Part shown: in pieces, positions 1-64,000 of the stretch
Position numbering within the stretch: position 1 is the stretch's first letter
How the letters are laid out: the number at the start of each line of letters is the position of its first letter
IMG/VR virus record: IMGVR_UViG_3300025120_000001
Location: 48,135 to 112,134 of that record
DNA from: a virus
Strand: one strand, 5' to 3'
Length of the DNA stretch: 64,000 nucleotides
The notes under the pieces: generated by a model
The model's input: only the letters and a program-made list of their open reading frames with translations
Database searches by the model: none
Told to the model about the DNA's origin: nothing
Made by a program: the position numbers and the translations under genes

Positions 1-3000
1 ACTATCTTCTCCTGGGTTAGCCTCTTTAACTGTTTCTTTTACTGAGTTATTTGTAGGTCTTTCTCCAAATATAAAACCAACAGGAGTTTGCGCAACTGAT
101 CCCATGATATCAACTTCTATGTATTCAGCAAAAGTACCTGTGGCAATATCTTGAGATAATCCTTCTCCTATATTACCATACTCTGGACCAGCATGTCTAA
201 CTAATTGGAAATATCTTGTTTGACCATCTACCATGAATCCCATAACTTGCGGAAACTCAGCAATAGATCTCTCTCCTTTTCCTTCATAAACAGTTCTTAG
301 CTTAAATCCTTTCTTTACTTGCGTTACATTTGATCCATATTTCTTTCCTTTATCTTTAGCTATTTTAGCAAACTTTCTAGTTTCAAACTCATCATTCTTT
401 TCAAACTTTGGTCTAGCTGAAATACCCTTATATAAATCTACTGTGATAGTAGCTCTGTCAAATTGATCATTTAAATATAAAGCTTGATTCTTTGCTTTTC
501 TATTTACTTCTTTTCCTTCTTTCTTTACTTGTTTATCTGTAAGTCCAACAGCTTGGTATCCAAAATTGTCTTCCATTTTTTGAAGAAGGTCATCGTAAAG
601 CTCTACACTAAATTCCTGGAGTCCCATTAATTCAGCATTATCTATTTCATTCTGAATCATTACACCTCCACTAAAGCTATCTATATTTTGCTTTATCTTT
701 TCAATCTGTTGTTGTATCTCATTAGATGCTGTATTTATTTCAGCACCCGTGTAGTAGCTTTCTTTATTATTAGATAAATCTTTTTTAATAACTATGCTGA
801 TAACATTATTAGCACCCCTAACAGCTTTACTATTTGAGGTACCTGTTCCGGATTCATTATCAAATATAACAAATAGTTTATCCGGGTTGCTTTCTACATA
901 GTCTAAAGTAAATGGTTTTCTAGCTTGATTAACTAATGACTTACCGTTAAATACAGCACTAGAAGACATTGACTTTTTCTTTAAAAGTTTTGCCGTTTTA
1001 GGATGTAATCCATATTCTCTTATAAAGTTTAATTTTAGATCTCTAAATGACATTCCAAAGTTGGCCATCATTTGAGCATCATCCATTGCAGCAAATGCTT
1101 GAGATGTACTTGGTAAAGTAGACATATAATCAGCAAACATTTCCGGGTTTATGGAAGCTATTATACTTCTATACACAGGTTGCAATCCATCTTTCACTAT
1201 CATATAGTTTAAGACTTTCATTGATAACGCTCTAGTTAATGGATCCGCATATAACTCTTGAAATCCATTTTGCACATCCAGCTTTTGAGAGTCATTTAAA
1301 GGAGTAAGTGTATTTGCAGTAAGCATGCTAATACCAGTCTTGTTACCTTCAGACGTAGCAGATTCAGGTCTTATAAACCCATCTAAAAAGAAGTTGTACT
1401 TGTCTCCGTTCAATTCTTTTATTTCGTCATATGTATCTACAATATCTTTAGTTCCCTCTTCTGGATATAATAAAGTGTTTGTTGGGATTCCTAAAACAGA
1501 CATTGGATTATTATTTAAATAATTTAAATAACCTTGCAATGTTATATAAGAAAGCATATCATTATTTATTACCGCTCTCTCATCTTTGGTAAATCTTTTA
1601 TAGTTTGTGTCAAGTGATGAAAATATATTTTTAAAACCAGCGCTTTCATCTAAAAATACTTTTGGTAATATGCTGCCTACAAATTCATCATGTATATCTA
1701 ACATTCCTCTTTGCCATCTATCTGCGGAAAATACAGGTCTTAAATCAAATATAGGCATCTCATTTGGTGGTAACATATCAAATTCAGCATCTGTTAAATC
1801 TATACCAAGGTCTTCTCTAGCTTTAGAAACTTTGTATACATCGTTTGTATCTTTACCAAATCCTTTTGCTAAATTAAGGAGATCCCCCATTGGTCTTAAG
1901 AAACCTGAAACATCAAATGCTTTTACAAATTGATCTAGAATGGCATAATCTCTAAGTACTTGTTCTCTAGTTATAGCTTCAACTCCATTGTCGGCAGCTC
2001 TATCAACTTTATCTTCAAGTTCTTCTTCTGATTTATATTTCAGCATAGGATCCTGAGATCCATCAATTAAAGAAGCTTGACTAACACCAGTAGCTCCAAA
2101 ATCTTCTTCTGTTGCTAAATCATAAGTTGCAGCCGCTGCTTTAAGACTATCCATCTTATCTTCAATGAATTCCTTAACATCAAATTCAAAAGCCGGAGCT
2201 CTTTTTTCTAGTTGATACGCTTCTCTTATTGTTGGATGATTCATCATTGCTACAGATGTTCTAATAGGTACACCCATTGCACTCATTGTTGTAACAATAG
2301 CTAATGCATTTCTACTAAGACCAAGTTTAGCGGCAAGTCTTTCTTTAGCGTTATCCGTCATTGCCGTAATTAACGCAGATATAATATATTGTTTTCTTCT
2401 ACCTAACGTACCATCTTCTTTTAACTCTTTAGATCTATCTACTGTTTTTCCATTTACCTTGTCTTCATTAAATAGACCATTGTAAACTTGACCTCCAATA
2501 TTTAGTTCATAGCCTCCACCTGGAATCATTTTAATGCCTTCTTCTTGAATAAGACTTAGATATAAGTTTGGTAGTACCGCAGCTCCAATTGATTTTGCAC
2601 CCTCTTTATTGTTTGCAAAACCTTTCCATTTACCAAATAAATTATTAGCATCAATACCATCCTCACTTAACATCTCAGCTAGCTGAGGAACTTCTCCACT
2701 TATCCAGCTCCAGGTATCTTTTAATATTTCCATATCAGCAGGCTCATAAGAAATAGCAGATTGATCACCGTCTCTTGTAGTATTTCCAGCATGTCCCATC
2801 ATAGAATATTTGAAATCTAATATCTCATTATTATATCCTGATGAAAATGGATATCTACCTGTTTTTTTATGATAGCTTTTAAAAGCTTTCTCATTCATTG
2901 GCAAGTTTAGCATTCTCAATGCTTTTATAGCATTAGGAGAAAACCCTAATTTTCTTGCTGCTTCTAGATCTTTATCTGATAGTGAATTTTTTGTTCTATC

Positions 3001-6000
3001 ATTTGCTTTTGCCGCAGCTTCAGCAAAAGTACTTCCTGATTTTTGAACAGCTTTATTAACCCATTTAAGATAACTTTCAAAGTCATTAGTGTATTCCTTA
3101 ATAACCTTTTGCATTTTAGGTTTTGTATAAGGCTTACCTTTAACTCTAAGTTTATCTTTTATTATTGAACGGCTTGGTTGTGTACCTCTTATATAGATTC
3201 TTTTATTATCACCTCTCTTGTGAGGAATTTCATAATAAGTAGCTCCATCTTTAGTTGTACCAAGAGCTTCTTGTATTTCTCCAAAGTTTTTACCTCTACC
3301 CCCGTCTTTAATTAAGTTTAATTGTTCTTGAGCTTGTGCTAGATTATCTACAACCCAAATATCAACAGGATCTCCCGTAGCATCAACTTCTGTTTTATGC
3401 TCATACATATCAACAACAACATCATAAATTTTAGTTTTTTCTTTTGTTGCTTCTAATGTTGTATAGCCATCCTTCATTTGGATGTACAACTTATCAATAT
3501 CAAAATCGGCCCCTGACACCTCAACCAGTTCTCTTGCTGAAACAATAGTTGAACCATAAAATACCGGTAGAAAATCTACAACTTTTATATTTACTGTTGA
3601 ATGATTATCCTGAGATGGAATACGTATACCAAACATTTTAGATAAAACTTCAGGTATTGATTTACTAGGAACTTGATCATACATTGTATATGCATCCTTT
3701 GAATGAACCGGCATCATAGATTCTGTATACTTTATACCTGTATACTCGCCATCTTTATACTCTTTCATATCAGGTCTAAGTCTATCTTTTACTATAATAA
3801 ACTCACCCTCCTTCATATTTTTGAGTCTTTCATTAAGACTATCAAACTTATCTTGATTGTCATCAGATAAATCTAAAACTTCATTTCCGTATTTCTGAAC
3901 ATCATCTATAGAATAATTATTCTGAAAATCATCAGTCCTTATAATCTCTTGTCTATCTATATAAGATTTTCCGTCTACTTGTTCTGTGCTATATATCTTT
4001 CTATATTGCTTGAACCCATAATCAGAAAGCAATGCTGCTGCTGTACCTGGTAGCTTTTCAGACATTACGCCTTTACTAAAATAGCTTAAGAATAGTTGTT
4101 TAAACTTTTGGGCTACTATAGGTGTATCCTGAGCAAAATCAAAATTTGGATTACCTTCTTCATCAAAGCTGAAGAACTCCAATAACTGAGCAGATGAAGC
4201 GCTTGCCTTTAATGCTGTTTGTGCATACTTAAGGAATGATATAAGATCCGGACTAAGTTTTTTAGCGTCTATAGATTTATGCAACTCATCCATTGCATAG
4301 TCAGATTCCATATCAAAATTAAGATTTCTTTTATCTAAATACTTCTGTTTAAGTCTTGAATCTACAGCTCTATTATAAGCTAGCTTAATAGCGCCAATAG
4401 TTGTAAGCTCACCATTAAGTATAACTTCTGTATTATCACTTTGCTCTCCTGTTATAAGAGTTTTGATTTGAGTAGGATCAATGATCTCAGATTTATTTGA
4501 TGGATTTAATACTTGAAGACCCATGTAATTAGCATCCAATTCCATAACTTGATCATCACCAAAACTTTCATCTGTTTCACTAGTTGATTCAAAGTCTAAT
4601 CTTCTAGCCATGTAGCTACCTGTATTTGCAGGGCCCAATAACTTAGATTCTTTTTGAGTTATTGTATTACCTGAACCAACAAGAGCATCAATTGGTGTTA
4701 TGTTTTTCTTCATCATCTTTAGTGCAGATAATGGTGCAACCATTGCTACAGTATCTATACCTTTATCTAACTGATCTTGCTCATATTGTTCCATCTTAAC
4801 CCTCATATTATGAAGATCTTCTCTACCGGGCTTAGCTACCCAGTTACCGTTTTTATCTTTATAAGAAGTTAATGCTTTAGTAAGAGGTACAACTGAAAAT
4901 TTATCAAAGACTTTACCATCACCATAAACAAGCTTTTTAGAGTTAAGCATTTCTTGTTTCTTAACGGCTCCTGCTGCACCAAATATTTCATCAACAGATA
5001 TATCTGCGCCATCTTCTATTTTATTTAAAAGAGCTGATTGTGTTTCTGTTAATTTACCAAACCCAAACCACATGTATCTAAATGCTTTAAGACTCATCCA
5101 GTTTTGGGCATCTGCTTGTTCTATATCTTCACCTGTATGTATTGATGTACCTATCGGATCTGTTGTAGCAAACATTGATATTTTTTGTAATGGATTTAGA
5201 ATACCATGTTGAGGTGATGCAATTCTACTAGCCGCACTATAGTATGCGGCATTTTGCATCTTAGCTCTTTTAACTGCATCAACGGCATCTTTAAGAGTTA
5301 AAGCCTGATCTCCTAAAAGAACATCATTCATTGAAGAAGTATTAATCCAATCATTAATGAATATCTGTTTAGTATTGTAAGTCCTGTTTCCAGTTAAATT
5401 TAACTTTTCATTAGCTCTTTGAAACTCCGCTTCACTACCTGTAGAGTTTTCATTTCTTTGAACACCTTGACTTAAAAACTTTGGTAACTCTAATATTGGT
5501 TTACCATTTTCATCTATTCTGTAAAACTCACTATTAATATCTCTGTTAAATTGAACAAACTCTTGATCAATTCTTGAACGCATATATGCTCTAAGTTGTT
5601 TTTTGTCTTTACCTATTTTACTGAGGGCGCTATCTAACGTTAACACTTCCCTTTGATCTGCAGGTAATGCTGCATTTTCTCTTATTAATTTTTCTAATTC
5701 AGCCGCATAATTAAAGGTTCTAACATTTAATAAATCTCGTATAGCTGTAGCTATATCATAATCTTCTTGTTCAGCTGCTTGCTTCTCTCTTTCTACTAAT
5801 TGTTCATTATCTAATTCTAAAATGTTTTCATCAACAAGTTCATATACATAAAATTCTTTATTACCTTCAATAAAGTCTTTCATCTTGTCTGATTCTACCC
5901 AGTATGTATTATTACCAACTGTTGCTTCTTTTATGTGAGTTGTTGTTTTATTATCAGATATAGCGTCTCCTAATTTATCATATATGTTTGTCATTGTCAG

Positions 6001-9000
6001 CTGACTAACTTTTCTAGATCCTACTAGTTTTACTCTGTTAAACGTTGCTTTATCTCCTTTCTTCTTTACAAACTTCTTTTTCTTTTTTATTTCCTTGACT
6101 TCACCTATTGACATTTCTAGGTTAGTTGATTCACCTTCAGCAAAGAACCCCATAGATGTTGCCCCTTGTTCATCTTTGATAAATATTTTTTGAGTTCCAG
6201 CTCTAAGTCTAGCAACGGTTGCTTCAGTATCTAGCAATCTTCCAGTTTCAAGCTGCGTAGAAGGGCTATCTTTTGGACTTAATACAAGCTTGTTGTTAGT
6301 AAATTTAAAAGCTCTATTGTATCCAATAATCTTACCGCTCTTGTCTCTTATTTCTACTTGTCTATTCTGACCATCTTTAGTAGCATTATACCCAGGATGA
6401 AGCTCTTCAGTTCTGGTAGCAGGATCTAACTCTCTTTGAATCCTTGCAAATTCCCCTTCAATATTTTTTTCATATGCATCTAATGCTGCATCAGTAACTT
6501 CAGCATCACCTTGAGCATTAGTCTTAACCGCTTGTATGATAGGTAATTCAACCATATCCCCTGTGTTAGATGCTTCTATTACTCTTAGTAATACAGGAGC
6601 CAATGCTATCATTTCATCTTGACCTTCTGGGATAACCCCTCTTTTAATTTTACCGGACTTAGGATTAACCCCTGCCGTATAAGCACTTAATAAAGCATGT
6701 AAAATTTGTTTAGGGTTAAAGTCACCGTAGTTTACACCTTCTTCATTTCTATCATATTTTTCAACAACCCCACCATCTCCGTCTACTTCAATTCCTCTAC
6801 TAGCCTTACTACCTGCTATTCTTGTTACTTTCAATAAACCTTCTCTAGACATTTGCCTAAATGCCGGGTCATTTAATAAATAATTACTAGCAAGGTATGG
6901 ATCTTTGTCAATGAGATCTTGAAGAGCCTTAGCGTTATTATCTACATCATTTAATTGAGCTATTCTTTTTAAATGGAATGTGGGTAATTGATGAGCATAA
7001 ACTAAATCTCCAGCTGGGTTTTTAAAGACCGAAGAACCAACTGTTTCATCAAACATTGAGTTACCTAAACCAAGTTTACGCAATCTATTGTAAACACCTT
7101 CTTCTCCAGTTTGAGACATTAGATTTTCATTTGCATCAAATTGTTCTTTCATGTAAACAATATCATCCCACTCAATGCTTATTACATCTGTTCTAGAATT
7201 TAAAATTTGTTGTTGCCATTTTGTTGGGCCTAATCTTTTCTTTCCTTTAGCTGCTGTTTCTTTTTGCAACTTAGTAGGTTGTACTATATTACCTGCAATG
7301 CTATATTGTATGTAATCAGGGTGTAGCTTAATACCCATAGTTTTAGATAACACCTCTGAAACTTTTACAGCAACTTCAGCTAATTTTTTATTTGATATAT
7401 AACCAATTGGATCTTTTGGATTTAAGTAATCTAATAATACATCAAGCTGGTCTGATGCGTCATCTTTCAATGCCGGATCTGATAAATACAATCTTCTTCT
7501 ATGTTTATATTCAGTTTCCCATTTTTCAACTTGAGTATGTGCATCATCTCTATTAGCAGCAGAGTAAGCTAAAGTTTGACCGTCTGCTGTATTAGTGTGT
7601 AAGAATAAATAATCAACTTTAAAGTTTTCAAAACCTTTAAGTAGCGCCTGAAATAATAAATTGTCATTAGTTTCTCCTGGAATTATTCCATTTTCTAATT
7701 GATCTTCCCATACTAAACCTAAATCATTAAATAGTTTTTCTTGAACTGCTTTAGTTTGAGGATTATTTTGAGAGAACATATAGATTTGCTGTAATATTCT
7801 TACGGGATCTGATGTACCACTAGCAGCTTTTAAGAATCCTGAATATGCAGAAGCAAAATCTACAGGAATAATAATTTTTATTCTATCATCCGGATCCGCC
7901 TCTGGGTTAATATATTCATTGCCAAATTCATCTTTTTCAGATAGTGTAGTTGTAGCTATATACTTTCTTAGGAATGATGATAATGATCTAGTACCTCCTA
8001 CTTGAGACGCATCTTTTCCATACTGCTCAGTAGTTCTAAGACCATACTCCATTTCGTTCTCCATGTCAAGATCATCCATCATCTCTAACTTAATGTCATA
8101 TAGCTCAAGTTCTTGAACAACTGAATCTACTATATCTTTTCTAAAGTTTTCAAATGCATTTGTAATATTTGACAAGTTTAACAATTGCTGCGTTGATACA
8201 TTAGCATACTGAGCATTATCAATATTGTATAAAGCTTTAAATGCATCTATAGATTCCTCAACTGTATCTACAATGTTAAAATTAGGATCTTCATTAAACA
8301 TTTCTAAATCAACAACCCTTGCTGTTATAGCTGAAACTATTCCTCTACCTTGTTTATTAGGTATTGTTTTATATACTTCTTTACCTTTTGCTGGCGTTGA
8401 TGAACTATATCTAAGCAGTTTACTTGCATCCAGCGTAATACCCATAGTAGCTGAATCTGTAAAAGGATTAGATACTGCTTGACTATTCTTAAACTTTCCT
8501 GCACTGATATCTTTATATAAAGCTTGAAGTTGTGTAGCGTTATACTTTCCAAGAACGTTTCTGATCCACTCAAGTATTTTATTAAATAAAGACTTGATGA
8601 AAGAATCTGTTTTTGTTTTAGCTGGACTTTGTTTGAATATTTCAAACTGATCTGCCATATACTCTTCCAAGTACTCTTTCTCAAGACTTTCTTGACTCCA
8701 GTTTCTATATTTATTGATATCACCATTTCTTAATTTTTCTAGCTCTACTTTTAAGCTCTTACCTTCTGATCTTAGTTTAGATAATACTTCTGTTTTGGCC
8801 AGCTTGTAGTAAACATTTTGTTGATCTGAATTTAATAACATTCTAAATACAGCATGGAATGCTTCATGGTATGCGTACTTAGATGTTGCACCTACGTATA
8901 ACTTACCGTTTATTTTTTCATTACCTGCTATTCTACTCATAGCCATAACAAAAGCACCTACTCTTTCTCCTCCAGATTTCATATTGTCTCCTAGAGTTCT

Positions 9001-12000
9001 TATATCTTCTATAGAAATAAAGTCTGGGAGATTAGATGAAGCCCAAGATAAAAATTCATCTATATGTTTTAGATCTTCAAGATTTAAATTGTCTGATATT
9101 TTGTTTGCTGTATTACCTAAATCAGATTCTACTTTAGCTAATTGTTTTTGAAGTTTTATAATTTCTTTATCACTCAATAGCTTTTTCATGATCTCGCTAT
9201 TCTTTAGTTTACCTACTGAGTCTTTTCTTATTTTTACTTGTCTTACTTCTATCTTAGCTAGTAAGTTATTTCTTTCTGCTATTAAAGCCGCTCTATCCTT
9301 TTGAACAGCGCCTGTATCTGAAGTAGCTGCATTAGATGTAGGATTATCTACATTGTACTTTGTTTTAGATAGCAATCTAATAGATGTTCCCATTGGAGAA
9401 CCTAGTATCTCCAACTCTCTAATTGTTAAAGCCTTTTCTCCTTGTTCAGAAAGTTTTTGCGCTAAGTATTCTCTTTGATCTTTACTAAGACCCTGAAAGT
9501 CATTTGATTTTTGTTTATCATATTCTTCTTGACTTAGCTCTTCAATACTTGCAATCTCAGCAGCTGGGCCATCCGAAGCAGTTGGACCATCTTCAGTTTC
9601 AGCTTCTTCACTTGGACTAGTGTTACCATCAGCGCTTGTTGATCTACCTGTGGTAGTCATAGATATTATAGCTGTATTTTTTATGTCTGAAACTTGTACC
9701 CCTTTAATGTTTGCTATTAATTTAGAAGCCCCTCTTACATTTGGAGATATTTGTGTAGTAACAGACTGCTCAATTTCTTCTGTAGTAACATTCTTATCAA
9801 ATGAAATTTTAAATGCATCCTTTTTAAGCTGACCATTTTTTTGAAGATTTTCAAAGAATACTTTTTTCTTTGCAAATGCTTTATCAGTAACATCTATATT
9901 ACTTATGTAATCATTATAGTTAGTTATTAAAGCTTCTATAAATTTTTCTTTATTATCAAACTCAGCATACTCTTGCACTTGTTCAGCTGACATTATAATA
10001 TTATGAGACTGCTTTAATTTTCTATCATAAGCTCTAATAAATACTGAACCATTAGCTCCTACATTAACTTCAAATGTATAGCCAGGTTTACTCGCCATAT
10101 AAAATCCAGGTGAATCCTGTACTTCTCCAGCATTAACTTCTTGATTAAATATAGAATTAAACTTTAGATCTTTAGTTTGCTTTGTCTTCTTACCTTTCTT
10201 TACCTCTACCTCTTGTACATTTTCTTTTAATGTTTCCGCAGATCTTTTTATTAAAGTCTCCGCAAGTGCTGCCGTTCCTTCTGTACTCAAAGAGTCTGAC
10301 TTGATTGGAAAATATGAATATACACCAGAAGAACTTTTTACAACCATCACATATCTAGAAGCATTAGATGCACCGGAATAAAGATTTGGATTTTGAGCAT
10401 TCATTTCCGCTATAATCTTTTTCTTTACTTTAGATCCTTCTCCTCTTTCAGCATTAGTAATAAATCTAGTTGATACAGTACCGTCCTTACCTTTTTTGTT
10501 TTCTAAAACTACTGTTACACCATCAACACCTTGAACATTAAGATCTAATACCGGTTTATCTTTCTTGTCAAACACTAGTTCACCAGGTGTAGTAAAAAAG
10601 TTTACACCACCAATATCTTCTAAAGTTGTTACTAGAGATTCTGAGTCTCCCATTTTTTCTGCAATAGAGTTCATTATTTGAAACTGTATTGCAAAGTTTC
10701 TTTGTATATCGGAAGCTGCAGTTTCAGCAGGTCCTGAATAGTTAAACAAATCTTTTATTTGATCTTTAGTTATAGACAAAGGATTAATAGCCTGGCCATT
10801 TGCATCTGTTAATATCACATCCCCATTTGGTATATACCCAACCATTCCAGTTGCTTTTCCTTCCGCATCCATAGCAATAGGTATCCCAGCTTCTTCAAGT
10901 TTTGCATTTATTCTTTTTGATGTTGAGCTTTTTAATTTTAATCCAATGTTATATGGTGACTTAGTTGTCCTAATAAATGGATTTTTTTCTTTATCCTCAA
11001 ACTTAAGATAGCCCCCTTCTCTATCAAGTATTGCACCACCTTGTTCGTTTTTAGTAACTATAACTTCTAGCTCATTGAGTTCTTTCTCAGTTAGGTTTTT
11101 AAGTATAAAGTCATATCTTCTTCTACCTATCTCTAGAACTTCTTGGTAATTAGTTGTTGCATCGTTTCTATGTGGTATAGCAGCTGTTGCTTCATCCACT
11201 CTTAACTTACTTGCATTTGCTGGTAATTTTGCTTTACCTGCATTAAATACTTCAGGGGTAAACCTTTTTAAGAAGTCTCCTTCTTTTAGTCTTGTTGCTT
11301 TTTTAATACGTTGTTTAGGATCTAAAGTATAAGCCTTGCCTTCTTCTAGAACCAATAAGTTTCCATACTTTTCTACAGTTGGTTTAGTTGATACAACAAC
11401 ATACCATTTTTTAGTTTTTGAGTCTTGAATTCTATCTCCATAGTTTAATGTCTGACCATCAAACTCAAATGAATCCATTGTAGGTACATAGTTAGATAGT
11501 TTAGCTCTAGCACTTTCAGCTTTTCCTTTGCTTGTAAATCCTTCTGCTAATATTGGATCTAAACCAGCAGCCTCATACATAGCCTCATCTAGAATATTCC
11601 CGGCTTTATCAACTAATACATAAAATGAAGTAGCTTCTTCTGTTTCTGGATTGATAACTAATTTTTCTAAAATATCTATAGTAGCGTTAGATGAATCTTT
11701 ACCTTTAGTTTTATCATCCTCTTCAGTTACACCTTGTTCATCCTTTAATTCTGGTAAAAATATCTTTAATGATATTCCAGTTCTACCGGATGATGCCTCT
11801 TTTAATACTTCACCAACAAGATCATTTGTTCTTTGAAGTGACAACCATTCCTTAAATCCTTTATCTGAATTAAAGACTTCCATTTTAGCATCTCCATCTA
11901 GACCTTGTAGAGTTTGAAACCAAACTTTCTTTAATCCATTGTAGCCTCTCATAATATCTTTTGATAAAGACTCCTCTAAGAATTGCTCCCATGTAGGAAT

Positions 12001-15000
12001 TTTTTTAGCTCCTAGTTTCAGCAACATTCCTCTTTTTTCTTGATATACCCTTTTTAAAACTTCATCAAGATATGGCGATTCACCTGCTGTTTTACCTACC
12101 ATTTTAGAATCTGGTCCTTCTATACCAGCATCATCCAATATAGAGCTTACACTTTGATCTCTTTTAACCGGATCTTGAGCTGACTCTTTTGCTTCTTCAG
12201 CTCTTGTTTCAGCGTCTTTTTTTAATATGTCAGATGCAGTTTGTCTATATACAGAAATAGCAGCTTGAACTTTTTCATATAATACGGGATCATCTATTTG
12301 ATTAACCGGGCCGTCTTGATTAAAGAAGTTTGTTAAATATTTAGGATCTCCTGTAGCTCCAAACAAAAGCATATCTTCTTGACCTAAATATACACCTACA
12401 TTAGCAAATTGATTTAAAAGAACATTTATCTCTTCTTTGTTTATAAATCTTTCAATAGACTCTCTGAATAGGCTCATTTTATTTTTATAAGCAAATTGAA
12501 AGTATAACTCAGATCTTTTTAGCATGTCATTTAAGTACTCGGGATCAGTCATAACCCTAAGCGCTTTATCATACATAAATTGTCTTGCATTCAAATGATC
12601 TGAATCTATAATAAGATCAATGACATCTTTAATCATTTCATTATTAACAAATGCTTTTTTATCCTTACCTATATATTCTAAATACTTTACAATAGCCGGT
12701 GTCAGTTTAGTCTGAAGACTTCTTCTATCAAAGCCTCCGTCTTTTTTCTGACGTTTAGGATCATATAGTATTGCTGAAATATCTTCAAGAAGCTTTAGTT
12801 TTTTAGCTCTTCTATTTTTTTCTCTCTTTGCACCAGGTTGATCTAATACTTCTACCTCAGTTCTAAGAGCAGCCATCTCTTCCATCATGGCTTCTTTTGT
12901 AGTAAGTACAGTTAAATCATTTGCAGCTAGTTCTTTAATAATAGGGTGAGATGCTAACTGATCATATATTTTTTCAGTTCTTTCAGCAGCTCTTTGGAAG
13001 CCATCTTTTGTAAATAGGTATAAATCTCTAGCATGTCTTTGAGCTAAAAACTTTAATGTTTCTTTTTCATGTTGTTTAGACCCCGGTTCATACAAACTTG
13101 GATCTGCAGTAATGGTAAGTTTATCTTTATTTTCATTAAAGTCTTTTTCCATTTGCTCCAATCTCCCCAAATTTTCTTGGATTTGAGATCTTAACTTTCC
13201 TTCTTTAGCTCTAGCTTTTTCAGAAGGGAATGCTTCTGCTAATTCTTGATCGGTTAACTCTAAATAATCTTGAAGTTGCTCTTTAAAAAATTCTTGTTTA
13301 CCTGTTTCAAATAAAGTTTTTAAATTTTGGAACTCTGCCATATCACGAGTATCCATAAAATTCATAATGTCCCCTTCAGATTGAGCTTGCTCCATTGCTT
13401 CACTCGCTTGCTTTTGCACAATGAAATTCATTTGATCTGGATTCATCAATGGATTAGACGGATCCATGGCCATAGAATCTCCATGCTTATTCATGTAAGA
13501 AACAAGATTATCTAAAGTTGTCTTTTTGTTTGCTTTATGTTTATCAAATGCGGCTTTATCTGTACCTATTGTATACAGTGTAGGTATACCTTGGAATATT
13601 GCCTTCTGAGGTAAATTAATTACACCACCCATAAAGAAACCTGACATAAATGTCTCTAAACCTTGAGAGCCCATTTGAGCACCTAAACCAGATGAAAGGG
13701 ATGATGAGAATAAAGCTGAACCGCCAGCCATAGGATCAAATTGTATTGCAGTATAATAATCTTTAACACCTGCAGATACAGCTTCTTGATAAACTTCTTG
13801 CAAACCTTCTGAAATATTTGCAGCCGAATATCTTAAAGCACCATAAGCAGCCATAGTAGCCCCACCTCTTAAACCATCTGATTTTAGTTTTTTAGCTATA
13901 AACTTCCAATTTAGAAAGCTGTCTTCAACACCCTCATAGATACCTTTTTGGACTTGTCTTTTACCTGCATTAGCTCCTTCTTTTACAACTTTTGTTGCAG
14001 CCTTACCTCTTACAATTCTACCAAAGCCTGAATCTATTGATTCTTTAGCTATTTGAGAAAAGCTTCTTTTAAATCCACCAAAAGCATTTCCAAGTAACAA
14101 CTGATTAGACAAGTAAATTACAGGAGCATTCCACATTGTTGTTGTGAATGCGGCTGACTTAGCATCTTGTTCTACCTTTGCCATTTGCTCTGTACTAAGT
14201 TCTTCTCCTAATCCAGCTAGCTTATTCTTTTGTCTTTGTATTAAATAGTTCTTTTGCCATTGCTCTTTATATACAGAACCACCTTCCATTCTACCTTCTG
14301 ATAAAGCAAAGTTTAGAGATCTTGCATCTCTATAAAATCCACCAGCAGTTTTAGAGAACCTAGCCATATTAGTTACATTCTCACCTGCTTTTTTAGTTGT
14401 ATTTAGTGCTTTAAAGGCACCCATTGTTTCAGGCAAGAGTATTTTACCTAGTATATTATCCCCTGACTTTACACCTTGAAAAATATCTCTAACCTTTTCA
14501 ATCTTTTTCATTCCTTGGACAAAGTCTTTTGTTGCTTTGAAAGCTTTACCAACTTTAAAACTTTGACCAATTCTACCTAATGCTTTAGTAAGCTTAGCAA
14601 CATTGTAACCAGTTCTTGCTACAGCTGCTGCACCAGTTGCGGCTGCTGCTGGAGCTCCAACACCACTTGCAGCTAATAATGCAGTACCTCCCCACATTAT
14701 AGCTTCTTCAATTGCAATTGAACCAATGATACCTAAAGTATATCCGGCATTTAAAACAAAATTGTTAAACCCAGCTCCAAACCCATCTCTACTTGAGCTA
14801 CCTATTCTAACAGCATCTTCATATTCTATGGCGCTTTTAAGATCCATTACATCATCTTCAAACCAACCTCTATAAGAGCTTAAATAACCTGTACCTACAA
14901 GTTTAGTAAGCTGACCAAACATTCTACCTGTATCTTCCCATCCACTAGAATTTTCATTATAATATGCTTCATTATCTCTATAAGCATGAAACCCCAATCT

Positions 15001-15462
15001 GCTAAAGGCTGGAGATGCATAGTATCTATCAAATTGAGTTGCCGCAACACCAGAGTAAACTGGATCTACTATGTTTGTATTAGCATCTCCAAATGTAGAA
15101 TCCTGCTTTCCATATGTAGGTTTTAGTTTTTCTACATTTTCAAAAGCTCTAATCTTACCTTGCATTGTAGCTGTATTAGGCGGATTACTTTGAGAGTTTT
15201 GATTAAATCTACCCATTGACGGAGCAGGAAGAGGTGAGTTAATATTATGCGTAGGCGGAGGAAAAAATCTATTAATACTTGCTGAAGCATTGCTAAGCAT
15301 AGCTTCATACTCCGGATCTACAGATTGATCAAAAGCTTCCAAATCAGTTGGGATTTCTAAATCAGCTATTGTTTCAAAAACAAATTGATCTTCGGGTACA
15401 CCAACTGGTGTATTAGCTATCTCATTGTTAAACATTATATTATCAAACTTATCTTCAACCAT
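1..15462 (-). CDS. Giant virion RNA polymerase fusion protein (partial, C-terminus beyond window)
   Basis: The frame runs from ATG 15462 to the window edge, giving at least 5,154 residues; I spot-checked lines across its length and saw no in-frame stop. It is most likely the virion-packaged RNA polymerase of a crAss-like phage, ejected with the DNA to transcribe early genes. Residues 3986-3990 read DFDID within VSGADFDIDKLYIQ, the aspartate motif of the beta'-type double-psi barrel in the form known from phage phi14:2 gp66. R3947 in GIRIPSQ lies 39 residues earlier, like the NRAPTLH arginine of bacterial beta'. SALKMMKKN (3579-3587) is a candidate for the beta-type barrel lysine. A zincin motif, HEAFH, is at 2199-2203 and may be an internal metalloprotease. 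Residues 235-285 are hydrophobic and Gly/Ala-rich, possibly membrane-active. It is the last gene seen in the cargo block. The polymerase call is strong; functions of the other 3,000 or more residues are unknown. Confidence 0.88.
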   Translation of the reverse strand, partial: MVEDKFDNIMFNNEIANTPVGVPEDQFVFETIADLEIPTDLEAFDQSVDPEYEAMLSNASASINRFFPPPTHNINSPLPAPSMGRFNQNSQSNPPNTATMQGKIRAFENVEKLKPTYGKQDSTFGDANTNIVDPVYSGVAATQFDRYYASPAFSRLGFHAYRDNEAYYNENSSGWEDTGRMFGQLTKLVGTGYLSSYRGWFEDDVMDLKSAIEYEDAVRIGSSSRDGFGAGFNNFVLNAGYTLGIIGSIAIEEAIMWGGTALLAASGVGAPAAAATGAAAVARTGYNVAKLTKALGRIGQSFKVGKAFKATKDFVQGMKKIEKVRDIFQGVKSGDNILGKILLPETMGAFKALNTTKKAGENVTNMARFSKTAGGFYRDARSLNFALSEGRMEGGSVYKEQWQKNYLIQRQKNKLAGLGEELSTEQMAKVEQDAKSAAFTTTMWNAPVIYLSNQLLLGNAFGGFKRSFSQIAKESIDSGFGRIVRGKAATKVVKEGANAGKRQVQKGIYEGVEDSFLNWKFIAKKLKSDGLRGGATMAAYGALRYSAANISEGLQEVYQEAVSAGVKDYYTAIQFDPMAGGSALFSSSLSSGLGAQMGSQGLETFMSGFFMGGVINLPQKAIFQGIPTLYTIGTDKAAFDKHKANKKTTLDNLVSYMNKHGDSMAMDPSNPLMNPDQMNFIVQKQASEAMEQAQSEGDIMNFMDTRDMAEFQNLKTLFETGKQEFFKEQLQDYLELTDQELAEAFPSEKARAKEGKLRSQIQENLGRLEQMEKDFNENKDKLTITADPSLYEPGSKQHEKETLKFLAQRHARDLYLFTKDGFQRAAERTEKIYDQLASHPIIKELAANDLTVLTTKEAMMEEMAALRTEVEVLDQPGAKREKNRRAKKLKLLEDISAILYDPKRQKKDGGFDRRSLQTKLTPAIVKYLEYIGKDKKAFVNNEMIKDVIDLIIDSDHLNARQFMYDKALRVMTDPEYLNDMLKRSELYFQFAYKNKMSLFRESIERFINKEEINVLLNQFANVGVYLGQEDMLLFGATGDPKYLTNFFNQDGPVNQIDDPVLYEKVQAAISVYRQTASDILKKDAETRAEEAKESAQDPVKRDQSVSSILDDAGIEGPDSKMVGKTAGESPYLDEVLKRVYQEKRGMLLKLGAKKIPTWEQFLEESLSKDIMRGYNGLKKVWFQTLQGLDGDAKMEVFNSDKGFKEWLSLQRTNDLVGEVLKEASSGRTGISLKIFLPELKDEQGVTEEDDKTKGKDSSNATIDILEKLVINPETEEATSFYVLVDKAGNILDEAMYEAAGLDPILAEGFTSKGKAESARAKLSNYVPTMDSFEFDGQTLNYGDRIQDSKTKKWYVVVSTKPTVEKYGNLLVLEEGKAYTLDPKQRIKKATRLKEGDFLKRFTPEVFNAGKAKLPANASKLRVDEATAAIPHRNDATTNYQEVLEIGRRRYDFILKNLTEKELNELEVIVTKNEQGGAILDREGGYLKFEDKEKNPFIRTTKSPYNIGLKLKSSTSKRINAKLEEAGIPIAMDAEGKATGMVGYIPNGDVILTDANGQAINPLSITKDQIKDLFNYSGPAETAASDIQRNFAIQFQIMNSIAEKMGDSESLVTTLEDIGGVNFFTTPGELVFDKKDKPVLDLNVQGVDGVTVVLENKKGKDGTVSTRFITNAERGEGSKVKKKIIAEMNAQNPNLYSGASNASRYVMVVKSSSGVYSYFPIKSDSLSTEGTAALAETLIKRSAETLKENVQEVEVKKGKKTKQTKDLKFNSIFNQEVNAGEVQDSPGFYMASKPGYTFEVNVGANGSVFIRAYDRKLKQSHNIIMSAEQVQEYAEFDNKEKFIEALITNYNDYISNIDVTDKAFAKKKVFFENLQKNGQLKKDAFKISFDKNVTTEEIEQSVTTQISPNVRGASKLIANIKGVQVSDIKNTAIISMTTTGRSTSADGNTSPSEEAETEDGPTASDGPAAEIASIEELSQEEYDKQKSNDFQGLSKDQREYLAQKLSEQGEKALTIRELEILGSPMGTSIRLLSKTKYNVDNPTSNAATSDTGAVQKDRAALIAERNNLLAKIEVRQVKIRKDSVGKLKNSEIMKKLLSDKEIIKLQKQLAKVESDLGNTANKISDNLNLEDLKHIDEFLSWASSNLPDFISIEDIRTLGDNMKSGGERVGAFVMAMSRIAGNEKINGKLYVGATSKYAYHEAFHAVFRMLLNSDQQNVYYKLAKTEVLSKLRSEGKSLKVELEKLRNGDINKYRNWSQESLEKEYLEEYMADQFEIFKQSPAKTKTDSFIKSLFNKILEWIRNVLGKYNATQLQALYKDISAGKFKNSQAVSNPFTDSATMGITLDASKLLRYSSSTPAKGKEVYKTIPNKQGRGIVSAITARVVDLEMFNEDPNFNIVDTVEESIDAFKALYNIDNAQYANVSTQQLLNLSNITNAFENFRKDIVDSVVQELELYDIKLEMMDDLDMENEMEYGLRTTEQYGKDASQVGGTRSLSSFLRKYIATTTLSEKDEFGNEYINPEADPDDRIKIIIPVDFASAYSGFLKAASGTSDPVRILQQIYMFSQNNPQTKAVQEKLFNDLGLVWEDQLENGIIPGETNDNLLFQALLKGFENFKVDYLFLHTNTADGQTLAYSAANRDDAHTQVEKWETEYKHRRRLYLSDPALKDDASDQLDVLLDYLNPKDPIGYISNKKLAEVAVKVSEVLSKTMGIKLHPDYIQYSIAGNIVQPTKLQKETAAKGKKRLGPTKWQQQILNSRTDVISIEWDDIVYMKEQFDANENLMSQTGEEGVYNRLRKLGLGNSMFDETVGSSVFKNPAGDLVYAHQLPTFHLKRIAQLNDVDNNAKALQDLIDKDPYLASNYLLNDPAFRQMSREGLLKVTRIAGSKASRGIEVDGDGGVVEKYDRNEEGVNYGDFNPKQILHALLSAYTAGVNPKSGKIKRGVIPEGQDEMIALAPVLLRVIEASNTGDMVELPIIQAVKTNAQGDAEVTDAALDAYEKNIEGEFARIQRELDPATRTEELHPGYNATKDGQNRQVEIRDKSGKIIGYNRAFKFTNNKLVLSPKDSPSTQLETGRLLDTEATVARLRAGTQKIFIKDEQGATSMGFFAEGESTNLEMSIGEVKEIKKKKKFVKKKGDKATFNRVKLVGSRKVSQLTMTNIYDKLGDAISDNKTTTHIKEATVGNNTYWVESDKMKDFIEGNKEFYVYELVDENILELDNEQLVEREKQAAEQEDYDIATAIRDLLNVRTFNYAAELEKLIRENAALPADQREVLTLDSALSKIGKDKKQLRAYMRSRIDQEFVQFNRDINSEFYRIDENGKPILELPKFLSQGVQRNENSTGSEAEFQRANEKLNLTGNRTYNTKQIFINDWINTSSMNDVLLGDQALTLKDAVDAVKRAKMQNAAYYSAASRIASPQHGILNPLQKISMFATTDPIGTSIHTGEDIEQADAQNWMSLKAFRYMWFGFGKLTETQSALLNKIEDGADISVDEIFGAAGAVKKQEMLNSKKLVYGDGKVFDKFSVVPLTKALTSYKDKNGNWVAKPGREDLHNMRVKMEQYEQDQLDKGIDTVAMVAPLSALKMMKKNITPIDALVGSGNTITQKESKLLGPANTGSYMARRLDFESTSETDESFGDDQVMELDANYMGLQVLNPSNKSEIIDPTQIKTLITGEQSDNTEVILNGELTTIGAIKLAYNRAVDSRLKQKYLDKRNLNFDMESDYAMDELHKSIDAKKLSPDLISFLKYAQTALKASASSAQLLEFFSFDEEGNPNFDFAQDTPIVAQKFKQLFLSYFSKGVMSEKLPGTAAALLSDYGFKQYRKIYSTEQVDGKSYIDRQEIIRTDDFQNNYSIDDVQKYGNEVLDLSDDNQDKFDSLNERLKNMKEGEFIIVKDRLRPDMKEYKDGEYTGIKYTESMMPVHSKDAYTMYDQVPSKSIPEVLSKMFGIRIPSQDNHSTVNIKVVDFLPVFYGSTIVSARELVEVSGADFDIDKLYIQMKDGYTTLEATKEKTKIYDVVVDMYEHKTEVDATGDPVDIWVVDNLAQAQEQLNLIKDGGRGKNFGEIQEALGTTKDGATYYEIPHKRGDNKRIYIRGTQPSRSIIKDKLRVKGKPYTKPKMQKVIKEYTNDFESYLKWVNKAVQKSGSTFAEAAAKANDRTKNSLSDKDLEAARKLGFSPNAIKALRMLNLPMNEKAFKSYHKKTGRYPFSSGYNNEILDFKYSMMGHAGNTTRDGDQSAISYEPADMEILKDTWSWISGEVPQLAEMLSEDGIDANNLFGKWKGFANNKEGAKSIGAAVLPNLYLSLIQEEGIKMIPGGGYELNIGGQVYNGLFNEDKVNGKTVDRSKELKEDGTLGRRKQYIISALITAMTDNAKERLAAKLGLSRNALAIVTTMSAMGVPIRTSVAMMNHPTIREAYQLEKRAPAFEFDVKEFIEDKMDSLKAAAATYDLATEEDFGATGVSQASLIDGSQDPMLKYKSEEELEDKVDRAADNGVEAITREQVLRDYAILDQFVKAFDVSGFLRPMGDLLNLAKGFGKDTNDVYKVSKAREDLGIDLTDAEFDMLPPNEMPIFDLRPVFSADRWQRGMLDIHDEFVGSILPKVFLDESAGFKNIFSSLDTNYKRFTKDERAVINNDMLSYITLQGYLNYLNNNPMSVLGIPTNTLLYPEEGTKDIVDTYDEIKELNGDKYNFFLDGFIRPESATSEGNKTGISMLTANTLTPLNDSQKLDVQNGFQELYADPLTRALSMKVLNYMIVKDGLQPVYRSIIASINPEMFADYMSTLPSTSQAFAAMDDAQMMANFGMSFRDLKLNFIREYGLHPKTAKLLKKKSMSSSAVFNGKSLVNQARKPFTLDYVESNPDKLFVIFDNESGTGTSNSKAVRGANNVISIVIKKDLSNNKESYYTGAEINTASNEIQQQIEKIKQNIDSFSGGVMIQNEIDNAELMGLQEFSVELYDDLLQKMEDNFGYQAVGLTDKQVKKEGKEVNRKAKNQALYLNDQFDRATITVDLYKGISARPKFEKNDEFETRKFAKIAKDKGKKYGSNVTQVKKGFKLRTVYEGKGERSIAEFPQVMGFMVDGQTRYFQLVRHAGPEYGNIGEGLSQDIATGTFAEYIEVDIMGSVAQTPVGFIFGERPTNNSVKETVKEANPGEDS

Positions 15463-15479
15463 ACTATATTAAATTAAGA

Positions 15480-18400
15480 TTATGAGTTTTCTTCCACTTG
15501 CTCTGGCGTAAGTTTGCCGAACATGAAGTTAAAATTATCTCCTTCTTTTGGATCAGTTATTTTATCTGGATTAGTTTTTTTCCACTTATCCCTTTGACTT
15601 TTATTCTGAGATCCTATTTTTTGTAATTCATATAAATACTTTCTCATATAATAATCTAATTCCTGTCTTGATCCTTGACCGATTGCAATGCCTTCATCAT
15701 TAACTAATTGCTTAGTAAACTGAGCAGCATCATATTCTCCAGTATCACCGTTGAATTGTAGTATTTGATAGTTCATATTATAACCACCTTCAGTACCTTC
15801 TGTTATAGAGAATGAGCCACCGGCAGGAACAGCTCTTTGAAAACTAGCATCTTCACTACTTGCTATAGAAGAAGCAACATATGAAAAATTAAATTCACCA
15901 TGTTTTCTAGGATTGTTATCCTCCTTTTTAGGAATAATGAAACTAAGTGTATTACCTGTAAAAGTTTCAGGTATCATTTTACCTTTTCCTCTCATGCCAT
16001 CCAAATACTCATCGCTAAACGTTAATGTATATCCTGCGTATTTATGATCTAGATTTTTACCTTCTGCAGTCCAGCTTGGGAAATATTTAATTGTAGCTAT
16101 TGGATAATCACCTTGAGCTTTGCTTTCTGTAGTTCTTCTCTTTGTCATATCCATTATGTATTGGTTGTATAACTTTTTACCAATGTTATAATCTATATTG
16201 TCTTTTCCTGTATCCTTATCCTTAATAACATCTTTATCATCCCAGTATGTACTACCATCTGATTTGCTAATTTCATTAAATCCATAATCTGCAAACATGA
16301 TAGTCATCTCAGGATCATTCTTTACTTGCCGGTTTAATGTGTTTAATTGTTCAGCCGCAGAATCTGATATAGATAACGGATCTATTAAAACTTCATAAGT
16401 AGGATTGTTTCCTATTTCACCAGGATTCTGGTCAGCTCCTGCAATACCTCTCATACCTTGTTTAATATCATATGTTTTAAATATATCACCAAACTCTGCA
16501 AAGTCACCCTTTTCTGTTGTGACTTCTTGCGTTGCTTCTAGCTTTCCTCTAATTGCATAGTCATTTAATTCATACATAGATTTCATGAACGCAGCAGCTT
16601 GTTTATCAGATCTCGCTCTATCATTTTGCATTGCGCCATTATACTCAATAGTCGTAATTGTTCTTTCTGGAGCATAACTTCCACTACCAACTGTACTACT
16701 ATATCTATTACTTTCACTGGCGCTTTCTCCAAGATTTGCCATTCTATTAGATGCATCTGACCATGATTGTTCATGCTCATCACCTGACCAAAAACTAGTA
16801 TCATCAAATCCATCTACATCAACGCCCTCTACAGAAAGAGCTGCGCCACCTCCATCTTGAATCCATTTCCAATATGCATCATTATATGATTTATCTGTAT
16901 GTCTTCTGCTTACACCATCTCCATCTTTGTATATCATAGTTGGCATACCAGCATTTACAGCCTTTGCCATTAAAGATTTAAACTCATCACCACTTTCAAG
17001 ATCAAATGATGAGTTTACAGCTTTCTTAATATTGTAATCTGTAACCTCATATAAATTTGATACATGTTTGTCAAGTTGCTTTGATTGATTATCAAGAGCA
17101 TCATAACCATTTTGAATAGCAGCAAACTCTGCAATTGGATCTTTGCTATTAAACAATAAAGGGCTGTTATCAGCAAAGGTTTCTTGATTTACATTCTTGG
17201 CTTGAACCTTAATTAAATCACCCATTCTTTTAAATTCTGATTCAAATGCTGTACTATACTTACTTTTCATTTGATTGAATCCTTCATTATCTTCACTACG
17301 CAAAAGATATTTTTTGAGTTCTGTTTTTAATGCGGATGCTGACATAGTTCCAATGCCATCCATTGTTATTAAACCACTACCCCCATTTGTTAAACCTTGT
17401 TTTCTTGCAAGTACATCAATAGTCCAATCAATTTCGTTATTGGTTATTTTGTTTTGCATGTCCAAAGCTATCTTTTCTTGATTCTCAATATGATCACCAT
17501 TTATAGTTGCGTTTCCGTCATCATCTATATTTTGAGCGGTTACTGTATTTGCATCAGTTGTAATTTCAGTTCCTTCTAAATCTAGTTTATCTTGTCCAGT
17601 AGCTTCATATTCTAATTGAGCCTTTAATGCAATGTTTTGTTTGTCAAAAATATCTTTAGCCTGCATTTGCTTCATCTTATTGCTATGCTGGGCAGCAATT
17701 TTTTGCATATCATATTTTTGTCTCTTAGCTAAAACAGCATATTCATTAGCTTCTAGTTTAGACATCATACCTTTTTTAGAATAGTCTATAGCCGCAGACT
17801 GAAGATCTGTTTCCATTCCCATATTCATCATCAAGCTATATGCTCTATTTAAAAGTGACTTTGTATTACCGGCATTGTATTCACCGTTTGTTTTAAAGTC
17901 TTTTTCAGATTGAGGCTGATTGTCAAAAAGCTTATCTATTTCCGCCAGTCTTTCTCTAACTGCAGATAAATCTGATTTACTTTCATTAGATGCTTTTTCT
18001 TCAGGACTTCCTTTTATAATAGGATCTTGTTTATTTGATTGGTTCCAAGCTTCGTTTTTTTGTTGAGCTTGTTTTTTCTTTTCTGCTAATGCTGCTTGTC
18101 TTTTTTCTATCTCTGCTTCAACTTCCTGAATCTTATCAGTTGCCCAAACATTCTGACCTTGATCTATACTAGCAAACTTACCCTCATCTACACCAGTCTG
18201 AGCAAAGTTCCGTGATTTAACATATGCATCTGCATGATATGCACCTATCACCATAGGATCATCCTTTAATGTTTTTTGTACAAGAGCTAAAGCTTCATTA
18301 GTTATTAAGTCTCCGTTCTTTCTATGAATCATCCACTCACCATTCTCAGATATTGTAGTAACTACATCTGTCTCTAAACCTGATTCATTAAGAACTTGTA

Positions 18401-18935
18401 AAGCCTTTTCATATAAATTAGCATTAGGTGTATATGTTGGAGTAGCCATAGTTAACGCTGCATCTTGGCTAGCGTCAACAAAGTCTTCCATTTCAAATTG
18501 CATTTTTTGAACACCTGTCTGCCAATATTTCTGACGCTCTTCATCCACCATTGAGTTCTTCAGTCTATTAGCATAGGACATTTCATTTCTATACTTCTTA
18601 GTTTGAACAAGATCTTTTACTATAAGATCCTCTTCAAAGAAAGGTCTGAATAATGCCTTTGCTGAATCAACATTCTGAGCCATTGATAAATCCAATCCTG
18701 CTATTTGCTGGAGTTTAGGTGCAAGGTTCTCTGCATACTGATCACGCATCTCTTGCGTATCCTTTCTAGAAAGATTTCCATACACAACCTTGCCATATAA
18801 ATCATTTAATGCTTTATAGTTAGACTCATATTTTTGAGTCTTAGTATCTAATACATTAGATAAGAATTTATAATCCGGTGTGAATGGTTTAAAATCTGGT
18901 AAATAACTGCCTACTCCTGGTACATACGTTGCCAT
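15480..18935 (-). CDS. Large virion cargo/structural protein (1151 aa)
   Basis: No enzymatic motif is visible. The N-terminus (YVPGVGSYLPDFKPFTPDYKF, followed by a tract of long helices with LNDLYGKVVYGNLSR) matches a pattern I recall from large structural proteins of crAss-like phages. The protein is mainly charged and helical, with a coiled-coil-like K/E/Q stretch near residues 270-320. It lies between the Pro/Cys-rich 1054-residue protein and the giant RNA polymerase, so by position it should be one of the proteins stored in the capsid or tail and ejected with the polymerase. The start ATG follows a short AT-rich gap and the stop is 18 bases before the polymerase start, consistent with one transcript. 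Role inferred from context only. Confidence 0.75.
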   Translation of the reverse strand: MATYVPGVGSYLPDFKPFTPDYKFLSNVLDTKTQKYESNYKALNDLYGKVVYGNLSRKDTQEMRDQYAENLAPKLQQIAGLDLSMAQNVDSAKALFRPFFEEDLIVKDLVQTKKYRNEMSYANRLKNSMVDEERQKYWQTGVQKMQFEMEDFVDASQDAALTMATPTYTPNANLYEKALQVLNESGLETDVVTTISENGEWMIHRKNGDLITNEALALVQKTLKDDPMVIGAYHADAYVKSRNFAQTGVDEGKFASIDQGQNVWATDKIQEVEAEIEKRQAALAEKKKQAQQKNEAWNQSNKQDPIIKGSPEEKASNESKSDLSAVRERLAEIDKLFDNQPQSEKDFKTNGEYNAGNTKSLLNRAYSLMMNMGMETDLQSAAIDYSKKGMMSKLEANEYAVLAKRQKYDMQKIAAQHSNKMKQMQAKDIFDKQNIALKAQLEYEATGQDKLDLEGTEITTDANTVTAQNIDDDGNATINGDHIENQEKIALDMQNKITNNEIDWTIDVLARKQGLTNGGSGLITMDGIGTMSASALKTELKKYLLRSEDNEGFNQMKSKYSTAFESEFKRMGDLIKVQAKNVNQETFADNSPLLFNSKDPIAEFAAIQNGYDALDNQSKQLDKHVSNLYEVTDYNIKKAVNSSFDLESGDEFKSLMAKAVNAGMPTMIYKDGDGVSRRHTDKSYNDAYWKWIQDGGGAALSVEGVDVDGFDDTSFWSGDEHEQSWSDASNRMANLGESASESNRYSSTVGSGSYAPERTITTIEYNGAMQNDRARSDKQAAAFMKSMYELNDYAIRGKLEATQEVTTEKGDFAEFGDIFKTYDIKQGMRGIAGADQNPGEIGNNPTYEVLIDPLSISDSAAEQLNTLNRQVKNDPEMTIMFADYGFNEISKSDGSTYWDDKDVIKDKDTGKDNIDYNIGKKLYNQYIMDMTKRRTTESKAQGDYPIATIKYFPSWTAEGKNLDHKYAGYTLTFSDEYLDGMRGKGKMIPETFTGNTLSFIIPKKEDNNPRKHGEFNFSYVASSIASSEDASFQRAVPAGGSFSITEGTEGGYNMNYQILQFNGDTGEYDAAQFTKQLVNDEGIAIGQGSRQELDYYMRKYLYELQKIGSQNKSQRDKWKKTNPDKITDPKEGDNFNFMFGKLTPEQVEENS

Positions 18936-18994
18936 AATACTAAATTAATAAAATTTCATAAGTTTATAAAGTTAATTGAAAACACTTTTAAAGT

Positions 18995-21900
18995 TTATAT
19001 TCCCATCTTACCTGTATAAAAAGGGGTAGCCCACTTCTTTTTCTTTTTCTCTCCCCCTCGTTTGTTTTGGTAGCCGCCTGCTCCCTGTTGTCTAGCCTGC
19101 GCTTTCCATCTAGCTTCTCTAGGATCACCTTGATAACCTCTAGCATTTGCTTGTTGTACAAGAGATGACATAACATTCGGATCAACATTGCCATCTTTAT
19201 CTGTAAGACCTGCAGCTTTAGCTTGTCTAGCCGCTTCCATATAATCATCCATAAATGCCCATCTATCTCCCTCTGGTTGAGGGTTAAATGCTTTAGATCC
19301 TGATTGACTAATGTCACCTCCAGATAATGGATCAACATTAAAGTAATCATACATCTGATTCATGTTATATGTATTTGAAGCATTTGTTATCATATTAGCC
19401 GTAGCATCAGCATACTGCTCTCTATCAAAGTTCTTCTCATCCATATAAGTTTGAAGAGTTTTGGCAGTATCATCATATAACTTAGTGTTTCTTGAATCTT
19501 CAAGCTGGTTAAACTGACTATCTAATTGAGCATTCATTCTATTTGCATTATTCAAAGTCTGCACATTTCTTGAGTTAACTCCACCAACTGCATTAGCTAT
19601 AGCATCTATAGCTTGCCCTTGACCTTGCGCACTTCTAGCAGCCATTTGCTGAGGTCCTGCAAATGCACCTAATGCTTGTTCTGATGCAGCTCTTCCTGAA
19701 TTGATTGCAGCTATTTGTCTAGTTGGATCTTCCAATACAGCATCCATATAGTTTCTTCTAACTGGAGGTTGATAAGGTAAGAACATATCTCGCTCTCTAT
19801 CTGCAATAGCCTGAGTTTTAATTATATCTTGAATCCAAGGTGACTTAACAGCAGAGGGTGGTGGTAACTCTGTTTCAGGTACTTCTGGTGTCTTTCTTTT
19901 TTCAGTACAAGGACACGGCTCACTGGCTGTTGGTGTTCCCGGTTCTGAACCTTCTGGACATTGCGGACATTCACCACAAGGACATTTACCATTCTCATCT
20001 CTTGGTAGAACCTTACCTTTATCTGGACCATCAGGACAAGGTTGACATGGATATTCAGGCACTGTAGTATTTTCACGTTGTCCTACTGTAGTGTTACCGA
20101 ATGCACCATCTACTGGAGATATATCATATGTAACACCATTATATGTCCATTGATCATCATCTACACCTGATTGAACAAAGTTAAGTAAATCATCTCCTTC
20201 TGCTACATCGTAAACTTGACCCGCTTGATATGCGCCTTGAAACTGTCTTACTCCTGCCTCATCTAGTGCTGTGTATGTCATTTCTGCTAGTTCTTCTGGT
20301 GTAGCATCTGGGTTATCAGCTTTAATTTTAGCATTGATATCTGTAATAGCTTTATTATAATATGAGCTATTTGTACCATCATCCCATCCAGCCTCTTTTA
20401 AATAGTCTTGATCATCTTTATAGAAGTCTTGAATAGCATTAACTTGTCTTTCCCCTCTTATGTAATTTGAGTGAAAGTCTTCTTCAGAAGGTAAGTCTGC
20501 TTCATCAACACCTCGTGCTTTTTGAAGCAACTTATAAGTTTCATATCTCTTAAGTCTTCCTTCCTCATTCTCATCAGAGTTATACCAATCCGTCCAACTA
20601 TCAGTACCACCCATTAATTCGTCACCTGCTTTCCATGAAGGTTCGCCTCCTGATTGCATCATTGTAATACCTTGAGATGCAAACTCCATTTCTCTAGGAG
20701 ATGCTACATTTGGATCAATGCTTCCATTTTGTACACCATCAATAAACATTTGCAGTGCATTTTGTCTATCTCGTACTTCCATACCATCTTGACCATAACC
20801 GCTATATCCAGCAAAGCCTCCGCTAACAGATGCATCACCTTCCATATTTTTATTTATCAATCCTGTGTTTGTATCCCAAACACCTCTTGACATATTAGGA
20901 TCATATGATGTACCCATCATGTTGTCAGCCATAGACATTTTCATCATGTCTTCTTTAGCTTGCTTTCCTTTTACATCTTTAAATCTTTCATTAATACCAC
21001 CAGCAAGATTAACAGCAAAGTTTGATGTTTCTTTAAATGCATTCATACCAGGACTCTTCATAAAGCCTTGCATTGCCGTATTTAACCTAGTCCCAAGACC
21101 GGGACCTTCTTTTTCTTTTTCTGGATCCGTCATACTACCTTGGCCATCATATATAGAAGGTGCAGCTGTTTGTTCAGTAGCAAGCTTTTGCATTTTTTGT
21201 TGATAAGGTGTAGGGCCCATTGCTGGATTTGCGTTTTGCATCTGCGCATCCGCAACTATATTCTGACTGCTAGCATAATCATTATTTATTAACTCATTAA
21301 AATATGCTGAACCAGGACCTTGCTGTTGTTTAAATACATTCAGCAATTGTGTAGGATCTCCTAACCCAGTTTGTGCTTTAGCTAATTCTCTACCATATGC
21401 AGCCATTGGATTCATAGCTTGTGTGTCAGCTTGATTCATTGGTTGTGCTTGCTGATCTCCAGTAAACTGTTGAAGACCTTCTACTTTTTGAGCAAACTCA
21501 AAAGGATCAATACCTATAGCCTGTACATAAGGATAAGCAGCTAATGGTAATCCATCCTCAAAACCTTTCATCATTTCTTGACCAAATGCTAGTTTAGATA
21601 AACCTTCCTTGTTTTTTTGCAACATAAGATCTGCTGTATCAGCCTGTATCTTATCCGCATATTCATCATTTAATAAACCATAATACTTATTAAGCTCATA
21701 TTGTTTAGAAACCTTAGCTGGTGTTATCTTCTTTCTAGACTTAATGCCATGATCCGCTAACATCTCCTTACCCATCTTCATTTTTTGGGTATCAGAATAT
21801 ATAAAAGATTGTTCTGGCAAGAACATTGGAACACCACCGCTCCCATGTCTAGGACCGCTAATATCATAAAGACCAAACTGACCGTCATTATTTAAATCAG

Positions 21901-22159
21901 TTAGAACAGTCTCTCCACCTTCAGCTTCAATGTTAGCAATATCTCTTGGTACAGAAGATAGACTATATCTTACATCTGTATCTGAAGGACCCGATGCTTC
22001 ATTTGAATGAGAGTTAAATGTTGTCAATCCATAATTTTGTTGGTCGCCTGTAACATGACCACCATGTGACATCTTAACCAATTCACCATCAATCAATTCA
22101 AAACCTTCAGGTAGATTTTCTATACGAACTTTATATTTAGTATTTTTAATTTTTGGCAT
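18995..22159 (-). CDS. Large virion cargo/structural protein with Pro/Cys-rich linker (1054 aa)
   Basis: The open frame can be extended to a GTG at 22183, but the ATG at 22159 is preferred: it lies one base after the stop of the upstream gene, and the eight extra codons would sit inside that gene. The N-terminal 150 residues (IEAEGGETVLTDLNNDG, GPRHGSGGVPMFLPEQSF) resemble a domain I recall from structural proteins of Bacteroidetes phages. The middle holds one QxGGE motif (QSGGEPSW, bases 20642-20656). Around bases 19900-20060 there is a Pro/Cys-rich linker with repeated CPxC and CPCG units. The C-terminal third is Gln/Asn/Ala-rich and helical. Placed between two other cargo candidates; probably an ejected or tail-interior protein. 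No catalytic residues recognised. Confidence 0.75.
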   Translation of the reverse strand: MPKIKNTKYKVRIENLPEGFELIDGELVKMSHGGHVTGDQQNYGLTTFNSHSNEASGPSDTDVRYSLSSVPRDIANIEAEGGETVLTDLNNDGQFGLYDISGPRHGSGGVPMFLPEQSFIYSDTQKMKMGKEMLADHGIKSRKKITPAKVSKQYELNKYYGLLNDEYADKIQADTADLMLQKNKEGLSKLAFGQEMMKGFEDGLPLAAYPYVQAIGIDPFEFAQKVEGLQQFTGDQQAQPMNQADTQAMNPMAAYGRELAKAQTGLGDPTQLLNVFKQQQGPGSAYFNELINNDYASSQNIVADAQMQNANPAMGPTPYQQKMQKLATEQTAAPSIYDGQGSMTDPEKEKEGPGLGTRLNTAMQGFMKSPGMNAFKETSNFAVNLAGGINERFKDVKGKQAKEDMMKMSMADNMMGTSYDPNMSRGVWDTNTGLINKNMEGDASVSGGFAGYSGYGQDGMEVRDRQNALQMFIDGVQNGSIDPNVASPREMEFASQGITMMQSGGEPSWKAGDELMGGTDSWTDWYNSDENEEGRLKRYETYKLLQKARGVDEADLPSEEDFHSNYIRGERQVNAIQDFYKDDQDYLKEAGWDDGTNSSYYNKAITDINAKIKADNPDATPEELAEMTYTALDEAGVRQFQGAYQAGQVYDVAEGDDLLNFVQSGVDDDQWTYNGVTYDISPVDGAFGNTTVGQRENTTVPEYPCQPCPDGPDKGKVLPRDENGKCPCGECPQCPEGSEPGTPTASEPCPCTEKRKTPEVPETELPPPSAVKSPWIQDIIKTQAIADRERDMFLPYQPPVRRNYMDAVLEDPTRQIAAINSGRAASEQALGAFAGPQQMAARSAQGQGQAIDAIANAVGGVNSRNVQTLNNANRMNAQLDSQFNQLEDSRNTKLYDDTAKTLQTYMDEKNFDREQYADATANMITNASNTYNMNQMYDYFNVDPLSGGDISQSGSKAFNPQPEGDRWAFMDDYMEAARQAKAAGLTDKDGNVDPNVMSSLVQQANARGYQGDPREARWKAQARQQGAGGYQNKRGGEKKKKKWATPFYTGKMGI

Positions 22160-22160
22160 A

Positions 22161-25100
22161 TTATAATATTTTAACGCTGCCACCAGCAGCCATTATTTTT
22201 GCAATTTGCTCTGTAGATAATTCTACTGAATCCATATCATGAGGGCTTGCCTTTTTATAAGATCTAGCTTTAGGGCTTGCCTCTTGTATCTCTTGTAGTA
22301 ATTGTTGTAAATATTCTTTCATCTGCATAAGCTGTTCAGGATTCATGGCTTGTTGCATCATTTGAGCCTGACCTTGAGGATCCATCATTTGTTGTGCTAA
22401 ATCATTCATGTATTGCATCTCCATCATTCTAGGATCACTAGGTTGCATGTTAGGTTGCATTTGACGTGGTTGTTCCGATTGATTTATCATACCACCCATT
22501 TGTTTAAACATTGCATCATACTCAGCTTGAATAGCATCTCTTTCTTGCTCTAATCTTGGTGTAGCTCCTACATATCTCATTACACCTGAGTCATCCGTAT
22601 AGTAATTATCTTCGCCTGTTCTCATTGGATCACCTTCAAAGTTTCTTGACTTATATCCGTCATATACACCTCCTGGATTATTATATAAATCTAAAACCTC
22701 ATCATCCCCATAACCTGCAGATATTACACTATGCTGTGAGCCACTAGATGCACCACCTGGTTGATTATACATATGACCTCTAATTAGATCTCCTTCTTGT
22801 GTTGGCATAGTCCCTTTAGGTTGAAGTTCAAATCCCATTTGCTCAGCGTAAGAATTAAATTGAGCATTTCCTGGTATCATAGGAATCTTATCACCAGGAC
22901 CATATGTTCTACCATTTACCGTAAACTCTTCCTGACCTTCAGGAATTGTAACTCCAGCATCTCTCATTATTTGACAGGAATATGTATTACAAGCAAAGCC
23001 CGTATTATCTACCCATTTTGCTAAGTTATCAGATATTCCAGCTTGTGAAGCGGATGCATTAGCATCTCCAAGTTCTCTAGCTCTTGCTGATACAGCTCCT
23101 CTAACATCTGTTACTCTAGACATCTCTGTATCATATGCAGCATTGGCAGCATTAAGTCTTTCTTGCATTGCTAGTTGTTCTGGAGTTAACTCTGGAACTA
23201 CAGTTTCTTCACCACCCTCTTGACGCATTTTTGTACCTAGTCTTGAAAACTGAGTAGGTTTATTTCTAACCAATTTATCTTTACTCCAATTCCAAGGTTG
23301 TATGTTATGACCAAACTTACTTAACTTAGTAAAAGTATGATCTGGTCTACGCTCTCTTCCGTGAGGTTTATTACCACCTCTTTCAATTCTTTTTGCTTGT
23401 CTTTCATTCTTGCGAAAATCTCTATCTCCCTGTCTTTCTTCTGGACTTCTTTTAAATATACCCGGGCTACTATTTCTAACTCTACTTCCATCATCTACAG
23501 GACCTAATCCAGAACCTCCTCCAGGTCTTGGACCAGTTGCGCCTGCAGTAGCACCTTGTTGACTTAACATGCTCTGTTTAACCATATCTAAACCATCATT
23601 TAAAAACTGTCTTTGTGATGGACTAGCATTTGTTATTTTTGATTTTGCTTCATCTGTATTAAAAATTGAAGGTTCTCTTTCGCCACCCTCTTGAGCAAAA
23701 GGAAGACCAAATCCTCCACCCATTTGCATAGGCGGCATTGTCCCAACACCTTCTTGCATGATCTCTGGACTTGGGCCTTTCATCTGTCTTTGCATTTGCA
23801 TCATCAGTTGATCCATCTGCATTTTATGTTGCTGTTGCATCCTTCTAATGACATCCTCATACTGTCTAACTATAGCTTCTTGATTTTGAACATGACCCAT
23901 TTCAGGTTTACTATTTCCTATTATTTCTGCCACTATCTCTTTTCCATTCTGACCTTTCTGAATTCCGTTCATTATTTTTTGTTGAACCGCAGGAGGAAGG
24001 GCATTGAAACCCGGGTTATTATAGGAACCACCATTCTTGTAATTTTGCATCATCATATTATTTAAATTTTCTTGACTATCTTCGGGTAACTCTGCATCTT
24101 TATCATAGTAACCTACACCACCTTTGGAATCCATTCCAAATTGCATACCCTTTGGCATATCTTTCTTATCAGTTTCAAACGCTGATCTTTGATCTGCAAC
24201 ATATTGTAGTTGATCTTTTTGATTTTGATCTAATCCGGACATATCACCTTGAAGTTGATTAAATGATTTATAGCCTTCTTTTTCATAATCAAACGGTTTG
24301 TTAAGTAATTCACCTGTATTAACCTTCTCACCTTTTTTAAATAGGTTGCTGTATTTTTTCTTTTTAATATTTGATTGATATCTAGGATCGTTATAAGCTG
24401 TTTGGTAATTTCCAGTTTCTGCATCATACTTCATCATAAGTTTATCACCGGCATTCTTCATAAGACCTTTTGGTGTCTTGCCTTTCATAACAGCCATGGT
24501 ATCCTTATGTCTATTACGTTTTGCCTTCATATCTCTAAAAGCACCATCTCCTAAACCATCTCCGTCTTTATCCTTACCACCAAATAATCTACCAGCGCCT
24601 TCCGCAACAGTAGCAAGTAAGTTTACGTTCTTACCTTTCATACCAAGATTCATTGGCATGTATGCACTATTTATATTACCTCTAACACTATCATCTATTT
24701 GATTATAGTTTAAAGCATTATTAATACCCATTCCATACTGAGCTTGATTTAAAATCTCTCCATATCTACTAGGTTCTCCGCCTTCTTGAAAGTTATACCA
24801 TTTTCCCGTATTGTAGTTTGGATCTCCACCAAAAACACTATTTAACCCATTAAGAAGCCCATCAGCTTTTTGGTATCTAGTTCCAGCATCTTGAGCTGTA
24901 TTTTTAATCCATCTACCACTTTTGTAGACCGCAGATACACCATCAATAATTTTTGTTGCGCCCTCATGCGCTATCATTCCTAAAGCTAAATCAACTGCTT
25001 TTGCATCGTTTGGATCAATCATCCAATCTGGTGTAATTTTATCTGTAATTCCGGAACCTGCTATTGCTGGAGCTAAACCACTTGCCATGTCTTTTACTCC

Positions 25101-26528
25101 CTGCGTTCTACCTTTATATTCTGAACCCCCAACTTTAGATCTACCTTTATAATTTTGTGCAAGAGTATTGAAAACCATATCAGGATCTGTTAGTGCACCA
25201 TCACCACCTTTACCAATACCAAATTTTGACGCTATATCAGCAAGACCTACTACTCCCGTAGTCTGACCAACGTTCTTATCATCAACACCATAGGCTCTAC
25301 ACACACCATCAGCACAATTGTTATCTCCAAAATGATAGTCTTTTGCTGACTCTGATGCTGTAGTATTTAAGAAGTTTGCAAGTTCATTTGAGTTTAATTG
25401 TATATCTAATGTTCTTGCATTAGATCCTTTGAGAAATGCATCCATTATCCCTTTATTCTCATAATGTTGTGCATACCTACTTCCTTTTCCAGCATTGTCA
25501 TCTCCCCCGCTATCATTTTTCATAGCATAGGCCTGACCTCTTTCTTCCCATCTATTGACTAGGGCATCTTGAACTTTATCATCATTATCTCTATACTGCA
25601 ATACAGGATTGCCATTAGGATCAATCAATATAGTTTCAATATGACCAGGAGGCATATTCAAATATTCATAGTTTGTACCTTTTGGATACGCTACAACTTT
25701 TGTTGTATACCCGCTGCCTTCTTTTATAATATCCTGATAACTAGGAATAGTCTCAGAAGCTACAACATCTTGTGAGCTTCTTGCTGCTCTTTCCTTATCA
25801 GCCTTATCTTTTAAGTACTTTGCTTTTTGATTATTATCCCAAGCCTTTTGTTCTTCTGTGCCTTCCCACTCATCAACGTTATCTCCAAACACGTCAGCTC
25901 TAGCAGATTTCAACGGTACTTCATTTCCAGATTTCTGCAAGTCTCTCCACTTTGTGCCTTTGGCTGACTTTGTAAAATAAGTCATTTCCCCTGTTCTAGG
26001 ATCTGTAATCTTTTTATAGTGATAGCCATCACCTCTATCTGTAATTATATCTTCAATTGGAGCTGAATAATCTAAGTCATCAACTTCTGCACCATCTTGC
26101 GCTATTGGAGTTTGGCTTGGCTGACCTTCCCTGACCATATCTACAGGTGGTCTTTTAATTTGACCTTCTGCAGGTTCTCCTTGAGTAGGTTGTATCGGAC
26201 CTTCTGGTGCTGGAGCTGTTTGTTGTTCTTGCAATTCATTCATTGCACCCATTATCTCTTGTTCACTTAATCCAGCAGATACAAGACCTTGCTGAATTGC
26301 TTCCATTGGAACCTCATTCTGAGCTAAGGTCATAATTAATTGAGCCAAGGGCATTCCTTGTTCTATTGCTGATTTAATCGCAGGTACTAATTGTTCCATT
26401 GGATCATTGGCGGAAGCCGGCATTTGATCCTGTCCTTGTGGTTGCATCTGAGGTTCTCCTCCTGTTTGCATGAAGTCTCTCATTTTTTTGCTATGCAAAC
26501 TTCTATTGTTTAGATTTGAATTGTGCAT
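22161..26528 (-). CDS. Cargo protein with two NlpC/P60-like cysteine-peptidase modules (1455 aa)
   Basis: The N-terminal 100 residues are Gln/Pro-rich and start with a short basic leader ending in QTGGEP (residues 21-26). A first module near residue 405 reads NNCADGVCRAYG; a second near 1150-1310 reads GFACNTYSCQIMRDAGV (C1180, C1185), then GDLIRG and SQHSVISAGYG (H1266). The Cys...His order and spacing suit NlpC/P60 or CHAP-type folds, which cut cell-wall peptides or proteins. Four QxGGE motifs (21, 581 and two in the C-terminal half), plus KNGGS and QMGGM variants, punctuate the chain. A basic low-complexity stretch (bases about 23300-23460) may bind DNA. A candidate late promoter lies 14 bases upstream of the ATG. 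I infer an ejected protein that helps cross the cell envelope; a processing protease is the alternative. Confidence 0.72.
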   Translation of the reverse strand: MHNSNLNNRSLHSKKMRDFMQTGGEPQMQPQGQDQMPASANDPMEQLVPAIKSAIEQGMPLAQLIMTLAQNEVPMEAIQQGLVSAGLSEQEIMGAMNELQEQQTAPAPEGPIQPTQGEPAEGQIKRPPVDMVREGQPSQTPIAQDGAEVDDLDYSAPIEDIITDRGDGYHYKKITDPRTGEMTYFTKSAKGTKWRDLQKSGNEVPLKSARADVFGDNVDEWEGTEEQKAWDNNQKAKYLKDKADKERAARSSQDVVASETIPSYQDIIKEGSGYTTKVVAYPKGTNYEYLNMPPGHIETILIDPNGNPVLQYRDNDDKVQDALVNRWEERGQAYAMKNDSGGDDNAGKGSRYAQHYENKGIMDAFLKGSNARTLDIQLNSNELANFLNTTASESAKDYHFGDNNCADGVCRAYGVDDKNVGQTTGVVGLADIASKFGIGKGGDGALTDPDMVFNTLAQNYKGRSKVGGSEYKGRTQGVKDMASGLAPAIAGSGITDKITPDWMIDPNDAKAVDLALGMIAHEGATKIIDGVSAVYKSGRWIKNTAQDAGTRYQKADGLLNGLNSVFGGDPNYNTGKWYNFQEGGEPSRYGEILNQAQYGMGINNALNYNQIDDSVRGNINSAYMPMNLGMKGKNVNLLATVAEGAGRLFGGKDKDGDGLGDGAFRDMKAKRNRHKDTMAVMKGKTPKGLMKNAGDKLMMKYDAETGNYQTAYNDPRYQSNIKKKKYSNLFKKGEKVNTGELLNKPFDYEKEGYKSFNQLQGDMSGLDQNQKDQLQYVADQRSAFETDKKDMPKGMQFGMDSKGGVGYYDKDAELPEDSQENLNNMMMQNYKNGGSYNNPGFNALPPAVQQKIMNGIQKGQNGKEIVAEIIGNSKPEMGHVQNQEAIVRQYEDVIRRMQQQHKMQMDQLMMQMQRQMKGPSPEIMQEGVGTMPPMQMGGGFGLPFAQEGGEREPSIFNTDEAKSKITNASPSQRQFLNDGLDMVKQSMLSQQGATAGATGPRPGGGSGLGPVDDGSRVRNSSPGIFKRSPEERQGDRDFRKNERQAKRIERGGNKPHGRERRPDHTFTKLSKFGHNIQPWNWSKDKLVRNKPTQFSRLGTKMRQEGGEETVVPELTPEQLAMQERLNAANAAYDTEMSRVTDVRGAVSARARELGDANASASQAGISDNLAKWVDNTGFACNTYSCQIMRDAGVTIPEGQEEFTVNGRTYGPGDKIPMIPGNAQFNSYAEQMGFELQPKGTMPTQEGDLIRGHMYNQPGGASSGSQHSVISAGYGDDEVLDLYNNPGGVYDGYKSRNFEGDPMRTGEDNYYTDDSGVMRYVGATPRLEQERDAIQAEYDAMFKQMGGMINQSEQPRQMQPNMQPSDPRMMEMQYMNDLAQQMMDPQGQAQMMQQAMNPEQLMQMKEYLQQLLQEIQEASPKARSYKKASPHDMDSVELSTEQIAKIMAAGGSVKIL

Positions 26529-26541
26529 TTTTTAATTTATT

Positions 26542-26563
26542 GGATACAATTATAATATACGAA
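26542..26563 (-). promoter_or_regulatory. Candidate late promoter motif before cargo genes
   Basis: TTCGTATATTATAATTGTAT and two further bases on the minus strand, 14 bases before the 1455-residue cargo gene. It would drive the genes down to the giant polymerase. Confidence 0.5.
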
Positions 26564-26591
26564 TAATTGGTAACATTTACTAATTTAGGGT

Positions 26592-29159
26592 TTAAGATAT
26601 CATTGTAGTCATTATGTAATTAGAAGGGTGCATGTTATTTACCTTAGCCTCTCTATAATAAACTCTATTAAGTTTATCATAGTTTTTCTGTGCTTTCTGA
26701 CTTTCATCTTTACCTACTACATAATCTTTATACAAACCTAATTCTGGAGAAAGTTTAGGTCCTCCTATTTTAAACTTACGTGGTACATTCTCATTATATG
26801 TATCATATAGCTGGGTTTGCATTTTTAATAATTGAGCTGGCTGTAATTGAAAAGCATCTAGATTTGATAATTCTTCTTCTAAAAATTGTTGCTTAGCTTC
26901 AATGTCTTTAGGTGTTATCTCTCCGCCTGATTGTTTTTTAATTAGATCCATCCAGCCTTTAATGTTTTTAACATAACCGGCTCCTCCTTGAGCATCCCCA
27001 GATGTTAAAGAATAAGGTGAGTTCCAATTATAAATAAAAGCATCTATAGGACTAAGATCTGCATTACCTGCAGTTGCTTTATCTATAACAATTTGCTCTT
27101 CTCCATCTTCATCTTTTTCATAACGTGCTGTATATCTACCCGGCCAACCCTCTTCTTCAGCAGCAGCATCAAGGTTTTTCTGAATTTCTTCTAGACTATC
27201 CATAGATCCTAGACCTAAAAAATTAATTCCAGTAAAAAGATCTACATTTACTCCACCATCAGTTTCAAACTCTTTGCCATCATATTTAATGTCACTCTTC
27301 CAGTCTTTAGCTTTACCTTTCCAAGTTGGCGGACGGTAAGTTCTTACACCTTGTTTTCCTTTACCTTTCTTTAAATTCTTTTGAGCTGCTAAATAATTTC
27401 TTGATCCATAAATCATAGAAGCAATGGCAGATTTATCAGAATCTTTTAAATCTGATTGTTGAGTGATGCCGTATTTTTTAGCCAGCTTCATTAATTGTTT
27501 ATCTTCTGAAATGTTACTCCACATCAATTGCGTTAATCCAGAACTATCTTGACCTAATGTTCCCGGTAAAGCTTGCTCAATATTATGTTGATAGCCTCCA
27601 CCACCTTCTGTTTCTTGCATTGAAATACCTATAAGGGCAGCGGACATTTCATCATACTGATCTTCTCTAATTTTAAGATCTTCCATTAAAGAGAATTTTT
27701 TATCTTTTAATGCTTTATAGAAATCTGGGAGTTCATCATCATCCTGAAAATATGATTGATCCATTATAGCATCTAGATTAAGATCTAATTCTTTTGGATC
27801 TTCTCCTGTGTAATAACCCTTTTCTTTTGCCCATTCTAAACCATGTCCTATATGTTCTTTTGGTATAGTGATATTAGATATACCGCCTATTCCATACATA
27901 GTGCTTCCATCAATTGGGACATAATCCCCATAATCATAAACAACAGGAACCCCTCTTTCATCATATCCTACAACTTGAGTACTGTGACCAGAGCTAACCA
28001 TTCCGAGTTTATTATTTTCTCCTTTTTTATCTAAGTATTGATCAAATCCTATTATTGTACCTGGAGTCATATCTTTATATAACTCTTTTAGTTGTTCTTC
28101 AGTTAAGCGGCTTGACTCATTATTTGCCCAATTTTCATCAGTAGTGTTATATAAACTTTTACCCCCTTTGCCAACCATCATGCCGTGTATATCCCAACTA
28201 TCTGCTGTATAATCATATTCAGTTTCTCCATATACATCCCGGCTAAAAGATGGTTGATTCTTAATCCAATTATATGTATTAGATCCTTCACCAAATCTAT
28301 CATCCTCAACATCATTAGTATAATGAACAAACTCATCTGTATTTTTATCATATCCGTAACCCGTTCCAGTATCACTATCTCCAGCAGCCTGTAAACTTTG
28401 TACACCAATATTTTTCTTTAAATTCACTTCATTTAGAAAATCACCACTCGGGTATCTTTGACCAACAAGTTTATCATAAGCATCATATGAACTAGCTAAA
28501 CAACCTTTACCACGAGGATCGCAATAATACTCACCACTTTCACCTTGATTAAGTTTATCAAAATCTGCAGCAGAAATATAAAGATCATTTAAATTACTAA
28601 CTCCTTTTTCTCCACCATCTTGAAAATTATGCTTAAATCCAACGTTAATTCCAAACGTAGGATTTTTTCCTAAATGAGCGCTAGGACTTACGCTAAACTC
28701 ATTGCTTCCTTTTTGATACTTAAGATCTAAACCTAAGTCTAATGATCCATTTCTTGAAGCAAGTTCTTGTAATGGCTTAATGTAAGTACCGTGTATATCT
28801 AAATTTTTAGAATTAATATGACCACTATATCCAAGACTATTACTATCCATGAATGCATTACCGCGACTTTTAATAGAAGGTTCTTCTCTATGAGGGATTT
28901 CCAAAACTACATTGCCGGGAAAATCATATTCAAAACCAGGAAACATTCTTTTTTCATTACCAAACTCATCTAAACCTGTAACTGGAAAGTCTACATCTCT
29001 CATTGTTATTCTTCCTGACGGAATTATATTAAACGGGTTATCTACATCAGGGCTATTTCTTTTATACCCTTCTGTTGAGAAACCTGAGCTATATGTAATT
29101 TCTTCATTTGGTCCACCTGGTAAACCTCTCCTTATTATGTCCTCGTATTTGTTTATCAT
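26592..29159 (-). CDS. Virion cell-wall hydrolase: cysteine-peptidase-like plus lytic transglycosylase-like protein (855 aa)
   Basis: The start ATG overlaps the stop of the muzzle gene by four bases, so translation is probably coupled. Residues 210-400 contain GKGCLASSYDAY (C220) and GHSTQVVGYDERG (H392), a papain/NlpC-like arrangement. Residues about 500-610 contain ISMQETEGGGGY (E516, E518) and then DSSGLTQLMW, the layout of lytic transglycosylases (catalytic Glu followed by S-GL-Q-). It should cut peptidoglycan during entry. QDGGE (bases 28608-28622) precedes the first module and QSGGE (26919-26933) follows the second. C-terminal residues are helical. Position directly after the muzzle fits a tail-lumen or ejected protein. 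The transglycosylase call is fairly good; the cysteine module is more tentative because C and H are about 170 residues apart. Confidence 0.72.
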   Translation of the reverse strand: MINKYEDIIRRGLPGGPNEEITYSSGFSTEGYKRNSPDVDNPFNIIPSGRITMRDVDFPVTGLDEFGNEKRMFPGFEYDFPGNVVLEIPHREEPSIKSRGNAFMDSNSLGYSGHINSKNLDIHGTYIKPLQELASRNGSLDLGLDLKYQKGSNEFSVSPSAHLGKNPTFGINVGFKHNFQDGGEKGVSNLNDLYISAADFDKLNQGESGEYYCDPRGKGCLASSYDAYDKLVGQRYPSGDFLNEVNLKKNIGVQSLQAAGDSDTGTGYGYDKNTDEFVHYTNDVEDDRFGEGSNTYNWIKNQPSFSRDVYGETEYDYTADSWDIHGMMVGKGGKSLYNTTDENWANNESSRLTEEQLKELYKDMTPGTIIGFDQYLDKKGENNKLGMVSSGHSTQVVGYDERGVPVVYDYGDYVPIDGSTMYGIGGISNITIPKEHIGHGLEWAKEKGYYTGEDPKELDLNLDAIMDQSYFQDDDELPDFYKALKDKKFSLMEDLKIREDQYDEMSAALIGISMQETEGGGGYQHNIEQALPGTLGQDSSGLTQLMWSNISEDKQLMKLAKKYGITQQSDLKDSDKSAIASMIYGSRNYLAAQKNLKKGKGKQGVRTYRPPTWKGKAKDWKSDIKYDGKEFETDGGVNVDLFTGINFLGLGSMDSLEEIQKNLDAAAEEEGWPGRYTARYEKDEDGEEQIVIDKATAGNADLSPIDAFIYNWNSPYSLTSGDAQGGAGYVKNIKGWMDLIKKQSGGEITPKDIEAKQQFLEEELSNLDAFQLQPAQLLKMQTQLYDTYNENVPRKFKIGGPKLSPELGLYKDYVVGKDESQKAQKNYDKLNRVYYREAKVNNMHPSNYIMTTMIS

Positions 29160-32100
29160 CTGAATGAAAGATTAAGTTTTGAATTTACTAATTTCAGAAG
29201 CATTTTCCTATTGTTAGAAAGATTTCTTCTCAGTAATATTTTATTATAATAATGTCTGAATTTTTTTCTTTGATCTTCTGCTTTATTATAATTTAAGTTT
29301 ACAGGGTTCAAATTCCTTATATAGCCATTACATTCTGTTATTAGAATATTTCTTTCCGCGTTGGTAAATTCACCTCTGTCATCTGTTACATCCCAGAACT
29401 GATTGAATCTAAACTTCTGTTCAACTTTTGAATATAGTATTTGTATATCATTTGAATTTATTATTGGATATGTAAGTGCATTCAAAGGATCTTCTTTTGG
29501 TTCTAGCTCTAATCTTAATAATCCTGATACTTGTTCTGAGTTATAAATTATAGACTCATCAAAATTAAAATCAAGATCATGCCATCTATCATCTCCACAT
29601 GCATTGAATTGATCTCCTTTATACACATAGCTTTCTAATTGATATTCAAGACTACGTATTGTCATTACGTTTTGACCAGTGTGTTCAACTAATTCAACTT
29701 CCCATGGATAATCTATACCATAATAATTTGCAAATAAATCACATCTATAATTATGTCTCCATATACCTCCTATATCAAAATTAGGTTCAGTACTTTCTAA
29801 TAAATTATATGTACACATCCTTGGATTAGGATTTATATAATTAGGATTTCCATTTGGACCTGCTTGATAAACATCATCGCAGTCACCTGATTGTATAACA
29901 ATGGCATCCGGATCTGAACCAGGAGGGCATAAGCATGTTACAGTTCTACAAATAGGCGGTGGTATATCACCATCAAAGCAATCACCATCAGGATTTGTAA
30001 AGTTTCTGGCTATTGGATCATAGTAAACAAGAGTTCCTCCACCTACAGATTCACATTCACAGTCTCCTGCTAAAGGTACAGTTTCAATTTCAATACATTG
30101 CAATTGACCACCGCAATTTGTTAAAATACCACCGTTAGGGCAGCTGCAACCTATTGTTGTTCCTATTTCAAATATACCACCTAGCGTTGCCTCTCTTGTT
30201 GAATATAGAGTAACTGTAGCTAATGTAGCATCATCTGTTATTGTAGCTAATGTAGCGGCATCAGCATCATAAACCTCTGCGCCAAATGAAGCATAAGATC
30301 CATCATTATAACCTTCTAGTGTAATAATGTTTGTACCCGGATTAAGAGTAATTGGAATAACATGCCAGTATTTAAAGTTATTCGTGTCACTATTATTAAG
30401 CTGTACTGTAAGATCTCCATTAACTGAAAACCTAGTTCTGTTGTCTGCGGCAATACCAATACAATACTCTTTTTGTACTTCAACTTGAACACAAACTGTA
30501 AACCCTATCCATTCTCCAACCGGTTGAGGGTTGTTTCCTGCTTCAGTCCATACACCAACTGTATTTAATCTATTTCTCCACAGGTCGCATGAAGAACTCC
30601 ATGACCCGCAAGGATCAGGTAAATAGTTATCTACCAACAATTCATTACCAAGAGCATCATCTAATCTAAAAGGACTTGATGAACTTACAGATGATATAGG
30701 CAATGGTCTTCCTGTAGCACTTTCATAAAACCTTGTACCAAAGTCTCCATAAACTTCTTCTTGCTGTGCTTTATTTACCTTTATTTCTTCTCCGCAAGAT
30801 ACAGGAAATATTGTAAAGCTTTCACAAACACCCGTTTTCTCATTATATGTGAATCCTTCTGGACATTCAGTTTGAATTCCAATTGGGGTATCAATAACAG
30901 TAACTCTTGCTGGTTCAGTTTGATTAATCAATCTTTCGCAATCTCTAGTTATTGCATTATAAACATATCCTTCCGGACATTGTGGTATATCTGTAGTACC
31001 AGATTGAGTAGTTAAGAAATGATTAATACTTGATAAATTTAATTCAGGATGCCAATCATGAAATGATATCCATGCTTGAGATTTTGGATCATAACTAACT
31101 GTCCAAGAACAATCATTAAAGTATTGAGGATCTCCTATTTCAATACAACGTGTATTAGCAATTGGTGGAATTGATGGAATTGATGCAATCGGTTCTGCAA
31201 TACCTATTACATTTGCATCAACTTCTTCAATACCTACTTGTGTATTCGTTTGATTAAGTTGAGCTGTTCTTGATCCAGGCTTTTGATAAACTGGCGGAAC
31301 TAAAGGATCTTTATAATCTACATGAGGATTTAATGGAGGCAGTTTACCGCTAAATGTAAAGCAATCTGCTTCTGCATCATAGCTAACTGAGTTAAGATAT
31401 TCATCTCTAACTGAATAATCTCTTTTGCAGAAGTAAACAATATCATCTGATATGTCATAAGCAACTTGACAACCAACTCCAATTACGGGATTATCAGCCA
31501 ACTTGCTAAATTCTAATGCAGGATATTGACTAATAAGATTAGATGGTAAATATTTATTAAACCACCACTTCATACCACTATTAGATATAGGCTGTAAACC
31601 TTGACCGTTTTGCTGAAACACCTTACCTTGTGCTTGTGATATAAAGAAGAAACCAAACGGAGTATTCATTACACCTCTTTGACTTTCACAAGATCCATAC
31701 TCATTTGATAAATCAGAATTAACTAGATTTTGAAAAGGTTGGCTAAATAATCCGCCATCCCCAATTGTTAGCTTAGTTCCAAGATCTGTTTGTAATTGAT
31801 CTAGTCCTTGAAACATTTGGGGAGATTGATAAGGAAAGAATATAACAGCCCCGCTTTTATTAGTTGGTTTAATTATGTTAACTCTATCTTTAAAGTCTTT
31901 ATAGTTATTAGGTAAAAATACTCTCCAAAAATCTTTCTTTGATTCTTCTTGTGCTTGTAATGAATATATTAATCTTTTTGGATAATTTGTAAAACAAGTT
32001 TCTGCAATTTCAGGATTATAATCTCTAGGTTGTATTACACCACCTTTAGTTAGGTTAGTTGCAAATCTGCTTGCGCTTAATGAATAATCATATGTGTAAT

Positions 32101-35100
32101 TATTATCTCTCTTTTGTATCTCTGCGTGAAACAATTCTGAAGTTTCTTCATATCTGTGTGGATCATAGTATCTACCTTCTGGCGTATCTTCCCAATCTCT
32201 AAATGGTAGATTAACTTCTGATTCTGTAAAGAAATCTACTACACCATTACAATGAGTATACATGTATCCATATCTCATTGCAAATGCAGGATTACCTCCT
32301 TTGTTATCAAATATCTCATCAATACCTGTTACACATGAACCCGAACCTCTATCTAAATAAAATAGATCATTTGGCATTGCGTCTGATGCACCAGATCCTA
32401 TAATAGTTGTTAGTTTTTTTGCTAGTTCTGTAGTGTCATATTTCCTAGTGTCCATCCAAAATCTTGGATATGGGATATTTATTCTTTGTAAGTAGTTATA
32501 AGGGAATTGATCTGGTTGGCCATATAAAAAATCTGTGAATATAGGCATGATAACCTTCTCGGTATATCTATCAACATATGTATCTCCGCTAAATATTGGT
32601 GTAGTTGTGTAAGTTCTATCTGGTTTATCATCAGTAGTATCTATTGGATATACACAAGTGGGCATTGTAACTTGCTTAATACCTTCAAGCTGACCATATT
32701 GATTTTCAAAGTTAAACTTTAATGCACCATATAAAACTGATATATCTTTGGTTTGATTTATATCAGGGTTCTTAATAAACTGATTTCCGGAACCTCCATC
32801 TGCATCGCCACCAAGGGTAAATCTTGATTTATCTACAGGGGCTCCAAATACCTGCGGTTCATCTAATTCAGAACTTGTTTGAATAACTACAGTGTCTGGT
32901 CTAAATAAATTATTTACTTTAAAATCTGTATTGAATGTTTGAAAAGTACTCCCAATATAGTTTGATTCTATATTTCTAGCTCTATATATTTGTCCAGCTT
33001 GTGTTTTATCATATGAATCAAATAAACCGTGAGAGTTATACTTATATGCAAAATCTTCCGCAGAAACTAAGTTGTATAATAAATCTATAATTTTTTGAGC
33101 ACCAATTGCAATATGTGTCCGAGAACCTGTTACATTCAAAACAAGTTTGTAAATGAAAGATAATGCAGAATGTTCTGTATCTTTAACATATTCTCTATCA
33201 AAACCACCACCTGACATACCAGGTGTTGCTGCTCCAATCGTTTGTTGTACTCCTCCAATAATAGGAAGTGCTATGTCATTAATAGCACCACCCATTGCCG
33301 TAACATCAAATATTTTAGAAGTTTCATCTAATAATACATTTATTGCAACATTTCCTGCTATAGTACCAAGACCTACACCTAATGATGTGGGATAAGCAGC
33401 AATGTTAAATCCAGGAGCATTGGTTCCAACAGGCCCTATAAATACTGGCTGCCATGGTGCATTAAGATTATTAGCATCACGTGTTGTTACTTTTTGTTTA
33501 CCTTGCATTTGACCAATTGCATAACCAATACCTACAATACCGGCTACAATAGCAGCACCATTTCTTAATAATTTATTTTGAGGATGTTTTTCACTTACCT
33601 TAAAGTTACCTACACTTTCTCCGCTAACGGCTCCATAAATCCTAACTTCATATGGATTTAGAAAAGGTCTTCTAAACATTAGTTCTGGAGAGTGAAATGT
33701 AAATACATCTTTCCTATAACCTGTTATTGGTGTAAAATTGCTAAGACTGTCAGCGTAATTTGCCATACAACCACTTGTCTTAGGCATTGGATCAGTCTCC
33801 CATATAGCCCAGTTTAAGTTACCACCAGGTGTACCAACACCATCCCAGTGATATGTATCCGCTCTTAGATCATTGTAAGGAAAGTTTGGATATAAACCTT
33901 TACTAGGACCAAGATTTCCATCATTATTAGGAATATCATATTCCCTCATGTTTCTAAATATACCCTTTGCAAGTATAGATTTATTACCTTCTCTAGATCC
34001 CCTTAATATTTCATACCCAACAATATTAGGTATTATGGTTCCGTCATTGTATACCGGAGCTGTAATGTTGTTAAACTCTACTCCCAATAATCTTATCTTA
34101 GCGCCATTACCTGATGATAGTGCTAAAGCAGGAGCAATTTCTTCAGAAGGCATCTTATGATGTCTAATTTCTTTACCGCATAAATCTCCCCATATATCCG
34201 GCTTTGTTGCAGGATATCTTTCTGTAGACTGCCAATAAGCCATACCACCTTTGGCAATAATAACACCGCCATCATCTGTAGTTAAACCTGCAATTGTTGT
34301 ACCTAAAGGCGGTCCTGAAGTTGCTGTATTATATACTTGGAAATTATATTCTTGCCCTGAAGCACTTATAACATTAGTTCCTGAAGTAGTACCAAGATCT
34401 GGAGCAGGTTGACCGAATTGATTTTCAGCTGCAAGATCAGGAGCTCTTCCTGGTATATGGTATGATGCAGATTTTTCTCCTGTATTGTATATCCACCTTA
34501 TAAAAAAAGGATATACTTCATCTCTCATAAATTGAGTTTTATTACCACCCTCAAAATAATATCCAGAAGGATATTCGGCCACTACCCACTTAGCTTGTAT
34601 TTGATTTGCTAAAGGTTGATAATTAAAATCAAATTGTTCTGTAGGTCCTTGTCTTATAAGATAGTCATTTACTACATACATAGATTCTGATCTCTCATAT
34701 GCTGGACTTCTTAAAAATAATAATGATAGTTGTACAGCAGGTAAAGCAGGGTCAATAAAATCAACTGATATTCTAGATTGCTCTGTACTGTAAACACCTA
34801 ACTTTGTTCCTACTTTTGCACCTTGATTATCAGAAAATATAACCACTTCATATTCTTCAAAATCTTGATCTAAATTTGTTATATCAATAATTAAAGAACC
34901 ACCGTTATTCCTATGATCAAAGAGTGCTTGTAAATTTGATACTCCTATATAATCTGTAACTTTTTGACCATTTAATACATATGCAACATATGCCTGATAA
35001 CTACCATTTCTTAACTGGCCGCCATCTTCATTTTTGCTAAGCTTTACGCAAGGTGTATCTAATAATGGAGCTAACCTTAACTGTTCGCAATTTAACTCTG

Positions 35101-35605
35101 TGGTATCTTCATAAATAACGCAATCAGCACCGGGTGCAGATGTTATTATTTGTTTATATGGAACATTATCTAAATTTAAAGTTCTAGAAGGATTATTACT
35201 ATCATCCCAATATACTTGCCAAGTACAATCATAATTTTCCTTAGCTGCACCTGTTATTAAATATTTTCTATTAAAACTTAAACATGGATCATTTACTAAA
35301 GTTTCATATTTACATTCGCTATCATCAAATATTCCAATTTCAGAATTTATATCATCCGTAGAATAAATTACCCACTGATCTCCATATGTTTTAATAGAAC
35401 CAATAATTGTATAAGGTACTATAGCACATAAAAGATTTGCTGGTTCATTTCCTATAACTCCTATATCTCCATCTACAGAATTATTTGCAGCATTTACAGC
35501 ATGTCCCCAAACTTCCTTTTTATTAAGGCTGGGGAATGTATCTTTTTGCATTCCGCCTGAAAATGCATTTGTTTCAGTAGAAGATGTATTTTGCTGCTTT
35601 GCCAT
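29156..35605 (-). CDS. Tail muzzle-type protein with large Cys-rich insertion (2149 aa)
   Basis: The N-terminus (NAFSGGMQKDTFPSLNKKEVW, then SEIGIFD and CLSFNRKYLI) and the C-terminal 200 residues (GIWRHNYRCDLFANYYGIDYP, RFNQFWDVTDDRGEF, KKFRHYYNKILLRR) match the pattern I recall for the muzzle of crAss-like phages (gp44 of phiCrAss001), which closes the tail tip. A hydrophobic Gly/Ala-rich region lies near residues 680-830. Between about 1536 and 1943 there is an insertion with two CPEGxxYNxxTxxC units, a beta-rich lectin/PA14-like stretch, and a Cys-rich tail; this looks like a receptor-binding module. It follows a ring-protein gene with a two-base gap and overlaps the next gene by four bases. 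Muzzle identity is likely; insertion function is inferred. Confidence 0.85.
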   Translation of the reverse strand: MAKQQNTSSTETNAFSGGMQKDTFPSLNKKEVWGHAVNAANNSVDGDIGVIGNEPANLLCAIVPYTIIGSIKTYGDQWVIYSTDDINSEIGIFDDSECKYETLVNDPCLSFNRKYLITGAAKENYDCTWQVYWDDSNNPSRTLNLDNVPYKQIITSAPGADCVIYEDTTELNCEQLRLAPLLDTPCVKLSKNEDGGQLRNGSYQAYVAYVLNGQKVTDYIGVSNLQALFDHRNNGGSLIIDITNLDQDFEEYEVVIFSDNQGAKVGTKLGVYSTEQSRISVDFIDPALPAVQLSLLFLRSPAYERSESMYVVNDYLIRQGPTEQFDFNYQPLANQIQAKWVVAEYPSGYYFEGGNKTQFMRDEVYPFFIRWIYNTGEKSASYHIPGRAPDLAAENQFGQPAPDLGTTSGTNVISASGQEYNFQVYNTATSGPPLGTTIAGLTTDDGGVIIAKGGMAYWQSTERYPATKPDIWGDLCGKEIRHHKMPSEEIAPALALSSGNGAKIRLLGVEFNNITAPVYNDGTIIPNIVGYEILRGSREGNKSILAKGIFRNMREYDIPNNDGNLGPSKGLYPNFPYNDLRADTYHWDGVGTPGGNLNWAIWETDPMPKTSGCMANYADSLSNFTPITGYRKDVFTFHSPELMFRRPFLNPYEVRIYGAVSGESVGNFKVSEKHPQNKLLRNGAAIVAGIVGIGYAIGQMQGKQKVTTRDANNLNAPWQPVFIGPVGTNAPGFNIAAYPTSLGVGLGTIAGNVAINVLLDETSKIFDVTAMGGAINDIALPIIGGVQQTIGAATPGMSGGGFDREYVKDTEHSALSFIYKLVLNVTGSRTHIAIGAQKIIDLLYNLVSAEDFAYKYNSHGLFDSYDKTQAGQIYRARNIESNYIGSTFQTFNTDFKVNNLFRPDTVVIQTSSELDEPQVFGAPVDKSRFTLGGDADGGSGNQFIKNPDINQTKDISVLYGALKFNFENQYGQLEGIKQVTMPTCVYPIDTTDDKPDRTYTTTPIFSGDTYVDRYTEKVIMPIFTDFLYGQPDQFPYNYLQRINIPYPRFWMDTRKYDTTELAKKLTTIIGSGASDAMPNDLFYLDRGSGSCVTGIDEIFDNKGGNPAFAMRYGYMYTHCNGVVDFFTESEVNLPFRDWEDTPEGRYYDPHRYEETSELFHAEIQKRDNNYTYDYSLSASRFATNLTKGGVIQPRDYNPEIAETCFTNYPKRLIYSLQAQEESKKDFWRVFLPNNYKDFKDRVNIIKPTNKSGAVIFFPYQSPQMFQGLDQLQTDLGTKLTIGDGGLFSQPFQNLVNSDLSNEYGSCESQRGVMNTPFGFFFISQAQGKVFQQNGQGLQPISNSGMKWWFNKYLPSNLISQYPALEFSKLADNPVIGVGCQVAYDISDDIVYFCKRDYSVRDEYLNSVSYDAEADCFTFSGKLPPLNPHVDYKDPLVPPVYQKPGSRTAQLNQTNTQVGIEEVDANVIGIAEPIASIPSIPPIANTRCIEIGDPQYFNDCSWTVSYDPKSQAWISFHDWHPELNLSSINHFLTTQSGTTDIPQCPEGYVYNAITRDCERLINQTEPARVTVIDTPIGIQTECPEGFTYNEKTGVCESFTIFPVSCGEEIKVNKAQQEEVYGDFGTRFYESATGRPLPISSVSSSSPFRLDDALGNELLVDNYLPDPCGSWSSSCDLWRNRLNTVGVWTEAGNNPQPVGEWIGFTVCVQVEVQKEYCIGIAADNRTRFSVNGDLTVQLNNSDTNNFKYWHVIPITLNPGTNIITLEGYNDGSYASFGAEVYDADAATLATITDDATLATVTLYSTREATLGGIFEIGTTIGCSCPNGGILTNCGGQLQCIEIETVPLAGDCECESVGGGTLVYYDPIARNFTNPDGDCFDGDIPPPICRTVTCLCPPGSDPDAIVIQSGDCDDVYQAGPNGNPNYINPNPRMCTYNLLESTEPNFDIGGIWRHNYRCDLFANYYGIDYPWEVELVEHTGQNVMTIRSLEYQLESYVYKGDQFNACGDDRWHDLDFNFDESIIYNSEQVSGLLRLELEPKEDPLNALTYPIINSNDIQILYSKVEQKFRFNQFWDVTDDRGEFTNAERNILITECNGYIRNLNPVNLNYNKAEDQRKKFRHYYNKILLRRNLSNNRKMLLKLVNSKLNLSFR

Positions 35606-35607
35606 TT

Positions 35608-36513
35608 TTAAGATAGGTTATATAGTGCATTTCCATTAGGTGGAGAACTCTTAAACATATTATAGTAATTATGATATTGAGCTCTTCTATTTAAAGTCCA
35701 CACTTTTCTAAGTTCTGCAAAATCAGGAGTATTAATAAATCCTAATGCATTATTTCTAGCAGCTCTTAAGCGTCCTTCAATAAGACCAAGTTGCTGAGAA
35801 ACATTTTCGCCAGCAAATATCATATTTTCTAGAATTCGTTGTTTAAGAGCGTACTCATAATATTCATTACAATAAGGATGATCTAATACTAAAAGATTAC
35901 CATTATGATCTTCCATTGCGCCTTGATAGCTCATGTATACTTTACCGGTAGTAAAACTTGTAATTATAAATCCATCTTTAATTTCTGCAATATCAGCAGC
36001 TTGTTCTCCTAAATTAGCGCAATCACAAGTGGCATCATTTACAGTATCTATTCGTAAGGGCATAAAAGCACTAAAGGTTCTATATTGAGAACCATTTACT
36101 CTTTGCACTAATTGATGTTGATTAGTATCATTGCATGTTTTTATAACACAAACATCTCTGCAAGTTGGATCATCACAAGGTCCGGATTCTCCTGGAGCGG
36201 GAACATAAGGAACATCATTAAACGTTTCTATGTGTGTCCCTGATGGTGGTCTATCAGCTATAGTATATTCCCCGCATCTAAATGCATAATTTAAGTATGC
36301 AAAGTCTGAAGGTAATTTGGCTTTACCATGTTCTATATCTAAAACTATTTCTTTAGTTCTATGAATCCTAAGCCCTAAGTCATAGTTAACTCTTGTTGCT
36401 ACCTTTATTAATGCAGCGGGATCCATCATGTTCTCTAATGCATAATTTGAAAAGTCAATTGACACATCTTCATATAATGAATCAAAGGTTCTATATTTAT
36501 GTGATATACTCAT
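35608..36513 (-). CDS. Ring/tail adaptor protein (301 aa)
   Basis: The N-terminal half reads SISHKYRTFDSLYEDVSIDF and then AALIKVATRVNYDLGLRIHRTKE with DIEHGKAKLPSDF, a sequence pattern I associate with a conserved ring protein of crAss-like phages that stacks between portal and muzzle. A Cys-rich segment (GPCDDPTCRDVCVIKTC) follows at about 135-155, and the C-terminal part is helical (YYEYALKQRILENMIF). It sits two bases upstream of the muzzle gene and just after the small basic protein cluster, the expected place for a tail ring. Confidence is good for a ring/adaptor role, lower for which ring. Confidence 0.82.
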   Translation of the reverse strand: MSISHKYRTFDSLYEDVSIDFSNYALENMMDPAALIKVATRVNYDLGLRIHRTKEIVLDIEHGKAKLPSDFAYLNYAFRCGEYTIADRPPSGTHIETFNDVPYVPAPGESGPCDDPTCRDVCVIKTCNDTNQHQLVQRVNGSQYRTFSAFMPLRIDTVNDATCDCANLGEQAADIAEIKDGFIITSFTTGKVYMSYQGAMEDHNGNLLVLDHPYCNEYYEYALKQRILENMIFAGENVSQQLGLIEGRLRAARNNALGFINTPDFAELRKVWTLNRRAQYHNYYNMFKSSPPNGNALYNLS

Positions 36514-36523
36514 TACTTATGTT

Positions 36524-36850
36524 TTAGCAATTCCATTTTCTTAAAGCCAAAGCTTTTCTAGTAGGCTTTCCATTAGGTTTTTTCATTGGTCCCTTTACTC
36601 CACTCATTCTTGCACAAAATGATTTTCTTCTTTTAGCTGACTTACTACCCGCTTTTAGTTTAGAAGGTTTGGTAGTTACTGCAGTTTGCAATTTAGATCC
36701 TGGATTCTCTTTCCTGTATGATGCAACACCTTTTGCATTCAAACCCCCTTTAGGATCTTTACCTTCTTTTCTAGTCCAAGCAGCTGTAGAACCGCCCTTC
36801 TTAAACATGCCGGGAACTCTAACACCTTGTGAATTGTATATTGGATTCAT
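36524..36850 (-). CDS. Small basic conserved phage protein (108 aa)
   Basis: Highly basic, with AAWTRKEGKDPKGGLNAKG and KSFCARMSGVKGP followed by PNGKPTRKALALRKW. This pattern is widespread among marine phage proteins; I recall it as a DUF, possibly DUF6321, not verified. The N-terminus carries the tag PIYNSQGVRVPGMFKKGGS, shared with two neighbouring genes. It is one of four small basic genes packed head to tail between two ring-protein genes, so a virion-associated, nucleic-acid-binding or assembly role is plausible. Function unknown. Confidence 0.8.
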   Translation of the reverse strand: MNPIYNSQGVRVPGMFKKGGSTAAWTRKEGKDPKGGLNAKGVASYRKENPGSKLQTAVTTKPSKLKAGSKSAKRRKSFCARMSGVKGPMKKPNGKPTRKALALRKWNC

Positions 36851-36851
36851 A

Positions 36852-36989
36852 TTATTTCTTTTTAGGTTTGGTGTGACGAAATCCTAGTTTTTTCATACGT
36901 AAATGATCTGCCATTTTTTTAGCCATAGTACCTTTCCCAGTCTTTGGGTTATACATCATGTGTGCTTTAAACTTTTTAGTTGCTGCCAT
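36852..36989 (-). CDS. Very small basic protein (45 aa)
   Basis: The frame reads MAATKKFKAHMMYNPKTGKG, continues with a lysine-rich stretch containing ADHLRMKKLGF, and ends in HTKPKKK and TAA. About a third of residues are Lys/Arg/His. It fills exactly the gap between two genes, with one base on each side, as expected for a real gene in this compact cluster. The pattern (MMYNPKTGK near the start, HL-xxKKxG near the end) resembles tiny basic proteins of marine phages. Probably nucleic-acid binding; no known function. Confidence 0.7.
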   Translation of the reverse strand: MAATKKFKAHMMYNPKTGKGTMAKKMADHLRMKKLGFRHTKPKKK

Positions 36990-36990
36990 A

Positions 36991-37290
36991 TTATTTTTTT
37001 TTATACATTCCAGGAACTCTTGTTCCTACATTATTATATAACGGCTCACCGCCATAATTTGCTTTTGAAGTTCTATTTCCCATTCCTACTTTTCTTTTCT
37101 TAGCAACTTCTTTTTTCTTATCAACCTGACTCCACGTTTTAGGAGTATTGCCAGAAACTTTTTTACTAGGTCTACATTTCTTAATACCTTTAGTTTTAGA
37201 ACTGCCGCATTCTCTACCATTCTGGTCTGTCCATTTCTCATTAAACCATCGTTTAAGAGCTGCTCCTTTAGCTGTCTTTCTAACCGCCAT
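36991..37290 (-). CDS. Small basic conserved protein, DUF5872-like (99 aa)
   Basis: The N-terminal part reads TAKGAALKRWFNEKWTDQNG, then CGSSKTKGIKKCRPSKKVSG and PKTWSQ. This combination of KGAALKRWFxEKW, Cys residues and TPKTWS is what I recall as DUF5872, found in many phages. The C-terminus ends with the tag PLYNNVGTRVPGMYKKK, which the neighbours carry at their N-termini. The ATG shares one base with the stop of the upstream gene. Basic, probably DNA or virion associated; function unknown. Confidence 0.8.
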   Translation of the reverse strand: MAVRKTAKGAALKRWFNEKWTDQNGRECGSSKTKGIKKCRPSKKVSGNTPKTWSQVDKKKEVAKKRKVGMGNRTSKANYGGEPLYNNVGTRVPGMYKKK

Positions 37291-37469
37291 TATTTTCCTG
37301 CTTTCTTTTTTCTACACTTAGCAATCATTCCACTAGCATAAGCGGACGGAAATACTTTATGAGCTTTCTTAGCTGCATAGTAACAAGAATCTTTTTTGGT
37401 TTCTGATGAACCGCCTTTCTTGTACATACCGGGTACTTTAACTCCTACATTATTATACACTGATTCCAT
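37290..37469 (-). CDS. Small basic Cys-containing protein (59 aa)
   Basis: The frame starts MESVYNNVGVKVPGMYKKGG and continues SSETKKDSCYYAAKKAHKVF, then PSAYASGMIAKCRKKKAGK. The stop overlaps the next ATG by one base, and the ATG lies three bases after the preceding ring-protein gene. The segment from the first Cys to the second (SCYYAAKKAHKVFPSAYASG) resembles a short domain found in small phage proteins (I recall sequences of the form K-A-KVFPSAYASG-I-C). It belongs to the same cluster as the three genes that follow. Function unknown. Confidence 0.78.
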   Translation of the reverse strand: MESVYNNVGVKVPGMYKKGGSSETKKDSCYYAAKKAHKVFPSAYASGMIAKCRKKKAGK

Positions 37470-37472
37470 ATC

Positions 37473-38147
37473 TTATCTATTAACGTTTACTTTATTATCT
37501 CCATCTTCTACCGGAAGTTGAACTGTTAACATCATTGCTTGAACAACAGCTTGTTCAATTTCTGCAAATAATGCATCCGGTATATTTATTTCTTGCATAT
37601 ATCTAGGAGTACACTCCGCATATTCTTCACATAACCATTGTCCTATATTATCATCAAATACACCTTCAAGTTTAATTGCATCCCATGCAACATTTGGTAA
37701 ATAAATATATCCATTTAAATACCACCAATATTTTCTTTTATTGTATCTAAAAGATGTAGTTTTAGTAATAGATGTGTATGTTCCCGGTTGAGTTGCCTGA
37801 GCTTCAATTGAACTGTCAATTGAGCTAACAGTTCTAACCAGAGGACCCCAATAACCCTCAATAAAATCAGGTAGTTTTTCTTTTGATCTTTTTATAGTAC
37901 ATCCGCTTTCAATACCAGAACAGTGGGCTTCAACTTTATCTACATCAATAAGTTCTATGTATGGAAGCGTTTTCCAAACAGCATTAAACTTCATTAATTT
38001 ATTTGCAAAGTCTTGTCTACGCATGAACATTTGAGCATACTTTGTAACTAAACTATATACATATCTATCAGTAACAAAAGCATCTTGAACTTCCGCTTTT
38101 ACTTGACCACGCACTCTTGATATAACTTCTCCTATTGTTGTTGCCAT
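37473..38147 (-). CDS. Ring/head-tail connector protein (224 aa)
   Basis: The N-terminal region (TIGEVISRVRGQVKAEVQDA, FVTDRYVYSLVTKYAQMFMRR) is helical; the middle (LPYIELIDVDKVEAHCSGIE, GCTIKRSKEKLPDF) and the later IYLPNVAWDAIKLEGVF are patterns I recognise from a conserved ring protein of crAss-like phages. These rings extend the portal into the short tail. The gene lies between a conserved crAss-type protein and the small basic cluster, three bases from each neighbour. Connector role is inferred from the remembered pattern and position. Confidence 0.82.
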   Translation of the reverse strand: MATTIGEVISRVRGQVKAEVQDAFVTDRYVYSLVTKYAQMFMRRQDFANKLMKFNAVWKTLPYIELIDVDKVEAHCSGIESGCTIKRSKEKLPDFIEGYWGPLVRTVSSIDSSIEAQATQPGTYTSITKTTSFRYNKRKYWWYLNGYIYLPNVAWDAIKLEGVFDDNIGQWLCEEYAECTPRYMQEINIPDALFAEIEQAVVQAMMLTVQLPVEDGDNKVNVNR

Positions 38148-38149
38148 AA

Positions 38150-38713
38150 TTATAGTTCAAATTCGTTATAATCTTTTAGAGCACTTTTATCTATTTTATT
38201 TTGATACAAATGCGCTATCTGATACTTATTTTGTATGACTGCATATTTAGTCCAGTCTTTTGGATATTCAGATGCCACAGATCTTTTAAATTCTCGGCAG
38301 GCCTCAAATTTCCAAAGTTCTCTATTTTTGAATTTATATTTTACAGATGCATTAGTATAGAATATTTTGCCAATATTACCGTCTGTATCCCAATTGTTAT
38401 TATGAAATATTTTACCTTGCTCGCTTGATCTGGCATAATCAATATTATTTTTATATTTTGCCGGAGAGCATGTACCTATAAACAAATAACCCAATGAGTC
38501 TGGTAACTGTACGCCATCTCTATTTTCTATTACACCTTCCCATAAATTCTTATTATAGAGTTTAATTATCTTTTTTAATTTATCATTATGTATCCCGCTA
38601 TATTTGGGATACTTTTCTTTAAATTCATTTAATACGTTCTTATTTAAAAGACTTAATCTTTTCTCTCTAAATCTAGGAGCGTTTAGATTGGGTTTTTTAA
38701 ATTTTTTTGCCAT
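38150..38713 (-). CDS. Conserved crAss-like phage protein (187 aa)
   Basis: Basic and aromatic protein with YLFIGTCSPAKYKNNIDYA, WDTDGNIGKIFYTNASVKY and FKNRELWKFEACREFKRS. I recall this combination from crAss-like genomes, always near the tail genes, without a known function. It is the first gene of the unit that continues into the ring proteins and muzzle: a terminator lies just upstream (38734-38783) and a candidate promoter motif sits five bases before the ATG. No catalytic motif seen. Confidence 0.75.
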   Translation of the reverse strand: MAKKFKKPNLNAPRFREKRLSLLNKNVLNEFKEKYPKYSGIHNDKLKKIIKLYNKNLWEGVIENRDGVQLPDSLGYLFIGTCSPAKYKNNIDYARSSEQGKIFHNNNWDTDGNIGKIFYTNASVKYKFKNRELWKFEACREFKRSVASEYPKDWTKYAVIQNKYQIAHLYQNKIDKSALKDYNEFEL

Positions 38714-38717
38714 AGCC

Positions 38718-38737
38718 TGTATATTATAATTTACAAA
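38718..38737 (-). promoter_or_regulatory. Candidate late promoter motif before tail genes
   Basis: TTTGTAAATTATAATATACA on the minus strand, directly after the terminator T-run and five bases before the ATG at 38713. A transcript from here would have almost no leader. Confidence 0.4.
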
Positions 38738-38783
38738 AAAAACCGCACTTATAAAAGTTAAACATTAAAGTTTAATTTGCGGT
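38734..38783 (-). terminator. Rho-independent terminator after metallophosphoesterase gene
   Basis: On the minus strand the outer stem ACCGCA/TGCGGT and an inner stem TTAAAC/GTTTAA are followed by a run of eight or more T. The 5' arm overlaps the last codons and stop of the phosphoesterase gene. Confidence 0.75.
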
Positions 38784-39998
38784 ATAGGTTATTTCACATA
38801 TATTACCTTTACTTGGTGATTGTAATTCTAGTTTAGCTGATCGTCTATTACCTACAAACTTCTTGCTATAATGCCAATAATCTGTTTTAGATAAACTTGG
38901 TAAAGTTTTATGAATAAAGCCAGCGGTTTCATTTGTTGTAACATATTCAACTTTTTTATTTGTATGGAAATGTCCAGTAAACAATGTTCTATTCTTAGTA
39001 GATCCCCATTGCATTGGAAATTCAGTTGCATAAACAATAGGTGTATTTTTACTTACCGCATCTCCGTGTTCAAATGCGTTAAAGTTATCATTCCACACAT
39101 GCACTTTTCTTTCTTCATATTCTATATCCCATGTTATACTAGGATGATCTTTTATTGATTTAGATAAAGCATGAACTAAATGAAATGAAGATAACCTATC
39201 ATGATTACCGGGTACATAAACTATAGTCAAATGCTCTACGTGCTGGACCATTACTTCAATAGCCCAATGCATTGCATCAAATGCCTGAATATATGCATCT
39301 GTAGCTGTTAAACTATTACCTACAGGTGTTCCGCTAGTAGTTGTTCCTTGAAAAGTATCCATGTTAATTAAATCACCACCTACAACAAAAAATAACTCTT
39401 CAATATTATGAGAAGCTATTCCTTTTTGTATAAGGTCTTTAACAGCATCTTCAAAATCCCGGTCTACAGTTTCATTACCTTCTTTTCCAAAATGAATATC
39501 TTGCAAAGACATGATACCGCAAACTTGTTCTCTATCTGGTGATAGTGAATATCCCTTTGGCTTAGAAAGATTAGGTATTTTATGTTGTTGTGGTTTCCAT
39601 GTATCTAGAAGTTCTTTTAGATAATCCTCTTCACCTTTTTTAATTTTAGTAACAAGAGCTGATATACGCCAATGATCAGACATCTGTTTATTCCAGTATT
39701 GTGATAATCTCCACTTTGTTGTGTCAATATTTAAAAGAATAATTATTTCATCTGGAGATTTTGGTTCTGTTTGTGAAATTCCTTGCAATCTAGCTTCTCC
39801 TTTATCAACATTTACATTCTGATCAAAGTTAATGTTTGCATTTCTTTGGAATTTATTTTTAAGTCTTTTTTCTTTTTGAACTTCTTTTCTAAGTCTTTTA
39901 TATTCTGATTCTAAAATCCCAAGTTTTGCTGCGCAATAAGCAGCTGTTTTTTTCCACTTAAAGGTTTCTATTATCTGTCTCTTAAGTTTTGGATTCAT
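38772..39998 (-). CDS. Calcineurin-like metallophosphoesterase with N-terminal HTH-like region (408 aa)
   Basis: Four metal-binding motifs are in order: DIH (167-169), GGD (207-209), GNHD (264-267) and GHFH (342-345), with HGD at 311-313. This is the two-metal phosphoesterase fold used for nucleotides, nucleic acids or protein phosphates. Residues 5-45 form a helix-turn-helix-like and then coiled-coil segment (KRQIIETFKWKKTAAYCAAK) that could bind DNA. The gene is isolated by a terminator upstream (40048-40079) and one at its own 3' end (38734-38783), unlike the packed structural genes around it, so it may be an accessory insertion. Substrate unknown; nuclease is one option. Confidence 0.88.
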   Translation of the reverse strand: MNPKLKRQIIETFKWKKTAAYCAAKLGILESEYKRLRKEVQKEKRLKNKFQRNANINFDQNVNVDKGEARLQGISQTEPKSPDEIIILLNIDTTKWRLSQYWNKQMSDHWRISALVTKIKKGEEDYLKELLDTWKPQQHKIPNLSKPKGYSLSPDREQVCGIMSLQDIHFGKEGNETVDRDFEDAVKDLIQKGIASHNIEELFFVVGGDLINMDTFQGTTTSGTPVGNSLTATDAYIQAFDAMHWAIEVMVQHVEHLTIVYVPGNHDRLSSFHLVHALSKSIKDHPSITWDIEYEERKVHVWNDNFNAFEHGDAVSKNTPIVYATEFPMQWGSTKNRTLFTGHFHTNKKVEYVTTNETAGFIHKTLPSLSKTDYWHYSKKFVGNRRSAKLELQSPSKGNICEITYTAN

Positions 39999-40047
39999 AG
40001 TACTTTTTTTGATTTACGGTTTTATAAATGTATAAAAAATTTAATTA

Positions 40048-40079
40048 GGAAAAAAGAAGCCCAGTAGTTATACCGGGCT
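40048..40079 (-). terminator. Rho-independent terminator after the fibre genes
   Basis: The minus strand reads AGCCC-G-GTA, a short loop, TAC-T-GGGCT, then TCTTTTTT. The nine-pair stem with one mismatch and a T-run lies about 55 bases after the 182-residue gene. Confidence 0.8.
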
Positions 40080-40132
40080 CCCTAACTTTGGTAATAAAAA
40101 ACCAACAAATTATCACCTCTGTTATTAAAGGG

Positions 40133-40681
40133 TTATAGTAGTGTTGTAAATAAAATTTCAACACTATCGCATGTTGCAGCACCAGCATCAGTTGATGTTA
40201 GTTTAACTTTATAATTAGTGGCTCCCACAAGACCTGTTAGAGCTAACTGCAAAACAGTAGGGCTAACAACTCCAGCAGAAACATAACCTGTTCCAGGATC
40301 AACAAAAACTTCTATTTGAGTAGTTAGCGTTGATTCACCATTCCAAAGTATCATTGCTCCATTATTAGTTACATTAGCTGCATACAAATTATAAGGTGCA
40401 TGATGTAGATCATCTGAAGTACATCCGCCAATTCCTTGACTCATCATTAAAGCCATTTTCTGAATTATTGAATCTAACCTTTCTCCTGTTTCAATCTTTA
40501 AAAGACTTCCTGCAGTGCCTATTTGAAAAGTGGTTCCGCAATAACTTATACATTCTGTACAAGATACTTCAGAACATCTTTCACTTCCTACACTACAATC
40601 TGTATAAGTACAGGGATTAGTGATTGCTGGATCTGAACAACCACATTTATTAGGATTACATTTATTACAATTACAAGCCAT
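40133..40681 (-). CDS. Cys-rich appendage protein with fibronectin-III-like domain (182 aa)
   Basis: The N-terminal 55 residues are very Cys-rich (ACNCNKCNPNKCGCSDP, CTYTDCSVGSERCSEVSC). A helical linker follows (ERLDSIIQKMALMM), then from about residue 93 a beta-sandwich of fibronectin type III character (APYNLYAANVTNNGAMILW ... LTGLVGATNYKVKL). The layout suggests a short trimeric fibre or head appendage. It is 18 bases downstream of the 1201-residue fibre gene and is followed by a strong terminator. Function inferred from composition and position. Confidence 0.7.
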   Translation of the reverse strand: MACNCNKCNPNKCGCSDPAITNPCTYTDCSVGSERCSEVSCTECISYCGTTFQIGTAGSLLKIETGERLDSIIQKMALMMSQGIGGCTSDDLHHAPYNLYAANVTNNGAMILWNGESTLTTQIEVFVDPGTGYVSAGVVSPTVLQLALTGLVGATNYKVKLTSTDAGAATCDSVEILFTTLL

Positions 40682-40699
40682 TTTTTTATTTTTTAATTA

Positions 40700-43600
40700 T
40701 TAAGGTGTACAGTCTGCACATGCGGCATAACTACTATCTAAATTAACACTTACTTCTTGTGCTGCAGATGAACAATTGTCTACAACAGTTAAGCATTTAC
40801 TTGATAAGCTTGCCCATTCTGGTCTACCACCACTTGCCGCTAATGTAGCACCAGGATTTGTTAATTTAATCACTGAACCTACACCTATAGTTCCACAACT
40901 ATGATCTGTAATTCTTACAGAATAAGGACCCCAAGCACCAGCACAATCCTGTACTACATATGTACCTGAAGCTGGAACTGTTCCTGCTGGATATGCATCA
41001 GCTGCACTTTTTATTGCTCTAGTAAGTAAAGTTCTAAATGTACCTACACCATCTTTTATATCGTTCCATTCAGAAGGACTATCTTCTTGATCTAATAAAG
41101 CTAACGCTGCGTAGTCATAGACATCATTTCTAAATAGTTGAGTAATAGTATGACTTGGTGTTAAAGATCCCGTATAAGGCATCGTACTAGCAATTCCTTG
41201 CAATATAAAACTACTTACATCAGGGGCGGTTCTGATCCCATATTTACTAGGTGGAATTAATTCAGCTGTGTAAGCTGAAATCATTTGCAATATATTAGCT
41301 GCATCAGCTGCACCTGAACCATTTAATACTAATGGATATAGTACCGTAGATAGACCATCAGGAAATTGATTTGATGTAATACCTGCTCCTTGAGCCCACA
41401 CACTAGTTTGCGTTCCTGCTAACATGTCTATTAATGCATCATAATCTTCTTTGTAAGGTCCTGTAGGTTGAGCAGTTAAACCACTTCCGTATCCAGAAAC
41501 TAATGTTGAATCATGATAATCACCGCTAGAGTCATTTGAAAATATTAATGCTATTGCAGCATTTTTATAAACACCAGCTCCAGTTCCTCCAGGCCAAGTT
41601 TCTGGTAATTCCTCCAATGCTTGCCAAGATAAATCAGATGATTGAAGCCAGCTAGCACCATCATCAACAATAGACTTATGATAGCCTAACCATCTTTTAG
41701 AATCTGTAGGGATAAAATATATGTTACCTGTATAGCCAAATTCTGTATTCCAGTATGTACTTAGTATGCCAAAACCAGCTCTCAATTGACCACCTCTAAC
41801 AGAGCTTATACCATTTGTATTTACAAAAACATAAATGTCTTGATCTGTATAGTCTAACTTTACATTTTCAGCAATCATTTGTACTTGAACCGTAATTGTG
41901 GCTAAAGAACAACTCTCTGCTCCTGGAATAGTAGGTTGTAATTGAACTTGGAATGTATCCGCATAATCTTGTTCTCCTGACGGATTAATTGATGTATACG
42001 TAAATTGATTTGCAACTGCGCCTTGCACAACTGAACCTAATACTGGATTAACTATAATACTCATATCTGGATCACCTCCGCCTAATACGTATGGTATAGT
42101 TATATCCACACTATCTCCGTTATTTCCGCATAATACTTGAATAGGATCAGATAATAAGAATGTAGGGCAAGTACAACATTCAACAACAGATCTAACTGAG
42201 TTAGTTGCATTATCCCATCCTGCATATAGATATTTTGTACTTCCTGTTAAATCATTTATTTTTCCAACAAAGAACCAATAAGTATCAGCAGATCCGCCAA
42301 ATACAGTATAGGTTTTTGCTCCGCATTCTAAAAATTGTCTTGCTACCTCAACGCCAGCTGGACAAGCCGCTATTAAAGATGTTGATGCGCATTCTTGAGG
42401 GCTTTGCAATGTAGTCCAAACCCCTGTAGCAAAATCATATCTTAATATAGTTGGGATACTTAATAAGGGTCCTGTACAAGTTGTTTGAACCTTTATATAA
42501 ACGGATCCGCTTGTTTGAGAAGTTGAGATAGCTCTTACGCCATCCGCTCCTGTAACTAAACCGTTATATGTAATACCATCTATACTCCAAGATATCTCCG
42601 CACTAAGAGGAGAGGGTTCTGTACCATAACTAACAGTTACCGCAACATCTCCAGGAGTACCAAGATAATCCATGGTAGGACTTGATATAATTGGAGAATC
42701 ACAAGGAACAGTAGCTCCTATATTTTCTGTTTTAATTATATAATCTGTTTTGTCAAACCAATATCTATTAACAACAACCCCGGTATCATGTAAACCTAAG
42801 AAAATATCTGTTGATTCTACAGCTGCGGTGGACGGTGTATTAATTTCTCTATCTGAGCATATTACTCCAGGAATTAATACATTTTGAGGAGGACATGTAA
42901 CTCTTGAGTTAGCACCTCCAATAACTGAAATTGTAACAGCGTATACCTCACCTCCAACTGCGCCTGTAAATGTATGTTGAACTGCAGTTGATGGGTTAAC
43001 AATTGTTGTTGATCCTAATAATACTCCTGTAGTATTACTTGTAGCATCTATTTGATACGTTACACCGTCTCCTAAATTATTAATAAAACTTACTACTATA
43101 CTGTTGGTACTAGGTGTTAGAGTTACTCCTGAAGGACACGGTAAAGTAACCGGTATAATTACTTGCTGTCTATCTGCACATTGTGAGTTTCCATCAGTTA
43201 CACAAAATGGAATACTTAAATTTAATGAACCAAGTGTATTTAATGATGAAACATCAATATTAACTCCTGCAGTTGACGATACTAATCCGGATATATTAAT
43301 ATTTTGAGTAGTTGAACTTCCATCTGAATCTGTAACTGTTACTGTAGTAATTCCATTACAATCTGTAAAACCAACTGGGATTAGTGTTGCTTGAAAATTT
43401 AAATTAATTGCATCAGGAAGACCGTTTCCATTAGTATCTATAATATTGTACGTAAACACAAGATTTGCTGCATCACAATCTTTTGGTAAAACTCTTTGTA
43501 ATTCTGATACTGCAGAATATAAATCACCAATAGTTTTCCACTGATTTGAATTAGATTCTGCCAAGTTACTAGGATTACTATTCCAACCTGTTATATCTCC

Positions 43601-44305
43601 CATTGTTCCAGCAACAGCTAATCTTGCATCTGAAGATGAAATTGATTGCGCTGATATTGCTCTATTTATAGCAGTCACGGATCCTACAGCATCTGAGTCT
43701 TGAAAAACTTTAGATTCAAGGCCTAGTGTTAATGCTGATATCCTCATTGATTGCCCCGGTCTAATTCCATTAGAAATTACTTCAAAATCAACATCAGGTC
43801 TTCCTTCACAAGGTAGTACACATGCTTCTAAAGTACTTATTCTAGCATCTATGTTTGAGATGTTTTGATTAAGTACATTAACCATTTCTATAATAGAACA
43901 CAGTTGAACACCTATTAAACCAGCCCATTCGTCTGCAGGAAGTTCTGTAACTAAACCTCCCGTTTTGCTTTCATACTGCAAACACTTTGGAAGAGGTAAA
44001 ATTGTGATTTCTTTACTTCCCCCAGAATTAGTACAAGCATAATCTATAATTACTTGCAATGTAGCAACTAAATCTGCAGGTGTCTCAGCAGTCATGCATG
44101 ATATATCTAATCCTGTAAGATCTGGCTCACATGTACAAGCGGCATCAACAATTTCACATAATTTTGTAGCTAGAGCTGCAACAACATCACTGATAGTATC
44201 ACCATTGCATAGATCTATACATGAGATATCCGGCCCTTGCCATATAACGCAGTTTGATGAAACCGGTGTACAAGGTGAAGTAGTATTTTGTTTTGAAGGT
44301 ATCAT
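40700..44305 (-). CDS. Large Cys-rich fibre/appendage protein (1201 aa)
   Basis: The N-terminus (SSNCVIWQGPDISCIDLCNG, DTISDVVAALATKLCEIVD) is a pattern I recall from large structural proteins of Bacteroidetes phages and may be the virion anchor. Helical heptad-like residues (VNVLNQNISNIDARISTLE) follow near 145-165. The rest is Thr/Ser/Gly/Val-rich beta structure with Ig-like or FN3-like stretches, and Cys residues recur throughout. Residues about 800-1010 (WLGYHKSIVDDGASWLQSSD) form a distinct unit. Likely a receptor-contacting or capsid-decorating fibre. A motif like the candidate late promoter abuts the start codon, and no close homologue can be named. Confidence 0.72.
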   Translation of the reverse strand: MIPSKQNTTSPCTPVSSNCVIWQGPDISCIDLCNGDTISDVVAALATKLCEIVDAACTCEPDLTGLDISCMTAETPADLVATLQVIIDYACTNSGGSKEITILPLPKCLQYESKTGGLVTELPADEWAGLIGVQLCSIIEMVNVLNQNISNIDARISTLEACVLPCEGRPDVDFEVISNGIRPGQSMRISALTLGLESKVFQDSDAVGSVTAINRAISAQSISSSDARLAVAGTMGDITGWNSNPSNLAESNSNQWKTIGDLYSAVSELQRVLPKDCDAANLVFTYNIIDTNGNGLPDAINLNFQATLIPVGFTDCNGITTVTVTDSDGSSTTQNINISGLVSSTAGVNIDVSSLNTLGSLNLSIPFCVTDGNSQCADRQQVIIPVTLPCPSGVTLTPSTNSIVVSFINNLGDGVTYQIDATSNTTGVLLGSTTIVNPSTAVQHTFTGAVGGEVYAVTISVIGGANSRVTCPPQNVLIPGVICSDREINTPSTAAVESTDIFLGLHDTGVVVNRYWFDKTDYIIKTENIGATVPCDSPIISSPTMDYLGTPGDVAVTVSYGTEPSPLSAEISWSIDGITYNGLVTGADGVRAISTSQTSGSVYIKVQTTCTGPLLSIPTILRYDFATGVWTTLQSPQECASTSLIAACPAGVEVARQFLECGAKTYTVFGGSADTYWFFVGKINDLTGSTKYLYAGWDNATNSVRSVVECCTCPTFLLSDPIQVLCGNNGDSVDITIPYVLGGGDPDMSIIVNPVLGSVVQGAVANQFTYTSINPSGEQDYADTFQVQLQPTIPGAESCSLATITVQVQMIAENVKLDYTDQDIYVFVNTNGISSVRGGQLRAGFGILSTYWNTEFGYTGNIYFIPTDSKRWLGYHKSIVDDGASWLQSSDLSWQALEELPETWPGGTGAGVYKNAAIALIFSNDSSGDYHDSTLVSGYGSGLTAQPTGPYKEDYDALIDMLAGTQTSVWAQGAGITSNQFPDGLSTVLYPLVLNGSGAADAANILQMISAYTAELIPPSKYGIRTAPDVSSFILQGIASTMPYTGSLTPSHTITQLFRNDVYDYAALALLDQEDSPSEWNDIKDGVGTFRTLLTRAIKSAADAYPAGTVPASGTYVVQDCAGAWGPYSVRITDHSCGTIGVGSVIKLTNPGATLAASGGRPEWASLSSKCLTVVDNCSSAAQEVSVNLDSSYAACADCTP

Positions 44306-44321
44306 AGTATATATAATATAA
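44303..44321 (-). promoter_or_regulatory. Motif resembling the candidate late promoter at the fibre gene start
   Basis: TTATATTATATATACTATG on the minus strand contains the start codon of the 1201-residue gene. The overlap makes promoter function here less certain. Confidence 0.3.
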
Positions 44322-44333
44322 TAATTTTTAATT

Positions 44334-44552
44334 TTATCCTAAATCATTGCAATCAATTGCCTTACTAATTAGACCTTCAGTTCTTTGTAGGGTAGTGTTT
44401 TGTAATTCTTCCCAATTGCAAGCTTCACGTTTAATTGTAATAGATTGAAAATCAAAAAAACAACATGGGGTAAGCCCATACCTTCTAGATTTAAAATCTT
44501 GGTATGCTGCATCTGCAAATTCTGTTTCTATTTTAATTTTTTCCACAGGCAT
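44334..44552 (-). CDS. Small conserved structural-region protein (72 aa)
   Basis: Short protein with RRYGLTPCCFFDFQSITIKR in its middle and a helical C-terminus. It lies three bases after the Cys-motif protein and 28 bases before the fibre gene, so it is probably co-transcribed with the unit that starts at 45294. I do not recognise a family. The tight spacing and neighbours support it as a real gene; function unknown. Confidence 0.6.
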   Translation of the reverse strand: MPVEKIKIETEFADAAYQDFKSRRYGLTPCCFFDFQSITIKREACNWEELQNTTLQRTEGLISKAIDCNDLG

Positions 44553-44555
44553 TAT

Positions 44556-44726
44556 TTATCTTAATTGTCTTTTAGCTCTTTCTAAAGTTCTTGTTAATTT
44601 ATCAGCCGGCACACTAATACCACTATTATAAGCACTAACGCATGATTTATGAATGGTTTTACCATCTTTAGCTTTTGTCTTTTGACATCCACAAGAAAAT
44701 CCTTTACTACAATGCGCACATTTCAT
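44556..44726 (-). CDS. Small zinc-finger-like protein (56 aa)
   Basis: The frame reads MKCAHCSKGFSCGCQKTKAK then DGKTIHKSCVSAYNSG and a basic helical end. The cysteines form CxxC and CxC pairs with a later HxxC, a plausible zinc site. It fits between two genes with gaps of three and ten bases. Similar tiny proteins (CxxC, then DGK-HK-C) are known to me from phage genomes without a function. Real gene likely; role unknown. Confidence 0.65.
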   Translation of the reverse strand: MKCAHCSKGFSCGCQKTKAKDGKTIHKSCVSAYNSGISVPADKLTRTLERAKRQLR

Positions 44727-44736
44727 ATATATTAGT

Positions 44737-45294
44737 TTAACAGTTGCTAGGTGATGTAGTACAAAGTATCTTTCTCAATCTACGTAAAGCATAATCATAC
44801 ATTGACATTCCCTTACCCGGGTTATGACAATATTCAACTTGAGCTTTTGCTGAGTCAATTAAAATGCGTAGATAGTTTATCTCACGTATAAGATCTTCTT
44901 TATCAGAAGATGGCTCACAATCAGATAAATTTAATCCGCATAATACTTCATAATATAAATTTAAAATTGCTGTTGTACGTAAATGATTATATTCCACAAA
45001 AGTTTCAGCATTTGGAGACAGACTATATCTAATAACATAAATACCATCTGGCAGTGCTATATTCTCTTCACCACAGTTTGTTGTTTGTATTTTAAGATCA
45101 CAACCCGCCAAGTTCAAATCAAAACCAGGAGTAACTTCAATTAGTGCAGGGCTATTAAAACCCGGTACTGTAATTAATAGTTCAGGACAGTCTTTTGCTA
45201 CAATATCAGAATACTGACTTGTATCCCTTATAGATAAGATCTCACAGTTTGCAACTATCGGAACCTCTAAACTTAAGATATGCTTTTCAGCCAT
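44737..45294 (-). CDS. Conserved structural/adaptor protein (185 aa)
   Basis: Beta-rich N-terminal half (LSLEVPIVANCEILSIRDTS, then LLITVPGF and LPDGIYVIRYSLSP) and helical C-terminal half (EYNHLRTTAILNLYYEVLCG, AKAQVEYCHNPGKGMSMYDY). I recall this two-part pattern in Bacteroidetes phage genomes among neck and tail genes. A candidate late promoter lies 17 bases upstream of the ATG, directly after a terminator, so it opens its own unit. Probably a virion component; the exact place in the particle cannot be told. Confidence 0.72.
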   Translation of the reverse strand: MAEKHILSLEVPIVANCEILSIRDTSQYSDIVAKDCPELLITVPGFNSPALIEVTPGFDLNLAGCDLKIQTTNCGEENIALPDGIYVIRYSLSPNAETFVEYNHLRTTAILNLYYEVLCGLNLSDCEPSSDKEDLIREINYLRILIDSAKAQVEYCHNPGKGMSMYDYALRRLRKILCTTSPSNC

Positions 45295-45310
45295 GGATTA
45301 AATATTTATA

Positions 45311-45328
45311 CGTACAATAATAATATAC
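45311..45328 (-). promoter_or_regulatory. Candidate late promoter motif
   Basis: GTATATTATTATTGTACG on the minus strand lies between a terminator and the ATG at 45294 (17 bases). The terminator-motif-gene order is what a promoter would show. Confidence 0.5.
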
Positions 45329-45344
45329 AAAAAAAACAGGAATA

Positions 45345-45378
45345 TAAAAAGAAAGGCGAGATATAAATCTCACCTTTC
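45345..45378 (-). terminator. Rho-independent terminator after the 487-residue structural gene
   Basis: The minus-strand stem GAAAGGTGAGAT pairs with ATCTCGCCTTTC (one wobble) around TTAT, followed by TTTTTA. It is directly followed by a candidate promoter motif for the next gene. Confidence 0.82.
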
Positions 45379-45401
45379 AATTTTAGATATGTATGTTTAG
45401 T

Positions 45402-46865
45402 TTATAGTCCAGCCTCTACTTCAACTGTATAATTACCAACAGCAGCACATTGCGTTGCAATGGCAGCCCATAGAGTATCCATTTTAGTTGCAGTTGCACC
45501 ATCACCACACTCTACAAAGATCTGATATAAATACTGATCATTGTCAAATACCCCACTTGGGTTATTTAAACGTGGAACACTGTGTTGTAAGTAATATACT
45601 TTGTACAACTTAGTTCTATCAACAGCAGCTAAGATTGGATCAAATCCTTCAATTTCACGGATTCTAGAAGAATCTCTGTTTCCTTGGTTAAATGGATTTT
45701 GAGCATATCTCTCAGTTAACAATAAAGCTCTAAGAACAGTCTCTCCTGAAGTATTAGCCATTTGTCCTGGAGTAGCTGTAGCAACACCACAGTCATTACA
45801 AGGATTTCCTGTCTCGTCTAACAAAGAAAGAATAATAGATACAGGTTCTTTTCCGTAGAAATCTCTAGTATCAAATGAACAGTCGCCAAATTTAGTGTCA
45901 ATATAAGCACCAACTACACAAGCTCTAGCAGAAACTTTGTCTGCTACTGGGTCAAGTGAAACTGGAGTATAAGTTCCATCAAGTGCTTCAGCTAAAGTAT
46001 AAGATGTTTCCACACCATTTACAATTGCAACAATACCTTCAGCAGAAACCTTAACTACAACAGTTGCAGTAGCATCACCACCAGTAATAGTAACAACGTC
46101 ACCTTCTGTATATCCGCTACCTATCGCATCTCCAAGTGCAACCGCAGTTACTACACCAGCTGCTGCAGTAATGTCAAGAGTTAGTCCTGAACCAGTTCCA
46201 CCCGTAACAGCTACGTCATTAGCAGTAACATAAGATGCAGTACCACCGAAAATTGTACCAAATCCAGTTACATTGTTACCTTCAGCAACAAATGGTTTAA
46301 CAATAGGATCAGCAATTGTCATCTGCATAGCAGCAGCAAGAGCTAAAACTGGATCAAGATATTCTTGACCATCAGCACAGCAAAGTCCTGGTAGTGGTCC
46401 GCCATTAGCAGCCGCATCACCTGAACTATCACCAATTGCATAAGCATTGTGATTTAAAAAACGAAGTGCTGGACTTCCTTTTACGTCCATTCTTAAAAAT
46501 AGATTCTCTCCACATGGAGCACATGTAGATCCTACAGTAACACAAGCAGTAGCTTGTTTTAAAGTAGTACAAGCAGAAACACCTAATCTACTAACGTAGT
46601 TAAAGTTAATTCCTTTTGATTTGATTGATTCTTTGTAACCCCCATGTCCTGGGTTGTTACCGATGTTGTCAGCATTGTGGAAGTTTCCACCTACTAAGTA
46701 AGCTAGATGTTTTGCAGTAGCAATGTCAGCAGCTGAATCAGAGAGCCAAGTTCTTGAATCTACTAGAGCTAAATCTCCAGCGCCCAATGCACTTGTAGCT
46801 ACACCATCAGCAGCAACATCTGTTGCAAGCCAGCTTTTTGAAAAAGCATGATTAAAATAAGCCAT
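45402..46865 (-). CDS. Abundant-type virion structural protein with beta insertion (487 aa)
   Basis: The N-terminus contains FNHAFSKSWLATDV and then HGGYKESIKSKGINFNYVSR, a pattern I recall from structural proteins of flavobacterial phages. Residues about 201-271 form a Gly/Thr/Val-rich module (VTGGTGSGLTLDITAAAG, GSGYTEGDVVTITGG) of a kind found as inserts in surface-exposed phage proteins. C-terminal LYKVYYLQHSVPRLNNPSG is again conserved in my memory. The gene stands alone between a candidate promoter (46909-46925) and a terminator (45345-45378), as expected for a highly expressed virion protein. It may be a capsid-decorating or tail protein; assignment open. Confidence 0.72.
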   Translation of the reverse strand: MAYFNHAFSKSWLATDVAADGVATSALGAGDLALVDSRTWLSDSAADIATAKHLAYLVGGNFHNADNIGNNPGHGGYKESIKSKGINFNYVSRLGVSACTTLKQATACVTVGSTCAPCGENLFLRMDVKGSPALRFLNHNAYAIGDSSGDAAANGGPLPGLCCADGQEYLDPVLALAAAMQMTIADPIVKPFVAEGNNVTGFGTIFGGTASYVTANDVAVTGGTGSGLTLDITAAAGVVTAVALGDAIGSGYTEGDVVTITGGDATATVVVKVSAEGIVAIVNGVETSYTLAEALDGTYTPVSLDPVADKVSARACVVGAYIDTKFGDCSFDTRDFYGKEPVSIILSLLDETGNPCNDCGVATATPGQMANTSGETVLRALLLTERYAQNPFNQGNRDSSRIREIEGFDPILAAVDRTKLYKVYYLQHSVPRLNNPSGVFDNDQYLYQIFVECGDGATATKMDTLWAAIATQCAAVGNYTVEVEAGL

Positions 46866-46908
46866 TTTTTTTTATTTTATAAATTTAGAAATACAATTTG
46901 CCCACTTT

Positions 46909-46925
46909 GGACATATATAATATAC
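46909..46925 (-). promoter_or_regulatory. Candidate late promoter motif
   Basis: The minus strand reads GTATATTATATATGTCC, 44 bases before the ATG of the 487-residue structural gene. It shares the GTATATTATA core with the other sites listed. It does not match the Bacteroidetes -7 box TAnnTTTG exactly. Confidence 0.5.
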
Positions 46926-46954
46926 AAAAACTTTTTTGATAAAACAAAAGAAAT

Positions 46955-47662
46955 TTAGTTAGATCTTTCAGCAGCTTGTTGCTCTCTTTGCATTTGATTA
47001 TAATTGTCATAATCACCAGCAATAATTGCAGCCGCTTCATCTAATATAAGTTCTACAATATCATCTTTAAATTCTGATTCTACATCTACAATAGAAACTA
47101 AACCAGTATATGGATTTAGTATTCCTGTAAATTGAATATAAGTAGGTCTTCTATAGTACGTTAAAATAGGATCAACAATATCAAAATCTTTGTTTCTATA
47201 TATTCTGATTGTATTTCCTAATAGAGTACAGAAGGTTTCAGCCCAATCATAACTAGGATTTTTTAAAGGATCTCTCAAATTAAGATTAACATTAGCCTCT
47301 TCTGTAAGATATACTGACATTGGGAGATTATTTGGACAGCATTCATTTTTAGCACTAGCACTAATTCTTTTATACTCCAAATAATCTTCTGTTGGAAAGT
47401 TATCTGTTTCAAAATAAGTATCTACTTGGGCGCCTGTTAGTGGTAACTCTTGTAATAAAACTTGCATATCATCAATACGCCTTTTAGAGAATTCATCTCC
47501 TTCTTTATATACGTTACCACCATGAAGCTGTCTTCTAGACCACTCTACAGCAGCTTTATTAAATGCCTCAATTACTTGCCATTTTTCAATGTTATCATAG
47601 TCGTTGCTATCTAACTTATTAAGCCTTTGCTTTAATTTTATTTGTAGAGTGTTATTATCCAT
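46955..47662 (-). CDS. Head-tail connector / ring-type adaptor protein (235 aa)
   Basis: Helical N-terminus (LKQRLNKLDSNDYDN, WQVIEAFNKAAVEWSRRQLH), a central beta part with IRIYRNKDFDIVDPILTYYR, and a helical C-terminus (VELILDEAAAIIAGDYDNYN). This helix-beta-helix order is typical of phage adaptor proteins, and the motifs match an adaptor/ring protein I recall from crAss-like phages. It overlaps the upstream gene by one base. Expected to sit below the portal. Confidence 0.78.
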   Translation of the reverse strand: MDNNTLQIKLKQRLNKLDSNDYDNIEKWQVIEAFNKAAVEWSRRQLHGGNVYKEGDEFSKRRIDDMQVLLQELPLTGAQVDTYFETDNFPTEDYLEYKRISASAKNECCPNNLPMSVYLTEEANVNLNLRDPLKNPSYDWAETFCTLLGNTIRIYRNKDFDIVDPILTYYRRPTYIQFTGILNPYTGLVSIVDVESEFKDDIVELILDEAAAIIAGDYDNYNQMQREQQAAERSN

Positions 47663-48678
47663 TATGCGTTCCAGTAAGGTTCAACTTTATCCATTAAAGT
47701 TTTTAATATTTCATCATTCTCAGGATTCTGCAAGAATGAAACCACTTCGCTTGGAACCTTTCCTAGTCTAACACTATTATCTAAAGGTTCAATAAATCCA
47801 TTTGCTTTTAATAACATAAATCTGTAAAACATACAATCCTTAACTAAAGCTCTAATCTTTAAGTTTTTCATGCTGTCTTCTGCAGCATCAATAAATGTTT
47901 TTGCTGCACGTTTTTTACTAGACTCCGTTCCTCTACCGTTTATAAACAGATCCATGTTTTCATAGATAATATCTACTTGGGTAGATTTAGTATACTGAAC
48001 GCTATCTGCATCTGCTACTTTTGCAACATACATTAGTTTGCTTGTATTCTTTGTATATAGTTCTTCTAGTTTAACTAAAGCTCTATTTTTAAGTTTAGTA
48101 TATTCAGTTCTTGTAGATACCGTTTCATCTGATTGATCTAAATAAAACTTTTTAGGGTTAGGTGATTTCTTAGCGTCTTTAAGTGAGCTAGATATCATTG
48201 AGAATCCGCCTGCATTAATTGCATGTATCTTAATCAGATCATAAGGATCTTTTGAAGGATCTAAAAATACAGGTTCATTTCCACATCTAAGTTCTATTCT
48301 AGACCAAAATGCATCATTATCAGGTTTTAGCAATGTAACCTTATTCCAAAAGTCTTTATCTTCTGGGTCAAGAATGTTTGCAGCAAGTTCAGCTTCTAAC
48401 TGAGTTACAACCTTTCTAATTTCTTTTACTTTAATTTCTTTTTCTCCTGGGGATAGTTTTTTTATTTCAGGAGCAAATTCATTTAGCCCAGTAACATATC
48501 TCTTTATTCCGTTTAATTCTAAACATGCTAAAGATTCTTGATGCCATACTCCTTCATGAAGTGACATTCCATATGATTCTAATCCCATGTTTTCTCTTTC
48601 TGGGTTAAAATAAGGTCTAATAGCTACAGTACCATCTTTACTTTGTTGATACTTTTCTACAATAGTGTAATCTTCCAT
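47662..48678 (-). CDS. Conserved virion-region protein (338 aa)
   Basis: The open frame can extend to a TTG at 48717, but the ATG at 48678 is preferred because it follows the A-rich leader seen before other genes here. Motifs include NKVTLLKPDNDAFWSRIELR, GNEPVFLDPSKDPYDLIKI and SVQYTKSTQVDIIYENMD, a pattern common in Bacteroidetes phages. Mostly helical, no catalytic residues. It lies between a hairpin at 48758 and the connector gene that it overlaps by one base, which suggests a capsid- or neck-associated role. Function unknown. Confidence 0.72.
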   Translation of the reverse strand: MEDYTIVEKYQQSKDGTVAIRPYFNPERENMGLESYGMSLHEGVWHQESLACLELNGIKRYVTGLNEFAPEIKKLSPGEKEIKVKEIRKVVTQLEAELAANILDPEDKDFWNKVTLLKPDNDAFWSRIELRCGNEPVFLDPSKDPYDLIKIHAINAGGFSMISSSLKDAKKSPNPKKFYLDQSDETVSTRTEYTKLKNRALVKLEELYTKNTSKLMYVAKVADADSVQYTKSTQVDIIYENMDLFINGRGTESSKKRAAKTFIDAAEDSMKNLKIRALVKDCMFYRFMLLKANGFIEPLDNSVRLGKVPSEVVSFLQNPENDEILKTLMDKVEPYWNA

Positions 48679-48757
48679 TTTTGTTTTGGTTTTTAAATTA
48701 TTAATTGTTTTACTCAAAAGTACATAATTATGTACACTTATTAATTAATATTTCTAA

Positions 48758-48777
48758 TGCCGGTCGTTAAACCGGCA
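48758..48777 (-). terminator. GC-rich hairpin, weak terminator or RNA-processing site
   Basis: A perfect stem TGCCGGT/ACCGGCA with loop TTAACG lies after the 217-residue gene. There is no T-run, so termination is uncertain; it may instead stabilise the 3' end. Confidence 0.5.
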
Positions 48778-48802
48778 GTAGTTATTTGAGTAATTATTCA
48801 GA

Positions 48803-49456
48803 TTATAAATCTGCGTACTTCTTATCTGTTTTTTCCACAGGTCCTGCTAACTCTTTAACAGAATCTGATTTAGCTTTCCTAAGTCTATCAGAAAAACTTG
48901 CCACTGTAGTAAATTTAGTATGAACTGACTCAGTTAACTCTTTTTTCTTAGATATCTTCTTATCAAGAGCTCTCTGAGCTTCCTTATCTAGTTCATTTAC
49001 TTCAGGATCAAATAGTAAAGCTACTCTAAAAGTAGACTGCATCATATCAAAGGAATTTAAGAAAAAACTTTTTACTTTATCTTTTCTTTTTTCCGCACTT
49101 CCTTTTTCAAGAAGTGCTTTTTCTTTAATAATATCAGCCGCAGCTTCTTCATCTGCAGTTCCAGTTTTTGAAGCAGCTTCATCAAATACTCTTTCATAGT
49201 CACTTGGAGTACCTATACCTTCTTTTTTAATTTTAGTTACAGAGTCATAAGCAGAATCTGTTGCTGCCAATCTTGCATCCACAGCTTTATCCTCTGCCCA
49301 TATACCTTGTGAGCTTTTGTTTCTAAGTGTATTAGTATCAACTGTAACTGCATTTTCAGTATACATTCTTTGAGAGAATACAGCATCTGTATAAGCCAAC
49401 TCTTTTACTCTATCATCTTTCAATGGTGCTTCTTTTGCATATAATTCTTCAGCCAT
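48803..49456 (-). CDS. Helical virion-region protein (217 aa)
   Basis: Charged, Lys/Glu/Ala-rich and almost entirely helical. No known motif is visible. It lies two genes after the major capsid protein, 26 bases from its upstream neighbour, and its stop is followed by a GC-rich hairpin (48758-48777). Such genes in this place often encode capsid-associated or internal proteins. I do not recognise a family. Confidence 0.65.
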   Translation of the reverse strand: MAEELYAKEAPLKDDRVKELAYTDAVFSQRMYTENAVTVDTNTLRNKSSQGIWAEDKAVDARLAATDSAYDSVTKIKKEGIGTPSDYERVFDEAASKTGTADEEAAADIIKEKALLEKGSAEKRKDKVKSFFLNSFDMMQSTFRVALLFDPEVNELDKEAQRALDKKISKKKELTESVHTKFTTVASFSDRLRKAKSDSVKELAGPVEKTDKKYADL

Positions 49457-49482
49457 TTTTTTTAAGTTTTAAATATTAATAA

Positions 49483-50166
49483 TTAAGGTAATAGTGTAAC
49501 ATCTGCCGTTGAATAACACAAGAATTCATAATTTACAAATATCTCTGCTGTAGATTCAACACCATTATCAGGACTCACAATTACACCAAAATCTACATCA
49601 ACTGAATTGTCTACATTAGCCGCATTATTAAATGCTGAAATTGATGTTTGATCTGTTTGAATTGCTTTACCATCATTTGCACCACCAGATGTATCTGTCA
49701 TATCAGATCCATTCTGAAATGTAGATATAATCTTAGTACCTGCTGGAGCCAAAGCACTATCATCAGCCTTTACACAACCACCTACATTATACGGAAGATA
49801 AAATCCTCCAGGAGTTACACCTCCATCAGGAGAGCCAATTCTAACAGTGTTTATATCAACCAATGTATTTGCATCATTTAGAAAATGAAATGAAATTAAT
49901 TTATATCCAACTAATTTGACACCATCTGCAAACTCAATTTCAGTTGCAGTTCTCTGCAATGTTGATGAAGGAAGTGCAGCAGAAGTTGTTGAACTAGACA
50001 TACCATCTGAGACTAGTTGAAAACCTTTTTCTGTTGCTTCACCTAAAGCATTAACATGAGATAACCTAGCAACCTGAATTGTGCTATCACCTTTTTTTCC
50101 TGCTCTTACATCTTTCCCTATATACTTATCTGGAAAAAGAGCTTTTATTCTTTCTATAAAGTTCAT
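49483..50166 (-). CDS. Capsid-associated protein candidate (227 aa)
   Basis: Basic helical N-terminus (NFIERIKALFPDKYIGKDVR, then AGKKGDSTIQVARLSHVN) followed by a beta-rich Ser/Thr/Asp body that ends VNYEFLCYSTADVTLLP. The N-terminal pattern is familiar from small proteins located after capsid genes in Bacteroidetes phages. It is the first gene after the capsid terminator, so expression needs read-through or its own promoter. A decoration or head-fibre role is possible but not shown. Confidence 0.65.
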   Translation of the reverse strand: MNFIERIKALFPDKYIGKDVRAGKKGDSTIQVARLSHVNALGEATEKGFQLVSDGMSSSTTSAALPSSTLQRTATEIEFADGVKLVGYKLISFHFLNDANTLVDINTVRIGSPDGGVTPGGFYLPYNVGGCVKADDSALAPAGTKIISTFQNGSDMTDTSGGANDGKAIQTDQTSISAFNNAANVDNSVDVDFGVIVSPDNGVESTAEIFVNYEFLCYSTADVTLLP

Positions 50167-50190
50167 TTTTTAAAGTTTTAAATATTAAAC

Positions 50191-50215
50191 AAAAAAGGGG
50201 AGAATTAACTCCCCC
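50191..50215 (-). terminator. Rho-independent terminator after major capsid gene
   Basis: The minus-strand stem GGGGAG/CTCCCC with loop TTAATT is followed by TTTTTT, 15 bases after the capsid stop codon. Confidence 0.88.
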
Positions 50216-50229
50216 TTAATAATTGTTAT

Positions 50230-51849
50230 TTAGAACGAGCCTCCCGTTACTGGGTTTCTCATTACAATTTTTAGAACTTTAGTTGGATCCTTAACCCAAA
50301 TAGCAGGCATACATTGAGTCATATAAACTCTATACCCATTGAATTGTCCGGTTGAAGCAAATCCTTGCGTTCTTCCCATATAATCCATTGTACCATTTTG
50401 GTAGAACCACTTAAGTTGATTATCCCAAGAAAGTTTCAACAAGTGAATGTTGTCGTTTCCATTATCAGTTACATCAAAAATGATAAAGCTGAATGAGCTT
50501 AATGGTCTTCCATCAATTAATGGATTCTCAATATCATTAGTGTGTAAGTTATCAAATGCTGGGTTAAGTACAAACTTAACGTTAGCAAGGAAAGGAATAG
50601 TAAAGCTTGTGTAAGCAAAACCAAAGTCTAAGTCCATTCCTTTACCAGTTACTGCACCAATATCAGAAGCATTTTGAACTAATCCAGAACCATATACTTC
50701 ATCAGCAATAGCTTTGTTAATTAATTGCATACCGCCAATACCTGTTTGTACAATAAGCTGTCTCTGTGGGTCTGGCCCTTTAAACTCAACTTTTCCTTGG
50801 TAGAAATTGTAAAGTTCAGATTTAAACATATCAAGTGTAAAGCTAGACTTGTTGTATACTCTTTTAAATGAGTTATCCAACTGTGACCAAAGACCAACTG
50901 ATAATCTAATATCATCTGGACCGTCTTGTCTAATTCTACCACCTTTACCCCACATTAGGTAAGTCTCAATATCATTTGCAATCTTAGAAAGATGTGCCGC
51001 TTCCATATTTGTAACGAAAGTTCTAGATAATGAACCGCTTTCAAATGCTTCTTTAGCACCTGCTTTACCCATACTTGCTACTAATTCTTCAATAGAAGAA
51101 ACAGAAGGATTGTTAGGATCTTGGTTGAAGTTTCTCCAGATCTCTGTTACAGGAACAGTACCATCTGCATTCATTCCACCTTTGATCATAAGATCTGCTC
51201 TAGAAGAAATAGAATAGTGAACGTGTGCTTCAGCTCCTCCTACAAAGTTGTAGAATTCTCTGAATCCAGATCCCATCTCTATGTCAGAGAATCTTTCACC
51301 ATATTCACCTCTTGCAGAACCTTTTCTAAAGTACTTAGTTCCAGGAACTAAATAAAGGCTTGCATCTAAACTAGCTGCACTATTGTTATTTACTAATTGA
51401 ACTGTGTAAATAAAGCCATCACCTGCAGGGATAATATCTTCTGCTGTAATGTACATTTCAAGTCCATTATACTTATCATAAGTAATAATGTCCCCGTGAC
51501 CAAATGATCTCTTAGAAAGTTTGATTCTAAAAGTAGTACCATCAGCACCAAGATCATTTACAGTTTCTACATCAGAAACAATAAAAGGAAGATCCTGAGC
51601 AATTGGTGTTTGCCATTTGTACTCACCACGAGCGTTGTCTACCATAATGGTATTCTTTCCACCAAATGAAGCCATCTGGTAAAGGGGCATTTCTACTTTT
51701 TGTGTCATTGCCCATAAATCAACTGGTCCCATATCCATAGGTTCTGAAGAACCGAGCATCTGAGACAAGTGATAGGAATCAATATGAGAGCTTGCTTTGT
51801 ATTGCGTGTCTCTCAAAAAGATCCCATTGTTTAAAACTGGAGTTGCCAT
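50230..51849 (-). CDS. Major capsid protein (539 aa)
   Basis: Located after portal and scaffold candidate, with the length of crAss-like capsid proteins. Distinctive segments are LRDTQYKASSHIDSYHLSQM, VEMPLYQMASFGGKNTIMVD, GHGDIITYDKYNGLEMYIT and GSARGEYGERFSDIEMG, a pattern I recall from major capsid proteins in metagenomic Bacteroidetes phages. An HK97-type fold is assumed from the family, not seen directly. A perfect six-pair terminator with a T-run follows 15 bases after the stop, in line with very high expression. No start ambiguity: the ATG follows an A-rich leader. Confidence 0.87.
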   Translation of the reverse strand: MATPVLNNGIFLRDTQYKASSHIDSYHLSQMLGSSEPMDMGPVDLWAMTQKVEMPLYQMASFGGKNTIMVDNARGEYKWQTPIAQDLPFIVSDVETVNDLGADGTTFRIKLSKRSFGHGDIITYDKYNGLEMYITAEDIIPAGDGFIYTVQLVNNNSAASLDASLYLVPGTKYFRKGSARGEYGERFSDIEMGSGFREFYNFVGGAEAHVHYSISSRADLMIKGGMNADGTVPVTEIWRNFNQDPNNPSVSSIEELVASMGKAGAKEAFESGSLSRTFVTNMEAAHLSKIANDIETYLMWGKGGRIRQDGPDDIRLSVGLWSQLDNSFKRVYNKSSFTLDMFKSELYNFYQGKVEFKGPDPQRQLIVQTGIGGMQLINKAIADEVYGSGLVQNASDIGAVTGKGMDLDFGFAYTSFTIPFLANVKFVLNPAFDNLHTNDIENPLIDGRPLSSFSFIIFDVTDNGNDNIHLLKLSWDNQLKWFYQNGTMDYMGRTQGFASTGQFNGYRVYMTQCMPAIWVKDPTKVLKIVMRNPVTGGSF

Positions 51850-51894
51850 AATTGATTGTTTTTTGTTTGTTTGTTATTTATTTATATTTGATTG

Positions 51895-53175
51895 TTAAAT
51901 CCGTTTAAAAAAGTTTTGTGGTTTTGGTATTGTTTTTCTGCTAGGTTTTCTTTCTTTTTCTTTTTCTGCTACACCTAAAGAAGCTCCACCTTTACTAGCT
52001 TGTTCTGTCTTAAGTTGTCTAACAACTTTTTCAGTAGTCTTCTGAGCTCCCATGTCCATGATTTTCTTTTTGTATCCACCTGGGTCTGCTAATAGCCATA
52101 GTGCTTCAGAAATCAAAGTATAATTAGGTTCTTGGAATTGATACTTCTCTAATAGATGACCTAGTAAATTTGTATTCTTTCCACTTACAGAAGGATATGC
52201 TGGCTGAACTAAACCATTATATAATAATGATTGTGTCTTTTTATCAAGCCTCATTCCATTTAAAGTACCTTCTTGCAATGTATGGTATACATTATCCATG
52301 TATTGTTTAGATGCCTCCGCTTGTTGCGCCTGCTTTAATTCTTGCTCTTTTAATTTTTGAGCAACAACCTTTTCTTGCATCTTATCTAATTTAGGCTTAA
52401 ACTTCATCGCTTGTGATTCAAGTTTACCTAAATCTTTCCATATTTCAATTTCTTCCTGAATCTCTTCTGGTGTACCATAACCTGTACTACCTAAATATTC
52501 AGATATAATTCTTTCCTGCCCTCTTTCTGAAGAACCGTCAATTTCAAATGTTTCTTCAGCTTGTGATAATGTTCTGAATAATCCTTTCATATCAGTACCA
52601 CCATTTGCAACATATTGAGCTGCAACTTTTAATTCATTTGGAAGAGCATCAAAAAATTGCTTAGGAGTTTCCCTTCTTACTTGGTTAGCTCTTTCTTCTA
52701 AATTAGCCTCTAAAAGTTCTTCAATATCTTTTGCAGAATAATCCTCTAATGATTTGTCATCATCAAAAGCAAATAGTTTATCAGATTTAACCATTTTATT
52801 AATTACATCTGAAAATCCATTAATTTGCTTTCTTCCTCTAGTTTCTGTTTTTTCTGATTCTACAGAATTATCTGATTCACCGTCCAATGACATATCATCT
52901 AATATATTATCACCTTCCGCTTTAATACCAGCTTCAGTTTTTCTAGTAACTGTATCCGGTATAACCACATCTTCTTCATCCATCCACTCTTCTTTCTTTG
53001 TAGGTTCCGTGAATGTAAAGTCTGCTTCTGGAGTTACTCTATCTAAAATGTTAGGTTTTGCAGTCTCTTCTTCTGGCAATGTTACATTACCAGCGTCTGC
53101 TCCTCCAAACACTTCATCAATATTAATTTCTTCTTTAGTAACCGTGGTTTCTTCCATGTTATTTGTATCACTCAT
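51895..53175 (-). CDS. Capsid scaffolding protein candidate (426 aa)
   Basis: The first 110 residues are very acidic and apparently disordered. A helical middle follows (EEIQEEIEIWKDLGKLESQA, then a Lys/Gln coiled coil KVVAQKLKEQELKQAQQAEA), and the C-terminus is basic (ERKPSRKTIPKPQNFFKRI). Acidic front, coiled coil and basic tail, placed between portal and major capsid protein, is the usual profile of a scaffold. A candidate late promoter lies 29 bases upstream of its ATG. No protease domain is visible. Assignment by position and composition. Confidence 0.72.
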   Translation of the reverse strand: MSDTNNMEETTVTKEEINIDEVFGGADAGNVTLPEEETAKPNILDRVTPEADFTFTEPTKKEEWMDEEDVVIPDTVTRKTEAGIKAEGDNILDDMSLDGESDNSVESEKTETRGRKQINGFSDVINKMVKSDKLFAFDDDKSLEDYSAKDIEELLEANLEERANQVRRETPKQFFDALPNELKVAAQYVANGGTDMKGLFRTLSQAEETFEIDGSSERGQERIISEYLGSTGYGTPEEIQEEIEIWKDLGKLESQAMKFKPKLDKMQEKVVAQKLKEQELKQAQQAEASKQYMDNVYHTLQEGTLNGMRLDKKTQSLLYNGLVQPAYPSVSGKNTNLLGHLLEKYQFQEPNYTLISEALWLLADPGGYKKKIMDMGAQKTTEKVVRQLKTEQASKGGASLGVAEKEKERKPSRKTIPKPQNFFKRI

Positions 53176-53203
53176 AATTGTTGGTTTTTAAAATTCAAAT
53201 GAA

Positions 53204-53222
53204 CTATCATATATAATATAAA
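53204..53222 (-). promoter_or_regulatory. Candidate late promoter motif before scaffold/capsid genes
   Basis: TTTATATTATATATGATAG on the minus strand, 29 bases before the scaffold ATG, in a 116-base gap after the portal gene. Confidence 0.45.
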
Positions 53223-53291
53223 ACAAAGATTTTGAATAAACTTAAATTATTTGAAATTTATTTAAAGTTTTATACAGTATTATAGCTAACG

Positions 53292-56057
53292 TTATTTCTT
53301 CTTCTTTTTATTAGTATCTTTTTTGGATTGAACGTCATATTTATTTTTATTTTCTCTAGCTATTTGCAGTTGAGTATTTGCTACAGATTGCTGAGTTCTA
53401 AGACGCTCTCTTTCTATATCCATTTTAGATTTATTCTGCTGCTGCTCTATTACAGTTTTACTTCTTGTAGCTTCCATCTGCTCTCTATAACGGGCTGTTT
53501 CTTTTATATCACCCATAGCATCTTTAAAATCAGATACCTGGTTTTGATCAACATCTTGCCCTGATCCATATCCGGCAGCTCTTATCTCTGCTACTGTAAT
53601 GTCTTTTTGTCTTTCTTTTTCAGCTTCTGCAGCTTCAGCTTGGATTCTCATTTGTTCTTGCTGTTGTTGAGCTTGAAGTTGTTCTTGTTGCATTTGCTGT
53701 TGTTGCTGCATTTCTGATTGCCTTTGCATTTCAGTTTTTGTTTCAGCATCTTTAAGTATGTCTGAAACTTCAGCAATTGATTCTGCTTTAATAACATTAC
53801 CGAGATCATATATACTTGCGCCTGTGGTATTATTTTGAATAGCCATTTGCTTAAGCTGCTCAAGAATTTGTCTATGATTTGCTTTAGTTGTGGTGAATAT
53901 GTTAAAGTCACGCAATAATAAATCTGTTCCATTGATTACAAAATTTACTTTTTCTGCTTCACTAGTAATATAACTTAACCTAACGCTAGGTTTAGTACTT
54001 TGGTAAAACTGAGCTAAGTCCGTTCTCATCTGATGAACTCTTGGCATAAGCTGATCTGCATGTTGAGTGAAATACATTTCAGTTTGAGCATATGACTGAT
54101 TCATTGCATTTACAACACCGGTTGCTGTTTCTTGACCCATAGGCGTACCCATACGTTGAGGGTTTACACCAATAGCATCAAATGCCTGTTGTTTAAAGTA
54201 ATTAGCTAATTGTATTCTAGACATTAATCTACTTGTCTGCTCTAGATTAAGTGTTTGATAATGATTAAAGTTTGTTGCATTTTCCGTATTAGTAATAGAT
54301 GTATCTAAAGGAAGCATGCTGAAATCCTTCATTGCGGTATAAGCTTTAGCATAATTATGCTTACCCCAATCTTCACCCATTGAATGTCTAGGTAGTGCAT
54401 TTTGATCAAACATGATAACAGTACCAAGCTCATCTACAAGTATATCTGCAATTTGGTTATTAACCATATTATAACCAACCTGGTATGCTTTCATAAGATC
54501 TACCAATGATGTTGACTTTGTATTTCTATCAGAAAATACTCTTCCTTCCAGCGGAAGTTTACAGCCGTATAATGTATGATCTCCTTTAAACTGAAATGGT
54601 ATTCTACCTGGTTTAGTTCTATTTATACCTAAATAAATTGGATTAATATTATCACCCATATTTGATCTCCAAAAAGCTGGTAGATTTGGTCCAATTTTTA
54701 CACCACCGCAAACTTCATTAATCCATATCCAATCAATGTGTTCTCCTTCTAGTAAATTTTCTTTACTTTTTTGTTTAAAGATTGTAGTATCATAAATAGG
54801 TTTTTCTGTTACTTTATAACTTTCATCAATAACCTCTTGAATCATTTCGCCATTAGATTTAACTCTTGTAAGATGTCCTAATTTGCGTTGTGTTTTCCAG
54901 TATGTAGTTGTAACACGCATTAATTCTGATTCACCCCATGTACTAACATCCTCACCTTCGTTTAATATCATACTTACAATGTCGCCACCTTTAGCTGGAT
55001 CATCAGACCAGTTACTTACAAATTGCCTATAAGCCAATCCGGGCATATTTGTATTCCACTCATGTGACCTTGACGGATCATAATAAGATCCATCATTTTG
55101 CATACCATTGACTTGATATTGCGCAGATCTAGCTGGATATATTTCTTGAAGTGAATGCAGTTGAGCTTCCGTCATCAAATAACCAAATTTATCAATGACA
55201 TCAGATACAGTCATTAAATCAATTTTACCGGCATAATTAGAATTAGCAATATATCTAACATCTGGTGATTTTTGGTAGAATGTTAAAACAGGATTCCAAA
55301 GTTCTACATCATAATCATCTTCCATCATTTTAAAATGCCAGAATTCTCTATCTGTTATGATCATATCTCTGAAGCCTCTTTCCTCCAGCTCTTGCATTTT
55401 GAATCTTTCTTCATCCACCTTTAATTGATGGCTAGCCCACTCCTCAACTAAACTTCTATAATCTTTTGAAAAGAAGTCTTCTATTTCAGGAAGAGATTTA
55501 ATAGCTTCAGGAGACATTTGTTGTTGCGCTTCTTCTGATTCTGGGTCCATGCCCATTTCAATCATTTTTGCTGTAAGTTTAGCCGTTGCATCGGCCAATA
55601 GGTTTTCCTCAACCATGGCTCTCTTATCCTCAAGCATCTCATTATATGATGTGTCATCAACAGCTCTAAATTGAACTTTAGAAAATCTATTAGAAAATTC
55701 TCCAGCTAATACATTAACTACATTTGGTATAATTGGATAAAATTTTAATTCTAGAGCAGACTCATCCTCTTTTGTTAAGACATCCATTAATTCTTTATAA
55801 TCATTGTCTTCTTCAATAATATAATCAGATTTATCAATAATACCTTTTGCTAACTTATAGTTCTTTAAAAGTTTTCTGGCATTTTGTCTTATAAATTCAA
55901 TACCCTGTAATTCTAACCAGTCAATATTCCAAGCATACCAATCATCATTTTTTTTCTTTTTTGGTAGAAACTGTATAGGTTGTGTTAAACTAGATGAAGT
56001 GGGATAACCTTCCCCTTTAGCTCCATTTTTTAACTGCATTGCATTTAATACCTTCAT
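53292..56057 (-). CDS. Portal protein (921 aa)
   Basis: The gene follows the terminase with a one-base overlap and has the large size of crAss-like portals. The N-terminal half is helical with YPIIPNVVNVLAGEFSNRFS and WNPVLTFYQKSPDVRYIANS; the middle has GRIPFQFKGDHTLYGCKLP and NQIADILVDELGTVIMFDQN; and QRMGTPMGQETATGVVNAMN leads into the crown region. Residues about 770-840 are Gln-rich coiled coil, as in barrel-type portal C-termini. It forms the dodecameric ring through which DNA passes. Identity rests on order, size and remembered pattern. Confidence 0.87.
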   Translation of the reverse strand: MKVLNAMQLKNGAKGEGYPTSSSLTQPIQFLPKKKKNDDWYAWNIDWLELQGIEFIRQNARKLLKNYKLAKGIIDKSDYIIEEDNDYKELMDVLTKEDESALELKFYPIIPNVVNVLAGEFSNRFSKVQFRAVDDTSYNEMLEDKRAMVEENLLADATAKLTAKMIEMGMDPESEEAQQQMSPEAIKSLPEIEDFFSKDYRSLVEEWASHQLKVDEERFKMQELEERGFRDMIITDREFWHFKMMEDDYDVELWNPVLTFYQKSPDVRYIANSNYAGKIDLMTVSDVIDKFGYLMTEAQLHSLQEIYPARSAQYQVNGMQNDGSYYDPSRSHEWNTNMPGLAYRQFVSNWSDDPAKGGDIVSMILNEGEDVSTWGESELMRVTTTYWKTQRKLGHLTRVKSNGEMIQEVIDESYKVTEKPIYDTTIFKQKSKENLLEGEHIDWIWINEVCGGVKIGPNLPAFWRSNMGDNINPIYLGINRTKPGRIPFQFKGDHTLYGCKLPLEGRVFSDRNTKSTSLVDLMKAYQVGYNMVNNQIADILVDELGTVIMFDQNALPRHSMGEDWGKHNYAKAYTAMKDFSMLPLDTSITNTENATNFNHYQTLNLEQTSRLMSRIQLANYFKQQAFDAIGVNPQRMGTPMGQETATGVVNAMNQSYAQTEMYFTQHADQLMPRVHQMRTDLAQFYQSTKPSVRLSYITSEAEKVNFVINGTDLLLRDFNIFTTTKANHRQILEQLKQMAIQNNTTGASIYDLGNVIKAESIAEVSDILKDAETKTEMQRQSEMQQQQQMQQEQLQAQQQQEQMRIQAEAAEAEKERQKDITVAEIRAAGYGSGQDVDQNQVSDFKDAMGDIKETARYREQMEATRSKTVIEQQQNKSKMDIERERLRTQQSVANTQLQIARENKNKYDVQSKKDTNKKKKK

Positions 56058-58258
56058 TATCTAAAATTTTTAAATCCGCTTCTTTTTCCCTTTCTTGATA
56101 GGGCTGACTTTTTGCGGCCTACATTTTTGAATGGACTATACTTTAATTTATACAAATTTTGTGACTTTTCCAAGGAAGAGTCCCTTTCTTTAATCTTTAA
56201 ATACCCTCTATTTGACTGCTGAACTTTAGCAAATGCAATAAGTGCTGCAAATGAAACCAGTCTATCCACGTTAACTCCAGGTTGATATGCCAACATCTCT
56301 TTTAGTAACATGGGATCCGGTATTCTTTCAATACCTAAAGTAGAACTTATAACATTGCCCTCTTCATCTAAGTCCTCATTAATTTCTTCTCTTAAGAACT
56401 CAATTGCATATGATATCAAATGACTTTTAAATAGTGTACCTGTATTTTTCCAACCATATTCTTGATATACTGATTTATTAGAACCTAGATCTTTTAAAAA
56501 TAATATCTGTTGCTTTGGTACAAGATATTTTTGTTTCTTTTTGGATATCATATATTGAATAAATAATGATATGTTATTTTCAATAACAGCCCATGCGTTA
56601 TACCATTCAATAATTAATTGAAGTTGTTCATGCGTTTTGTTTATATCATCATACCTTCCACACCAAGCCGCCACTACTTTATCTTTTTCAATAACATGCT
56701 CTATACCTTCTGGTGATTCTCTTGTAATTTCAACAGCGTTTTTATAAACGTAGATACTACACAATGAATCAGAGGTTGTGGTTTTACCTTCTGATACGGG
56801 GTCAATAGATGCATAATATGCACCCCATTTTGGATTTTTAACTGGTCTTTCCCATACAACAAGACAGCCTGTTTTATCGTGCATTTTTTTATCTACTGGA
56901 AACGTTGATATTGGAAGTTTAGATGTTCTCTTTGCTATTATTCCTTCATGTGTTCTTTCAAGCGCTATATGTTCATAATGATATTCTTTATCTTCAATCT
57001 TTTTAAGCTGTTTTTGAATAATGCCTTGTGGGAATATAGATTCTTTTCTATATGCAAATCCTTCTGCAATATTTGTTGGTTTCTGAGATATTCTAAGTTG
57101 GTATTGCTCCGGATTTAGTTTCATCTTCCATTCAGCTCTTTCTATCAATATTGCATTAAGAGCATCAACTACAAGAGAATTACCATAATCATCAATGTAC
57201 GGAGGCATAGACCATTGCTCTGGAATAAATAATCCAGATAAACCTCTTGTGCCATCTTTATCTAAAAGATTTGTTTCAACAGAGTATATATCATTATTGG
57301 TTGGATTCAATATCATATCCTTAAGAGGATTGCATTGATCCAAGTCACCAACTGATCCAGCTGCAATGAATTGCCCAGTAGTCATCATTCCAGAAGACAT
57401 TGCAGGACGCAAGTACTCATATGTATCCATCATCTTAGGTGCAATACCAGCCTCCTCATGAAAGAAGTAAGTTGTTGGCCCACCTACACCAGTTGTTGCA
57501 TTCTTCTCAAATGAAGCACCCTGTATTTTAGATTTTAAACCTTTACTTGTCTTTCTATTTGTACCTCCAATTTTGATTTCAATCTGTTGTTGCCAAAGCA
57601 AAACTTTCTCCGGGTTACTTGGTCTATACCAAGCTGTATGCTCATTAAGAAAATCTTTATATTCTTCAAGAAACTTCCAAGAACCTTTGTCATTTATATA
57701 ATCCTTAAGACTTGCTCCTATTTTACAAACGCTACCTTCTTCAAACCAATAGGTGTTTATGAGTTTACCCATATGAAAATAAGAAGAAGCTATTTGACGT
57801 TTCTTAAATATAGCAGCATGCTTATGATTTAATTCAGCTAATACTTCATATAATGCCATGTGATATTGAGCATCTCTTACTTTAGCAAATCCGTAAGCCT
57901 TTTCTTCTTTATCATAAATAGGAAGAAAGTTTAACCACATGTAATAATCTCTAGTTAAATACCATGTCTCACCCTTGTTGTGATATATAACTCCATTTCT
58001 GCATTTATTTTTTTGATCATCCCAATACTTAATAAAGTCCTTGGATCTAAACGGAGAGTTGCAATAAAAACCTTGAGTATTAAATATTCTAGCTTGTTCA
58101 TTAAAGATGTAAGCCGTTTCATCAAAATTATATTTACCGGGTTCTCTAAATAGAGGCAATAAAAAAGTTAACCACTCTTGATCATTTTCAAAAATGGTTT
58201 CAGTCCATTGACCGTTATCATATGTAGCTACAACTTTACTCATCAAGAATTTTTGCAT
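56057..58258 (-). CDS. terL: Terminase large subunit (733 aa)
   Basis: ATPase: FKKRQIASSYFHMGK (151-165) is a non-canonical Walker A of the K-RQ-GxS type with Ala for Gly, and TTYFFHEEAG (262-271) is Walker B with the catalytic Glu. Nuclease: YYASIDPVSEGKTTTSDS holds the first Asp and AVIENNISLF the second acidic cluster. The protein pumps DNA into the capsid and cuts concatemers. Its start overlaps the GroES-like gene by 23 bases; the ATG five codons later (58243) would reduce that to eight. The portal follows with a one-base overlap. Confidence 0.92.
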   Translation of the reverse strand: MQKFLMSKVVATYDNGQWTETIFENDQEWLTFLLPLFREPGKYNFDETAYIFNEQARIFNTQGFYCNSPFRSKDFIKYWDDQKNKCRNGVIYHNKGETWYLTRDYYMWLNFLPIYDKEEKAYGFAKVRDAQYHMALYEVLAELNHKHAAIFKKRQIASSYFHMGKLINTYWFEEGSVCKIGASLKDYINDKGSWKFLEEYKDFLNEHTAWYRPSNPEKVLLWQQQIEIKIGGTNRKTSKGLKSKIQGASFEKNATTGVGGPTTYFFHEEAGIAPKMMDTYEYLRPAMSSGMMTTGQFIAAGSVGDLDQCNPLKDMILNPTNNDIYSVETNLLDKDGTRGLSGLFIPEQWSMPPYIDDYGNSLVVDALNAILIERAEWKMKLNPEQYQLRISQKPTNIAEGFAYRKESIFPQGIIQKQLKKIEDKEYHYEHIALERTHEGIIAKRTSKLPISTFPVDKKMHDKTGCLVVWERPVKNPKWGAYYASIDPVSEGKTTTSDSLCSIYVYKNAVEITRESPEGIEHVIEKDKVVAAWCGRYDDINKTHEQLQLIIEWYNAWAVIENNISLFIQYMISKKKQKYLVPKQQILFLKDLGSNKSVYQEYGWKNTGTLFKSHLISYAIEFLREEINEDLDEEGNVISSTLGIERIPDPMLLKEMLAYQPGVNVDRLVSFAALIAFAKVQQSNRGYLKIKERDSSLEKSQNLYKLKYSPFKNVGRKKSALSRKGKRSGFKNFR

Positions 58259-58502
58259 ATATCATATCGCAATTCATTAATAAAACATTATCACCATCAT
58301 GCTTCATTTCAATACCGTCTGCATGTTCTGAATATTTAACAGTATCTCCAACACTAAGTGTATCAACAGAGTCCCCTACCGCAACTACTGTTGCAATATA
58401 CTCATTAACTGTTTCTGTTCTTAGTATTGTTGTTCCAGCGTAATAATCAGCTGCCTTTTTGTTCTTTATCAGAACTTTCCTCCCTATTGGTACTACTTTC
58501 AT
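58236..58502 (-). CDS. GroES-like co-chaperonin (88 aa)
   Basis: The frame opens at 58547, but the ATG at 58502 gives a product starting MKVVPIGRKVLIKNKK, which lines up with the start of GroES (conserved P..R V). Further matches are GTTILR, the ATVVAVG core, SVGDTVKY and the final NVLLMNCDMIYAKI, corresponding to VLIMSESDILAIV in GroES. It would cap host GroEL, probably to fold the capsid protein, as gp31 does in T4. It lies directly upstream of terminase, overlapping it. The mobile loop is short (DYYAG), so binding to GroEL is inferred. Confidence 0.8.
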   Translation of the reverse strand: MKVVPIGRKVLIKNKKAADYYAGTTILRTETVNEYIATVVAVGDSVDTLSVGDTVKYSEHADGIEMKHDGDNVLLMNCDMIYAKILDE

Positions 58503-58593
58503 TTTTATTATTTTTTGTTGATTCTTCTTTTTTCCAAACTGGTTCATCCCAGTATAAAAACACTAAATTTTCTTTATATTTTTTATTGGTCAT
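58447..58593 (-). CDS. Possible small overlapping gene (48 aa)
   Basis: The ATG overlaps the stop codon of the upstream gene by 11 bases, and the frame runs into the 5' end of the GroES-like gene in a different frame. The product starts MTNKKYKENLVFLYWDEPVW and then turns into a Lys/Glu/Ser/Asn-rich tail. The first half fills an otherwise empty gap of 80 bases and has a protein-like hydrophobic patch, while the second half is low complexity. It may be a real coupled gene or chance; no family is recognised. Confidence 0.35.
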   Translation of the reverse strand: MTNKKYKENLVFLYWDEPVWKKEESTKNNKNESSTNREESSDKEQKGS

Positions 58594-59098
58594 ATGCTAA
58601 TCCTTGGCCACCTCTTACGGATGTTGTTTGCTCACTTTTGAGATCTTTGTATGCACCCTTGAATGACTGACGTATTGCATCAAAATCTTTAGCTACAGCT
58701 CTTATTTGGCTAATGTTGCCATCTCTTCCGTCTGTTATTTGAGTGTTTGCCATATATGTGGCCATATTATCCAATGCTTTTTTAATACCCATGAATGCTC
58801 TAAGTGTTGGGGTTTCATATAGTTTCATGCACATATCTACGGCATATCTTATTTTAGGATCCTCCGTAGACTCTTCTAACTTAACTTCAGTTATAATAAT
58901 GTCTTCCTTTTCATGTTCAGGTAAATTAAAAAATGGATTAGATTCGGGATCTGGGCATGTCATATAAAATAAGTACTGGTATATAGACATATGTGTTTTT
59001 GGATATTCATCCATTATAGATTTTAAAAAATCTAAACTATAACAATGCTCTGTTACTACCACCTTTTCATTCTGTATATCAAATAGCTTTGTCATCAT
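58583..59098 (-). CDS. Conserved phage protein near terminase (171 aa)
   Basis: Helical protein with KLFDIQNEKVVVTEHCYSLD at the start, then FMGIKKALDNMATYMANTQI and DGRDGNISQIRAVAKDFDAI. Proteins with this profile sit beside terminase genes in Bacteroidetes phages; a small-terminase or packaging-associated role is possible but no DNA-binding motif is seen. Two bases separate it from the upstream gene. Function unknown. Confidence 0.68.
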   Translation of the reverse strand: MMTKLFDIQNEKVVVTEHCYSLDFLKSIMDEYPKTHMSIYQYLFYMTCPDPESNPFFNLPEHEKEDIIITEVKLEESTEDPKIRYAVDMCMKLYETPTLRAFMGIKKALDNMATYMANTQITDGRDGNISQIRAVAKDFDAIRQSFKGAYKDLKSEQTTSVRGGQGLAYDQ

Positions 59099-59100
59099 AT

Positions 59101-59454
59101 CTAAACTGTTATGTCATCTTTTACCGAAATAATATTGGCATCAATAATCTTTTTTTTGCCATCTGCTAAGTAAACATCTGTTTTACTAGGAACTTGTGTT
59201 CCTGAATCATTAACATGTACGGTTAAAGAAACTATCTGACGAATGTATATATATCCTTGTACTGACACATCAGTGGTAGTTTGGGTAATCTCTGGATAAG
59301 AAGGTGCACCCGGCATATCTAAAGTAAATTGGTTAGGCGGACTTCCAAATGTCTCACTTGTAGGGGGTGATCCACCAGTTTGTGTTTCAGTGGTGGTAGT
59401 TATTTGTTCTATAAATGTGAACGATACTAATTCATCTGCAGGAAGCAATGCCAT
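59101..59454 (-). CDS. Hypothetical beta-rich protein (117 aa)
   Basis: Thr/Pro/Ser-rich N-terminal half and a beta-rich C-terminal half ending VYLADGKKKIIDANIISVKD. No known motif. It ends in TAG, which shows that TAG is a stop codon in this genome. It sits in a run of genes with gaps of one to two bases and is therefore probably translated. I cannot assign a role. Confidence 0.6.
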   Translation of the reverse strand: MALLPADELVSFTFIEQITTTTETQTGGSPPTSETFGSPPNQFTLDMPGAPSYPEITQTTTDVSVQGYIYIRQIVSLTVHVNDSGTQVPSKTDVYLADGKKKIIDANIISVKDDITV

Positions 59455-59455
59455 T

Positions 59456-60265
59456 TTATTTTGTTTTTAGCCAGTTAATAATAGAAATTACCTCATTCTT
59501 TAAATAGGGTAAGTCATACATAATAATTTCATCTAAGACAGGTTCTCCGTTTACATGTTCATTTATTGGATATCCGTTTTTATCTTCTCCGAGCTGCTTA
59601 AACTTTACATGTTGGATTGTTAACTTTCCTATCTTAAGTTTAGGGTTGTGTTTTTTAATAATATACGCATAAATACTCAATTGTAGATTATAATGACTCA
59701 AATTACAATCATCTAAATGAGATACTGGATTATATAACTTTTTAGTAATACCTTCCCAGTTAGTAAAGCCTTTCTCTTTTATTTCTTTATTTGTTTTATA
59801 ATCATTAATGTTGATAACCCCATTTACTACCTCAACTACATCAGCTTGACCACAGAGCTTTGCTGATTTTAAATATACCAAGTGTTCAGGATATAAACCA
59901 TCAGATAACTTTTGTTCTGGCGCAAGTTTATTTCCGTTTTCTTTAACCAAAGGTTTTATAATTGGAACCTCAACACCCTCTCTTTGAATTGTATTTAATT
60001 CAAGCATGTCAGCTTCTCTTTGATTATGATACCAATTTCCTAATTTGATAGCTCTATTTTTTTCATTCTCCCAGGCATCTAAAATTTCTTTTGGGGTCAT
60101 ACCATACCATTTGGATCTTTTATTCTTAGAAGACTTCTTAGCTATTGTTTTGGCATCAAAGGGTTCTTTAAACTTGCCTACTAATGAGGTAACACTAACC
60201 CAATCTATCTGATCTTGATCATTACTTTCATATGTATGACCTTCTTCTTTAAATACTATTGCCAT
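59456..60265 (-). CDS. PD-(D/E)XK nuclease, RecB/Cas4-like (269 aa)
   Basis: Residues 76-80 (GNWYH) supply the early His, E127 lies in YPEHLVY, D142 in LCGQADVVEVV, and D155-Y-K157 in NINDYKTNK forms the catalytic D-x-K. NLQLSIYAYI (193-202) is the QxxxY motif that follows. This is the RecB-type nuclease fold, used in phages for recombination or DNA processing. It lies between small proteins and the packaging genes. The catalytic set is complete; substrate and partner are unknown. Confidence 0.87.
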   Translation of the reverse strand: MAIVFKEEGHTYESNDQDQIDWVSVTSLVGKFKEPFDAKTIAKKSSKNKRSKWYGMTPKEILDAWENEKNRAIKLGNWYHNQREADMLELNTIQREGVEVPIIKPLVKENGNKLAPEQKLSDGLYPEHLVYLKSAKLCGQADVVEVVNGVININDYKTNKEIKEKGFTNWEGITKKLYNPVSHLDDCNLSHYNLQLSIYAYIIKKHNPKLKIGKLTIQHVKFKQLGEDKNGYPINEHVNGEPVLDEIIMYDLPYLKNEVISIINWLKTK

Positions 60266-60267
60266 AA

Positions 60268-60486
60268 TTATAAGTTTTGCACTCCTGGAAAATTTATGTT
60301 TGTATTAGAAATTAACTTAGCAACTTCTCCTCCAAAATCTTTGTCATTTGGGAAATCGCGTCTTAAGTTAATAATTTTTTCTTTGAAGTTTTTATTGCTC
60401 TCCACAAAAGTATATTCTACATTAGGTGTTGAGTACTCTTTAGTTTGTCTATGTTTATTTAGATTCTCTTTCATCTTGTCCATCAT
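60268..60486 (-). CDS. Small hypothetical protein (72 aa)
   Basis: Lys/Asn-rich short protein without a known motif (KEYSTPNVEYTFVESNKNFK in the middle). The first ATG overlaps the end of the zinc-ribbon gene by 32 bases; a later in-frame ATG at 60474 would reduce that. The stop is two bases from the nuclease start. Tight packing supports a real gene; function unknown. Confidence 0.5.
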   Translation of the reverse strand: MMDKMKENLNKHRQTKEYSTPNVEYTFVESNKNFKEKIINLRRDFPNDKDFGGEVAKLISNTNINFPGVQNL

Positions 60487-60787
60487 CTATGCTTTTATTT
60501 AATTCATCTTCTTCATCTTCCGTTAATACTGCTTTCCACTTATCTGAAGGGCAGGCGCTAGATAAAGATCTAAGTTTGAAACCAAGGCTGCAACCACATT
60601 CACCACAACATGGCTGTGTACCCGGCATTGTACACTTATCTCCTTTTACATCTAAAGATGCGCACTTAATGCAGATCTGCCATCTATCATTTGCTATAAC
60701 CTCAACATGCTTCTTCTTAAAGAGCTTATTTTTTATTCCTTCAAGAATTTGATTTCTATTTTGGAATATTTTTTTTATTCCTTTCAT
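60455..60787 (-). CDS. Zinc-ribbon protein (110 aa)
   Basis: Eight cysteines in a short span: CIKC (39-42), C52, CCGECGC (60-66) and C79 in SSACPSDKWKAV. Two CxxC-type pairs separated by about 20 residues suggest a zinc ribbon, and the CGCSLGFKLRS...CP-KW ending is a family I recall from phage genomes (close to DUF6171, not verified). The basic N-terminus and acidic tail flank the ribbon. It overlaps the HU/IHF-like gene by four bases. A nucleic-acid-binding or assembly factor is possible. Confidence 0.78.
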   Translation of the reverse strand: MKGIKKIFQNRNQILEGIKNKLFKKKHVEVIANDRWQICIKCASLDVKGDKCTMPGTQPCCGECGCSLGFKLRSLSSACPSDKWKAVLTEDEEDELNKSIDDGQDERESK

Positions 60788-61143
60788 GTATTATTAAGTT
60801 TAAAATTCTTCTTTTCTTCAATGGTTCCTTCTATTTTGCTAAGCATTTCTTCAAACAACCTTATCTTTTCTTTTACTTGTACGCTTTTAGAATATCCATT
60901 ATACGTTTGTTTTTCTAGATTACCTAAAAAACTTTTATTTTTAATTATAGCTTTTTCCAATCTTGCTTTACGAATAGAAAACGTACCAAACCCTTCAACG
61001 TACACTCTGCTATCTTCTAAATTAGATAATGCGTCTCTTACCTTGCTATAATAAAAAGATATCAGTTCATCTACAACAGAAGGGTGGACTTCAACTTCTT
61101 CAGCTACTCCATCTTTAAATTTTTTGTAGCTCTTTGGATTCAT
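60784..61143 (-). CDS. HU/IHF-like DNA-binding protein (119 aa)
   Basis: The first 65 residues have the HU/IHF layout: helices (YKKFKDGVAEEVEVHPSVVD, ELISFYYSKVRDALSN) then VYVEGFGTFSIRKARLEKAI, which matches the GFGTF-x-x-R signature before the DNA arm. The arm itself is not classical; a helical C-terminus (QVKEKIRLFEEMLSKIEGTI) follows instead. IHF-like proteins are conserved in crAss-like phages. It overlaps its neighbours by four bases on each side. It may bend DNA in the capsid or during replication. Confidence 0.8.
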   Translation of the reverse strand: MNPKSYKKFKDGVAEEVEVHPSVVDELISFYYSKVRDALSNLEDSRVYVEGFGTFSIRKARLEKAIIKNKSFLGNLEKQTYNGYSKSVQVKEKIRLFEEMLSKIEGTIEEKKNFKLNNT

Positions 61144-61496
61144 TCACCTAAAACTTTAAAATCTAATAATACAACCCCGCTATTTTCTATTTTTATTTTT
61201 TGAGATAACAAAATACTTTTTTTACTCTTACCATTCTTTGTAATCAGTCCTTTTTTAGCCGCCTTGTTTACAGCATTCCTTGCAGATTGCGAACTTTTAA
61301 ATACCTCATTTGTAACAGCTATTTTACAAAAGTCAGTAAGCTCATGTTCCCCAAGTGTTGCTAATAAAGCTAGGCACTCTAAGTCTGCTGTACTAACTTG
61401 AATGTTATTAAAGAAACAATAAGTTAATATCTGATACTTTAAAGTTTTATCTAAACTGGTTCTTATCTTTTTTGTTATTTTAGTTACTTCAGCCAT
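61140..61496 (-). CDS. Conserved helical, winged-helix-like protein (118 aa)
   Basis: Helical N-terminus, then VFKSSQSARNAVNKAAKKGL followed by KSKKSILLSQKI, which looks like a recognition helix and wing of a winged helix. This pattern is one I associate with crAss-like genomes next to the IHF-like gene. The start ATG is three bases after the endolysin stop and the end overlaps the HU/IHF-like gene by four. Probably DNA-binding; no direct evidence. Confidence 0.7.
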   Translation of the reverse strand: MAEVTKITKKIRTSLDKTLKYQILTYCFFNNIQVSTADLECLALLATLGEHELTDFCKIAVTNEVFKSSQSARNAVNKAAKKGLITKNGKSKKSILLSQKIKIENSGVVLLDFKVLGE

Positions 61497-61498
61497 TG

Positions 61499-62437
61499 TT
61501 ATAGATTTAAAATTATATCCACAAGCCTTTCATCTGGATATACATCAGACTTATCCCGTCTTACGTTAGTATGTGATAATAAACCTTTCACTTTACCATA
61601 ATAAGCATCTTCTTGGAACTCAAATGCTTTCTTAGGGCCATACTTTTTAATCCATTGCCTAAGACCAATTCTCATATCAATTTCATCTCTTTCTGCAATA
61701 TGTTTTAGTAGTTTTCCTACAGCATCCATCTGTTCATCTGAATATGCATGGTAATATTGCTTTCCTCTAAATGGTTGTTCTAATTTTATAACTTGATCTT
61801 CATGAACTTTGGATTTAAAGTATGTATAGTAATCAGTTGTCCCCGGATCTTCGTTTAGATAACCAGTAGCACAAATTTCTATACCAATTGAATGTCTATT
61901 CATGTGCCCTGATCCTGTCTTACCTAAATGCCAACCGTACCCACTCTCTGGAAAAGCTTGAGCTACAATGCCATCATACTCATTATTACCCGTCTTGTGA
62001 GATTGACCCCCTACAACAAATTCTGTAGCAACTCTCCCCCGGGTATCCCGGTTCCAATGATCTATTGTCCTATATGGGTTTTCTCTACCTGCTGTATGAT
62101 GTAAGAAACAGTATTCAAGCTTACCTGGTTTAGTTAGGTACTCAGTTTTGTCTAAGTAATATCTATGGATCAATTGATCATAGTTTGTTTTAAACTGTTG
62201 ACTATTGAGATCTGTATCTTCATCAATGGCTTCATTGCTAGATTTACTTAAACTTAACATGTGCCATGTATTAGATCCAACTATGCCATCAACCGTTAAT
62301 TGTTTCTCTAACTGAAATCTCATTACAGCCTTTTCAGTCTTAGGACCGAAAGATCCATCTGGAATTACGTTAAGGATTTTTTGTAAACGAACAACATTAG
62401 GTCCTTTATCTCCCTTTTTTAACAGCTTGCTTATCAT
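61499..62437 (-). CDS. Endolysin: N-acetylmuramoyl-L-alanine amidase with peptidoglycan-binding domain (312 aa)
   Basis: Residues 1-62 form a PG_binding_1 domain (LLKKGDKGPNVVRLQKILNV, DGSFGPKTEKAVMRFQ). Residues 105-305 form an Amidase_2 domain: FLHHTAG (H113), GIEICATG (E187), and LLSHTNVRRDKSDVYPD (H289, K296, D298), matching the zinc ligands and catalytic residues of T7 lysozyme-type amidases. The enzyme cuts the bond between muramic acid and the peptide for host lysis. No signal peptide is seen, so a holin or other export route would be needed. The ATG overlaps the upstream stop (ATGA). Confidence 0.92.
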   Translation of the reverse strand: MISKLLKKGDKGPNVVRLQKILNVIPDGSFGPKTEKAVMRFQLEKQLTVDGIVGSNTWHMLSLSKSSNEAIDEDTDLNSQQFKTNYDQLIHRYYLDKTEYLTKPGKLEYCFLHHTAGRENPYRTIDHWNRDTRGRVATEFVVGGQSHKTGNNEYDGIVAQAFPESGYGWHLGKTGSGHMNRHSIGIEICATGYLNEDPGTTDYYTYFKSKVHEDQVIKLEQPFRGKQYYHAYSDEQMDAVGKLLKHIAERDEIDMRIGLRQWIKKYGPKKAFEFQEDAYYGKVKGLLSHTNVRRDKSDVYPDERLVDIILNL

Positions 62438-62739
62438 GATTGCACCTTGAGTTTTCTCTCTTTACCACTAGCTGCAGCTTTCTCTGATTCAAAATCTTTT
62501 CCGGCTTGACTTTTAGCAGGTTCTTCTTTAGCATTTTCTAATTGCATATACGCATCTGCTAAAAAGGCCTGTGCCTGCATTCTCTTAGCACGAGACTCCT
62601 CTATCTCTGTCATTAGGTTCTCATACTGAGCCTGTACTTTTAGATGAGGTATTTGTTTCTTATACCAGTCCGTAATTTCTTTACGTTTCTTTTCAGCTTG
62701 TTCTGGTGTAATAGATTCTTTGTTGATTTCTTCACTCAT
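62434..62739 (-). CDS. Small coiled-coil protein (101 aa)
   Basis: Lys/Glu/Ala-rich helical protein (TPEQAEKKRKEITDWYKKQI, ESRAKRMQAQAFLADAYMQL). It ends in TGA overlapping the endolysin ATG by four bases, so the two are probably coupled. No membrane segment is visible, so it is not an obvious holin. Function unknown. Confidence 0.65.
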   Translation of the reverse strand: MSEEINKESITPEQAEKKRKEITDWYKKQIPHLKVQAQYENLMTEIEESRAKRMQAQAFLADAYMQLENAKEEPAKSQAGKDFESEKAAASGKERKLKVQS

Positions 62740-62843
62740 AATATTTGATTTATATTTTGATCAAATATACAAAAAAAGTTTAACTAATTAAAGTTTACTG
62801 ATTTATTAAATGAACTTTATAGCATTACGATAGGGTAGACGAA

Positions 62844-63194
62844 TCAATTAAGACTTTCCGGAAATTCTTTTTTCATTATCTTATCTAGTTCCGCGCAACG
62901 TAAGTAATATTCAGACTCATCTATATCCACGTAAAATGAAATTATATTTTCAAGCTCATCTTTGCGGATACCCTTAAGAGGATCATACGCCATAAGAGCA
63001 CTAACACCCTCATCACTCTTTTCTTCTATTAAGTCTTCAAAGGCCACTTTGTCTGTGAGTACTCTATAAGAGTTATCATATGCAACCCTTAACATAAGAC
63101 GTTCTATTTCCATCCTCTCTACTTCAGTCAGTTGGTCTTCTTCATTGAATTCTGGTTCCTCCATAGCTACTTCTTTATATAATAATATACTCAT
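62844..63194 (-). CDS. Acidic hypothetical protein (116 aa, alternative start at 63164)
   Basis: Acidic helical protein (VERMEIERLMLRVAYDNSYR, SYYLR-like C-terminal helices with ECAELDK-type charge). The first ATG gives a ten-residue leader encoded by a sequence (63173-63190) that matches the candidate late promoter motif; if that motif is a promoter, the true start is the ATG at 63164, giving 106 residues. It is the outermost minus-strand gene before the strand switch. No family recognised. Confidence 0.65.
   Translation of the reverse strand: MSILLYKEVAMEEPEFNEEDQLTEVERMEIERLMLRVAYDNSYRVLTDKVAFEDLIEEKSDEGVSALMAYDPLKGIRKDELENIISFYVDIDESEYYLRCAELDKIMKKEFPESLN
63173..63190 (-). promoter_or_regulatory. 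Candidate late promoter motif at the outermost minus gene
   Basis: GTATATTATTATATAAAG on the minus strand lies inside the annotated 5' end of the 116-residue gene and favours the later start at 63164. It is nearly identical to the site at 45311. Confidence 0.4.
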
Positions 63195-63307
63195 TTCTGC
63201 TGAGCCCCCCTAATCCTTATTTCAAAAATTTACCCCTACCCTATTTTTTAAGTTGTGTGTTTTGCGTGAGCATAGGGTCCTAGCATTCTGCTCCCCGGCT
63301 ATAGTTT

Positions 63308-63331
63308 GAGATGGGGATGTCCCCCAATCTC
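63308..63331 (+). promoter_or_regulatory. Hairpin in the leader of the + strand gene
   Basis: GAGAT-GGGG, loop ATGT, CCCC, two bulged bases, ATCTC, ending 17 bases before the ATG at 63349. It may protect the mRNA or control its translation. Confidence 0.5.
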
Positions 63332-63348
63332 TTAAAAAATAATTTATC

Positions 63349-63645
63349 ATGGAAAAATCAAAATTAATTTTCAAGTCATCTGATTCTCAATCTCTAGTAG
63401 ATTTTCTAATCAAGCAAGGTTCTAACACTATCAAGCTAGTGAAGAACCCAAAGACTTCTAAGAAGTTCTTTGCCGTTGAAGGTACCAAGATTACTGGTAG
63501 AGTGTCAAGCAAGATAACAAAGTTATCTGCTGAACTCCGCGTAACTTGGGTTGATGTAGATGGAGATCCAGACGCTGGATCGTACATGCTACATCCACAA
63601 GGTGATGGTGGAGGCCACACCCTAGACACGTTTAGCCGTAGCTAA
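63349..63645 (+). CDS. Small protein on the opposite strand (98 aa)
   Basis: The product starts EKSKLIFKSSDSQSLVDFLI and continues with VKNPKTSKKFFAVEGTKITG and SKITKLSAELRVTWVDVDGD, ending HTLDTFSRS. It is the only convincing + strand gene here and is divergent to the late block, preceded by an A-rich leader and a GC-rich hairpin (63308-63331). Alternating beta-like segments and Lys residues suggest a small folded protein, perhaps nucleic-acid binding. Base composition is less AT-rich than in the late genes. The last codons form part of a long hairpin. Function unknown. Confidence 0.68.
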   Translation: MEKSKLIFKSSDSQSLVDFLIKQGSNTIKLVKNPKTSKKFFAVEGTKITGRVSSKITKLSAELRVTWVDVDGDPDAGSYMLHPQGDGGGHTLDTFSRS

Positions 63646-63654
63646 ACTGTCTAG
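63622..63654 (+). promoter_or_regulatory. Long hairpin across the stop codon of the + strand gene
   Basis: CTAGACA, a bulged C, GTTTAGC, loop CGTA, GCTAAAC, TGTCTAG: fourteen pairs with one bulge. It covers the last eight codons. There is no T-run, so it is not a standard terminator. Confidence 0.6.
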
Positions 63655-64000
63655 CCCTACGGGGTTGACTGGTTGAGAGAGACTATTGCTACTGCTAATC
63701 ACAGTAGCCGGGCTTACTGCACGTGCCTGGGAACAGAAGCATTCATTGTTTAACCTAAACCAACTTATTATGTACACAGAACATAATGGTGTTGTTACTC
63801 CAATTGATTGGACTATCAACCCTAATGCATAGTTATATGTATTAACCCTTGCATTGTAGCCAGAGAAAGAGCTACATTAACCAGTGATGGGCGGAGTCTA
63901 ACCAGCTTAGCAACAGAAATAGGTTTAATTTAATTAAATGTGTGTTGCATTATTAATGTGACACCTCATTTGCCATAATCATTGGGTTGGCATCCAATAA
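63655..64000. other. Structured, mostly non-coding region to the window edge
   Basis: Apart from a 20-codon frame no gene is supported. It holds a perfect seven-pair hairpin at 63688-63708 (GCTACTG/CAGTAGC), a GCACGTGC palindrome near 63719, a six-pair hairpin at 63855-63876 (TGTAGC/GCTACA), and ATTGG/CCAAT near the edge. It could be an RNA gene, a control region, or the leader of a gene beyond the window. Confidence 0.4.
63770..63832 (+). CDS. Possible 20-residue peptide
   Basis: ATG to TAG encodes MYTEHNGVVTPIDWTINPNA, downstream of the 98-residue gene and on the same strand. The sequence before the ATG is AT-rich like other starts here, and the peptide is not low complexity. Short frames of this size occur by chance, so this is only a candidate. 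Confidence 0.2.
   Translation: MYTEHNGVVTPIDWTINPNA

Follow-up and report, generated by a model that had tools for sequence, protein, structure and literature searches.

We report that a short double-glycine motif, first noticed as QxGGE, is a genuine and specific feature that forms a conserved system of seams in the probable cargo genes of a crAss-like phage and its relatives. The motif marks module seams, lying between leader and body, between one module and the next, and ahead of conserved C-terminal pieces. In our leading reading, to which we assign a probability of about 0.48, these seams would be recognised by a peptidase and cut after GG.

Results

Probable cargo genes of a crAss-like phage

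The stretch of DNA analysed here (the window; 64,000 nucleotides) makes up the right-hand portion, positions 48,135 to 112,134, of the 112,134-base virus record IMG/VR IMGVR_UViG_3300025120_000001. The genome is crAss-like, since genes for the crAss tail-ring proteins, muzzle, portal, terminase and DFDID polymerase are all present: tail-ring proteins 1 and 2 match CrAss_Ring_1/2 above the Pfam cut-off, PHROGs matches cover a muzzle-like protein, portal, terminase and capsid, and a giant ORF holds DFDID, which we take to be the motif of the crAss virion RNA polymerase. Crassvirales, whose cargo proteins are for the most part poorly resolved, are dominant among human gut phages. Three genes, here A, B and C, follow immediately on the muzzle gene, in the place that the cargo genes gp45-gp47 occupy in crAss001; because of this match in gene place, the three proteins are probably packaged in the virion and ejected.

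26592-29159, minus strand: gene A, probable ejection protein of 855 aa; two QxGGE sites; matched by 62 ORFs of relatives
22161-26528, minus strand: gene B, probable modular ejection protein of 1455 aa; leader ending in MQTGG, four QxGGE sites, conserved C-terminal tail
18995-22183, minus strand: gene C, 1062 aa from a GTG start; one QxGGE site

Searches of isolated phages by tblastn with A, B and C gave weak matches or none. For gene C, an ATG at residue 9 of the listed GTG frame (window position 22159) is the probable start, homologues beginning slightly after it. The structural gene block also encodes a protein of 408 aa (window 38772-39998) with a calcineurin-like phosphoesterase match just under the family cut-off. 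The DFDID motif shares a single ORF of 5366 aa (window 1-15462 and the contig beyond) with a zincin-like HEAFH motif; in crAss001, HEAFH lies in gp47, separate from the polymerase gp50, and a search of that phage did not find the exact DFDID.

Count and spread of the motif

An earlier note on this DNA had reported seven QxGGE motifs in three adjacent genes, and all seven are found on the minus strand where it placed them, six with exact coordinates and one, listed as 24775-24788, off by one base (24774-24788).

28608-28622, minus strand: QDGGE, residues 180-184 of A; a junction without the cassette of about 490 aa seen in relative L027
26919-26933, minus strand: QSGGE, residues 743-747 of A; one aligned place across relatives, where QAGGE, QIGGE and KVGGE also stand
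26454-26468, minus strand: QTGGE, residues 21-25 of B; end of the N-terminal leader
24774-24788, minus strand: QEGGE, residues 581-585 of B; start of module 582-854, which lies in a different protein in L027
23679-23693, minus strand: QEGGE, residues 946-950 of B
23208-23222, minus strand: QEGGE, residues 1103-1107 of B; start of the C-terminal Cys/His module
22488-22502, minus strand: QMGGM, residues 1343-1347 of B; related form, at the opposite end of the Cys/His module
20642-20656, minus strand: QSGGE, residues 510-514 of C; QDGGEPSWK stands at the matching place in L027

The count withstands the checks that the note had proposed: no further QxGGE occurs in the 35,735 predicted residues of the 112,134-base contig, and shuffling the three proteins yields a mean of 0.16 and a maximum of 3 in 2000 shuffles, against the seven observed. 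Shuffles that keep GG pairs together reach a mean of 0.29 and a maximum of 4 in 5000, and when the choice of pattern is allowed for, the best a.bcd count in shuffles averages 2.9 with a maximum of 4. Because the codons differ between copies (CAA TCA GGA GGC GAA, CAA GAG GGT GGT GAA and others), the repeat is one of protein, and a DNA-level repeat is ruled out. The remark that the sites are often followed by P is true for three of the seven; the related GG forms listed beside it (KNGGS, QMGGM and KKGGS) are present.

Relatives were reached with the muzzle protein as query, a direct search with A in viral_contigs having been unsuccessful; this gave 76 loci with cargo genes in the flank, 74 of them usable. 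In the 74, QxGGE occurs 96 times after the muzzle gene, once before it and never in the muzzle protein, and is spread across most of the loci; [QK]xGG[ESD] is dense in small basic proteins too. The flanks of GG in the cargo region are enriched in Q or K at -2, in M, F, Y or K at -3 and in E or S at +1. The wider motif is accordingly [M/F/Y/K]-[Q/K]-x-G-G-[E/S/Q/D], of which QxGGE is one form, and small basic proteins and short N-terminal leaders contain it as well. The position that follows GG is variable (E 96, S 42, Q 39, A 26 and D 24 among 316 sites), so that the conserved core is the part up to GG. The motif, which the earlier note had found in three consecutive proteins, is kept in relatives and extends to the small basic proteins. 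Across whole records [QK]xGGE is commoner than the reversed pattern; distant crAss phages have fewer copies, and phi14:2 has none. In gp41 of Cellulophaga phage phi17:2 the forms FQAGG, YQNGG, FQIGG and FQSGG are present. Tandem pairs with no module between them, such as KYGGSLPKAQxG, were seen in 63 cases in the cargo genes of relatives. No GG motif of phage cargo was found described in the literature searched.

Alignment of homologues, likewise suggested in the earlier note, places GG above its surroundings, with identities of 0.63 and 0.58 for the two glycines against about 0.30 for the flanks and 0.20 for x, and the retention of both glycines is only slightly raised (47% of pairs at the motif versus 41% at other GG pairs). 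GG conservation by itself is thus only mild support.

Module seams in genes A and B

The notion that the sites lie at domain borders is borne out by a pile-up of homology breakpoints at the motif. In the cargo proteins, 146 homology starts lie within 10 aa of a motif against 77±8 at random, and 149 ends against 67±9, an excess of about twofold and 9 SD, although these SD values are not strict probabilities because the breakpoints are drawn from related sequences. Other GG pairs have no breakpoint excess (starts 145 versus 134±12; ends 161 versus 158±12).

Individual cases show A and B to be chains of swappable modules between conserved end pieces. In gene A of L027 about 490 aa separate a QPGGE at 194 from a QGGGE at 686, and A of the window has a single QDGGE without that stretch. 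L027 carries module 582-854 of B within its gene C protein, and in L012 module 27-135 of B lies internally. LysM begins immediately behind QxGGE in three relatives, and a fourth has only a few residues between the two. A structure model of the B module puts its first motif in a disordered opening stretch and its second where the final helix of the folded part ends; in the model of A, which is poor (mean pLDDT 51), the sites fall in low-confidence gaps between helices.

27825-28607, minus strand: Cys/His module of A; C220, H392 and D409/D417 conserved; weak Peptidase_C39_2 likeness, below the family cut-off
27240-27722, minus strand: transglycosylase/lysozyme-like module of A; conserved E516; predicted from its sequence and the SLT domains of relatives
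22509-23066, minus strand: Cys/His module of B; CNTYxC ... H ... NPG; fold match not significant
22164-22226, minus strand: conserved C-terminal tail of B, VELSTEQIAKIMAAGGSVKIL; VDxxxLAKLIAAGADIEIL in relatives

Gene A is conserved in its N- and C-terminal domains and variable between them, where the Cys/His and lysozyme/transglycosylase-like modules lie. A 31-member alignment, which takes in very unequal proteins and calls for caution, leaves only M1 and one of the C-terminal GG glycines invariant, the next glycine being nearly so. Among 31 relatives of A, LysM was found in 13, SLT in 10, YkuD in 6 and PG_binding_1 in 3, besides amidase, lysozyme and DUF5872; the modules of relatives are mostly peptidoglycan-binding or -cleaving, and cell-wall enzyme and binding domains that are present there are weak or inferred in the window's own A. 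Because the same places hold cell-wall modules in relatives, a role as cell-wall peptidases or amidases is more likely for the Cys/His modules. A fold search with the B module gave nothing significant, the best matches being cathepsin L and a phage endolysin at E 0.38-0.76. Gene A of several relatives (L014, L019, L022 and L024) has in common, between roughly residues 130 and 230, a CHKCGG element with KAQxG behind it. Gene B carries GG within its first 35 residues in 33 of 40 cases, for which the random-window chance is 0.25; MKVNKISLKQEGG is an example of its leader and VDSNLLAKLIAAGADIEIL of its tail.

Small basic proteins with GG tags

A leader of the form YNNxGxRVPGMYKKGG precedes two small basic proteins of the window, and a similar tag stands C-terminally, after NYGG, on a third.

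36791-36850, minus strand: leader YNSQGVRVPGMFKKGG on a small basic DUF6321 protein (36524-36850)
37410-37469, minus strand: leader YNNVGVKVPGMYKKGG on a basic protein of 59 aa (37290-37469)
36994-37059, minus strand: C-terminal NYGG and EPLYNNVGTRVPGMYKKK on a basic DUF5872 protein (36991-37290)

These small basic proteins are probably DNA-binding. The 80 DUF6321 homologues comprise 14 whose leader ends in GG, 41 with N-terminal extensions of another kind and 25 that begin within 7 residues of the seam (MAKTAAW...); a tag with GG is present in only 3 of 80 DUF5872 homologues. Where homologues of the basic proteins have no tag, they often begin or stop close to the seam; the tag itself may be N- or C-terminal. 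The crAss ring protein is found in 7 of 9 long contigs with a GG leader and in 5 of 13 without one. Further small basic GG proteins, mostly with GG after a short leader (YKQGGQP, FMNGGDV, MKYQGGGT, MQIGGTV, MKLGGAV), were seen in L009 at 13458-17308, on the contig left of the window.

Gene C and gp45 of crAss001

Gene C is the probable counterpart of the crAss001 cargo protein C1 (gp45). Its residues from about 73 to 193 resemble the portal-binding segment of gp45 by eye, without a score, and it weakly matches a csAssE-Sib protein; a search of PDB sequences gave no match, and PDB profile searches gave nothing useful. Like gene C, gp45 lies after the muzzle; its GG sites border two resolved pieces, and a basic C-terminal tail follows GG. 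It differs in having F/Y-rich forms (AFGG, AYGG) instead of QxGGE, and the main texts of the crAss001 papers report no processing. The resolved piece 425-552 begins A-F-G-G-W, so that this related GG is not cut after GG in the resolved copies, and the peptides named in the crAss001 paper fall between the aromatic GG sites.

Discussion

Proposed cutting after GG and its alternatives

Cutting is our first choice because the site resembles a protease site, stands at leaders, tails and seams, and falls in the same two protein classes as the maturation sites of adenovirus, and because the enriched flanks at -3, -2 and +1 speak for specific recognition and not a plain glycine linker. A peptidase would cut the seams after GG during head maturation or ejection, which would release the modules from one another and from the packaging pieces; seams of this kind also join the short tags to the small basic proteins. 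A candidate for this peptidase is the zincin-like domain in the cargo polymerase ORF.

8854-8868, minus strand: HEAFH zincin-like motif in the giant RNA-polymerase ORF (also in crAss001 gp47); candidate processing peptidase

The HEAFH region has no Pfam peptidase match. The S78 prohead protease family (PF04586) had no match in 20 whole records with a positive control; PF02902 (Ulp1) had none in 20 whole records either, which is uninformative as its control was silent too; and a scan of the structural genes saw no prohead protease. Counting against cutting, the 1151-aa protein and the polymerase ORFs, which are other cargo, are without QxGGE, both glycines are kept at the motif hardly more often than at other GG pairs, and the gp45 chain is continuous through AFGGW, which argues against a general cut, though in a different form of the motif.

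The same continuity would suit a seam that is a short linear motif for binding a virion part (portal, tail rings, scaffold or vertex), loading or anchoring the cargo with no cut. In crAss001 the gp45 pieces are bound at the portal and tail rings, the one at 425-552 starting at AFGG; the motif stands at termini and in linkers of inner proteins, its strong flank preferences fit a binding motif, and the conserved ends of A and B resemble loading pieces. We nevertheless regard docking without cutting as less likely, given that other packaged proteins (the RNA polymerase ORFs and the 1151-aa protein) do not carry QxGGE, and that the motif occupies module seams flanked on either side by breakpoints and can directly adjoin LysM. 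The two readings of the earlier note, processing sites and a packaging tag, are both possible.

Module exchange at the motif, and the low-confidence segments in which the structure models place it, would also be expected of a flexible joint without a partner, a favoured point of exchange spread by duplication. Differing codons between copies, specific residues at -3, -2 and +1, leaders of some 10-15 aa that need no joint, and the presence of the motif in unrelated small basic proteins make such a passive seam improbable. The proposal of the earlier note that the cargo's own Cys/His modules cut the GG sites in the manner of C39 or papain peptidases draws on conserved Cys, His and Asp/Asn residues, a weak Peptidase_C39_2 match and the position of the B module between QEGGE and QMGGM, but is very improbable, since most of the relatives in which the motif is kept lack these modules: the phmmer relatives of the modules occur in 4, 4 and 7 loci while the motif is general, LysM, SLT, YkuD, amidase or lysozyme modules occupy the same places in relatives, and C39_2 matches 1 of 20 records, our own, below the cut-off, and none of the 19 relatives, nearly all with the motif.

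The seam motif offers a parts list of where modules start and end, a view of how cell-wall enzymes are swapped, and a direct prediction on chain ends. If the seams are cut, the published continuous course of the gp45 chain through the tail needs checking and there is a new phage protease to find; if they dock, they point to the loading mechanism.

Comparison with known systems

Double-glycine leaders of C39 systems follow the consensus LSxxELxxIxGG. The leaders described here likewise end in GG; however, that consensus is absent, the motif is also internal and C-terminal, and a C39-like module is not general. Prohead protease sites of T4, phiKZ and SPN3US end in Glu ([I/L]xE or [S/A/G]xE), and the internal proteins of T4 bear capsid-targeting leaders. 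A short leader on injected, variable proteins is common to those phages and, probably, to ours, and giant phages process ejected proteins, according in part to PMC10052503, as ours may. They differ in that their sites end in Glu, while here E follows GG in only 96 of 316 sites and no S78 protease was found; cutting after E as in the T4 and phiKZ sites is ruled out by the variable position behind GG.

Polyvalent proteins of phages and conjugative elements, as described in PMC5512222, are large, multidomain and injected, commonly include a zincin-like peptidase, and have been proposed to release their domains. Our cargo resembles them in its large multidomain, probably injected proteins, and the zincin-like HEAFH motif of the polymerase ORF may be a further likeness; in contrast, no GG seam was found in the passages of PMC5512222 consulted. 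The virion polymerase of N4, with its zincin-like peptidase, is packaged unprocessed.

A parallel in the site itself comes from two unrelated viruses. The adenovirus protease, adenain, cuts (M/I/L)xGG|X and also accepts Gln or Asn at P4 (PMC4246237); in African swine fever virus (ASFV) the cut is at GG|X (PMC1198262). In both the site is built around GG and the targets are inner virion proteins and small basic core proteins (PMC4246237, PMC1198262); our own (M/I/L/N/Q)xGG sites stand in proteins that, judging from gene place, probably lie inside the virion. Different are the virus, the cutting, which here is putative and deduced from sequence, and the protease, no relative of which was identified. 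As a tentative generalisation, less secure than cutting in this phage, crAss-like phages may possess a GG-directed maturation in which modular ejection proteins, together with tagged DNA-binding proteins, are cleaved after [Q/K]xGG by an as yet unrecognised peptidase. Such a system would parallel those of adenovirus and ASFV while having evolved separately, and its payload would be interchangeable injected modules.
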